Source of the DNA: Colius striatus | Lineage: Eukaryota > Chordata > Aves > Coliiformes > Coliidae | Direction: 5' to 3' | Length of the DNA: 64,000 nucleotides | Assembly (NCBI RefSeq): GCF_028858725.1 | Contig: NC_084761.1 | Location: 33,138,501-33,202,500, forward strand | Shown here: positions 1 through 64,000 of the stretch, one piece after another | Layout of the letters: each line of letters opens with the position of its first letter | Position numbering within the stretch: the stretch's first letter is position 1 | Position numbers and translations under genes: made by a program | The notes under the pieces: model-generated | What the model was told of the DNA's origin: nothing | What the model saw: only the letters and a program-made list of their open reading frames with translations | The model's database searches: none

Positions 1-2530
1 AGGTCTTGTTGTCAACCTCTAAAAGGTCTTCTAATCTTTGGATATGAAATCCAGAGACACGACACTTATCAGTCATAAAAAAGACTGCCTTGATGCATTC
101 TTGCACTCATTGCTTTCCTTTTCAGTTAAGCAGAGCCTTGGACCCCTGCATTTGCAAGAGTACAAAGTGGTATGACTATTGTTCCGCAAAATCTTTTTGC
201 CTGTATGAGAGTCTTTGTGCATGTTACCTGCTTGGCTGAGCAGCCACAGCTTTAAACAATCCTGTCAGTTGGTCAAGGACATTTTTCATATATATGTTGA
301 TAAACTGGCAGTCTATTTCCAGCATAGCTGCTCCCATAGTCAAAAAGCAACAAAGTATTCCAGCTCCAAGAATATGTGAGGTAAAGAAAAAAGTGGAATG
401 CAGTCTAATACACAGAGCTGAGGTTCAGACATGACCTTCCTTATCTGTCCTTGACTAGCAGGCGATCTCTTTGCTCCCTGATTTTATTACATCTGTTTAT
501 TTGCTGGATCTCTGATATACATCCCGTAAACTTCACTCTTGAGTTCCATCACATGATCATCTAGCCACAGAGCTGCCACACTTAATGAGAATCTGAGTGC
601 CACGAAACAATATCGGGTGTGTGTGGGGGGCGTGGTTGTGCTTTGCCTGTTGCTCCCTAGCACTGAAACACTGTGCGTGGAACTGAGTGGTAAGAGGGAT
701 GGGATTTATTGAGAAGATTCTTTCAGGATTACTGAGCCCCAGTTGTGCCTGGTTGAGAACTGCCATGCAGGAAACAGAATTTGGCAGCTGGAAACCAGCC
801 CTGGGTGAACCACACATGAACATCAGTCTCATCTTTGTCAGAAAGACTTTAAGTGTCCATCTGGAAAAAGGATCAAGTCAGATGACACAACTGATTAACA
901 TCTTTCTGACTTATCCATGTCATTGTTTCCTGACATTTCAGTTGTTTGAAAAATACTAAGAGGCAGACTACAATATTTCATTAACTTGGGCTTCTCCAGC
1001 TTAGCTCTTACTACCTGTCATGCCACAGAGAAACTAAATTAAAACAGAAAGTGTTGAGAATCTACTTTCATTTAAGTAGCATCGGGAAAAACAGAAGTTG
1101 TTATGTATCTGATGGGTTTTTTTCCTTCGATAAGTGCCCAAATAAGTTGGAAACTCACGTCTTACGAACAAAACCAGACCTCATTCAGATGCTTTTGAAT
1201 ATTTTACTGCACATATCCCTCCTAAAGAAAACATGTTAAAGGCATATATTTGCTTCTGTGTGCAAGCTCATTAGAGTTAGTTATTTATTACAATCATTTA
1301 CATGGAACGACCATTCACTTTTTTTACGCATGATAGAAGAGTGTTCACAGATCATGGAGAAAGAACTCTTCTTGTGTGGGGTCTTGTACAACAAACAAAA
1401 TGTTTTTGCTATTCACAGTTCTGAACCAAAGTCCTGGAACGTGAACACTTCTGAATCCTCCCTCCAAATCTACTCTTTAGAGTGGCCCACTTATGACTCT
1501 TCCCTTGTGAATAGTGATTTCAGAATCAGATTTAAACTTTTCTCTGTTTCAAAATACATTAAGCTTTACACACAAAGAAAATCTCTAAGGACTGGTATCA
1601 CCCAAGGGGTGAATTCTGCTGTGGCAATCAGTGCTTATATATGACAGTTGTTCTAATTCTGTTAAGTCATCACTTAAAACTGCTTTGTCTTGTAAATTAC
1701 AGCAATCACAAACTATTTTTGCACGAAAAAGGAGTATCTAAGTGGACTTTGCTGGGGAATGATAAAACATACACAGCCGTAATTTTCCCTTCTTCTTAGG
1801 CTATTATCCTCACAGCTTTGCACCTGCAGCCCACTAAAGTTGGGGCAGGTGCTTAGGGGAACCAAACTGTGGCCTTTGGTTTTCATAAGAGACTCAAAGA
1901 CATGCACAAAGCCTCACAACCTGACATCAGACCATACTGCCTTTGTTGGAGGCCCACCTAGGTCAGTGCAGACAGCATTATGACCAGGAATAACCAGCCA
2001 AGAATCGGGCTCTTAGGGCTCCTAACAGGAATGGCAGACTCCATCTGGGAGAGAACTGCTGAGAGAACATCTTCCTCTTTGCCTTTTTTCTCCTTTTGTT
2101 TTTTATCCCAGAAGTAACTTTTACCATTTGAGCCAACCACCAACTGCAAGCCCTGCTAAAGCTTTGTCCCTATCTGTTGTGCAACACTTCCAAGAACAAA
2201 ACTGTACTCAACTGCTAGGAATACAAGCTCAGGTTTTAAATTTACTTAATTTAGCTGCTTTTTCCAATCCTACAGTATATAAAAAATATGCAACTGTACA
2301 TATAATATCTACATATACACATGTAGATATGAAAAATATCTTTAAATTGTACTTCTTATCCCAGTTTATTTACAAACAGTTTACATCATCTCCATCAACA
2401 ATGCCAAAAATCCTTTCTGCAGTACAGCAAGTGTACATCTCATTTACATAATGAGTTAGGACTGTATATTGCTCATACAGCAACGCATAGGGCCAGTTTA
2501 TTTAGGCAAAGCAAGCACCCCACAGTCCGG
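1..2530. other. Downstream flank, no gene recognised
   Basis: I see no splice-consistent exon, RNA gene or recognisable transposon here. The open frames on either strand are short and start at random methionines, and none resembles a family I know. In mammals the gene facing the 3' end of INPP4B is IL15 (from memory). I looked for a four-helix cytokine C-terminus on the plus strand and did not find one, so that neighbour, if conserved, lies further left. Confidence 0.5.
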
Positions 2531-2546
2531 TTTTTGCATCTAGAAC

Positions 2547-2552
2547 TTTATT
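2547..2552 (-). promoter_or_regulatory. Candidate poly(A) signal (AATAAA)
   Basis: A canonical AATAAA on the minus strand is followed about 15 nt later by a CA suitable for cleavage and about 20-35 nt later by a GT-rich stretch (CTGTGGGGTGCTTG). This is the best arrangement of signal and downstream element that I found below the INPP4B stop codon. Use is inferred. A weaker alternative lies near 2976 (AATAAAAG). Confidence 0.35.
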
Positions 2553-3673
2553 GTCCTTAATTTCATTATCAACACCTGTCACGGAACTACTAAAGGCTGC
2601 GATCAAGATTCAAGATACACGATTCAACACTAAGTGCACAGGAGAGCTCTCACGGACTCACCTAGCAGAAGCAACATCTGTGTGCACATATTTTCAATGC
2701 CAACAATGGACAACCCAGTGCAGAACACTGCAGACTACAGTTCAGAAACATCAAGTCATACTTCTACTCAAGCATGCCCCAAAGGAAATTTGGAAAGGGA
2801 ATTAGTGAAAAGATACTTTTACTATCCCATTACTCCATCGTCTCGTTACAGTTGTAGGTTCTTTCTCCTTTTCTCTCTTACATTTTCATGAGAAAAAAAG
2901 TGTTTCCCAGTTGACACGGAAGACACAGCATATAAGCATGCAAAGTGAGACAAAGTTTTTTTTAAAGACTGTCACTTTTATTAGTTAGAGACAATATTCT
3001 TAGGCTGAATGCTAACAGCCTTTTAACTTATTTCCATAGTAACCACTGGCTCCTGGTGCTTTCTAAAGGTTATCAAAAACCTTGCAGTTAATTAACATCT
3101 CACTGAATATATCACAGTAAAATGACTAAACATACTAAGATATAAACAGAGAAATAAATTATGCAACAAGCATCTAAACACAGTACTAATAATAGAGGTG
3201 AGCAAAATTTTATCATATACCTGAAAAGAAGGTCAATTTCCAAAATTTCAGCCAAACATGGAAAAAACTTACCTTTCATTGTGATGACAGATCATAAAAT
3301 AAATCACGTTATCAACAGTAGCTTAAAAATAAAACCACAGAAGCAATCCTTCGTCATTTCCCAAGGTCTAGCATCCAGCATTAAGATGGTGAAGACAAAA
3401 TACCAGCCAAAGCATGCCACATCCCCTTTTCAATAGTCTTCATTATGAAAGATGTTGATTCCACCTATGTTCCACTGAAAAACTCTCTACAGATGAACAG
3501 TTATGTGAAAGCGGTTTCCTTAAGGACACGTAAACATTTTGTTTGTTTTTAATTAGAAAATGTAGGACCCACCTGATTCTGAGATTAAAGTTGTCATAAG
3601 ACTAGGAACAACAGCAACAATTAATTTATAGTCGTCGTAGGCTTTTTACTGTTGTATTGGAGCTCTTCTTAAA

Positions 3674-3735
3674 TCATGGTAGGGGTTGGAAGGGACCTTT
3701 AGAGATCATCTAGTCCAACCCCCCTGCTTCCACCG
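3674..3735 (-). mobile_element. CR1 3'-end scrap
   Basis: The plus strand shows the reverse complement of the avian CR1 3' end: GGTTGGAAGGGACC, then AGAGATCATCTAGTCCAACC and a C-run. Only about 60 bp is recognisable, so this is a severely 5'-truncated copy. It inserted in the same orientation as the INPP4B transcript and lies in the candidate 3' UTR. Confidence 0.85.
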
Positions 3736-6517
3736 ACTTCTTTAGGAGGGAAGCCACTCTCAGCATCATGCACAATTCGCCTTGAGGGCAACATCACCAC
3801 AATGAAAATGAAAAATGAGTAACAAACAAAAAAGTCAGAAACATAAAAAATAAACATCACATTTATTTAAATAAAAATATACACACAGTGTACAATGGAC
3901 GTGGCTTACAGACAGCAATGAAACAAAAATGCTAAATCCCGAAACCTAAAAAGTTGAATTGCTATAGTTGTGCTTAATTTCTCTGAATGAACACACACTA
4001 TGGACTGCTAATGCTACTTATACACCATGTGCTCCAGAATGTGAGACAGAAGCGTTACAAGGAACAGCTACACAAAATTAACACAAGTACCAGAGTAATT
4101 GGGGATTTTAGAAATTTCCAAGGTAAACCATTCAAATACAAAACTGAAGTGCTGAAAACTTTTATAACACTTTGTATGCATGGCAAGAATACAAAACACT
4201 ACTTCCAACTGAGATATACAAAAGAGCATTATGGTCCAAATCCCACCACTGCAAACCCCATAGATTCCCAGATCTCATTGCTACCAGAACTCTTTTTGCC
4301 CACCAGCATGCACACCCCATGCTTTATGTTTCAGCTCTTTGGAATACAGATACATTGGTTAACATGTGTCCTCCATTTTTATTCTGAAGTATTAAGTTCC
4401 ACATTTAGTTGAGCAAATACAAGTTTTTAATCTTGGATCATGAGTATCATGCTGAAATTCACTGTTGTTATATTACTTATTCAGCAGATGTTATGAGAGG
4501 AAGCAAATAAATGTCTGAGTGCTGCAGAGTGTAAGCTGAATGCTCTGGCAAGACAACAGTCGATGTGCTGCATGACTAAGGAAAAAAGCAATGTATTAAA
4601 CTCAGAATTTTTGCTTTGGAAAAAAGCATTTGTGTGTTATTGTTTTTTAAACATGAAATTTACATGGTAAGTTTGTGTTTTGAAAAACAGTAAATTATTT
4701 TAAAGCACTTCAACTGTAAAAATCTGCTTCTAAGCTACAAATAACTGAAAAGACGCAAATTCATGTCTCATGGCATTGCCTATACAGCATGCTTCTTTAC
4801 AATAAAAAACCTCAACATAAATATAGATACCAATGGTTTCAGGTTTACAATATAGCCAAGTTTAGAATATATGTCTAAGACTGTTAACTGATTATATACA
4901 TTAATTGACATAAGTAATTTTGCTGCATGGTTTTTAATGCTATTTCTTTCTTTATTAGACGAGTTAATGTTCAGTGCATTTTATGCTTTTTATAAGCAGA
5001 CCATAGGATTTCCTGGAACTTGTGTTTAAACTAGAAATAAAAATCAGCTTATTTTGCTGAAGCTCTTAATAGGCATATTATGCAGTGGGCTTCAAAATGA
5101 TATGTTGCACTTCTTTACACCTATATTACTAGTGATGATTTAGAATACCATTACAATTTATTTCACTGCAAATAAGTGAATTTTCACCAGGACTGATCAA
5201 TTTAAATGCAGAAAGTGTTTGTTAATTTCCTTATTTCAATTATGTAATGCCAAAATTCAGACTGTACAAAAATTAACAGTGCAAAAGACTTCATTATGGC
5301 TCTTTGTCAGTTAATATTTTCTTTCAGCTGTCCTCCTAAATGATGTCTTCTTTATAGCACACACACTGTTTGTATTCCATCAAAATACACTACTTCACAG
5401 ACAAAACCCAGATAACATAATTTCTGCTTCCTAATTCATCCATAAAAGCCAAAGTATAAACACTAACAAGAATATGGTTTAAATTCCCCAAAAGTAGTTT
5501 TCAGGAAAAAAAAAAAAACCCTACCTGCTTAATAGTGTGAGGTCTATGCATGTTATGCATTTTAACAGTATTGCAATTATCTCCAAGAAAAAATTACTTT
5601 AACTTCCATTTGCTTACTTTTTTAGGCATTTTATACTACCTCTCTATTTAAACACTAGTCTGTGGTATAAAACCCTCAGATAAGCATGTAATGCGTTACA
5701 GAAATATTTAAAGCTAGAAACCCTTACTTCAGGATTCCTCAAGGCAGATCCTAATGACCTCATTTCTACAAATAATACCTTCTGTGTGTACGACATGATT
5801 TGGCTTGAGGTGCCAGGTGTCATTTTGAATGTTCCTCTTCTAGCCCTTGAGAACTGCCTTCTCCTCAAAACAGATTATTTTATACCTTACAAAAGTTTTG
5901 ATAGAGCAGATATGGAACATTTTCTGTGAATCCACCACCAAAATCAGTATGCTTCCCTTAACATTTTGCAGAACAAATGGTGTAGCTTTATCCAAATTAA
6001 TTTGCTTGATTTTGTTCCTCTGCTACTGACAGTGAATTACAAGGATATGTGTAAGACCTCAGAGACGATTTAGCTCTGCTAGGCATCAAACAATGCTCAG
6101 GGCTTGAAGCAGCTTCTGCATTGCTTCCAAGCAATGTAACTATCTACCTGCAGCAAAAACCTCTTTGTTTTTTCATAAGAGGTGAACCATAAAACCCACT
6201 AGTTTTGGATCCACGCTCAGTTGACACCTCAGATTTGATGGCCCGTCCCTTGTCTGTGTAGACTACTACTGCAGTAAACCACCACAGGCAATGACCAAAT
6301 CAGGAAACATTTGAACTTGTTTCAGTACAGAAGCAACAAGGCTCTTCTAGGAGACTTGGAAACATGTCAATAGGCATTACAAGAGACTGGTGACCTACAT
6401 ATTCCAATAAAAATACTGCCTTGAAAAAGTTCAGCCTTATTTAGCACAAAAACCTAAGCCTGCTTTTCTGCAATGGCCCAAAGCGAATGAAGTTTCTCTG
6501 CAGTACATTGATGGGGG

Positions 6518-6540
6518 TTGTTTTGTTTTGTTTTGTTTTT
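6518..6540 (+). repeat. (TTTTG)n simple repeat
   Basis: About four copies of TTTTG, ending in a T-run. It is an ordinary low-complexity tract; on the minus strand it reads CAAAA repeats. Confidence 0.9.
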
Positions 6541-8922
6541 TATTTATCTTTAATGAAAACCAGATTATTTAATTTCACAAGAACATAATGGGCGTTGCTG
6601 TTAAAAAGGGCAGTAATCCCCTGCCATTTTTTTTTTCCTCCAAAAATGTGGCTTCAATGTGGTAAACATCTCCTATATAAAAGTAACGTGATAGTGAGGA
6701 TGTCAATTTAGAACCCAAGTGGGATTAAAATGCTGAGGTGAGTTCTTGAAAGACTATTTTCCTGAAAAGAAAATCTACAGAATTTCATATTTTCAACTTG
6801 ACAGAATGCCCATGGGACTAAAATAAAGAACTGTTGCAACCTGTAGTCCCCACCAGTGAATAACATTCCCATACAGACTTTTAAAATTGTTTCAGAATGG
6901 CTGCAGGAAGGTCAGCATTGTCTGTTGTACATCTGTGGGATTACTCCAGAGATGCAGGAGGAATTTATTGCTATTTCTAAACAGTACATGTAGGTTATTC
7001 CGAGCTAATAATAAACATGGCAGATAGCGAGGGCTGACAGAATAAAACATTACTTTTCTAGGAAGATTTATGTTACATAAATTTATGTTAAATACCCAAA
7101 CACAAATTTATGCACTTCTACCTACCCAGTGAGTAGTGCCCACATCTACTGGTACAGGACAGGAAAAAAATAAGGCATTACATTCTCATATGCCTGAGCT
7201 TATCTATGATGCAATCCTAACTTCTCTGACATCTATTCTTCAAGTAATACATTACAGATGAAGAAAGAAGTCATTCATGATTGTATATTACATATTAGAA
7301 CTAAACAACAAATGCACCAAAACACTATGTAAATGACCTCCTTTACTTTGAAAAAAAAAAAGTTCCCACTAGTTAGGTAAATTCACTATATAGGTAAATT
7401 CCTTGCTTTACTGAAGCAAACAATGATCCCTTCCTCAAAGCCTCAAAGCCTAATCTTGCAAATATACAAGACAGGTTTAATTTTATTCACATGACAGATC
7501 ATTTCCGTATAACCCCTCAATTAGTATTTGCAGAATCAGGCTCTTACATATGTATTTTTACTAGCAGAGTTACAGATTTATACGCAGTAATGGGCATTAA
7601 TGGATTAAAAGAACAATTTTTGTATCACTCACTGTGTAGAAAGATTTCTTTGACTTCCATAGGACCAAGCAAACATGAACTTCTTTATCCATGGCAATTA
7701 CAATTTCCTACAGATGCTCAAATTCCCAGTACAGTTTTACTAGGATAAAATTCTCACACTTCTGCTCTAGATATTTTTTTCTCAAATTGAATGCATTACA
7801 TAAAGGTCTGTAACCAGTGAATTGTAGTTCTCTCTAGGAGGCAGAAGGCAGCAATAAATAGGTACAATTAGAAAACACAAATGTTTCCAAGACAAATTTC
7901 AGGACTAACACAAGTTGGCAGAAACATTAACATTCATTTCAAAACCTGATACTTCTTCATCCTACAGGGTCTATATGCACCATTGCAAATTTAATATAAA
8001 TCTGCTGCAGTGGCTACCTAGTCTTAATACAGCAGGCTCCTCATAACTGTAACATTTATTGCAGGCTCTGTAAAAACATACATGTTTTTATAGCCTAAAT
8101 ATACATTAACTCCTGTATGTACAACTCATCTTCCTTATCACAAAAGAAAATTTACTTTGAAGGGTTTACAGTAAATGGGAACATGACAGGTCACATTCAG
8201 GCCACCTTATTCAAAGAATTAATTCACCTGATTTAAATGTGATTTATGTGAAAGTGAAATAAGTATTTGGCTGTGGCACAGAAAACCAAGAGTGATACAT
8301 CCAAATGAACTGCAAGGAATCAGAACGGAATTACTGAAATTACAGGCTGTAATTACTAAAAACATATTATGAAGTTACCATGCGTAAGAAGATAAATGTA
8401 ATTACAAAACGTATATTTAGCCCAGATATTAACATTAGCATGGTTCATAAACAATTTTGTGAAGTATTTAATCATTAGTGTTTAAGACCTCAGTGCTACA
8501 CTGGCTACAGAAAACACTATTTCCAGCTGCAAGAAACCTCTTAAATCTCAGGTTTTGGTTTGGAGTCAGCATGTCACCTTCCAGATTGCTAACCTCAGTT
8601 TCTACAGCAAATAATATTTTCCTTTTTAATCTTCGCTCAAATAACCCAAGAAACTAATTCCAGCTGGCTGATGAGTCATACTAAGCTTCAGCTTTACAAA
8701 GAAAAGTTGAATGTATTTGGTTTTAAAAATATTCAGTCCATTGCTTTTTCTTGATATTTTATTTCAGAACGACTAACTGGAGTTTTTTTAATGTAAAATG
8801 ATCAAACCTGAAAAAAATAACACCTCAACTGGTTACACATTCCCAATTAATAAGTCATAAACAGCGATTTTTATATTCACTAATTAGCGTGATGTATGTT
8901 CCTGATTACGCTTTTGTTAAAC

Positions 8923-9055
8923 TTAGGTGTCAGCTTTTCCATATGTCCCTTCTGGAGGTCTGTAGTACTTTGGGAAAGCCATCAGCTGTATCATGTTGAA
9001 TGCATACTTTCTGCATTTGATATTCTTCAGTACATTCTCTATGCGGCATCCTTCT
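8923..9055 (-). CDS. INPP4B: INPP4B terminal coding exon, alpha form
   Basis: This exon encodes the soluble C-terminus of inositol polyphosphate-4-phosphatase II, which removes the 4-phosphate of PI(3,4)P2 to give PI3P and damps AKT signalling. After an acceptor CACTAG it completes an Arg codon (phase 2) and reads E-G-C-R-I-E-N-V, then [23 protein letters not shown] and TAA at 8923-8925. The 43 full codons match the known INPP4B ending almost residue for residue as I remember it (Ile for Leu before Q-L-M-A-F). The region follows the phosphatase active site and closes the catalytic domain. The open frame on the opposite strand here is a shadow. Confidence 0.97.
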
Positions 9056-9314
9056 CTAGTGAAAGGGGGAAAAAGTACAACTTCATGAAACACAGAATAA
9101 ATAAATATGCTTTATTTGTTCATTGCAGAGTTTCAGCAACAGTTGAAGTAAAAATAACAAAGATTCAACTCTACATTTTTGTTCTCCACAAGTGATGATA
9201 CATCTTACAAAATTAAATCCAAGGCCAGGCCCAGTACAGTTATTGCCCTCAGAAACACGTGGTAAGATTCCCTTTCCCCCCTAGTATATTTGCCCTTGAG
9301 GTTTAAAGTTTAGT

Positions 9315-9335
9315 AAAAAAAAAAAAAAAAAAAAA
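9315..9335 (+). repeat. A21 homopolymer
   Basis: An uninterrupted run of 21 A on the plus strand (T21 on the transcribed strand), about 260 nt upstream of the alpha acceptor. It is too far away to be the polypyrimidine tract. Confidence 0.95.
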
Positions 9336-10305
9336 TTAATACTTTAATGATACATTGTTTTAATTCCATAAATATATTTGCCTTTTAAACCTTCTCATAT
9401 GTTTTTTTTTCTCAAATTCTTTGCTATATATGTGAGAATACACATTGCTCTATAAATACATTTTCTAGGAATAAGGCATTTTATTAAGTCTGGCCCTAGA
9501 AATTTGTGAAGGAAAGTTTAATCTCTGCTTCATTTCCTGTATGTTTAGCTTTGCAATGAAAAAAAAAAGAGAATGGCTTTTCAAACAGCCTGATCCAACT
9601 CTCTGCTTTATGAAGGAAGGATGTTCGTTCACATACAGTACAAAAGTCACAAGTGCCAAAGGGGTGCATCAAGACAGAAACAGGACTTGGTTAAAAAGAA
9701 TATGAAAGTGTCTTGAAAGCAAAAGCAACTAAAGCAACAATTTCAAACAGGTTAATTTCATTACAAAACAGAACTTACTCTATTCCATTTAGTTACTTGA
9801 CAGAAAAGGGTTAGTAGTAGCAAAGTAATAATCATTTGTTAAACAAAAAAGCTCTCATCAGCTAGTAACAATGAAAAGAACACAATGAAAGTTCCATCTA
9901 ACAAACCACTGCCCTGTAATATTTGTCTAGGTGTTAGCTTGTGTTGTGCAAATTAATTCTTCTTTTTTTTAAAAAAAATCAGACTAGTTACTCTGGAAAG
10001 AGGGATTCAAGCATTCAGGATTCCACATCTTCTTCTATACAGTGACAGCATTCTAAGTGGGCATTCTTTGAGTTAATTACAGTGGGAAAGCTTTACCATG
10101 AACAGAAAGAGCAAATCAATTCACTCAATGCATAGTATACTTCTTAGAGTTCAGAAAAAAAGTAACAAAACCACAGTACATTGCAGACATTTGTATCTTA
10201 GAGACCAATCCTTGGAGTCTGAGACTGTAGAAATATTACAGCGTAACTCCTTTTTCTAAAGTTAGTTTGTTGCTGTTTGTAGAAAAGAAAGGAACACAAG
10301 TGAAG

Positions 10306-10311
10306 TTTATT
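10306..10311 (-). promoter_or_regulatory. INPP4B: Poly(A) signal overlapping the beta stop codon
   Basis: The minus strand reads CAA-TAA-AC, so the beta stop codon TAA lies inside a canonical AATAAA hexamer. A TGTGTTCC-TTTCTTTTC stretch follows 8-25 nt later and can serve as the U/GU-rich downstream element. Cleavage here would leave a 3' UTR of only about 10-30 nt. Use of this signal is inferred from the pattern. Confidence 0.6.
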
Positions 10312-10481
10312 GATATTTGGCTAATAGCAGAGCAAGACTTAAAATAAGCCACACAACCAGCAAGTGTGAGCTGACAAGCAGCAAGGCGACAGGATAGAAG
10401 TGTCGAGAAGTTGGCTTGTTATCAGTTAGACAGCCTGTTTCGGGATCATCCGATTCATTCAGTGCTCCCTGGGTTTGTCTG
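10307..10481 (-). CDS. INPP4B: INPP4B alternative terminal exon, beta form (hydrophobic tail)
   Basis: A polypyrimidine/AG acceptor (CCCCTGTTTAACAG) precedes a phase-2 frame that joins the active-site exon exactly as the alpha exon does. It completes one codon, adds 57 residues and stops at 10307-10309. Residues 1-28 are polar with an acidic patch (E-S-D-D-P-E). Residues 29-54 form one hydrophobic segment ([18 protein letters not shown] then S-L-A-L-L-L-A), followed by K-Y-Q. This is what a C-terminal membrane anchor looks like. A mouse Inpp4b beta isoform with a hydrophobic C-terminus and Golgi localisation has been described (from memory); I infer this exon is its counterpart. Choosing it over alpha would replace the last 44 residues. 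The acceptor is a tandem CAGCAG, so the exon may also start at 10478. Confidence 0.85.
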
Positions 10482-13400
10482 CTGTTAAACAGGGGAAGTT
10501 AGGAACAAATAGAACAGCATTTAAACAGCAAAGAAAGCCAACATGTAGGTATTTTGACAAAGTGAAACTATATATAGCCATTTTGATGAAACAGAGTTAT
10601 GCTAAATACTTCCACTGTATTTACCGCGTCCTACAGCTGACATGGGAAGCACGATGACTAGGTGGCTAATATGTTATTCAGCCTGCTAGGTGCCTTAGAT
10701 TAGTATTCAAAAGTTAATATGAAATAACTTATGAGATGAACTATACTATCGCTAAAATGAACACACACACTGAACAGAAATGAAACCAGGAAGTTAAAAA
10801 CAATGTCAAGGAAGCAAAGGAAAAAAAGATCACAAATACATCACAATGCAACACTGACAAAATAGCGTCTCCATGGTGTTCAAAGGCTTTTTAGTCCTTC
10901 TTCACTACTTATTTAGGAATTATACAGGCAGAAATAAAGGGCACATGCTCCTCTTTGAGAGAATTAATAGCTATTCTAAAATAGTATTAAATGATGGTAA
11001 ATTGACTTCTTCAAAAATTCATCAGTGCTGATGACTCAACAGCAGTTCTTTTTATTTAAAATGCTCACACCTACATTCCTGTAGGAAAATTGCCTTCTAC
11101 CCTGTTCAGTCAATGTAGGTAGGAACTGATCTGCTTAAAGCAAAGTTCTACAGAATGACCGTGAGTTGTGCTGTCACTTTCCTACTCCAGCAACAAGGGA
11201 ACTTTCAAATCACTGCCAGTCTGTTCCTATTGTAGCTCTGGTAGCTTCTCTACAAGTAGAATGATGCATACTTCAACAATATCTTTTCAGTCTTTCTGAA
11301 TTTAACTTTATTTGCATTCACTCAGGAACTCTGTGGACTTCCTTTGGGCAGTGAGGACTGATATGATCTTTTTCTATTGCCTGCTAATATTCCAGGATGA
11401 AAAGATAACTCTCAATTTTTCTCTGTGGTCTTAAGAACATCCAAATATATCAGATTACAAGACAATGATTTTTCAGAAGCCCATGTTCCAAGAATGCTGT
11501 TTTATTCCAAGAAGAAAATGCTGTCAGATCACAAGAGGCCATAGGACAGTAAAGGTAATATCATGTTATCCCAGGTAAAATGAGAAGAGTGCATAAAAGA
11601 CAGCAGAAGTCACTTCATCTTACAGAAAGCCTGCCTTTCTGATTCACATGTTGCAAAGTAGTGTTGTGTTTCTTGAGCTTGGATAGCAAGAGAGATACAA
11701 GAACTACATTTACAGGTGGGATCTTAGGAAAGGGATCCTTCCAGGTTAAGTTCTTAATTTTTTTCTTTGCTTTAACTATCCAGTCTATATGTTACACTAA
11801 TAAATAGCATCACCAATACTATTTTAAATAGCAAAATAAATGATAAAAAAATAAAATCCCTAATATTTGGATTTAAGTCAAAGCAATTAGTGATGTCAGC
11901 GTGTCTGCCACTCTGGTCTACAGTTTTCAAGTGTCCGTGGGTCAAACTAGGACAGAACTCAAATACTATTTTAGACAAAATCCTCTCAGAAACTAGCTGT
12001 ATATTATGCTTTGGCTGACACTGAAATAAATAATGCTGTGTTCTGTATCAGACCACTCCACAACTTCCTTCCTTTTCTGCTCACAGTGATAACGTTGCCA
12101 TTTCTGAATCAGTTATGAGGACTAACTGTATTGGTCTCTGTTAATTTTCTCCTTAATCATTTTTTGAAAACATGCTGTTTACTGTTTCTCCTTTCTTACC
12201 TTCTACAGGATCCCACAAGTCTGCTTCTTTGACCCTTTTTTGCTGTCCTCACATTCATTTTCTACTCTTGAAGGTGAGTCTGCTGGTTTCCGCTTACCCC
12301 CATTATGCCCACAACTAACAGCTCTAGCTCAGCCCTCAGAGTCCCATCTATTCAGCCCGAGTCACTGAGCCCATGTGTTTTTGGACTGTCCTTCTGGGTG
12401 TTTCCCACCACAGACTTCACCTGTGTGCCTGTGGTCAGAGCAGATGCAGATACTGAACTCTCAAAAGATCCGTCTAGGCAGGAACAAAGTTCAGCATTGT
12501 CAGCACAATCACTACATTAGCCAGTGTTACATACCATTTGGGATAGCCTTAGCTTTGCATGTTAATAGTTTATTCTAAGTAGGTTGAGTTACACGCTTGC
12601 AGGTTGCCCCTACAGGGATGAACCCTCTTACTTCTGTGGTGTGCCTTGTTCAGTTTTGCTCCTTATCTCATTGACAACACGACTGTCTTTTATCTATGTT
12701 GTTACAAGTCCCATTAGCATCGGTGAGATTTATGCAGATATAACGATGGAAATACAGCTAAAAGCCATTTGCTCATTTTTTTTTTTTTTCAATTGAAAAG
12801 CCTACAGTACATTTGTTCTTTGATATGCTGAAAAGAATGATCAGTGCCTTTGAACATAAAAAGTTCTGTCTTCCTCCCAGGGAAACCACAGTGAACAGCT
12901 GATGCAGAGGGACTTCTGTTCCACAAATTAGTCACATCATTCTATGCATGATTCCATAAGACATCCTCAAAATACAGCAAGAAGATCCAACTCCATTATT
13001 AGTTACCTAAGAACAGGTTGAGCAGAATACTTAAACATGCTTTTAATTTAATAGGAATATTTGATCACGGTCAAATGCCTTTCTAAGCTGTGCTAATACT
13101 TTTCAATGCACTGTAGTGACAGTGTCTTCTAACACATCTTGAAGTGTTCTCCACAGTGACTAATGTATCTAGTTAAACAAAGCGAGGCCTGACACCCAGC
13201 TGTCAGCAGCGTGACAACTCTGCTTCCCCTGGCTCATCATAATTTGCAGAAGTTTTAGTGCAAACAGCATGAATCCAGCTGGTGCCATGTCAGCTGGACT
13301 GATTTGGCTTCTGACTCTCAGTACTACTAGAACAGAGTGCTGCCTGACCCTGTTGTGGTGTGAAGGTATAGTCATAGTACTGGATGTTCTCTCCAACACA

Positions 13401-16400
13401 AACAATACTCTAACAGCTCTGAACTCACACCAAGGGAAGGAAGAAGACTCCCAAAATATCCAGTGAGTTTTTATTTCACACAGCTGCAGTTTAAAGAGGA
13501 ACAGTGAAAGCTTCTAAATCTGTAACATCTGGGGTAACAAACACCTCTCTAACCTGTAGTACTATTTCTATTCATTTACTTTCAAATTGCTCTTCTGAGG
13601 CCTACGGCACAGCACAAATACATCATAACAGCCAAGGGTGCTGTAAGTTTAATGACGATATAACCATTGCAGTCTGCCTTCTATCTCACTTGGTGTTTTA
13701 TCATCTTAAACTCCTATTGGGATAATGCTGTATGCCTATCAAATGAGACAAAGGCAAAACAGCAGGTATTTTCTGTTGTTTTTAAGTTCTGATGATAAAT
13801 TGTTTGAAGCTCTAAGCAGTGGAGCAGAGAGAATGAAAATGGTGTGAGGAAAAAAGAAGCCTCTTAAGAGTCCTTATAAAGTCAAGCACAAGTAGGAGGA
13901 CACATTCTGGTTTTTGATTATCAGTCACATGGACATCCCCTGTGTTAGACTTTAGGAGATACATTTTAACACTTTTGGGGGATATGCTTCTCCTGTCAGA
14001 ACTGTTCCAGCTCCAGCTATTAATGACACTGGAAATTGTCCTAAAGCACTACTTCAGGTAGACTAGACAGGCATCCTTCCATCAGCACAAGTGTCCCGTG
14101 TGTAAGCAGTGACTTACTTCAGCCTGAATTCATGTCTAATAGCACACATACTTTAGGAGAATTTTCCTTTTTTACAGATGGACTCAGGCAAGCAGTTTCT
14201 GGGCCTGCTGGGTTTTTCTTGTCAAACTCCAGTGCTGACACAGAAAAACTTCAAAAGCGAGATGCCTCTTTTTAATCCCATCTAACAACAACAGCACAGA
14301 TGTTTCTTCAAATAGAAGGGATGGCTAACAGTTGTCCATCTTACACAATTTTGCTTACTTACCTTTTCTTTTTTATTTAAGGCTATCAGAAGCCATAACT
14401 TTTAGAAAGCAGCTTCTTTAAAGAGTGCTTTCAGTCCTCTCAAAGATTTTAAACAGGATACTGTCTGGTTGCCTTTTTTTTAAAAAAAAAAAAAATTGGT
14501 GTGAAAGCAGCTTAATTTCTATATTATACATGTTACTGTGAGTCACTGAAATGCTTCAGATAAAAGTAAACTGTTTCAACACGCATTCCTACAGATCTAG
14601 AAGGTAACTTTAACTTTTTCAAAGGAGAAAGACGGGCTCCTTTAGCACATCTCCTGGCTGTTACGAAAATGCTGTACATCAAGAAAAATAAAACGTGATT
14701 CAGAAAGAAACAAATTGATCTCAGTCTAGTCTTAGAGGATTGCTGAATCAGAGCAGAACTCAGATAAAACAAATAAAAGAATACTGGGCAACAACGTTTT
14801 ATGTTGAAAGATAAAGCTGATACAATAAAACCTCCAACACTTTGTAAAAAATAAAAAAATCTTTCTACACCGTTTCAAAATGGAAGATACAGGAAGGGAA
14901 CCACCAGAGAGATTTTCTGTATCTGATGCATATCATTGTCAAAAAGTTGCAATATTTTCCTTAAATCTAGATGGTATTAAATATAGTAAAAGATGCTAGA
15001 AAACACCTTTTCTGCTGCTTATGTGATCCTATAATCTCTAATCTGGTTCAAAACAAATGACTGGCAGTACCGGCACTGCTGTGCAGCCTCAGATCTAAGA
15101 ATACTGATGAATACAGTCAGTGATTTGGAGATAGCTGCTACTTAAACACGATACCAATACAGTCTAATACGTTTATCAAATTGTCACAATAATACCCCTC
15201 TTTTTGCTTTACTTCTTGTACTGCAACTTTTTTCTCTATTCTTTTTGCTTTTGACAGCATCTCTTCTAGCATCCCTTCTTCTTCCTTCTCTCCCTTCCTT
15301 GGTTATGAAACATTACTTTTCTAATGCAGTATTTAGGAAATAAAAAAGGAGAGCATATCTTATAACATGAGGCTTGTCCACTGAGTTTGACCAAGCAGCA
15401 GGTTGATGATGTAGTCATGATGACATGATATCTAGATCTTGAAAAACAGTTACTATGGGTTCTCAGTCTGTCCAGAGAAAAAGATTCCATTTGGAGGAGC
15501 TGGCCAGAAACACCACAGTTCTGGAGACTCAAGTATAGTCATGGTAATGAGCTTAAGCACCATTATGGACGGGCCATAATGGTTCAGTAAAGAGCAACAG
15601 ATTAATCCACAGATTGTCTTGCAGTAGCACTTAATAGGAGGCAAAAAGACAAGTGGTCTTACACTCACACAACCACATTCAAGAAAACCCTGTTGTCTTA
15701 TGTGATCATGTTGACAGACATAGGTTTTTTGGAAGGAATGGTCAAGTCAAAATTCAATTTACACTGTTGCTCTCTTTCCCTCTGCTGTGTATGTGTCCTC
15801 ATCGAAGTAAAAATAATTATAAATATACAAGCTTTTCCAAGCTTAGCTGTTTTTCAATATCCTGGGGCAAGTGACAGACAGGCATACCTCACACCTGCTG
15901 GCAGTAAAGCAGCATGGGTCCTGCTTTAGGCTCTGGAACATCTCCCTGCAATCCTGCTCTGCAGCACCCTTCCTGGAAGATGTGGAGTCTTACAGAGTGA
16001 ACTAGGTATTCACAATTTATTACATGATCTCATGTCCTCTCTAGATTCAGAGGAAGACACTAAGTTACTCATGAGATAAAATCTAGTATTTTCCTTTGTG
16101 ACTGGTAAAGACTATCTGCCAGACTGTTCTTCTTCCCTGACATTAAAGAGTAACTATGTGGTAAAATAGTAACATTGACAGAAGTCATATAATGAAAATA
16201 TAATAAAAATAAGCAAAACACTCCAGTTAGAATCACAACCCATTTTCCTCACTGTTGCTTTTGAGCCATTGACAGTAGCACTTTAAATCCACCCTTGTCA
16301 GTTCCCCACTGCTGCAGCTGAGCAGCAAAACCAAGTTCATATTATATCCCTTATCTGCTAAAAGAGATTGCAGGCCAGAGGCCCGCCATGTGGAATCAGT

Positions 16401-17503
16401 CCCTTGGTCATGCCAACTCCCAGGCTGCCCTGGAATCACCCAGAAGAGTGCTAAAATCCACCAAAATCATGCCAGGAAACATTTCATAATTTCACTATAT
16501 AAAATCCCTGAGAAACATTCCCCAGCGGTTTTTAATTTACAAGTATGGGCAGAAACTTCAAGTCTTGCAAAGTCATTCTGGTAACTGTGTGAGAGATTAG
16601 CTTCAGAACTGAAAAATGATGGGTTTGCAGCAGAGATTCTTCTTTACCTGTCAAGACAGCTAAGTAGTTTTTGAAACATGATTTTCACCTCTATTATACT
16701 CCAAGCAAAGGATTTGCTGTTTCATTCTACTATTTACCAATACTGCTGTGCTGTATTACACATCAATGCTACAAAGGTTCCTCTTTTTAGCAAAAAATAT
16801 AGTTCTAATAATCTCCTCAGAAACACTTCTAGAAAGGATTACATATATGGGAAATTCTCAGGACAAAATTGCAAAATCTTTCCTGACAAACCTCTCCTGC
16901 AAAGTTTGAAATTCAATTCAATATCCAACCAATATAAAAGCAAATGCTATCTATGTCTTTGTGCAGGAACACAATCAACCCATAGGCCAAACATTATGCT
17001 TCTTAACGATCTTAGCACATGTGAAATGATGATGACTACATGCTTCAAGTGAGTTCTGAACATACAAGACATTTCCCTTCCACAAAGTTACAGCACTAGT
17101 ATAGTTGGCTAGTGAGTCACACTTATTTCCAGTCTGCTTCTGTCACAATGAGATTTTTACCAAGGATGTGATTATACATTTAGCTCATATAGCACAGTGA
17201 AACATAAACCCATGACAAATTCTTTCTTTCATATTTCTAATCAGGTTTTGAATACTTTCTGTTGACCGTGGAAAATCTTCATGAATCATGCCTTTTGGAG
17301 AAGATTTTTTTTTTTTTAGCCTGTTTTGCCCACGGTAAGGACAACTGCAAAGCTGATTCAAGAGGCAGAAAAGGCTTAACTGCACAACTAAAGAGTCATG
17401 CATGAAGAAGGATTCTTAAAATCTGACAGTAGTTACTAGATGTTCAAATCTATGAGTAAGTTGACAACATTAAGACCAGAAAGAACTGTTGGTGTAAACA
17501 CAG

Positions 17504-19585
17504 GATCATAGAATGATAGAATGGTAGGGGCTGGAAGGGACCTTTAGAGATCATCTAGTCCAACCCCCCTGCAGAAGCAGGTCCACCTAGATCAGGTCTC
17601 ATAGGAACATGTCCAGGCGAGTCTTGAAGACCTCCAAGGAAGGAGACTCCAAAACCCCTCTGGGCAGCCTGTGCCAGGGCTCCGTCAACTTCACAATGAA
17701 ATAGTTTTTTCTTATGTTTAAATGGAACTTTTTGTGTTCCAGCTTCATCCCATTACCCCTTGTCCTGTTGCTAGCTACGATAGAAAAGAGCAATGTCCCA
17801 ACCTCCTGACACCCACCATTTAGATATTTGTAAATGTTAATAAGATCTCCTTCTCAGTCTCCTCTTCTCTAGACTAAACAGCCCCAGTTCCCACAGCCTT
17901 TCCTCGTATGAAAGGTGCTCCAGTCCCCTGATCATCTTGGTGGCCCTATGCTGGACTCTCTCCAGAAGTTCTCTGTCCATCTTGAGCTGGGGAGCACAGA
18001 ACTGGACACAGGACTCCAGATGAGGCCTCACCAGGGCAGAATAGAAGGGGAGCAGAACCTCCCTTGACCTGCTGGCCACACTCTTCTTGATGCATCTCAG
18101 GCTGCCATTGGCCTTCTTGGCCATGAGGGCACATTCCTGGCTCATATTTAGTTTATTATCAATCAGGACTCCCAGGTCTCTCTCTGCAGAGCTGCTTTTC
18201 AGCAGTTTGACCCCCAGCCTGTACTGGTGCATGGGGTCATTCCTTCCTGGATGCAGGACTCTGCACTTGCCCTTGTTGAACCTCATGAAGTTCCACTCTG
18301 CCCAACTCTCAAGCCAGTTGAGATCCTGCTGAATGGCAGCACAGCCTTCTGGGGAATCAGCCAGTCCTCCCAGTTTGGTGTCATCAGTGAACTTGCTGAG
18401 GGTACACTCTGTCCCCTCATCCAGGTTGTTGATGAAGATGTTGAACAAGACTGGCCCCAGAACCAAACCCTGTGGAACTCCCCTGGCCACAGGCCTCCAA
18501 CTCAATTCCGTGCCATTGATCACCAGCCTCTGGGCTCTGTCATTCAGCCAGCTCTCAATCCACCTCACTGTCCGCTCATCCAAGCCACACTGCCTGAGCT
18601 TTCTGATGAGGATGTTATGGGAGACAGTGTCAAAAGCCTTGCTGAAGTCAAGGCAGATGACCCTCATCTAGTCAGCCAGTTATGCACTCATAGAAGGCTA
18701 TCGGATTGGTCAAACAGGATTTCCCCTTGGTGAAGCCATGTTGACTCCCCCTGATAACCATCTTATCCTTCATATGTTCAGTGATAACATTCAGGATGAG
18801 TTGTTCCATCACCTTTCCAGGGATGGAGGTGAGGCTGACCGGCCTGTAGTTTCCTGGGTCGTCCTTCCTGCCCTTTTTGAAGACTGGCGTGACATTGGCC
18901 TTTCTTCAGTCCTCAGGCACTTCACCTGTCCTCCATGATTGTTCAAAAATGATGGAGAGAGGCTTAGCAATCACATCAGCCAGCTCCCTCAGCACTCTAG
19001 GATGCATCCTATCAGGACTCATTGACTTATGAGCCTTAAGCTTGGCCAACAAGTCTTTAACCTCTTCCTCTTCCACCCCGGGCAAGTCCTCTGCTGTCCT
19101 GGCCATTCTGTTATCCTTGCTGGACTGGGCTTCCCAAGGGGCAGCCTTGGCTGTAAAGATTGAAGCAAAGAAGGCATTCAGTACTTTGGCCTTCTCTGCA
19201 TCCTCAGTCACCAGGGCACCCTCAGTGTTTAGCAGCAGGCCCACATTCCCCCTCGTCGTCCTTCTGCTGCTGATGTACTTGAAAAATGCCTTATTACTGT
19301 CCTTAACTTCCCTGGCTAAATTTACTTCTAGAAGGGCTCTAGCCTTCCTAGTTGCACCCCTGCATGCCCTGGCAATGTTCCTATACTCTTCCCAAGAAGC
19401 CAGCCCCTGTTTCCACCTCTCATAGATGGCTGCTTTCTGCCTGAGTTGTCCCAGTAGATCCTTGCTCATCCATGGAGGCCTCCTACCTCCTTTTCCTCCT
19501 TTCTTGCGCACTGGGACACACTGATCCTGGGCTTGGAGGAAGTGGTGCTTGAAGATTGACCAGCTCTCATGGGTACTTCTATCTT
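17504..19585 (-). mobile_element. CR1 LINE, 5'-truncated, ~2.1 kb
   Basis: The 3' end is at the left, with reverse-complemented octamer units (CATAGAATGATAGAATGG) followed by the standard avian CR1 3' UTR. The body encodes most of the reverse-transcriptase half of ORF2 on the minus strand. The endonuclease half and ORF1 are missing, the usual outcome of incomplete reverse transcription. Similarity to the CR1 consensus I know fades at about 19.58 kb. The copy is in the same orientation as INPP4B and lies within its last intron. Confidence 0.93.
17837..19511 (-). pseudogene. CR1 ORF2 remnant (reverse transcriptase)
   Basis: Two long open blocks remain. The upstream block (19511-18906) has the pre-RT region, including P-W-M-S-K-D-L and the [10 protein letters not shown] end. 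The downstream block (18667-17837, 276 residues) has RT motif A (L-D-F-S-K-A-F-D, residues 6-13), motif B ([10 protein letters not shown]) and motif C (F-T-D-D, residues 93-96). They are separated by two Trp-to-TGA stops (18906-18908 and 18672-18674) and a small deletion that shifts the frame just upstream of motif A. The Leu in motif B and Thr in motif C depart from the usual Ser and Ala. The copy cannot make a full protein. Confidence 0.9.
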
Positions 19586-22500
19586 CTCAGTCTATCACTC
19601 AGTCTATGTTGCATTTGTAATTCAGGTCATTTTAAGTGAGGAGCGTGTTGAAGAGCAACATAAATTTGTGTATTTTAACTCAGTGTTTTATATCTGCAAC
19701 TTCAGTTTGAGATAAACAAAAGGAGGAATGTGACTGCTTCTGATTAATGACACCAATTCACATAATCTCATCATGGATTAACCAATGTGTGAATCATAAA
19801 ATAAATAACAGGAAAGATCTGAAACCTACTCTTCCATTTCAAGTAAATAATGTCACTTCATTAATTACTTTCAAGCAGCACGCAGATACTGTTTATTTTC
19901 AACTGCATCAATGGTTTGAGATCTGCTCTGTTCTTATCCCAATCATTCTTTGAGCACTAGTAGCACACACGTTATGTGGGTGTACTTATGTAAGGGGGGT
20001 TTGTATACACATAGATTCCCTGATCACGTAAAATGCACCCAAACCTAATCTTAGCTGGTGCACAAGTGCTGGTACCAGGAGCATTAAATGAAGCAAAGAA
20101 TGCTCCTTTACTTAGGCTAGGTGAGCGGCTAAGAAAAACGACTCATCCCAAAACCACACAGGCTGAGATATGGACTGTAGCAATCTAGTAATTGCACCTC
20201 TATAGTCCTATCAATAAACCACCTTATCTTTTCTTTAATTATGACTAAAGTCAACCTGTTAAGAGCGTTAAAAAATGCAGGTAATATCTTTGAATCTGAA
20301 ATGTACTACCTTTTCCATTCGCTTCCTTCAGAGCCAATGACAAGGCTGGGCTGAATTTGGATCAAGTGCCTTGAAAGCATTCCTCGGCCTTTCTGACAAT
20401 AAGAATGCTGCTGTGGGTTTCTCAGTAAGTTTCAAACATACTCTTCTTCATCATATCTCAGAGACTGAATATTAGCATCACTTTTAAAGCATAAATAGCA
20501 GTACAGAGACAGGGAGAGTGAGGACATGACATCCCATAGAGTTTTGCTTCTACAATTTCTTTTGAAGATTTGAGATCACTATAAACTAAAGATTCTACAA
20601 GCAGTGCATTTACCTTCTGCATCCCAGAGTTTTTGCTAGCAAACACATTATAACATCTCCTCTATAATAATGCTACATTTTCCTTACTCTCACAAAGAAA
20701 GGAAGGACATAGTTTGGCTCAGTGTGGTCATGGTAGTTCACAGTTTGCCAAAGATCAAAGACGCAGTTCTCAGGATATGCTTTATGAACTATGTTCAGGA
20801 CTCTCTAAAGAGAAAAAGTTCATTATACTGTCAGTATCAGTTAATGATGAAGTAAATCAATGACAGATGAAAAAAAATGCAGAGTTACCTCTTGACCTCA
20901 ATTGAAATATCAGATACATTATTTAAAACAAATATATGTATTTTTCTGTATTGCAGATTTTATTCTCTCAAAACCACATGATCAGTAGCGAGGAAACATT
21001 CTCAGCACAATTATTACTATAACATCTTGGGAACTGCAGTTTGCAAAAAGCTACAGGAATCTGCCAATTCCTGCAACTTTGGAGTCATTGGGACAGAGAT
21101 ATTTTAAGAATGAATGTCCCCAAGCACATCCTGGTTTTACCTAGCTGCACGTGGATGTGAAAAGCAGTATAATAGTGGGACCTTGTATTAATGGTGGTAA
21201 TTGCCATCACTTACAAATAAACAGAATGTATATGATTCTTAAAATTATTATAATTGAGGAAAAGAGGGCATTTTACTAAGAAAATTCCAAAGCATATAAC
21301 ATAAAATTGAAAACATCGATACTTTGCAGAAAAGTCATCCACCTATAATCTATTGTTATTTTCTTCTGAAGAAGCAGCATGCCTGTAACACTGTTTAAGC
21401 ATTTCCTTCTTTCTTACCCAGGAAGGGATATGAAACAGTAGTAGGTATAAATCTTCCCTGAGATGGTGGCAAGTTATCTCTGTCTATGATGCACTTTTCT
21501 ATTCTGTGACATACACTGGTTATTTTGCATGCTGGAAGGAAAACAGTTCAAGGAACGTTTCAGTAAGACATCATATCCTGTTTTCCACTCCTTTTATAAG
21601 AATGCAGTTGTCAAGCCAGTCAGATCTGAGAGACATTAATCCTAGTATTGCTCATGTTTCTGATGATGTTTTTCTTTAATCACTAATAAAACCAGTACTA
21701 CTTATTCACATGCTTAAATGTTTGGCTTGAGTAACTGTGAGCCACAGGCCAGGTGGTCAAATAGAGAACTCTACAGTGCAGCCAAAAAGCACATAGGTTG
21801 TTAACTAGAAATTAACTTCATTCCACATTAACTCGTAACCTCACTGGGAATGACGTTGCTTTTCCAGACCCAGTGAGATGTGTCAGCATTCGCAGTCCTC
21901 TCTAGCACTTGCTCATGACCAATGAACTATGAAAAAGTGCAGTCACCAACTGTAGTCAGTCTTTTGGTTAACACTGCATTTCTGTGGCTGTTGGACAGCG
22001 CTTGGAGGCTTCCAGTAACTAAACAATTTCCCATTTTAGCATACATTTACTGCACTGGCAAGAACACAGCAGAGACCGAGACTTTTAAACTGCTTAAATA
22101 ATCCTCTGCCATGAACACAAATACATATGGACAGGTATGCAATGTTGTCTTTTAAAAAGTTCTCAGCCATTCTCATAGTTTTATTCTCAATTAATCTTTA
22201 GTAAAAACTAAATCAGCTTCACATCATCTCACCAAGAACCCAGTCTACACATGCTGGGATCATGCTTGTCTCATTTTATTGGTATTTAATTCTGTATTAG
22301 TTAAAAATAAATCCTGTAATGTGCTATTAATGCACTGCTACTGACAGCTTAAATAAAACCAATAAAACACAAAAGCTGCAATTGAACAGCAAAAGTAATT
22401 AAAAAAAAAACACTGTCAAACTACAGGCATCTTTTGCTATCTCACCAGTATACACAGGGGCAGAATTGGCTTGTCCACCAGGTTAATAAAATCTTTCCTA

Positions 22501-25500
22501 CTCTCTTACAACACAATTAGAGTAAATAAGTAGCAGAAATGCTCTGAAGTATTTTTGTCCAGCTTTGTTCTTTGCATGAATACTTTGCACGAATATGAGA
22601 CTCTAACAAAGCTAAAGGCATGTGAGTGCAGGCCGGCAATTGCACTTGTCAGATGAGTATGTACATTAACGCAGACAGAATATTTTGGTGCATGAAATAA
22701 TAAATGACATTTTCCCAGGTATGGTACATAGTTATGAAATACATGCAGAACAATGTAGAAAATTTAAAAGACCATAATCCATCCTAATCTGGAAGTACTC
22801 ACAGTTAATGGACATTTCAGTGGAAAAACAACAGTTTTACATTGGCCCAATAATGTTCTCTGAAGTTCAGAATAATTAACAATAGAAGAAGTAGACAGAA
22901 TGAGGGCGAGGGGTTATCTACCAAAAATTTGCTTCCTCAAAAAGGAAATACTTTATTTAGAAAGCTTTTTCTCCCTCTCATTCATTCAAATTATTAGCTG
23001 CATATTTTTACCACGGAATATTAGCTATAAATAAGCTCTTATTCATAAATAAATACATCAAATCACAACGGTAGAAAACTTAGAACATTTACTGAAACAT
23101 TGAAAAGTGTTTTGAAAAATAACTTCACCACATCTATCTAGATAAAACAGCTAAATGTTTGCAGAATTCACCATGTTCCCAAAGCCTGGTAAGATAAAGT
23201 AACTTTGTGTCCAGAAGAGCTATTAAATTATAAAGCTTATATAAAAAAAATCTATACAAACAAGAATTTAGGATAATGGCACTTCACGTACATTGTTTAA
23301 TGGCTTCTGCTCTCTATATAAACAAGGAAACTGACAAAAGTGGATTTTTAAACCCAAAATATGAGTACTTATTTTATCATACAAACTAAGCAGATAAACA
23401 AAGGAAGTAGTCCAAACATTGTACTGGCTGAAGTCTAAACAGCAATCTAACACTGCACTTTTAGCTTCTTTTACATTTTTTAAAAAAAAATATTTAAAAT
23501 AAATAACCTCTGGCTTCCCTGACCCCATGATAGTAAAGAAACCATTGTCTAGAGACAAATTTAAAAATAAGTAGTTTGTCAGTAAAATCTCCCCCATGCT
23601 ACATTTTGACCCCTACCTTTCTTTTACCTCCAGTGGTTTACTAGCCTACAATACCAAATACACTTCCAAGATCTGATCCAAGTCTTTCAAAAGTCAAAAC
23701 AAGTATACACCCTAATTCAGAGCAGGAAGTCTTTAGGTGCCAAATTTACCAGTCCAGGCTGCACATGTCTACAAAACATCCACAGGAGAATTCCAGAGGT
23801 CTTGAATCAAGTAGTTAACCATCCTTCCAAAGGGTATACTGTGAACATGAATTCTTAACCTAGACATTCATACAGTCGGTATCTAGAATGCTATGGTATA
23901 TACAGCTTGATTTTGAGTGTGGCACTGAATTCAGCAGGCTTTGGAAGAAAATCCTCCAATGTCCAAAGTTTTTTCCCCCCACCTTTACAGAGCCCATACT
24001 TGTGCTACCACCATATCCCTTACAAAATGAACCACACAAGTCTCAGATTTTCTTTTGAGCACCATAAATCCAGCCAAATGCAGTGGCTAACAACATCAAG
24101 TCCACTAGACTAGAGATTATTTTTAAAAGACAGTCTTGATTTTCTTCTGTAGTGTGAATAAAAAAGATTTATAAGCAAGCAATTGTCTGTTTTGGGCTTT
24201 GTTACAAAGTAGTACAGAACATTAAGCTTTGCAACAAGACTAAATGTCTTTTTATTTCTCTTTTGGCATTCCATACCCAATGGAGTATGGATAGCAAGTT
24301 CACAGTTTTTACTTTTGCCGTGAAAGATCATTTGACTTTTTTCCTCTACATTGTAATATGTATTTCATTTAATAAACTTTATAATTAAACAACTCCTACT
24401 AAAAATATTTCTCTATTCTAGGAATGCAATTCAGAGGAGGTTCATTTAGTTCCATTAGTTTTAACATCTGTGTTTGAAGTTGCAGATAGTTTCAAAAGTA
24501 GCAATTGAGGTAATACATTGCTTCATTTACAAAGGAAATGGAATGCTTAATGCATTTTGTAATGCAGTAATAACACAGTGTTGGCATTTGCATAAAGCAG
24601 TCCACCGTAATCACAGGTGTTAGTCCTGTCTGGGTAAAGGTCTTTCTACTCTGCTAGCCCAGTTTGGACTCATTATTTCACCTGGTTATAATTATTATAG
24701 AGATCAGTGAAGTCCACACTACTGAAAGCCACATTTGGGAAGGTCTGCTACCTCATCTGTGCCTAGAAAAGCCAAATGGACAGGGAGAGGATGCTTTTCA
24801 TTTAACTAATTGTGTGGACTGTTAGTGGAGAACAGACTGGCCAGAAAGAACTACTCACAGCATTGTAATGGTCTGCATTCCCTTCCAAGCTTGCAATACA
24901 GCTGTTGTGGCTGCTTGGAGCAGGGGATGGGACCGAGCTTGCCAGAAATCTGATTGCAAATTTCTAGACAGTGTTTGCTGGTGTAGTTTCTTCAACTTTG
25001 CTAGAGCTACTCCAGTTTTATTTCAGTTTTATTTTATACTCATGTCAATGAGTATATTAAACATACAGAGCACAAACCAGTATTTTAGAAAAGGTCTACA
25101 TATCCAAATTAAAAGAATTTGACGGAGATGGTGGCTCCCTCCACTGTTATCACCATAGTGTCCTCTGGACTGCACAGCTGGGATTGTGAAACGCTATGGT
25201 GAGTTTTGCTTTCCAAATGTTTATTATTTCCTAGAATGATCACATCATGATCGCCACAATTATTAACTTCTCTTCTTTTGGGTATGTATTTAGGTAGGTC
25301 TGATTCAAACTTAAGTGTTGAATTCCAAATGTTCTTGCTATATTAACTGTAACAGCAAGAAAAGTAGAAAATTTCAATTTTTAATCTGCTCAACAGACAA
25401 ACACTCAGAATGGAACCATGTCTGAAAAATATCTGTAGTGTGTCAGAGCTCACAGGAGATAATCAAAACCATGAGTTCAAATTCATTACCACCTCATTTC

Positions 25501-28500
25501 AAGTTTACCTTGGAATTAAACTTGAATTGAGACTGAAATGAGTTTTGTTATCCTTATTGTGCTACGCAGAGGAAGATTTGTATGACAGGAAGAATGATTG
25601 CCTTTCAAACTGAAAACAATTTGAGAGATTTCTGTCACAAAAATAACTTTTAAAAAATCAGCTAAGATTACAAATACCTTTCTGGATCATTCCGCTCTTT
25701 GTTTGCTCAGCATCCTCTTACTACTAAATGCCCTAGTCACTACTAAATGAAGTGACTACATTTTCCCAGCACCTCTACCTCAGTAAAATCTTCACCTACA
25801 AACAAGTACCTTCACCTGAAGACAGTAAACCTAGAGGGCAACAGAGGGCATAAAGTTTTCAAGTGTTTTAACTAAATTTTACTTGCACGTAAAACAACTA
25901 GAAACCACAGTGATGTAGAAATAAATGACTCAAAAAACTGTTTCTTGTCTTGGAAAAAAAATTGTAAAGTTGGAAGCCATTTTTAAAAATGTATTTCACT
26001 ATGTTATAGACTAAAACAGCAACATATGACAAAATGAAATGCAGCAATTCCTAGTTTTCATTTTCTTTGACTATAAGTGTGTTTGTGCAGGTTACATCCT
26101 ATACCACAAAGACCAATGTACTTAGGAGGCAAAACTTTGCTGTCAAGCTTGTCAAAGCACCACCAAAAGGCGATTTCAATTCTCCTTAGCCAGAAGAAAT
26201 ATTTTGCAGACTTTTAATCCTCCAAATTAAAATAATACAAATTACAGCCAGACAGACAATAACCTTGGTCACAAAAAAACAACACTTCTGTGGAGCAAAG
26301 TAAGCATGATGTGTAAGGTTATATCCACCTTAAGGGCCTTAGGAAACAACTTAATTTTCCCTTCAAAAAACAACAAGGGGAAGTAAGTTGCAATAAGAAG
26401 ACAAGACAATATCCTACAGAAGGCAGCAAGGCAGGTTAATAGGGGAAAACCCTACAGAAGTAAAATTAGTATCTCTCTACTTGGCAGCACCTCTTGCCCA
26501 TAAGGGAAAATAAACAGCATAGTAGTCTGACATGTATTAACTCACTTTAAGAATTAATTCAAGTAGCATCTTCACATAGCAAATTAATCTGTTAATCTGT
26601 GTAACGGAAATGTCAAACTATATTTAAAGCAATCGTCTATAAATTTGCTGATAATTCCATGGCAGTAGCAAATTTTTGCAGAGAAAGAAGGCATAGGGAG
26701 CAACCTTCTCCCTGAGGCAGCAATGCAGTAAGAAAGGAAGACAAGACTTTATTCAGCATGATGTTGGGGGAGGACTATCCAACAACAATCAGGCAGTTTA
26801 CACACCAGTTCATCAGTGTCCTGGAGGGAAAGAGCCTTTAAACATGCGCTGCCTGCGGTATGTCAGCATGAATCCAAGTAGCAACAAGGAGTGGGAAGAG
26901 ATAATTATTAATGTGCAGAACAGTGAATGCTAGTAAGGCAATGAACCTTATTTATAAGCCTTGCTATTGCATTCTGTTTAAGAAAAAGTAGATCCAAATT
27001 CAATTTCCCACAAAGGAGAGGACTGTGTTAGTCTTGACTAAGTGACTTGACATCTCTATACCTTCTTTCTCCTATTAAAAAGTGAAAAAGATACAAGTGC
27101 ATTTCTTTATCTTAGCCTTTGCTTGGCAGTTACATACTTTTTGAGTCAAGAACGTTTGACATTAAGTAGTGTTTGCACATCTGCTCAAATCTCAGCTCTT
27201 GACTTACTTTTACTACATTTGACTAGTGATTATTAAATGAAAGGTATTAAGTATATACATATTAGGTATTAGAAAGTTTCACATTTTCTTCAGGAAACAC
27301 ATTTATGTTACATCTTTTTTATAAGACTTAAATGAGAAAGAATACCTAGCAACATCAGCTAGTAGTAATATTAAAGTAGGATAGAGCATATTTTAAGTGT
27401 AGATTGAAGAGAACAGAAGGTGGAGCAACAAACACTGAACATGCCATTTTTAAAAAACCTCATGAATAAATAGTCTAACCAGGTATAACCAATATTATAA
27501 AATGAGACTGTTCTGTAATTCCAGAATCAATCCATGGACTTTCGAGAATAGAGGTATTATTCTAACTGCTTGCCTTGTCCTAATGCTACTTTGATAATTT
27601 CAAAACCAGCTAGTATTGCCTTTGACAAAGCACCAGTTTAGCCATTTTTATTAGTTTTCCTGGGGCGTTCAATGTAATAGCCATTTTATTAGCTGAAATA
27701 AACTTAGAACAGAGCTCATGCCAGTTTTGGTTAACCTAAATGAGCTAAAAAACCTACCTGACAAAAATACCCAAAACCAAAAACACAGAACAAACCAGAC
27801 TAAAGGTATTGGATTTTTATTTCCTGTCTGAAAGCTGTTATGAAAACCATTCTGCAACAATCTACTGCAGACAATCCCATCTTCTGCTTATCACACCACC
27901 ACAAGGCAGTTTGCTGGGGGTTGTGCAGCAAACCTTCCTGTTGCTGATTACTTTGTATTCTGTAGAAGCTCCCTTTTCAGCAGTTATGAATGAGTTATAA
28001 ACTGATTGAAATTAAAAACTCAGAAACTTTGAAGGACTGATTTTTGCAAAATGCATATGAAAACCATATTACTTTGACATGAAGCATACATTTTTATCAC
28101 ACTTGCCAGTTTACCCAAGACATAAACTGTTAATCAGATCATCATAGAGCCATATCTTTTTTACAAATGTGTGACTATGTGATCATATTGCTTCTTAATC
28201 CTTTCATTTTTCAGTAATCTAAACAAGCTCCTAATTTCTGAGAATGTTGACTGTTGACTGGACTGGGTCTGTGGCTGAGGAGGAAATATTCCTTTTTTTT
28301 CCAATCAAGGTGCAGCTTATTAATCTACTGCTGATAATAATTAATTAGCTGCTGCCTTTTCAGCTTGTCTTCCTGCAGAAGCAAAGGTTACATTTTAGGG
28401 CTTGGTGTGAGGGGAAAGGAGATGCATCTTGCAACCTTTGTCCCTAACACGACAATACTATGAAATCTTTTAAACAGTTGTAAATGAAGCTTCCAAGTAC

Positions 28501-31004
28501 CACAGGCAGAGATATCTATGTCTCCTGGCTCACCAACAGGTAATCTAACTAGGAGGCTGGGTCATATAGTCAAAATATTTCAATCCCATGTCAGAAATTA
28601 CAGAGAACAGTGATTCCCTTTCCACCTTCTGATCTCCCTGGTCTATGTGACCTGCCCAAGCCTTGCCTGGGATCCCAGAACCCTGCACAGGTAGAAACTC
28701 CTCTGGTACCCTCCTGGTGCATTAGGAACATCTCCAACATAGGAAAAAAGCCTGGTGCTTTTCTCACTGCTGGCAGATAATATGCATGTGGTAACAGCCA
28801 GGTGGGAAGAGAAGATAAGCTGGCAGAGAAGTAGGTCCACAGCAAAGCACAAAACCAGTCCTGCAGCTGCACAGCCAAGTCAGTGATTTTGGCATATGGT
28901 ATGTTGAGAATTACAATACAACTATAGCCCCACTAAGTCCCAGTGCTGCAGAAACCACATTAACTGTTCTAACAGTAGGAGTCAACTGTGGAGAGATTTG
29001 GCTGTGCGCTTTGGGAGGAGTCCAACATTTCCTTTGCATTAATTTCCTTATAAACACGTACTTCCTATCTAGAAAGATTATAATAGAGGCTTAGGCTATT
29101 AAAACACAAGTTCACAAAATTATCTCCCAAATTTATCTCTAAACGATCCAGAGAACAAGACAGCGATATAATGCTGCTGACTCTGTTACTGGGTGTAGTT
29201 CTAGCCAACTACAGATAACATCATGGAAATAGGAAATCCATAACAAATACATTATAGTCCAAAAGGAAACTCCTTTGGTCACTCCACTGTAAACAACTAC
29301 CAGGACTTCTACTGGAAGAAAACACTTAAAAACAACTTGCTGCTGCTAGCTACGCCAGTGAAAGTCTGCCAGTGGTTGCTGTAATGATGAGGATACATTT
29401 ACTAAATGTCACACACCAAAATCAGAGCTGCTGCAGAAAGTAACAACTAAAAACCACTCCTAAGACTCACTCCTCAACTCAGCAAGGCTATGGTTCTTCA
29501 AAAAATCATACACTAAGGTGATGCTGCAACAGAGAAAGAAACAGAGAAATGCTCATTGGAGAGAGTTTTGAAACAGAGCAGTAGACTGAAAGGGGGTAAA
29601 AAAAACCAAAACGCAGGGGCTTATGGTAGAAAACTGGAACAGGGATGCTGGATGAGAAGAGATAATGATTATATACAGAGAGTATTCCTACAAAAGAAAC
29701 TAAGTTGTCTGAAGTGATTAAGGGAGCCTAAAATGGGGCAAAAATTGGCCTAGAAGTGACTGTTACCTGCTTTCTACATGAGCCAGCTGGAGCTGTAGCC
29801 GAATACGAAGATATGCCGGATCTGTTATTCCAAAACAACCTTTCTGGAACAGAAGCTAGTTGCTACTCTTTTCTATGTCCTCTCCAGCTTCAGTCTGTAC
29901 ATACTTGGGACTGCAGAAGGAAGTTATGAGCTCTCCCTGCCCACGTTATATTATTCTGAGAAGAATATTGTTTTAGAGGCACATAACTGCTGGAAGAGAT
30001 TGGATCCATGATAATTTTAACCAGCTATTGCATGCTATTACTACCCACTTATTCTCATTTCCTGCTCCTTTCTTATCTAAATTTTAGACCTAGCCGTGTT
30101 GCTTTTCCTGAGAGATTTAGCTGTATGTGGTCAGAGCCACAGTAATTCAGCTGTGGCACATGGGTTTTAACAGGTAATAAATATGCATCCAGAACTTTCC
30201 CCACATGCTCTCAGAGAAAATATTAATTGGAAGAAACCTGGTATTACCCACTCTGAGTGTAATGCATCTAGTTATATCTGATTTCAGGTAATAGTTTTCA
30301 TGCAAGTTCTGCAGAAGCAACAGCATAAGATCCTGTGATTCTGTGTGATAAGGACTACTGCAACAAATGAATGAGGCAATGAATGAAGTCTTCCATGGAC
30401 AGCTAGAAGAATCTCAAAAGTGAACACCAAAGAATATTTCAAGATAACCTAACTGCTTGCATGCTAGGTTTGCTGAACCATGGCAGGTGAAGTCCAGGAA
30501 AATGATGGCCCTGTAATCTATGTATGACACAAGTGACACAAACACTTTACATTAGAAGAGCTTTAGGAGTTCAAATAATGTAAGCACTTTCCTTGTTCTT
30601 CTTTAGTTAATCAAGATTCAGTGTTTAAATTCACTGCTGCATTATTAAGGATCCAGACCCAGGCTATGGTACTAAATGGGAAAGTAAATTTATTGGATAT
30701 GGTTTTTCTTTTGTTTGGCTAGTTTTGAAAACGAAGTGATCATAATATGCATCTGATAATCACTTATACATCTTTCTCACCACCCATACATGATATTTAA
30801 AACATCCGCCAAGAGGGAAGGCACAGCTCAATTCCACATACTCTCATTTTGGTCAAGATATGGTAAATACTAATATGGGCTAGTTAATAGACCATTTACC
30901 CTCTCGTCTCATCGAGAAATGAACAGATCAGAGCAGAGCAATTGAAGAGTAGGGGGAATTTTTGATTGGAATTCTAGTAATTCTAGTTCACAAAATAACA
31001 GATT

Positions 31005-31085
31005 CACAGAACAGTACAGGTTGGAAGGGAGCTCTGAAGATCATCTAGTCCAAACCCCCTACTAAAGCAGCTATCATGTACATCC
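31005..31085 (-). mobile_element. CR1 3'-end scrap
   Basis: The plus strand shows CACAGAACAGTACAGGTTGG, AGGGAGCTCTGAAGATCATC and TAGTCCAAACCCCCTACTAAAGCAG. This is the reverse complement of a diverged avian CR1 3' end. Only about 80 bp is recognisable. It is older-looking than the 17.5-kb copy, with more substitutions in the normally conserved end. Confidence 0.8.
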
Positions 31086-31230
31086 TTAAATGAGAGGGCA
31101 AGGACTCCAGGAAAAAGATCACAGAAAAACAAGGTTTCTTTCATGTCACAAAGCTGAAACTCAAACACGATCAAACACTTTATTTTTCAATGAAAAAGGA
31201 ACTTTTTTTTTTTCTGTAATACACTACAAT

Positions 31231-31283
31231 TGATATATCAGTATGTTCTACTATATTAAAAGATATCTTAGTATGTTCTACTA
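31231..31283 (+). repeat. 30-bp-period direct duplication
   Basis: A 23-bp unit containing AGTATGTTCTACTA occurs at 31231-31253 and again at 31261-31283, with 3 mismatches in the first part. It looks like a small local tandem duplication in the intron. Confidence 0.8.
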
Positions 31284-34200
31284 CACAGTGGTTAAAGTCA
31301 TTAAAACCTTCTGTCAGGTTCTGAGTCCTCTTGGAGCACCTACCATTCCTACATAATCAATGAAGGAGAAACAGGTGCATTTTAAGGACTCATCAAATGC
31401 TGGTGTCAAAATTTAGAGATAATATAGATTGCCTGGGGCACTAACTTCCCCCCATGGACTGATGGGAAAACTAAGCATTTGCTTCAGAAGTTCAAGTCTA
31501 ATGCCTACCAAAAAGCTCAGTGTTTTGGCAACATAGTCTGGGTCACATCTTAAAAAATTCCTGACAGAGTGGCAAAGGTTTTTACTGTTTACCCTTGAAC
31601 ATTATTGTAGGTTCCAGGGGAAGAGCAACTATAATTAAGGTTACACAATGCCTTCCATTAAGATTTTACTTTCAGTTGTTAGTTCATTGTAAGTTCAAAC
31701 CTACAATACCATTTAAAGAAGAAAAAACACAGCTTTTCTTTTCTTGAGATGATTACTAGTAACTCTATGCCGAAGATCAGGATTTCATACTCTGCACCAA
31801 GGTAATAAAGGTATGAGAGATGTAACTACTGTAAGAGTGTGCTCCTGCAAGATCTTGAATCACCTTTTTGTAACAAGCGCTTGTTAAAATTCAGCAGTTA
31901 CATGCTTTGAGGATTCAATCTATGCTGAATGTCTGTCAGGTCAAGGGGTTAGACAAGATTTTTCCTTGCCGTTCTTCTCCCTGGCAGATGATGACCGCTG
32001 CAATACAAAGTGAAAGCAATGAGACAAGGGGACTGTTTCTGCTGTGCTCTCTATGTTGTTATTGAGTCCAGTGCCCAGGCTATGAAGAAAGACAAAAGCA
32101 GCCCCATATGTAGCAGGGGAGAAAGGAACAACCAGAGGGAAACATTCAAGTGATAGTCTGGTGAGAAAGAAGAAGATGATAAAGTTTTCATGAGAATGTT
32201 CTCAGGACTCTGACTGGGGTGTTAATCGGGAAGATGTCTGAAAACAGTATTTGGGAAGAAGTTGGACAAATCAGGTATAGAAGAAATGAAACTTCTTTAG
32301 TCAGCTAGAGGACATTCCCCTGCATAACATCTGATCCCAGTGAAACAGAGCAAATGTGTATTACAAAACAACTGCCAGTTTTACTTACTTTGCCTGAGCC
32401 TCACTGATGACCTTCCTGAACCTGACATGGTGCAAATGAAATGTATTTCCTTCTCTTTTTTTTCTTCCTTTTTTTTTTCCCACTGAATTCTCAAAAAACA
32501 GAGAATTGCTTCAAAGATGCATTATAAAGATCAGTTCTGTGAAGCTGAGTATTTACCTTGGAAAATCTTAGATTTAACACTGTCTTTTCAAGCTACCATT
32601 TGAATCTTTGTCTGCAATCATCGTCTACAAATCCCCTCTTTTCAGAAGGATGGTCATGAATAGACCTTTATTCTAAAAGACTCCAACAAGGCACAAATTG
32701 CATTAATACTTATTACATCTCATGACCACTCCTCTACATTTTGTTTTCCTCTGCACACTGTTGCTTTAAAAAAGCTGTAATTTAATTTTAAAACCCCAAA
32801 TTGATGGAAAAACAGAAAAGGTTACAGAAGAACATGTGCTTCCACTTCTGTGTGACCTATCACACACTGAGTCTATTCCCACGAGCTCATAAGGAGAATG
32901 CCGGGAGATGGGAGAAAGGCAGAGGAAGATCTGCTCATGGATCCCAGTCTCTCATCTTGTCCCTTTCCTTCTGCTTTTTAGTCCTTGTAGCAATCACAAC
33001 ACTGTGCTGTTGGGTATAGGCCCTGCCAGGGCCAAAGTCCATCTGAGCCTGGACCTATGGATTCCATTCAAAACATCTGAAAGTCCCCGAGATTAAAGCT
33101 ATTACAGCTATTCCTCCTTCTCAACTCATGTGTCTTTAAGACCATCTTTAAGAAAAGATGCATTCAAACAGCTCTTTAAAAAGGAGTTATTTGTTTCATA
33201 GCTGGGCCATCAAAAGTCCATAACTAGTTGCCCCGACATTCATTCTTTGTGCTTCAATCAGATGTTTGACAGGTAATTTATCTAAAATAATCTGAAATAT
33301 CCTTGACTGCTATTTCAGGTGAAAATAGTGTGTCCCACAACGAATCAAATTTTATATTCAATGTCTGAAATACCTGACAAGTATTGCACCCTGGTAAAAA
33401 TGATGATAAGGCTGAAAGCCTGAAGGCTTCACCATAGAGAATAGATTTGTCATTTAATTTGCTTGTTTTTACTTTTGAGCCTTTACTGAAAACATGCTCA
33501 AAACCCAGGAAATTCCAAGGTTACTCACTTCCCATTGCCTTCAAAATGAGCTCTGTCACTGAAATAGTATAATTAAATAAGTTCAGAAAATAAAGAAAAA
33601 AACTTTTAAAAAAAAAAGAAAATCAAACAGACTTTACAAAACTGCTTTGTAGAATGCTGTCTTCCAGGGTTTGATGTCCATTAAGCAGTGGCCACCTCCA
33701 AAGATGAAAAGTGGATCGCAACACACACTGCAATGAACTCGGGTAAATCAGTTTTGCCTCTCTACTGTCTCTTTGAACATCATTAACATTAAATGATAGC
33801 AAATACTACTATAATGATGAAGGGAAAAATAAGAAAAGAATATTGATGATAGAAAAAAAATGAAAGTGACAGTAGTGTTATAAATACAATTTTAATATGA
33901 TGTGAATTGCAAGCATTTGATACAGAGGGTATAATATATCGATATTCCTCATTCTGCACTATGCATGTCACTAAAATCAATAGAAGTCACACACATATAC
34001 CACAGAAACTATGATATGTAGAATTATTTATGGAATAGCTGCTTTACATACACATCAATTGCAACATCATAGTGGATAGTGTTACACCCAGAAGACAAAC
34101 CCATGGATTACACATTGTAAGTGAAAAGGCTTTATTTCCTATCATTGTTTCCCCACATTTTTTATAAGCTGCAGGGGAAAACCAATGGAAAGATTTTTGT

Positions 34201-37200
34201 ACAGCTTTTTTTTTTTGTAAGAAACTATAAACATCATATTGTGTATCACTAGAAGGCACTGATTCCACTTACAAACTATGCCATTAAATAACAGCTACTG
34301 ATAGTGTTTTCCAAAATGCATCATGCCATGTATATTGAAGCAAAGACACCAAAACATCTGAAATTGCCTCTGCTTTGATCAAAATTTTAGGGACATTGGT
34401 GAGGCTGAAAAATAGCAGCACATAGAAGACCAGCATCTCCAAACTACTGGTGGCAAGAAAGCACCAACTCAAGAGTGCATGCTTCCTGTTAATAGCTAGC
34501 AAAGCTGTGTCAGCACTGGCAGGAACAAAAAAAAAGCTTTACAGTTACACAGACACCTTTATAATTTTCCTATCTCAAAATTATGGCATTTCCAATAAAG
34601 GCTGCCTTTGAATCGCCATTTACTTTTACAACTCACTTTGTTTCACAGTACCCTCCATCTCCTACTGTTAACTCTTGAAAGAAGCCTTTCAAAAAATCAA
34701 TCCAGCCTGTTAAGATTCTAGATGTTAAAATTGACTTTTTCTTGTCTTGTTCATTTGAAAGGCGTAGAAGTGATTTGAGGCAATCAGCATAAAGAGATTT
34801 GATTGACAGAATTTAACTAAGTGATCTAGAAAAGATACATCAGTAGAAAATTGCTAAAATTATAAATTAAATGGCACAGTTTTTCTCTGACTGCTCTTAA
34901 AACAAAATAGGATCTTTTAGATCTGAAAATCATTCTAAAAGTTTCTACAAGCAGTAAAGGAAAAGCTTAGCAATGTACAGAATAATCTTTCAAATAACAC
35001 TGATAATAACCAAACAAAAGAAAGGATGAAAGGGCAAACATCAGAACAACAACCAAATCTGTTGACCTTCGCACAAACCTAAAAAATGCAGCTGCCAAAC
35101 CTCCCTCAAGTAAAATACAGCAGCTTTAGTTGAAATGCCATTATGTCTCTTCCTGTGGAAATTATGGCACTTTTTCCCCCCTTCTCTTTTTCCTGGCTGT
35201 TCTTTCCTTCCCAATTTGTTCTCAAATTGCTTTTCTCTTCAATTCACCTTTCTCCATCTGCCTAAAACAAGAAAGCCTAGCTGGAGGGTCCTTACCACAC
35301 TATCTAGTCACTAGTGAGAGGGAGGAAAGCCTGTGCCACTCCCAGCACTGCTCCATAAGCGCATGGGCAGTGAGGAGGGAGAAACAGTCATTGACAAATG
35401 TCTGTAGCACCAAAGATACCAAAAAACCCACCCAAAGACAGCTCTTAAAACTGACTAACCCTCAAAGAGAGTACCACAGAGTTAAGTACTATGTCCCCAT
35501 TTGACATTTTAATTTTTTTATTATGAATTGTTGGGCTTTCAATCACCAGCTCACAAGAAAAAAGAAAAAAAAGTTGTCTGTCCTTTTGCTGTTTAACCTG
35601 GAGTTACATGAACAGTGTTATACACATAGAAGCTAGCATAGGTAAAAGGTCTATTTATTGCCTCGATGGTGCAGGTTATTCCTTATGCTAATGCCACTAT
35701 TTGCAAGCCCCTTGCTTTAAATGCCAGACAATTCTGTCACCCAGGTCAGGTTTATCACCTTCCATCTTTTGGATTTGATAATCTTGAAGTTCTTTTCCAA
35801 TTGAACGCATTCTATGATCACACACAGCATCAAGGCTGTTTCAGTTTCATTTACAGGATATTAGTGGGATAAAGCTCTTCACTGTCTAAAACTACAGCAA
35901 AAACATAAAATTAACATTATTGTGATGATGCTTCACCCTGATAAGTCCATCTGCTCATCTATTTTTTAAGTTTTCTCCAGATTTTCTGGGCTTTTCATCA
36001 TTCTTTTGTGACTCCAATTTATTGTTATCTGCAAATACAACTAACAGGATAATCTCAGCTTTGAGATAAATTATGTGATTTAAAAACACTTAAAGTCACT
36101 TACATTTTAGTCTACAAAAACCTACTACACTTTTGTACTAACAAGTTTGTACAAATTATCAGAGCTTTTAAAAAAAAAAAGTCAGGTTTATATTTGTGAA
36201 AGATTTCCAAACTCCTGCAATTCTAATATAATAATGATTTTGTACAATTAGTTTTCCTTTCTGGTAATTTTTTCTATCTTATATACTTTTGAATTTACTG
36301 GAGACATGAAAGAAACAAAAAAAGAAATGTATTTGAAATGCCAACAGAAATGAAGTTTAACACAGAAAACTCAGAGATTTTTCATTAATGATAAAACATG
36401 TAGTTATGAGAGACTGCACACAAGTCATTCACTCACTGAAATACTGCAGAAATTAAGGGATTTATGCAAGCTAATGATACATACAAAATGATACACCTCA
36501 GTATAATACATCACACCACACTAGCACCTTGCAAACCAATCTACATGTAGGCCATCTCAGTCCTGTCCTCAATTACTTTTTGTAAACATCACTTTTCTTC
36601 TTCAGAATATCTATCTTTGCCAAAAGACCCTACATGTGTTAACCTACAACATTGATCTAGACATTAAACACCTAATCTGACAAAATTAAATATTAAAGTC
36701 AAGAAATACCAACTACAGACTTTAAGCATGATTGGTTACTAAGAATGATCTTTGCTAACCAACGTATCAACAGTTTGTATTTCAGACAAGTGCAAGATAT
36801 GATTCAGTTAATTCTTTGCAGGCTGACCAGAATATTTTCTATTAGTTTTGCATTGACCTTTGTTATATATTATTTGAATGTTGTGGATAGATACATTTCT
36901 TTAAACTCTTACAGAAAAGACAATGCAGTACTCATTAAAGCCCACGATGAAAGTTTCTTTAGCGAACATAGCATCTGGATTCACTTTATGATCAAAACTC
37001 GTTTGCTCATTATTTTTTTAGTCATCAAAGATTCAGATAACCAGAAATCTTTACATCTTTTAATTATACATTTCTGATAACATCAGTGTCTATTTCTGCA
37101 TAGCTGAAATTTAGAGTAAATTTAGAGCAACAGTGGCAACCACCATCAGTCCAAAACTGCTGGATATTTCTTTTATTTTTAGTAACATGACCGAATAAGA

Positions 37201-37654
37201 ATTGCCATCTGCAACAAATCCTTATTCTGCTTTCACAATATTTTTCTAAGTTTTATACAAATGATTTAATGAGCATGTAAACATTTAAAACAGGAAATAA
37301 CCTTTTTTTGTTTTTTTTTTTAATATGGTCATAGAATGTTGTTAGAATTTCAAGCCTTACAGCACCCTAAGAACTTGTTAAAATAACTGCTGTTTGCCTT
37401 GATTAAAGTCTATGATCAGTGAAGTGACACAAGTTTTCACATATCTATCTCAGAAACTGTTAATTAGTGAGAACACATGCAGTTGAAAAGACCTTGTGTG
37501 CATAAGTGACTTACCAGCTAGCATGCTGCTGGTCAGTTCTCTGATACGTCAGGACTGGGGCCTATCACCCCTTCTCAACCGTCTTTAGCGTGTTCTACAC
37601 TGTAGCTCCTGGCTTAGCTCAAAATGCAAGAGACATGCAAAAATCTCCACATAC

Positions 37655-37809
37655 CTTCTCATACAATCCAGTGCCCGAATAAAGAAATCTTTGTGAAGCT
37701 GATGCTCATCCCTCAAGATGGAGCACTGCTCCAGTGTCACCGACATGGATGTCCGATCTTTGGCACTTTTGCAACAGGTGAAACGGACTCCATTCAACTT
37801 CCGGCAAAT
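37655..37809 (-). CDS. INPP4B: INPP4B exon with the phosphatase active site
   Basis: This 155-nt exon (phase 0 in, phase 2 out) starts [10 protein letters not shown] after acceptor TTTCAG and ends C-M-R-(AG) before donor GTATGT. Residues 13-19 are the catalytic C-x5-R loop C-K-S-A-K-D-R, with the nucleophilic Cys codon at 37771-37773. The following [17 protein letters not shown] is the INPP4B version; as I remember it, INPP4A differs here (T-A-M-S, L-I-L-Q). This is the main reason for calling the gene B rather than A. The active site is intact. Its donor is shared by the two alternative terminal exons. Confidence 0.98.
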
Positions 37810-37981
37810 CTGAAACACAGGCAGGCGTCAAAGGATTGGCCTTTTCACACCTTGTGTTCTCTACATGCTAGGAAGAGTGTGAAAATCACACAGTTTTGCA
37901 AATCACAGACAATGAGTATTTCTCAAGAAAAAAAAACAGCTATTAAGATGTAATACTCCAACCTGAATCATACAGGAGGAG

Positions 37982-38770
37982 GTGGAAAGGCTCATGACTG
38001 TCAGGGAGTGTGAGAGAAAGATAGATTGTTGGACTGAGCATCTGTTACCTCTGAGGTCTAAGCAACAAGTTGAGGCTTCACAAGAAGTACAGGATCCCCT
38101 ACCATCTTCTAATCAGGTTAACAGAGGGGACCCAAGAGATGGAGGGAAATGGATAGAGGTCCCTTCTCAGGGAGGCAGGCGAATCCCTTTCCAGCCTCCT
38201 ACGCTTCCCCAGTTGCTGTTGTGTAACAGGTATGGGCCAGGCAATGGAATATGAAGATGTGAGTCCACTTGAGGAGTTACCCAGAGTGAGCCAGTCACCA
38301 TCATGCCTTAAGAATGCCTCAATTAAACAACAAAAAAAAGAAGGGTTATAGTAGTAGGTGATTCCCTTCTGGATATGTCAACCAGACTCATCCCACAGAG
38401 GTCTGCTGCCTCCCTGGGGCCCAAGAGATGTTGTTGGGATCCTCCCTGGTCTGGTGCAGCCAACTGACTACTACCCACTGTTGGTAATGCAGGTTGGTAC
38501 TGACGAGGTTACAGAGAGACGTTCAAAAGCTGTTAAAGAGGACTTCAGGGCATTGGGGAGAATGCTAGACGGCTCAGGAGCACAAGCAGTATTGTCCTCC
38601 AACCCTCTCATGACAGGGAGGAATACTGAACAAATAAGGAAAACCTACCTGATTAACAGGTGGTTCAGAGACTGGTGCCACCAACACAACTCTGGGTTTT
38701 TCACAATGGTGAAATTTTCATGATGCCAGGTGTGGTGACAGGTGGAGTTCATCTGTCTCAAAGGGGCAGA
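37982..38770 (+). pseudogene. CR1 ORF1 remnant with GDSL esterase-like motif
   Basis: The first open block (37982-38254) resembles the charged N-terminal part of CR1 ORF1 (R-E-C-E-R-K-I-D). A second segment has V-I-V-V-G-D-S-L-L, whose G-D-S-L codons lie at 38357-38368. This is the catalytic-Ser motif of the esterase domain known in CR1 ORF1. The continuation, Y-Y-P-L-L-V-M-Q-V-G then D-F-R-A-L-G-R-M and W-C-H-Q, lies in a different frame (38358-38723), so at least one frameshift separates the motif from the rest. This part is usually lost from genomic CR1 copies. Confidence 0.8.
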
Positions 38771-38938
38771 AGGATCCTTGCAAATGAGTTAGTAGGGCTC
38801 ATAGAAAGGGTTTAAAACTAATTTTGAAGGGGGAAGGGGACAAAACAAGGCCCACTAGAGTTGAACCTAAGGGTGGTAAGTCAGTGCCGGGGGTGAATCC
38901 TACACGATTGGCTTCCTTCTTGAGATGCCTGTACACTA

Positions 38939-40700
38939 ATGCAAGCACCATGGGGAATAAACAGGAGAAGCTGGAAGTCTGTGTACAGGCAAGGGGCTAT
39001 GATGTGGTGGCTATTGCAGAGACATGGTGGGACAACTCACATGACTGAAATGTGGTCAAGGATGGCTATGTCCTTTTTAGGAAAGAAGGCCAACTCGGTG
39101 AGCCAGTGGAGTTGCTCTTTATGTGAGAGAGCAACTGGAATGCACTGAATTCTGTCCAGGTGAGGATGAGGGGCAAGTTGAGAGTTTGTGGGTTGGAATT
39201 AAAGGGCAAACTAGTATGTGTGACACTGTTGTGGGTGTCTATTTACAGGCCACCTGATCAGTATGGGGGAGTTGATGAGGCCTTCTACAGGCAGCTGGGA
39301 GCAGCCTCAAAATCACAGGCCCTGGTTCTCATGAGGGATTTCAACTACCCAGACATGTGCTGTAGGACCTAGACAGCTAGCCACTTACAGTCCAGGAGGT
39401 TCCTTCAGTGCATCGATGATAACTTCTTGATGCAAATGGTGGATGTGCCATTTAGAAGAGGAGCACTACTGGATCTTGTACTCACAAGCAAGCAGGGTCT
39501 GGTTGAAGTGGTGAAGGTTGAGGGCAGCCTTGGCTGCAGCCACCATGAAATGGTGGAGTTCAGGATCTTGTGTGGAACAGAATACCAAGCAGGATCACAA
39601 TCTTGGGCTTTAGCAGAGCCAACTTTGGCCTTTTCAAGCAATTGCTAGGGGACATCTCGTGGGACAGGGTATTGGAGGACAAAGGGGACCAAGAATGAGG
39701 TAGGTGCCCTGGTGACAGAGGATACAGAGAAGGCAGAGTTACTGAATGTCTTTTTTGTCTCTGTCTGTACTGCTGGAGATTGTCCTCAGGAGTCCCAGAC
39801 TCCTGGGACAATCAGGTTAGAGAAGGAGTTCTGTTTGGTTGATGAGGACTGGGTTAAGGATCAGCTGAGCAATCTTGATGTACATAAGTCCATAAGCCCT
39901 GATGGGATGCATCTGCAGGTGTTGAGGGAGCTGGCGGAAATCATTGCTAAACCACTCTCCATCATCTTCAGTAAGTCGTGGAGAACAGGAGAGGTGTCTG
40001 AGGACTGGAGGAAAGCAAAGGTCAATCAGGTCTTCAAAAAGGGCAAGAAGGAGGAGCCGAGCACCTACAGATTGGTCAGCCTCACCTCCATCCCTGGAAG
40101 GGTGATGGAAAAAATTATGCTGTCTCCAGGCATTTAAACAACGAGAAAGTCATTATGAGCAGTCAATATGGCTTTACGAAGGGAAAGTCACATTTGAGCA
40201 ACCTGATAGCCTTTTATGAAGATGTAACCAGGTGGATAGATGGTGGTAGTGCAGTGGATGTGGATTATCTTGATTTCAGTAAAGCATTTGACACCATCTC
40301 CCACAGCATCCTCATAGCAAAACTAAGAAAGTGTGAGCTAGATGATCAGCTAGTGACTGTGGTAAGTGGCTGACACACCAGAAGGCTGTGCTGCCATCCA
40401 ATGAGACCTGGACAGGCTGGAGAGTTGGGTAGGGAGAAATGTAATGAAATTCAACAAGGGCAAGTGTAGAGTCTTGCACATGGGAAAGAATAATCCCACG
40501 TACCAGCACAGGTTGGGGAATGAACTGTTAGACAGTGGTGTAGGGGAAAGGGTCCTAGGGGTGCTGGTGGACAGCAGGATGAGTATGAGCCAACAATATG
40601 CCCTCATGACCAAGAATGCCAATGGCATCCTGGGGTGTATTAGGAGTGGTGAATAGGTCAAGAGAGGTTCTCCTCCCCTTCTACTCTGCCCTCATGAGGT
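38939..40700 (+). pseudogene. CR1 ORF2 remnant (endonuclease plus broken reverse transcriptase)
   Basis: The endonuclease part includes Y-D-V-V-A-I-A-E-T-W-W and later S-I-Y-R-P-P-D, in at least two frames. The RT part includes S-W-R-T-G-E-V-S-E-D-W and Y-G-F-T-K-G-K-S. Motif A (Y-L-D-F-S-K-A-F-D) is at about 40266-40292. The frame then stops at about 40371 and resumes at sequence equivalent to P-E-G-C-A-A-I-Q. Compared with the 17.5-kb copy, about 70 codons carrying motif B (GVPQG) and motif C (the FADD aspartates) are missing. The enzyme could not be catalytic. Confidence 0.85.
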
Positions 40701-43700
40701 GACATCTGGAATATTGTGTCCAGTTATGGGCCCCTCAGTTCAAGAAGGACTGGGAGCTGCCGGAGACAGTTCAGCACAGGGCCACCAAGATGATGAAGGG
40801 AATGGAGTATTTCCCTTCTGATGAAAGGCTGAGGGAGCTGGGGCTCTTCAGCTTGGAGAAGAGGAGACTGAGGGGTGACCTCATTAATGTTTACAAATAT
40901 GTGGGGGGGGGGGTGTCAGGAGGATGGAGCTAGGCTTTTCTCAGTGATGTCCAATGATAGGACAAGGGGCAATGGGTACAAGCTGGAACATAAAAGGTTC
41001 CAAAGAAACATAAGGAAGAATTTCTTCACTGTGAGGGTGATGGAGCACTGGAACAGGCTGCCCAGGTGGGTTGTGCAGTCTCCTTCTCTGCAGAAATTCA
41101 AAACCCACCCGGATGAGCTCCTGAGTGACCTACTGAAGGTAGTCCTGCTTTGGCAGGGGGATTGGACTAGATGATCTTTCAAGGTCCCTTCCAAGCCTTA
41201 AGATTCTGTGATTCTGTGACATGGCTGCTAATGTGCATCTTTACATTTAAAGGTTATTAAACACTGCCTTAGGAATTTTCGTATTCATGCTGACATGACA
41301 CAATCCCCTCAAAAGTGAAAATTTTGTCTGAAGACAACTGTAAATTTATCTCGTGTTTAGAAATTTGCACTGTTAACATTCTAAAAAAAATAGCACCAAA
41401 AGACTATAGCTACTGATCTGTAGCCCATTTCCAATTTGTCCAAATGACTTATTTTAAAAACAGAGCTTCAGGGCTTTCTTTAGTAGGACAAGCCTACAAA
41501 TAACCTGCCTGCTGAGGAAAAAGGAGCCCTTATTGATTTTAAGAGAGCTGCACACCATCTTGTACTGTAGTTGCAATCAATTCTCTCTGATGGCCATTCC
41601 AACATAAAATCTCAAAGTCAAGCAAGAAACTGACACTGAACCTAACAGAAAAACCCAACTCCAAACTCTATATTTAGTCCTAAGCATTTTAAGTAAGTCA
41701 TTAAAATGTCTACACATACTCCAGCTTGCCAAACCATTACATCCAATTTCCTGATCTTCAAAAGAAGTACTTCTGCTATCAGAGACTACAAAAAGAAAAA
41801 ATTTTTTTTTCCTCACTTTCTGTGACAATCACCCTATTCCATTACAGCTTAATTGTCCAAACATATAACAAATGTTGAAAAAAGTGAAAAGCTTTGACAA
41901 GTCTTAACTTGGACTCATGAATGTAGAGGACTAACTCCTCATGAGGGTACGTATTCAGACATATTTGACTTTAAACATAGTCCTTAGTTTTTAAAAGGTA
42001 AATCGTTCAATGAGTGACCCAGAACAATTAAAATGTAACACAAATGACTGCCTTCGACTTTCTACTTTCACTGTATATTTTGAGAAAATTAAGAGGGATA
42101 AGGGAAACATTACATATTTTAAAGGATAATTTATCACTTTAACAATTCATTTGTGGTTGTATCAGCCCATTAGTTTATACTTCGGGTTCAAACATTATTT
42201 TACTAGAAAAATGAAACACTGATAGAATTTGTCCTAAGAAAAGGTAATATTTTGCTTTGCTTGCTCCTGTTTCTGGACGATCATAGTATCACAAAAAGAA
42301 ATAGTTAGGAGAATAGGGAAGGCAATGAATTACAGCAGTTAGGCTTCCTTCTGAGGAACTTCCCAGCTTGGCTATCACTTACTTGGGATCATGTGGGATG
42401 AAAGTGGAAGATATCTTCATCATTTCACTTCAGCAAATAAGCACTATTTATTCAGAGAGTGCACTTACTCTCTGAAATTCTACTAAAATCAGTGGCCCAG
42501 AAAATACTTACAGTGTTTAAGGTCTTTGTGATATTGTGGTAAGCGTGATCTCAGAAGTTGGATCCAGTGAATTAATTAACTGAATCTATATTTGAACCCA
42601 AAGAAATACAGCCTAGTAAGAACAGAAGAACCTGAGTGTTTCTTCCCTCCCATAATTCAATTTTTTAAAACTTAAATCCGTTTAAAGATTTGGGAAGTTG
42701 CACTGAGGTTTAAACAAAGTGCTATGAGACAATTTTTAAAAATATCACTGTGGAAGAAGTTAAATGATTAGTTGAAGAGATTAGTTCTCTTCACAGTAGT
42801 CTCTTTTCAAGTCCATGAGTCATTTTGACTATAGAAAGTGAATGAGTCATGAGGAAAAAACCCAAATGATTGCTCTATACGAGTGATGGCCTCTGATGCA
42901 TGGAAGGGTTACTAAATCCAAAATCTGAGTTGACAGCATACATATGAAGTGCCTGCTAGTGAGTGTCGGTTTTGAACCAAGAAGCATTCAAGGCAGAACA
43001 AGCAAATGACCATAACCGCAAACTTACTTTGCACTAAGTTCAGTGCAAATGGCTCAATCATTTTGAAGTGGATTAAATAGAAAACAATTTTTTAACTTAA
43101 ATAAAAAACCCAAAAAAATCCTTAAATTCTGATTTAAGGAAATGTGTAACCATGGTGCAGGTAAATCTTCAAAATGACTCAGTTCACTAAGCAGCAGCAG
43201 TTAAACAGAGTCAATAATTAAAATGGCCAAACACAATGATCTGACCTCTTACCAAATATATATTCATATAATCATATCAGAACACATGGCTCACAGTTAG
43301 TGTCCAACCTGAATTTCATCCTCAATTTTGGTCACTTCTTCCCCAAGTCTATTGAATATACAGGAGGAGGAGAAATAGACTTAACATTTATTAGAGCCTT
43401 AGAGAGCTTCCTTTACCAACACAGATTTAAATGAATGATTGTGATTAACTTTAAAGATGGGATCTAGCAAATAAAACTATGAAGTCTAAACCCAGGATAA
43501 ATCAATATTCTGATTACTTCTGATACAAAGCAGAAGATGAAGGGCGTAACTTAGGAAATAAAAATGTGTAACATTTAAATCTCTGATCCATTATATTTAG
43601 AATAAGAAATGCTTGCAATATCAATTTGCAAAAGTTGACTTTTGAAATGCAGGAGCATTCTTGCAGTCCCATTACAACGAGGATTACATGCAGGTCCAGG

Positions 43701-45541
43701 TATGCATGTAGAATCTCATTAAACTATTGCAATAACAAAGGATAGCCTTACATCCTTTCCAATTAATAAATACAACACAGTACAATGGTGTGTAGATCAA
43801 TGGGTTCGGAAATATTAATTTCAGAAGGTAACAGTAAAGTAATGCAAAGACAAATAGAATATAGCAGAGGAAAAATCTGAAACCGTGTGTGTATCTAAAG
43901 AATGATTTTTACCCACGAAATTATTTTCAGAGAATCCCAAATAGATGATAAAACCCAACTTTCTAGATACAAAGATTAAATAAGTTCTGTCATAGTCTTT
44001 GTAGCTCATTCTACACTATCCTGTACTGATTTAACATGTACTTCTTTAAACAGAAATGTTTCATAGTAATTGCAGAACTACAATAAAAGCTACAAGAAAA
44101 GCTTATATATTTACTCACAACAGATTTATACTGCATTAGTATGTGACAATATTTATTAAATCCAAGGCAAAATGTTATTAGCAACAGGAAAACTTACAGC
44201 AGTGACATTAATATATAGATATAATTAATATTGTCTTGTTCCTGGTCTTAATGTGAAGTCATGGAAAACTCTATTAATATTTTGCATCAAGTACTTATTA
44301 GCCTTGATGGGTATGCTGACTTGAAAGTTCCCCAGGACAAAAGGTCACACTTCAGTTTCAGTAGATATCAAAGACTTCAGTCTCTGCTTGCCTAAATGGC
44401 CAGAGACAACAAGGGTACTTTTCCAAATCTGTGACTATTACCTGCTTAAATTTCACATTCCTGATAAAGTTTGATCTTTAGACAAACAGCTAAGGGTGGT
44501 TTTGTTGTCTGTGAGAAATTTTCTTGGTGTTTTGTTTTTTTGTTTTTAACCCAGAGAATTGGGAAACAAAAAGGAATTATGTGAATAAAGTAAAGTAAGT
44601 ATTCACTGTTTGATAAACATTTTTCTTTGTGTTCTCCCTGTGTCTGAAGATCTGCTCCTTGCATATATAGCTTCTTTTGTGCTGCTGTCGATGTCCTTAA
44701 GAGTGTCTGTCATGGTGACACTGGCTAAAAAGCCCATAAAACATGATTAACTAGAGTTGAATTGATACAATTAGACACTTATTTATAAAACAGAAGTGCC
44801 TTAACTACTGACAATCAAAAGATGAGTGCAGTGATATTAAACTAAAAGTAGAGTAAGCAATCGTGTCCTGCATCATACCTGAAGGCTTATGGATGTTAAG
44901 CAATAAAGTGAAGGTATTTTGAATAATCAAATTTTTTGTAACACATTTTTAAACAAAAGAAAGTTTGATACCACAGCTGAATACTGTATTGTGTCTGTTA
45001 TATGAGGTAATGTATTTATAGCTATGCATCATCATTCAAGGAATTGATTCTGCCCATGATGGGGATGAAGGAATTCCTCTGCCTAAAACCAGACTTAGTT
45101 GAAGAAAAAATACATCTCAAACTAAAACCAAACCTCTTTTACCCTGTTAAACAGCACACTGAGATAAGCGAAAAAATCCTACATCTGGCCCAGAACAACC
45201 ACAGGCAGCAGCAGAGGGCATCTGACTGTCTGGCTAGGAAAGCTCTGCAGAAAAAGGTCTGGAAGATATAGGGGACAAAAAAGTCACCAACTCTCACTTT
45301 GAATTCTAGTCAGTTCTACAAGTGAGAAAAAAAAAAAATCTGTAAGTGTAGGAAGAGGAGATATATTCATGAGTGGGATGAAGAGATGATCAGAATGGAA
45401 ACGTCAGACAGCCATTTCAGCCTATCTACTTTAATAATTGAGTTTTCCAGTCATATCCTTAAAATCCATTCCACTTACAATACTAGCAGGTATGTGAAAA
45501 TTAGTTCACTGTATGAATGCATTTGAAACAAGACACCTTAC

Positions 45542-45654
45542 CGTTGCAGCCAGCCACATGATTTCTACATTCTTTCTCTTTTTGGCCTGGATGTTTTGAT
45601 GGAGATTTTCTAGCAATCCTTTTAAATCATTTTGTTCTTGAAAATGTGGTAGAC
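45542..45654 (-). CDS. INPP4B: INPP4B coding exon (C-L-P-H-F-Q ... M-W-L-A-A-T)
   Basis: This 113-nt exon (phase 1 in, phase 0 out) lies between acceptor TTTTTCCAG and donor GTAAGG. It reads [11 protein letters not shown], then [17 protein letters not shown] and E-I-M-W-L-A-A-T, immediately N-terminal to the active-site exon. The charged A-K-K-R-K-N cluster is typical of this part of INPP4B. Phases on both sides agree with the neighbours. Confidence 0.96.
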
Positions 45655-45744
45655 CTGGAAAAAAATTATTATAAGGTTGCTCATTATGAAAAGGTTGATG
45701 ATATGATTGTGCTGACTAAAGAATGTCCATAGTTAAGAACAGAT

Positions 45745-46090
45745 CTATTATTTACAGTCTTATTTGGGAAAGCAGGATGGAAAGCATGAGTAGCAAGGTG
45801 GGGGTCAGTCTGTTCTCCCTAGCAACAAGCAATAGAACAAGAGGAAACGGCCTCAAGTTGCACCAGAGGTTCAGGCTGGATGTTAGGAGGAATTTCTTCA
45901 CTGAAAGGGTTGTCAGGCATTGGAATGGCCTGCCCAGGGAGGCAGTGTTGTCACTGTCCTTGGAAATGTTAGAGATGGTTGGATGTTGCACTTTGGAAAT
46001 GGTCTAGTGGTTGACAGGGCTGGGACAAAGGCTGGACTTGATGATCTCAAAGGTCTCTTCCTGCTAAAATGATTCTGTGATTCTATGATA
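45745..46090 (+). mobile_element. CR1 3' end, ~350 bp
   Basis: The segment carries A-S-N-R-T-R-G-N-G codons, then R-N-F-F and R-H-W-N-G-L-P-R, the final C-terminal codons of CR1 ORF2. The 3' UTR follows (GGACTTGATGATCTCAAAGG) and then ATTCTGTG-ATTCTATG octamers. It is antisense to INPP4B. It ends about 90 bp upstream of the acceptor of the exon at 45542-45654, so it approaches but probably does not cover the branch-point zone. Confidence 0.9.
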
Positions 46091-48597
46091 AATATTTAGA
46101 CAATAAGCAAACCTTATTTCTTTCTAAATATTGCATTGTCTTCCCTAAGATCTTCACGATGGAAAATTAAAGCATCTTCAACTTTTATCTTATAAATGGA
46201 TTCAAATCTCTGCTGTAGTTCTGTTTACCATCTATTATAGACTTTCAATAGAAAAGAGTACAGAAAAAAATCAAGTGCATTAAAGCCTGCTTTGATTAAA
46301 TGATTTTTCCCCCTATTTTTAAGTCAAAGTACTTTGGTTTTATTTAATGGAACATCTTATTTGTGTTTTAAAATTATGCTTTAGTTACTCATATAAAATA
46401 GTTTTGTGTGCTCCTTTCAACCTATGTGGTTACTTTTCCATTTTCTCCAGTTCCACCAGGAGGGGAAGGAGTCATGCTTTTTTTTTCCCTTTTCCTTGCA
46501 GGACAAAACCATGACAAATAACAAGAGGGCTAAACAGCACTAAACATCCCCTCAAAAATTTAACAAAGAATATTTTACAATCTGAAATTAAATGAGACTT
46601 GAATTTCAAAATACAAAATAATTTCAGGTTTACTTAAAATCCAAATTTTTACCTGCTTGCCCTCTGCATGGCAGCTGAACTGAAGTTTTATTAATCATAG
46701 ATATCAAGCTGGAATTCATTAGGGCAATTTAATTGTATCCCGTTTCGTGTGTATATATAGGAAGGCTTTGTTCTAATGTCACCTATATTTTCATTGGTTT
46801 TGAAAACAATTTTTTTTTCAAATAGTCTTCTTATGGTAGTGAAGTAGAAAAACAAATCAATAGTTATTATCAAAGAAAAGTTCAGAAACAGTTAAAAAAA
46901 AAAAAGTAAACCAAATGGATACATTTTTTTCAATGAATAGGATGTTCTATCCAGTGGGAAAAACCCCCAAATAACTCAAGTCCCAAACCTAAACACTAAG
47001 ATTTATATTCCATTCAAAGGACAAAAAATGAGGTAAATACTAAGGCAGATCAAAATTCATTCTCCTAAACTGATCACAGCTGGAATGATGCCTCTTATCC
47101 ATAGGCATTAACTTTTTGTGTGTAATAAATTCCCTTATCCATGACTCCTAGTAAGAAGTAATTTAAATATACTCAAAAAAACCCCTATTCTAAAAACATC
47201 TAAGTTGCCTTACACTGTGAAAGAAAAGCAAAAAAATCCAGAAAATGTACAATCAAACTAGTTTGGTAAGAATCTTATCTGTTTATTAAAATTCCTGATC
47301 GTATAATTAGATAATGTGGAGAATATATCTAAAAATACATCACAACCAGTTAGACTATTATACTTATCCCACCCCTGTTTCTTTAAAACATGTAGCATAC
47401 AATGAGTACTTTAAAAAGATGCCTCCAGATTATAAGAATGTATCACTAGGTGATTATTGCTTCAAAGCAATCTTCCATTGGTTCACAATAGCAGAAAATG
47501 CATCATCTCAGAGAGATAACGTCACCATACGTAATGCAAGATTCACCTAATTTATAATATTGCCAAATGAGCTGCGTCTTGACTGGAGGTGATTGATTGC
47601 GGAAATTCCTTGTGTCACAAAGCAGTATTAAACCACCAAATCATTCTCATAGATGATAAGGAGGAGAAGTCTGGAAGTACAAAACAGACTTACAGACTTT
47701 ATATATTGAAAATGCATGTACTGCTACATGCACTACGATGTTATCAAAGAAAATATTTGCAGGATTTCTAAATCTTGCATGCATCCCTCTTCTCACATGG
47801 CACAACACTTTGCAACATACGTTTCTCTGATTTTATATTTTCTACTGAGTTCTAAACTGTTCAACAACAAATATACATTTTTGTACCCTAAATATCAGTA
47901 GCTATTCTATAAAAGCAGTACTATTTGGACCTAAATCAGAACTACATTTGATTGGAATTTTTGGTAGGAACCTTTCTGGAAAGAATTTTTTATTTACTGT
48001 TTTCAGATTCCTATTAGATAATTAAAGAGATTAAGAAACAGGTGAGTGACAGGATGCATCTTCATCTAAAAGGAGAAAGTCAGTATTTGGCACATGTAGT
48101 TATATGCAGCTGAAGACTTCTAATAATTTGGAATAGAAAGCTAGAATATTATTCACAATGAGAACTAAAGAAATGAGAGAACAACTAATCACAACAGTAG
48201 CAAAACCTTTATGGAAGCAGAAAATGGAATTATTTGAAATGGAACACATGAATGAAGCAGGAGGCAATTGAGGCTGCCTAAAGGTGTAAGATGCAATAGC
48301 CTGGACAAAAGGGCTGTTGAGTCCTGAAATTCTGCCTGCCTTTATGAGCACTCTTTGTAACCAACACCTTGTGAATCAGGTCCTGCATTTATTTTGTAGA
48401 ACAGATCTGGCATGACAGGAAACTATCTAGAAATGTGTGACAAAACCATTAAGGAGCTATAATACTGAACAGCTCTCACTTGGCTGCACCATCAGGGCTG
48501 CTGCCATTTTGGAGGTTTATCTTCCTAAGAACTTGAACTCAGAAGTGTGGGAACAGGGGAGGACTTTAAAACCTCCTCCCAGCTTAGAGAACTTCAC

Positions 48598-48614
48598 TTT
48601 TTTTTTTTTTTTTT
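48598..48614 (+). repeat. T17 homopolymer
   Basis: A run of 17 T on the plus strand within an intron. It could be the reverse-complemented poly(A) tail of an unidentified element, but no body was recognised. Confidence 0.9.
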
Positions 48615-50071
48615 GGTCTAAGGAGCTAGTTTAAAAATCACATTCCTCCACGTCAAAAGAGTGACTCTGCACAACGGCAGGGAGCTATGGAGAAGGGCAG
48701 CGGAACCAGAAGGTGCTTTGAGTTTTGTAAAAATTTGGACAAAGAAGAGACTTAGACCTCAGAGGCAGAGAGAAAGCAAGAGGTAATAATAATCAGAACA
48801 GACACGATGAACTAGACAAGCATAGTTCTCAGAAGCCTGCACAGTCTGGAAGGGGTCCAGGAAGACTGGTGTGGCTCACTAATAATCCTTCAGCCAGAAG
48901 ATGGTACAAGATTAGCTTCTATTAATGAAAAGCAGCCAATACTACCTGCATGCAAATTTTTGCTTTTATATAATCAGATCTATTTACAATGTAGCAGATC
49001 TTCCTTTGACTTAACACCAGATGAGGCTAGTTTTTCAGGATGATTTCTTGGCAGGACTCCCCTAAATTAATTGCTGACTTCTTGAATGTGTTTCTCTGCA
49101 GAAATCCTAGAAATACTAGAGATGTGGATGAACGGATGAGCATATCGTCTAACGTTTAAATGGAGTTTTCCCTTCTGTTAAAATCATTAGCAAATTAAAA
49201 TTATCCTGTTACAAAAAATAAACATGTAGACATATACAGTGACACGTTAGATGTAACTACAAGTACAAACATGTCATGGACAATTTGCAAAAGTAAGCAA
49301 TGCAAGGTGTTTTTTAAGAAAATAGAAGCTTTGCATGGGATTTTGACCAGCAGTATTTAGCATGAGGAGTTGCACACATGCCCTGTAGGATGATAGATCC
49401 TTCGGTTCAAAAAAATCTAAATCCAAGCTATTTAAAATCAGGCTGTAAATTCTGTGACATTTGGGAATGCAGTTTAGGCGTTAAGACTACTTTAACAGGA
49501 TGAAATTGATACAAATGATCTTTTCAGTGTTTGCTTTCAACAATCAGAGCAACAGAATACTAATATTTACGACACCAAGTTTCTATAAAATTGAAATATA
49601 GGGCCTATTCTAATGGAACCATGCTATTTATATTAGTGACATTATGATGTGGCTCATTGCTTGTATTTGCATCCGCAGGCTGCTCTGTGGTTTGCCATAC
49701 CTTAAAACATTTTCAAAATAAGAACGAAGGGAATGGCTGAAACTGGTGAAAATTCCCAAGGAGTATTTCTGTACAAATATAGTAGGTACAGACTACCTGA
49801 AATATTAAAAAGCATGTTATATTAATATTTTAAAAGAGCTGTTTAGTTCATCATTGCTTTGTTTCACTCTCCCTGTGGTTTCTGCTGTGGTGCTGGACCT
49901 GCAATCACTATTGACTTCAGCAGGACTGTGTACAAGCACAAAGTGTTTAACTTTATGGAACAAGTTATCTAATAGCTGCCCACTAATACTGTACTAATAT
50001 TACTTGATTATAATCTTCTGCTTAGCAAACCTTTTCAAAGCCATTTGGATATTGCATTATTTTGTACTCAC

Positions 50072-50169
50072 AATCAGGAGGCATTTTTTCCGTAAACAGC
50101 TTGTAATATTCTTTTAGAAGTTCTAAGTTTTCCTGGTTAATATTTTCCTGCAAAGTGGTATCTCCAAAT
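50072..50169 (-). CDS. INPP4B: INPP4B coding exon (F-G-D-T-T-L-Q-E-N ...)
   Basis: This 98-nt exon (phase 2 in, phase 1 out) lies between acceptor CTTTATAG and donor GTGAGT. It encodes F-G-D-T-T-L-Q-E-N-I-N-Q-E-N, L-E-L-L-K-E-Y-Y-K-L-F, then T-E-K-M-P-P-D plus the first base of the next codon. This closely matches INPP4B as I know it. Confidence 0.96.
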
Positions 50170-52875
50170 CTATAAAGAAGCACAATAAAATGATGAAAAA
50201 AACCCAACCCCAAACGAAACCCCAAAACCAAAGCAAAGCTAAATTGTCCTTCAGATTTTTTTTACATAAGGAATTTTTTTTTTGTTACATTCCGGTGTTT
50301 TGTCAAATATGTAATTGTTCATCTCTCATGTACTTTGGAACTAATATTTGGAAACAAGGTCATCACTCATGGATAAATCTTCCAACAAATTTGAGACAAA
50401 GTAACCAATTTACAGACAAATGTTCAAAAAAGTGCATATTCTTTTTCCCTTCACAAACTGCGTATGAACTCAAGGGCTCTATTTGGGAACTTCAAAGAGC
50501 ATCATAGGCAGAGAACACCAACTCCTACATCTCTTACTGCTACTGTTGCTTAGGTATATTAATTCCTACCAGAGCTAGACACTATTGAAGCTGCACAAGA
50601 TGGAAAAGATGCAAGTGTCAGGTAGAAAACCTTCTGAAGAACTAATTTCTGCTGTTGTCTGAGAATATTCACTATAGTCAAATTGATTACTGCTCTGTGC
50701 CCTCTCTACCCTACACTGCTCCAGAGCTGTTAGTTATCTTGGTTTTTTGTATCTGAAACCAATGAGAGGAAGATTTCTCTGCTGTTGAAGAGCAATTTCA
50801 CCATTACGTTTCACAGAGTTATGACCCGCAGGCTAGTTGGCTTCAGTCATCTGCATTTAAGCTTGCTGCAGCACACAGATCTCAGCAGTTGCTCTACACT
50901 GCTACAGATAGCTCAGGAGCATCTTCTGGGGTTTCCTGCAGCAGTCAAATCTGCTGGGAACACATCCAAATCCTCATTATCATGCACCTTGCAGAAAACC
51001 CAGAAAACATCAGGATGTTATTAAGTTTATCCACGCATAGACTAGCTAAATAGGAAAATATCTTTCTCCCGAGACCAAATTTCTAGAAAGTCGAGTTTCA
51101 CGTAGGCTAAAAGAAAAAAAATATCTCCTGGTATCTCTGCTATGAAAGATATGAATATCATATAAACACAGGAATGTCCCTTAGGCAGTTAAAGTCAAGT
51201 TTTTGCAACTCATCTTTAGAATAGTCTTGAAATTAAGAAGAGAAAGACAGACAGAAGATGAAAACAGTCAAGGAAATGGAGAAGTACAGAAAGAGAGGCA
51301 TGAACAGGTAAGTGAAAAACTCAGGCAGAGAAAACAGGACACAAATCAGAAGATACCCAATGTACTGATACAACATGCAGAAGGGAATGAAATATTTAAA
51401 TGGGTCAAAGAGAGAAAGGATTCAGCTACTTTCTCAGTAGTCACTGCTACACTGTCACATGAGATTATTTCTTTTATATCAGATATATTTTCGACTGTGT
51501 TAATAATTGTCATTTTCAAGAACGTTTCAAGTTCTCTAACCAACTACTCATCCCTTTCACCATTAAAATGCTAGTTTTTACTGTCTTCTGATTCAGATTA
51601 TGTGTCCCATTTCAGTTTTCTACTTCGATTTTCTCAGACATCACCATTCACAACTCAGTGAAATTTCCTACAAACATCTACTAAGCTGCCCAATGGCATT
51701 CCTTAGAAGTCTTCCTCAACAGACCGATTCTACTCTGCTGTCTACAAAGTACAGGACACAAAACCGCTCTTGTGCCTAACTTCTTGCCTATTGCCCAGGT
51801 CAATATTTTTTCCACTGTCTCCCTCTATTTCCTCAGCCACACTTCCACTTTTGGTTTTGAGTTTATAGCAAATGCAACCTAAAGATACGTATTATGTTTC
51901 TTGGATGCTCTGTTAATAAAATCAGTAAAAATTATTTTTTTATTTTTAAATGTAGTTGTCTCATTGTTGATGTCTATTTTACAGTTTCAGCATTGATCAA
52001 ACTTGGTAATTTGACATGACTGATAGATGCCCTTCTCTTGTAAGAGAACATTAACATGTTGGTTAAATGTTGACTGTTACTGTATTACTTAATTAGTTTC
52101 CAGCAATCTTTTCAGAGGACTAATATTAACACATCAGAACTTTTAACATCAGCCTTCATGCTTCTACAAACATATTACTAATGCATTCCTTATTATTAAT
52201 TACCAATCCTCAACCTTGGAAAATGCCCTAAAAAGCTCAGAAAAATGAAAGGTTCTTTCTAGCTTATGACTTTTCCAGCTTCTTCAAAAGTTGTTAAAAA
52301 GAACTTTTTTACTTAGGAAGAACTTTTTTACCAAGAGAGTTATTAAGCATTGTAATGGGCTGCGCAGGGAGGTGGTGGACTCCCTATCCCTGGAGATATT
52401 CAAAAGATGCATAGATGAGGTTCTGAGGGACATGGTTTAGTGACCAGCCTGGTAGTCTGAGTTCAGTGGTTGGACTTGATGATCTTAAAGATCTTTTTAA
52501 ACTGAAATGATTCTGTGATTTAACTTCATCTTATAGATAAATTAGAATTTCAAACTTTCAAAAGCATGTTTAGGAAGGCCAGAGTACTGTATCTGAACAA
52601 ACGTCTACATCTGTGAAATAGAAATCCATTTTATATCTGTATCCAAAGGAAATTTGGTGTTGACCATATGAAACGAAACTCTGCGTAGCATCATACCTGC
52701 ACTTGGACTATTTCATTGTCCTGCATTACTTCACAGCTTGTGGTTATTTCCTTTAATACTTATTAAAATACACACCAATAACACGAGACAGATCAAGATT
52801 TATTTTTCCTCTTGAGAGATGTCCTGTATTAGCATGGTATACTTAGACAGAACATGAAACATGATTTTTTCTTAC
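50170..52875 (-). other. INPP4B: INPP4B intron (2.7 kb)
   Basis: Donor GTAAGA at 52875, acceptor ATAG at 50170. It contains a CR1 3' end at 52.3 kb. I see no other recognisable element. Confidence 0.9.
52300..52522 (+). mobile_element. CR1 3' end, ~220 bp
   Basis: The segment matches the CR1 3' terminus: GGCTGCGCAGGGAGGTGGTG, CCCTGGAGATATTCAAAAG, TTGGACTTGATGATCTTAAA and a single ATTCTGTG octamer. It is antisense to INPP4B and 5'-truncated. The truncation point is marked by a short duplication (GAACTTTTTTAC appears twice, about 20 bp apart). Confidence 0.9.
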
Positions 52876-53016
52876 CTCTCTGCAAGTGTTTGCTGTTCAT
52901 TGATTCCAATATTAAAGAGTACTGGATACATGCGAAGAAGCTTTCCTTCTTTAATCTCTTGTGGCAGCAACTCAAACATCTTTGCTGGAAGCTGGACCTC
53001 TATAATGTAATGTTCA
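52876..53016 (-). CDS. INPP4B: INPP4B coding exon (E-H-Y-I-I-E-V ... L-A-E-R)
   Basis: This 141-nt exon (phase 2 in, phase 2 out) has acceptor TTTTTCCTAG and donor GTAAGA. It encodes [15 protein letters not shown], then [30 protein letters not shown](R). Because the length is divisible by three, skipping this exon would keep the frame. The plus-strand open frame here is a shadow. Confidence 0.97.
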
Positions 53017-56000
53017 CTAGGAAAAAGAGAAAGAAGACTAAGGATGGGAATATTGATTGGTTTGCTTAAAATTATAACCTTTCTAAATTATAGAGAACAT
53101 GTAGACTTATGTATCAGTTCTGTCCTTAATTGTATCAAACTATAAAATGTGAAGACTCAGCTTGAGTATTTTAAAAGCATAAACAAGCTATGTGGGAAAA
53201 GTCAGATATATATTATTATACACTCTTGATACTGATTTCTTTACTGAAGTGAAAATGGGACTAAAGATGAAAGCAGTAAAAGAGTCTTCTGCTACCAAAA
53301 AATGAATGAGAATACCTCAACTTTTAAAACGCATCTTGCTGAGTTACAAAAAACAACTTCCTTTCAGAAGTCACAACTGCATCCTGCATCCTCTCTAAAT
53401 GTAATATGAACAAAAATCTTTCACAAAAACCCAAGGCAAAATTTGCGTTTTCTTCAGTGGCTGGATTTTCTCCCTGGGGATAGAAAGCATCACCAATAAC
53501 AAAATCAACTCTGTGAAGATAATAATTGAAGGCTCATTACACAAACATGAATCCTATTTTTAGGAGAAGCAATATCATACATAGCAGCTTGGTTTTGGTC
53601 TGAATTTTTGCAAAACATGTTACTTTTGGCTACTAATTCAAACTCTGCACATATGGAACCCTGTCTTTCAGGATTAATGCCTGACCCCATAACAGAAACA
53701 ATGTCACGCTGTTAACTTGGCTTTTCTTAGCTCTCTTTCCATTATTAAAGCAGTCTAATAATTATAAAAACAACCCCACATACAAAAAATCTACTTTTCT
53801 CCAGGATTTGGCATTTTAGTAATTTAAACAGGAGGGCCAATTGGTAACAAAGACTGAAATTTTCTGTGCTGCAGAGCACGTCTGGTATACTACCAAGATG
53901 GAAGAGTATTACAGCAACAGGAGGGGAATAGGATCTATATCCTACCTGTGGAAACCAAGCATACGAAGTCACTCAACTTTGGCATGCAAAAAGATGGAAA
54001 ACAGTTTGCAACTACTAAAATAAACCTATCATGAGGTTCTTCCTATCATTATTTTCATCAATTATGTGTTTGCTGAAGAATTAAAATACAATCTGGATTA
54101 CAAGTGTAGAATTTGGGGGAGAAAAGGCAGAAAATTGATAAGAAAAAGGACAGTTTCTGCAGGAGCTCTGAGAACCTTGGCATTACAACTTGGATAAGCA
54201 TTTTCAGCTTAGAAGAACTAATGGTTGTGTTTGAACCTCTGCCCTGCTCATATAGCTGAGGACAAAATAAAATGGATCGAGCATAGACTTGTGATTGAAA
54301 TATAAATACATTCAGCTAGGGCAACTGCACATGCTTTGCTATGTGCTACAACTACTGTGTAATCTTTGAGCAAATGGCAGATGCTCCCTGCTGAGGGGGT
54401 TATCAGTTTTGAATGGAGGATATGTCTCACAGGGCAGGGGGCAGAGAGAAATAGTTCTCAAATAAGTCTATTTGCTTTGTATTTTGTTTAATTCCTCTCA
54501 TGTGAAGGAAATAGAGAGATAGCAAGGATGACAGTAAAGAACAAATGACCTTTGCATAGCTGCACTCACTCTCAGCCTGCAAGTAAGCATTCTTTGCTGC
54601 TGTCTGTACTACTAGAACATTCTTCTGTGATGAGAGTTCTTTCATGAGGTTGAGAAGAAATGTTGGTTTAGTCTAATATGAAGAGCATATGCAACAACCA
54701 AAATGCCATCAAACCACTGCATTGTTACACTTCACACCCCAAAAATCACTAAAAATCTTTCAGTGGGTGGAAGAACACTGAGAAATGATGACCTTCAGAC
54801 ATGACAAAAATATATCAGTACCATTTGAAAGTTTTCCTTTCTCCATTTTAAAAAAAATATTTTTCAAAACAGTTTTTGAAGTCTCAGAGATAGTATTTGG
54901 TACATTTTAAAAATCTGCAACCAATTCCATAATGAAAACAACCTACTTCTGATCACATAAGGAAAAAGCTATCAAGCTATGACAGAGAGCTGTTTAAAAA
55001 GTCCAGGAATGCTACTGAAGTCAGATGGGTTTGGGGTGGTGGGGGGTGGGAGTGGAGAATACCAAGTATTGAAATCTTGAAGACTTGTTTCACATTAATT
55101 TACCAAAAATCCCATGGGTCTTATGGTTCTACTTAAATAAGAAACAGCAATATAGCAATATATTTTATCACCATATGGCTAGACTCAGTGCAGAGATGCC
55201 AGGTGATCTTGGAATGAGATGGATAAGGTGGCTGCTACATTTTCCAATAAGGAGGAAAAATCAGTGCATAATTTTTAAAATTTTATAATATCTCAGGAAA
55301 ATGGTGGAGAAATCCAGCATATTTAAGAGACTAATAAATCATTATCTCTTTCAGAACAAATGGCATCAAGTTAGATATTAAATATTTAAACATATATGAC
55401 TTCATTAAAACAGGACTGCTGAAGAACATCACTTCTTTGACTTTATTTGCCATATTCTCTACTATTTGTTATCATTGTATATGAAGATATACAAACACTT
55501 GTGGTTCTTTTAGAAGCCTTCTAAAAATTATCCCCATACTGCTGTGGGCCATGGACCCTGCAGCTATCTGTGCTGAAATTGCACATCTTTAGTTCATTGC
55601 AATAAACACAAACCAAGCCAATTACATGCACTTTTGCTTTGATTTGTAACAGGAAAAAAACCCGCACACATGTTCAGTCACTGCACCTCAGCTGGGAGGT
55701 GCTTTACCCAGCTCTTCTTTTGACTAAGGTCCACTTTTTAGATCACTTCAATGTGGCTGTAAATGCTAGGCCCATCATAGGCAGGATGAAATCATCACAT
55801 CAAATCCGGGATGCTTCAAAGTTCATGTGCAGAGTCAAATACATGTTATGAAAGAAAAATGTTTTTAAGTGTTAGCTACTTTTGCCTATAATAAAAAACT
55901 TGAGTGCTTGAACAGAACTTCAGCTGACCTGGACAGTCAGGGTCAGTCACTCACATCAGTAGGCTGGAGCACTGCTAGTCAACGCAAGCTCTTTACAGTG

Positions 56001-57552
56001 ATTTGTTTGTTTACACAGAATCTCAGTCTTAAGCACTTGCCTAGAAAAACAATTACAGGGGAATACTCTGACTCTGCAAAATAAGAATTTGTAGCTTCAT
56101 TTTCTGGCTTGCATTTCTACAGACTTTTAGTCTCATTTTATCGAGACACATCATAGAAGAACCAAAATGAACTAAAAATTGTGGGGTTTTTAAACATTAA
56201 TTAGAAAGTAATTCAGTTTTCCACTCTTTTCATGGTTGACTTCCAATGCTATCTGACAGGAGATGTGTCATCACAGCTCAAACAATAGTGCTTCTCCACA
56301 TAAGCCTCAAAGACTTTTTTTTGGCCTGATACCTATTCTGTCCAGTGAGTATCTGCCAGTAAGTACAGTACAGCAATCACAGGCAGTAACTCTTCTTCCT
56401 AAAGACTGACTACTCCATCAATCCAGAATGCCTGAGGCAGCTTAAAGCTTGAGTCTCTTTCAAATCCAAGACCTCCTAGTGTGACGGTTCAGTGTACTGC
56501 AGTAATGGCATCGAGGCACTAAACGTAGCTGCTGGATTTTTCAACATTTTTGACTGCTGTGATTTACAAAGGATGTATTTCTTCTGCTTTGTCTACACAC
56601 CATAATTATTCTTAACTATTCCTGATGTGTTGCCTATCATACTCTGGTCTTCCTGCTACTTACTTAAATTCTTTGTCAGGAGGCCCGTAGGATGAGAGTG
56701 ATACATCGAGAATAATTAAGTAAATCAGTGGTGAAAGCCCCCTTAGGAGGAAAAACATCTTTTCTAAAAGTTGCTGTTTTTAGTTGAATTTAATTTACAG
56801 TTGTCTTAAGAATAATGATACTATCAAGGAAGTGATTTCTGCAAAAGTAAAAATATTTGAAGCTTCAGACTATAATAATAATTAAATGAAAAACACGTTC
56901 CTCTTGTGTACCAATCTTATTAACCCTCCTATAGCCACAAGTACTTAAGTATTTCAGTTCATGTCCCAATATTCAGCAGTGCTTATGCAAGATGCATAAT
57001 GTATTAGCAGCATTACCTAAGGATTTCTGTGGTTGTATATGCCCTGTGTGAGCTCCAGCAATTAAGACAGACTTCATTTTTCAGAAGCGACCACTATGAT
57101 TTGGAGTCTCCATCTTAAGACAACGAAGGCCTAACTTGCAGAAATGCAATTTGATTTGTCACACTGAAATACAAGTTCTTGAAAACTTAAAAACAAGGTT
57201 TCTTCAGTTAAAGGCCACTTCTGTAAATATTGACCTTGTGGCTTCTCTTTCTTTCAGTATCTATACATGAAAAATGCAACAGAAACACTGCACAACCTAG
57301 ACACTGTTTGGATAACTTTCTATAAAAGAATTGGAACTTCTGGCATTTCATCAGGGAAGCAACACAGAACCCATATTGCTACTGGCTTTACAAGTCCCTA
57401 CTACTTTATTACATCTCAGTTCACCTCGTGAAAAGTAAAACTACTGCACTTTCCATATAACAGAAATCAGCAACAAGAAAACCATAATCTGGGTTTTCAT
57501 GTGCTGCAGATTAAGACTACATGCCATGGGCTCCAGGAAACAAAGTTCTTAC
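53017..57552 (-). other. INPP4B: INPP4B intron (4.5 kb)
   Basis: Donor GTAAGA at 57552, acceptor CTAG at 53017. No transposon or RNA gene was recognised. A short G-rich tract (about 55030-55055, plus strand) is the only compositional outlier. Confidence 0.9.
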
Positions 57553-57670
57553 CGCCTTCCAGTTATAATTGGCAAAAAATCTTCTGATTTGGCTTCAATG
57601 ACTTTAAACATTACTTTCTGCAAATCTGAAATTCCTACAGCCATGTCTTCTAGCATTCCTGCTTCTTCAC
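57553..57670 (-). CDS. INPP4B: INPP4B coding exon (E-E-A-G-M-L-E-D ... I-T-G-R)
   Basis: This 118-nt exon (phase 1 in, phase 2 out) has acceptor CCATATAG and donor GTAAGA. It encodes [16 protein letters not shown], then [14 protein letters not shown] and F-L-P-I-I-T-G-R. The [12 protein letters not shown] block is strongly conserved in INPP4 phosphatases. Confidence 0.97.
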
Positions 57671-58692
57671 CTATATGGAAGGATTACAGAGGTTATTAGC
57701 AGGGTAGACAGATCAGTCATTGAATAGGTTATAGTAAAGTAATACAGGGATTATATTTTCCAGTCTGTGCATCTAAAAATCACAGTCCTAAATCCACAAT
57801 AAAGTAACCTACATAAAAGCAGTCTGATTTTTAGAACTGCTGACACTTCTCTGTGGCCTAAATGATAACTATGAGTATATTAAGCACCTCTGAAAATCAG
57901 CCTACTCTATATGTGCATAGAATAACCTCGGAAAAGCCATTTTTGTCTATTCTGAAAGTGTTCTAAAAGACTTTCCTGCTGATGAAGGACAAAGGTTTTG
58001 AGAATAACAATGAGTATTATGCAAAAGGTAGCCTGACAGCAATATCCAACTGAGGATCTGTAATTGCCTGTCCATTAAAGAGCTGCACAAATGCTAAATT
58101 CCTCTACTTTGGTAAAAATCTCTGATTTGGGGACGGAATCCAATACATTTAGTTTAAAGCCTTTAGAAACATATGGCAGTTTCCCCCTCCAAATGTCCTT
58201 TTTAACATCTATCAAAAGATGGCATCTGTAACAAGTCAAGAATTAAGCAGTTTTCAAGCTATCTTCACAACACCAACACTGGCATGGTGAGCACAGAGAC
58301 TGACAAGAGTCAGTAACTGTTTAAAACTGCTGTTTGGGTTACCTTTATAAACCTGTTGAGTCGGGCCAAATGCCTATACCAAGGGAGACTGTTTTTACTA
58401 ACACTGAAAGTTCCACTAGCTGTTCTGAAGTAGTCTCCTGTATTTAAGACAATGCATTTCAGTACTCCATATGGTATAATAAGCAACTAATGTTCTCAGA
58501 GGAACTGAAAGGAAAATAATTGAGTAATTTTTGACGCAGAATTGACAATTCAAAGTATCAATATATTCAATTCTACTGTTATATGGAAGTTGGCTGTCTC
58601 TTAAGGATAATATTTGTTGATGCAGTAAGTCAAACTACTGGAAGCAGTACAGAGGTTAAAATGATGGAACTTTATCCAAAAACAATACTTAC
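57671..58692 (-). other. INPP4B: INPP4B intron (1.0 kb)
   Basis: Donor GTAAGT at 58692, acceptor ATAG at 57671. No recognised features. Confidence 0.9.
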
Positions 58693-58816
58693 TATATGTA
58701 CTAAGGAGTCCTTCATATTGCACAAGCAATCCAACAGTATGAAGCTGTTGCAAAAATCCTTGATCATATAAACCTGTGTGCAATTTGATTATAAACCCAC
58801 AGACTAATCCAGCGAG
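58693..58816 (-). CDS. INPP4B: INPP4B coding exon (L-A-G-L-V-C-G-F ... L-S-T-Y)
   Basis: This 124-nt exon (phase 0 in, phase 1 out) lies between acceptor TTTGTAG and donor GTAAGT. It encodes [13 protein letters not shown], then [14 protein letters not shown] and [12 protein letters not shown]. These residues agree with vertebrate INPP4B. The plus-strand open frame overlapping it is a shadow. Confidence 0.97.
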
Positions 58817-59837
58817 CTACAAAGACAATAGAAAAAGTGTGAAATTAACAAGTGTACTGATATAACCTCATTAAAATGAGGCTTACTATCAATATACACA
58901 ACAGAGGTAATAGATATTTGAGAAAAGAGCATAGATATTTCTGTTTAGTGACTACATATGTAATTTCATAAAGCATATTACGGAGGCTTTTTTATTGGTG
59001 TAAAAAGTAGCAATTCTATGAAATATTCCCTCATTTTACATTAGATAAGCTTAATTTTGTTCTTGTGCGGTTGTGTGCTATTTACACTAACTTAAGCAAG
59101 ACCAGAACCTTTGTTGGCAGGCTACAAACACATAAGGCTGTGAATTACGATGGATTTGAAAGCAGTTAGGAACCTAATGCAACTGAATCTCCTCGGCAGT
59201 TGCAGTCTAACTCCTTATTTATGTTATGAAAAACATATAAGTTAAGGGAGAAATTAAGCAAATAATTTAGAGAAAAATCTATGTGGAAAACATGAACTAC
59301 AAGGGAATATCCAACAACCTTCAGTTATTTACCAAGAGAAGACAAGTCTGAGAAGAGACATGCCAATAGTCTTCAAACATATAAAATACTGCTACAAACT
59401 GAAAACAAATAACATCCTTCATTTCCAAGGTGAGCAGGAGAAAAAATATATAGCCTGAATAGCAGCAAGGAATATTCAAGGCTAGACTTAAGAGCTTCAC
59501 CTTTGGATGAGGATACTGGCATATAATCTATGAAGACTAAAAATAGCTTTATGGATCCTTCTGTGTGTAAAAGGGAGATTAGATAATGTTTTCCAGTCCA
59601 TTGCAGACTTACTTCTTTGACTTGGTGATATAGTTGCTATGAATTTCCATTTACTATTAATTTCTCTATTACATTATAAAACATTTAAGCGGATGTAATG
59701 GAAAAATACATGAAAAAGTTGTGTTACATTGGAAAAAGAAAAAAACCAAACTACAAAACTCAAAAACTCAAGCAGTGGCATGAATTGTATGCTTAATTAT
59801 AGCATCAGTAAGAGAAAAGTGAAAAAAGACAACCTAC
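58817..59837 (-). other. INPP4B: INPP4B intron (1.0 kb)
   Basis: Donor GTAGGT at 59837, acceptor GTAG at 58817. No recognised features. Confidence 0.9.
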
Positions 59838-60010
59838 TGCTTGACTAAAGACGATGTCTCTTCTTAAGGTCAGCATCAAACACTGTGGCAAGCCACAAGC
59901 AAGTTCCTGGAGCAGAACAAATGCCATTGATTGCTTTGCCCTGGTCACCACCTCTCCCATGCAGTCCTTCAGCGTAATCACCAGGGGATAAAGCTGTTCA
60001 TACCAATCAC
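59838..60010 (-). CDS. INPP4B: INPP4B coding exon (D-W-Y-E-Q-L-Y-P-L ...)
   Basis: This is the first INPP4B exon visible in the window: 173 nt, entered with two bases of a split codon, phase 0 out. Acceptor is TTGTTCCAG, donor GTAGGT. It encodes [36 protein letters not shown], then [12 protein letters not shown] and I-V-F-S-Q-A. From here to the alpha stop is 350 residues, against about 924 for the whole mammalian protein (from memory). The N-terminal ~60% is therefore encoded beyond the right edge. Confidence 0.97.
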
Positions 60011-61907
60011 CTGGAACAAGACAGATTGTCCATTCCAAAACAGAAAATTTGCAGTGAAAAAATCCTTTTCAGAAGGAAAGGAGGGCTGCAGTGGCTGCAT
60101 AAATTGATCTACACTTTAAAATGACCCTGCAGCTCTATCCTAACCATTGCAGAACAGGAAATGCCACTGGAGAACGTGCTTAGAGATAGGACTCCATTTT
60201 ACCACTGAGACTGGGGTCAAATCCTTGGCCTGCATCCAACTGTGTCCTGAAACAATGATTTTTTTAACAGATCTGACTTCACTGTAAAACTTGCATTAAT
60301 GTGTTACAAACAGAGCACAGAGAGATACATGTGAAAACTCATTTAGCACAAGAAGAATACAGTGCAAACGATCTGCTTTCCAGTACTGACAACTTGCTAT
60401 CTAAACAAAGGAAGTACCATAAAAAAAATCCCAAAAGATAGAAAAGGGGAAAGAGTCTATATCTCAAGAAAATGTGGGTCCTGGAAGGCAGAACAGAAGA
60501 ACAAATAGATACCTGGAAGGGTATTATTATCTGTCTAATGTACAGGCTGAAAAAATACTAACCTTCAGGTCACATTCCTTTTTCTTTTCAGCTTCTCTCT
60601 ACATTGTTCTCTTTAAATATTTAGAGATATTGAACTCATTTTTTTAGCTACTTCAAGCAGAGAGGTTTAGAACTATTTTGTAATATGTTTTGCTCTGTTA
60701 AAATATATGCTAGGAATACCAGAAAAAACAAGCTAGCGAAATGCTTGAAAAAATAGGACTCCTTAATATGTTACAAATGAAACAAATTGATAACTAGGAA
60801 TGGAAGAAAATCAGAACAGCTTACTCAAACATGCTCAAGTACTGAACTTGTTTCAGGAGTTAAAAAAGCAGACCTGCATTGTAGTTGCAGATAGTTTCAC
60901 TCACCTCTCTAAGTTGAGCAAATAATAATTAAAAACCAACCAAACAAACAAAAAAATCACCTTCCTTAAGAATCTCAGCCTCATTGTTATAGCTTAAAAT
61001 GAAAGAGAAATCAACACTCCAGAAGAATCTATCTAAAAATAGGGAGTGTAACTGACTTAATACAGTCTATCACTGACTCATTTTCTATAGATTAGTGTAA
61101 TTAGGAATCAATGATAATTAAAATCTGTTCTTTTAAAATTGTACTTAGGTGGAAGATAACAGCATGTTTTTTCAGGTAACATTCTGAGCCAGGCCAATGA
61201 AAGACTCATTAGTACTGAAGGAGACAGGAAGACCTAGCTGCCTCTTGCAATGTCAACTTGACTAAGCTCCAGAAAAATATGTAAATGAATAAAACTGTAG
61301 CCAAGAAGACTGGAGAGAACTTTGAAAGCCAGGAGAAGCTGCAAAAACGTAAGGTGCATGAAAGAGGAAAAAGGAACGAGAATAGAGAATTATTTGGGTT
61401 CTTTTGCAAATAATGTGTTTATGCTCAGGCAACGTATAACACAGTCATACATTTTAAGTGTTAGTAATACATGCTGAAGAACTGTTCCCTGGAAAACAAT
61501 GGTGATGAAGTTAGAACCATCATAAACAAAATGGAATATAAGCCATCCCAAGTTTTATGCTCCAGCAAACAGAGGTGATTTTATATATGCCATCAACTAA
61601 GACAATACTGATACAGCATATGCCAAGGTCTAGGGTACACAAAGAAATCGGTTAAAAAAATTGAGAGCTTGTGGAAAAGAGCTACCAAGATTTAGAGTTC
61701 AATTTCCTTAAGCCTATGAAAAAGGCTGAGCAGCAATTTGATTTCCCCTCTTCACAAGGAGAAAATAACAAGTACTTACAGGCATGTTCATTCTAGGGAA
61801 TAAAAGCAAAAAGACAACCAAAGACTGGAGGCTCCTGTGAGACATAATCAAATTTAGAAACACAGTAGACAACAAGGTGCGACATACTTGAAGTCAGACT
61901 AGATAGA

Positions 61908-62939
61908 TGTCATGCTTAGGCCCAGCTGACAACGAAGTACCACGCAGCCTCTTGCTCACAGTCCCCCCATCCACCCCGCTCTCCTTCCTTGGGATGGCAG
62001 AGGCCTCAGCGAGACAGGAGGAGAAAAGATCACCAAGGACCTTTAGAATCCAGACAAGGGCAGGGAGGGCTCACTGCCAGTTATGGTTCTGGGCAAAACA
62101 GACTTGACTACTCAACTTAGAGAGGAAAGTAAGAAAAGTTTATTCTACTACACAAAAAAACCCCAGGATGGTGAGAAAAATACAACCAGCCTTTAAGATC
62201 TCCTTCCCCCACTCCTCCCTTCTTCCTGGGCTCAACTCCCTGCCCCTGATGTCTCTATCTCCCCCTGCCACCAACAGTTCAGGGGGGCGGGGAATGAGGG
62301 TTTGTGATCAGTCCCTCATAGATAGGAGACTTGGCCACTTCTTTCTTCTCAGAGGAAGACGACTCCTGCCATTCTTCCCGTACTCCAATGTGGGATCCCT
62401 CCCACAGGACATAGCCCTTAACGAACCTCTCTGGTGTGAATTCTTCCCAACAGCTATGAGTTCTTCCCAACAGCTACATCTTGCAAACTCTTCCAGCATG
62501 GGACTCCATAGCAGCAACATTCTGGGCACCTTCTGCTGCAATGCCACCCTCCCACAAATTCACGGGCTCCTCTGGACACAGTCACTACCCTTAGCATGGA
62601 GTTCTCTGTGGACTGCCAACAACTCTCTTCTTCACCACTCCCCTCCACAGGGTGCAGCACAGCTCCTCCTCTCTTGCCTCACTGACCTTGGGGTCCTCAT
62701 TGTCACTTCTCTCTCCTCCAACTCCTTCCACTACCAGTCAGAAAAGAAGGAAGAACAGGAAGAACTCTCCTCTTCTGGCTTCTTCTTGAGAAGTGATTGT
62801 AGAAGCACCTAATTGGCTCAGCCTCAGAGGTGGGTCTGACTCAGAGCTGGTTAAAGTTTTGAGCAACTTCTTACAGGAGCCATCTTTACAGCCCCTTCCT
62901 TCTTACCAAAAATGAATCCACACAAACCCAATGACAACA
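61908..62939 (-). mobile_element. Probable solo LTR of an avian endogenous retrovirus
   Basis: This GC-richer block stands out from its AT-rich surroundings. Read on the minus strand it starts TGTTGTCATTGGGTTTGTG and ends near CATGACA (TG...CA ends). It has an AATAAA at 62139-62144, followed by GAACCATAACTGGCAGTGAG and CTCCCTGCCC. These landmarks match a long LTR-like repeat that I remember as common in bird genomes. No gag, pol or env remnant flanks it, so a solo LTR is the simplest reading. Exact ends and a target-site duplication could not be confirmed. A 214-codon plus-strand open frame inside it is antisense to the LTR and looks fortuitous. Confidence 0.65.
62441..62476 (+). repeat. 20-bp tandem duplication inside the LTR
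   Basis: TTCTTCCCAACAGCTA occurs at 62441-62456 and identically at 62461-62476. Related LTRs have runs of similar direct units in this part (from memory), so this is likely a remnant of that array. Confidence 0.85.
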
Positions 62940-63429
62940 GACCAGATGATCTAAACTCTCCTTTTGAGTCTTAAATTATAGTAATTTATTAAACTAATCA
63001 ATACATAAATGCAAAGGAAAGCAATGGCAGCAGTAGAAGAACACAAGATATAGTGCATACTGAACCAGTGAACAGGGCTGTATGTGACAATAATAGAGTT
63101 CATGGCCTGTATCTGACTTGAGCAAATAATGAGAAAGATCATACTTGGCCATTTTAAAGTAGACCTGAAGGTATGGCTAATAGACATCCATTCTACTTTC
63201 ATACAAAAGCCGAGCTGGATACAGACACAGACAAAGATCTTGCAAGTACACTGGCAGACAAGGCATGAGAGAGCTGAATTTCCAGAACTAGCTACACTTT
63301 GTGGAAAAGGTATTACAATTTCAGCTTATGTAATGTGGATAGGGATAAAGAGCTTTACTGACATTCTTTTTCATAAACTGGGGGTTGCATACTGGCTGCA
63401 AGTCACATAACACTTGGATCTGTTTCTAC

Positions 63430-63850
63430 TGACCAGTCAACCTGCACTGTGTATTTCTGCTGCTTTAGGAACATAACTTTGTACTTGTCCTTACTGAACT
63501 GCATCCTAATACTTCAGTGCTCCATTTTGTCAAGATCCATTCTAATCCAGCTCCCGTGGTGCTTAAATTCTCTCCTAGCTTTAAGCATCTGCAAATTTTA
63601 TAAGCATCATTCATATTTCATAAGCCAAGTCAGTAATGAAAATACTGAATAATATTGGACCCAGAACAAATCTGAGTGGATTCTACTTCATGCAGCCTTC
63701 CAGGTTGGTGGTAAACAACTGCTAACGACCTTCTATTATGATATTCCAAATTATTTTGCACATACTTTGTAGTAGCTTCAAGATCATTTTCTCACAGGAA
63801 TTTTTTTGGGGAGACTACATGTTTAGAATTTATCTTACCAACGTATGCAA
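63430..63850 (-). mobile_element. Ancient CR1/L3-like reverse-transcriptase fragment
   Basis: Read on the minus strand, it contains GTTCTGGGTCCAATATTATT and CAGTATTTTCATT, then ATAAAATTTGCAGATG and AAGCTAGGAG. These correspond to RT motif B (V-L-G-P-I-L-F) and motif C (K-F-A-D-D-T-K-L-G) of the CR1/L3 group. Many substitutions, indels and stops are present, and motif C has lost several bases. It is far more decayed than the other CR1 copies here and probably predates birds. Confidence 0.7.
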
Positions 63851-64000
63851 TTTTGTCAGTAATAGCTACATTAAGAAGGAATTCAAAGATTTGAAATTCT
63901 CAAGGACATTTTTTCATTCAAGAGCAATACATTAAAAATGATGCTACTACTAAGTATTTCATGTCTCAATGAATGCAGAGCTTTATTTACATATGTATTT

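Follow-up and report, generated by a model that had tools for sequence, protein, structure and literature searches.

A proximal alternative last exon of INPP4B in Colius striatus with a conserved, probably membrane-anchoring beta tail

The minus strand of the window (the whole 64,000-nucleotide stretch of Colius striatus DNA analyzed here) carries the 3' part of INPP4B, and the segment at 10481..10307 on that strand is, with near certainty, the bird copy of the known INPP4B-beta alternative last exon. Taken as a whole, the evidence is very probably best explained by a proximal alternative last exon of INPP4B that would yield a membrane-anchored beta form beside the alpha form. The exon itself is not new: the beta isoform was reportedly described by Norris in 1997 and by Ferron and Vacher in 2006, as related in later papers, and bird orthologues are already annotated. 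Beta isoforms are present in databases for human and for many birds and mammals, so the beta tail is not specific to birds. Human INPP4B isoform 5 is spliced at the same place behind the P-loop exon and ends in an identical 58-residue tail, and nothing of substance separates the known INPP4B-beta from the exon described here, which in this species is known from DNA alone.

Gene model and the two terminal exons

Annotated bird beta proteins were used as tblastn queries, which gave eight coding blocks, and these were then refined by splice-aware joining. The resulting model (all features on the minus strand) comprises seven shared exons with GT/AG borders running from 60011 to 37655, followed by either the beta exon at 10481..10307 or the alpha terminal exon at 9055..8923. 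The first six shared coding exons lie at 59838..60011 (5' end uncertain), 58693..58816, 57553..57670, 52876..53016, 50072..50169 and 45542..45654. The seventh, the 155 nt P-loop exon at 37655..37809, encodes CKSAKDRT, ends in AG followed by the donor GTATGT after 37655, and is the splice partner of both terminal exons. The coding part of the alpha terminal exon (8923..9055, placed by the same joining) reads REGCRIENV...GKADT plus stop and is identical to zebra finch alpha at 43/44 residues. The beta exon sits 1.25 kb upstream of it and joins the C(X)5R exon without a change of frame. Read through beta, the shared exons and the tail give 365 aa, of which 363/365 match the protein of the woodpecker Dryobates pubescens (P0017); over the 307 shared residues P0017 is also the closest (305/307) among the best 120 of 1040 matches, the next eleven of which have 304 or 303 identical. 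Elsewhere in the window, broken reverse transcriptase-like open frames were found at 19586..17602 (minus strand) and at about 39373..41171 (plus strand), which resemble those of CR1-type LINE elements.

The coding part of the beta exon (10307..10481), assigned from its translation and from conservation of the anchor, encodes a 25-residue linker and a 33-residue anchor and closes with TAA at 10309..10307. From the junction 37655 to 10481 the tail is 58 residues, made of one split codon and 57 complete codons. The acceptor is read directly from the letters as a tandem CAGCAG at 10479..10484, so that the exon may start at 10481, in which case the tail opens Ser-Arg-Gln, or at 10478, in which case it opens Arg-Gln; the first acceptor (Ser-Arg-Gln) is used in all proteins among the best 120 of 1040 matches. 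The coordinates, strand, phase and frame given in the preliminary description were checked on the sequence and are as described, and its reading of the segment as an alternative INPP4B terminal exon with a hydrophobic tail agrees with the in-frame splice and with the annotated beta proteins. It had also placed a poly(A) signal after the stop codon. An AATAAA hexamer is indeed present as a putative cleavage signal, with a T/GT-rich stretch just downstream, but its position was wrong, the hexamer at 10311..10306 overlapping the TAA rather than following it. The beta stop and the processing signal thus have bases in common (10306..10311).

Probable transcripts point to mammals. The beta ORFs P0050, P0086 and P0093, of 888, 939 and 938 aa, come from contigs no longer than 2868, 6271 and 4447 bases; among the proteins listed they are closest to pig (886/888), Pteropus (938/939) and Myotis (932/938), respectively. 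The shared INPP4B exons alone span more than 22 kb in the window, and contigs this short have no room for introns, so these three are probably spliced RNA. This suggests that the beta junction is in use in mammals; for the bird it is read from the genome.

The segment coding for the anchor (SRHFYP...AKYQ plus stop, 10307..10408) encodes one hydrophobic helix, predicted from Kyte-Doolittle hydropathy only, that lies in roughly the last 30 residues, as expected of a tail anchor. The preliminary description had put the hydrophobic segment three residues from the stop, and it does end just before KYQ, its best 19-residue Kyte-Doolittle mean being 2.47; elsewhere in P0017 only residues 624-643 reach 1.6, with at most 1.73. 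The hydrophobic tail is therefore probably membrane-anchoring as judged by hydropathy. In the available passage of a review, the C-termini of INPP4A-beta and INPP4B-beta are described as hydrophobic, with possible transmembrane domains, and that of INPP4B-alpha as hydrophilic, mouse Inpp4b alpha and beta being 927 aa and 941 aa long (PMC3206369); this agrees with the preliminary description, which gives hydrophobic C-termini to beta forms of mouse Inpp4b and mammalian INPP4A. The existence of an INPP4B isoform with a hydrophobic C-terminal domain is stated in a passage of PMC10399444, and a Golgi-specific INPP4B isoform is mentioned in a passage of another review (PMC3248162, second-hand from Ferron and Vacher 2006). 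A dissenting view of the anchor is found in a passage of PMC9692390, where putative TM helices in INPP4A and INPP4B are treated as screen false positives, the isoforms being unstated in that passage. The passages of PMC2813875 concern INPP4B exons 4 to 7 rather than the beta exon, and those seen from PMC9531306, PMC7228085, PMC7136497, PMC6563779 and PMC12599262 make no mention of the beta tail.

Conservation and origin of the beta tail

A protein search with the P-loop exon plus tail as query found 1040 proteins, of which the best 120 were listed. The 33-residue anchor is exact in 120/120 of these best 120 of 1040, a count biased upward, as the ranking was made on the P-loop exon and tail itself, and the 58-residue tail is exact in 74/120. 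Carriers of the anchor among those listed include NCBI human isoforms 5 (P0028) and 12 (P0023), other mammals, turtles and squamates, and birds with the exact anchor range from kiwi and tinamou to passerines; the tail is thus found in other birds, whose lack of it had been named beforehand as grounds for rejection. Human isoform 5 matches the sequence here at 58/58 residues of the tail and at 212/256 of the body (Fisher P = 9e-5), and the anchor alone, at 33/33, also exceeds the body (Fisher P = 0.004). Chicken has no such excess of anchor over body (33/33 versus 247/256, P = 0.60). Body alignments of P0079, P0045, P0023 and P0242 were partial or broken, and these proteins were left out of body identity.

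A further search, restricted by length to shorter entries and with all 88 matches listed, gave teleost INPP4B-beta proteins (P0242 to P0244) with 30/33 anchor residues and 11 to 12 of 25 linker residues identical to the bird, so that between bird and teleost the linker has changed far more than the anchor (Fisher P = 0.0007, calculated with 12 of 25). Among the amniotes listed the linker is nearly fixed too. A fairer count than 120/120 was obtained from the rows of two protein searches (P0025, P0245 and P0283 excluded, as they lack the anchor at their C-terminus), in which 144 rows end in a recognizable INPP4B-type anchor: the amniote form accounts for 129 of them, the teleost form for 11 (chosen by that exact anchor, so that their mutual identity is by construction) and a third form for 2, with one row holding a one-residue variant and one belonging to a divergent teleost paralogue. 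The third form occurs in P0256 and P0310, both from assembled contigs, which are perhaps early-branching or duplicated vertebrate INPP4B. The divergent protein is P0281 (Hypomesus transpacificus), an INPP4B-like protein with a much changed beta-type end, VLLVSAHLLVVWLLLLSLVLLARPL. In P0025 (Ophiophagus hannah) and in the fish entries P0245, P0246 and P0283, the beta tail or part of it runs into the alpha ending; these are probably gene-model chimeras.

INPP4A-beta, or type I beta, is the cerebellar isoform of INPP4A in mouse. A bait search found 493 proteins, of which 120 were listed, the named ones being INPP4A-type; among these 120 of 493, 48 have a beta tail, 61 an alpha tail and 11 neither. 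Among the matches listed, INPP4A-beta is represented by birds, mammals, a turtle, an amphibian, a lungfish and teleosts. Both rows from elephant shark in that listing (P0203 and P0221) are alpha, which has no bearing on an absence of beta. The INPP4A-beta and INPP4B anchors align without gaps (YSIPLLALSPNLLIVWLFLSIAYLVAR versus 27 protein letters), and the anchor-only alignment scores z = 8.2 against composition-preserving shuffles, with 0/5000 reaching the score. In both paralogous genes the beta tail follows the same P-loop exon junction and the anchors are homologous. The order of the exons is likewise shared, with beta before alpha (mouse exon 24 before 25, according to a passage of PMC10399444). 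INPP4A-beta differs in having another linker, in ending in LRCK in many proteins where INPP4B has AKYQ, and in carrying SPN in mid-anchor where INPP4B has SSH. Because teleost INPP4B has the tail and INPP4A a homologous one, the beta exon probably predates the INPP4A/INPP4B split, and a single beta exon in the ancestor of the two genes would be the simplest reading of these alignments.

The greater divergence of the linker than of the anchor, together with an INPP4A anchor attached to a different linker, argues that the anchor is under selection at the protein level. An earlier suggestion that frame and hydrophobicity are under selection is upheld by an anchor kept from fish to mammals, and the proposed comparison with annotated INPP4B beta isoforms returned an identical 58-residue tail in human isoform 5 and 30/33 anchor residues in teleosts.

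The alpha ending and the likely nature of the beta form

In beta the tail takes the place of the 44 residues with which the phosphatase domain closes in alpha (the alpha ending), leaving that domain incomplete. The C(X)5R loop CKSAKDRT (exon 37809..37655) lies upstream of the splice and is retained in beta. Three INPP4B rows (including Albula and Takifugu) preserve 38 to 39 of the 44 residues of the alpha ending and a salmon paralogue preserves 36; sequence resembling it also closes three distant ORFs (P0321 to P0323). In PREX1/PREX2 the C-terminal INPP4-like domain shares homology with the P-loop exon and with the opening part of the alpha ending; it differs in that the match ends about 17 residues into the alpha ending, in residues within the P-loop, and in that the aligned part is without a beta-like anchor. 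Since PREX1/PREX2 and P0321 to P0323 match it, the alpha ending looks older than the beta exon on these comparisons.

Structure prediction with AlphaFold gave a mean pLDDT of 69.2 for an alpha fragment (P0270, 31 rows), with 40 to 51 per block in the last 40 residues, and a weak model for full-length beta P0017 (43 rows, mean pLDDT 50.8), with helices at 908-916 and 918-936 at the C-terminus. At E <= 0.001 a fold search with the alpha-fragment model gave 3 matches, all of them PREX1, making PREX1 its sole confident structural match. A Pfam scan of P0017, P0134 and P0201 found no INPP4 phosphatase model, in a scanned set seemingly without PF27561.1, and one C2 in P0134 at 21.5 bits, just below the 22-bit cut-off; PF27561.1 is assigned to most full-length proteins among the matches listed.

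In the mechanism that we propose, pre-mRNA that uses the beta exon and its poly(A) signal would give INPP4B-beta, a C2-domain protein that would lie in the cytosol except for its C-terminal tail anchor, held in an internal membrane, and pre-mRNA that skips the beta exon would be spliced to the distal alpha exon and give the soluble, active phosphatase. Anchored in this way, INPP4B-beta would bind lipids or serve as a scaffold, or else it would be a switch by which alpha is lowered. Because it is without the alpha ending of the phosphatase domain, we think it rather likely that INPP4B-beta would be weak or silent towards PI(3,4)P2 and would have one of these roles. Its paralogue INPP4A-beta is reported, in a passage of PMC10399444, to have no PI(3,4)P2 phosphatase activity in HEK293T cells or, in earlier work, in bacteria or insect cells. 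The literature passages available to us hold no report of catalytic activity or inactivity of INPP4B-beta, and they give no function for it.

One competing account of the exon is an open frame that arose by chance and happens to end in hydrophobic residues; such frames are not rare in this intron. Among the 2062 AG sites of the intron 37654..9056, 7 are compatible acceptors that lead into an ORF of 40 aa or more whose C-terminus is hydrophobic, five of them at a second place (12042..11904) and two being the tandem acceptors of the beta exon; when the intron was resampled (30 first-order Markov runs) the mean was 2.2 sites against the 7 observed. The pattern of splice site, frame and hydrophobicity is thus weak evidence taken alone. 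When an AATAAA near the stop was added, only the two tandem beta acceptors passed, and none did in the 30 resamplings. The second frame, at 12047..11775 (minus strand), has compatible acceptors and the hydrophobic end FIFLSFILLFKIVLVMLFISV, is without AATAAA near its stop, and is probably itself due to chance. For the beta exon chance is ruled out by conservation of the protein: a tail exact or near-exact from teleosts to mammals, and annotated in human isoforms, refutes this account and leaves it a negligible probability. It is decidedly improbable, too, that the importance of the exon lies chiefly in the RNA, with its acceptor and poly(A) site in competition with the alpha exon and the tail secondary. 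Such competition could tune the level of active enzyme, and the overlap of stop and AATAAA, the tandem acceptor and the proximal position would suit it; constraint on nucleotides could also contribute to a tail that is identical to human, linker included, at 58/58 residues when the body stands at 212/256. Against it, the linker retains only 11 to 12 of 25 residues between bird and teleost where the anchor retains 30/33 (Fisher P = 0.0007), and INPP4A has a homologous anchor with a different linker.

The preliminary description had gone further and proposed an active, tail-anchored PI(3,4)P2 4-phosphatase that would place lipid turnover on an internal membrane. Retention of the active-site loop CKSAKDRT in beta speaks for it, as does a passage of PMC3248162 in which local regulation of membrane PI(3)P by INPP4B is thought possible and the Golgi-specific isoform is mentioned. 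The beta form, however, is without the 44-residue alpha ending, which is itself conserved and recognizable in far relatives, and INPP4A-beta was inactive in HEK293T cells and in bacteria or insect cells (passage of PMC10399444). With the alpha ending lost and the paralogue reported inactive, a second, membrane-placed PI(3,4)P2 phosphatase is unsupported and we consider it unlikely. Our preference is for a form anchored in the membrane and probably weak or silent as an enzyme, rather than another active phosphatase.

More tentatively, INPP4A-beta and INPP4B-beta may be an ancient silent anchored pair, retained from a time before the INPP4A/INPP4B split, whose anchor is read by a specific membrane partner, a possibility that we regard as somewhat speculative. 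The anchor varies very little at its leucine, valine and isoleucine positions and at a polar notch in its middle (SSH in INPP4B and SPN in INPP4A), on which grounds its helix would be part of a defined complex, and beta would tether, sequester or compete rather than hydrolyze.

INPP4B is studied as a tumor suppressor and as an enzyme of trafficking. The anchor of its beta form is conserved more strongly than the enzyme body when the bird is compared with human and with fish. Should beta be silent, expression studies in which all INPP4B transcripts are counted as enzyme would mislead.
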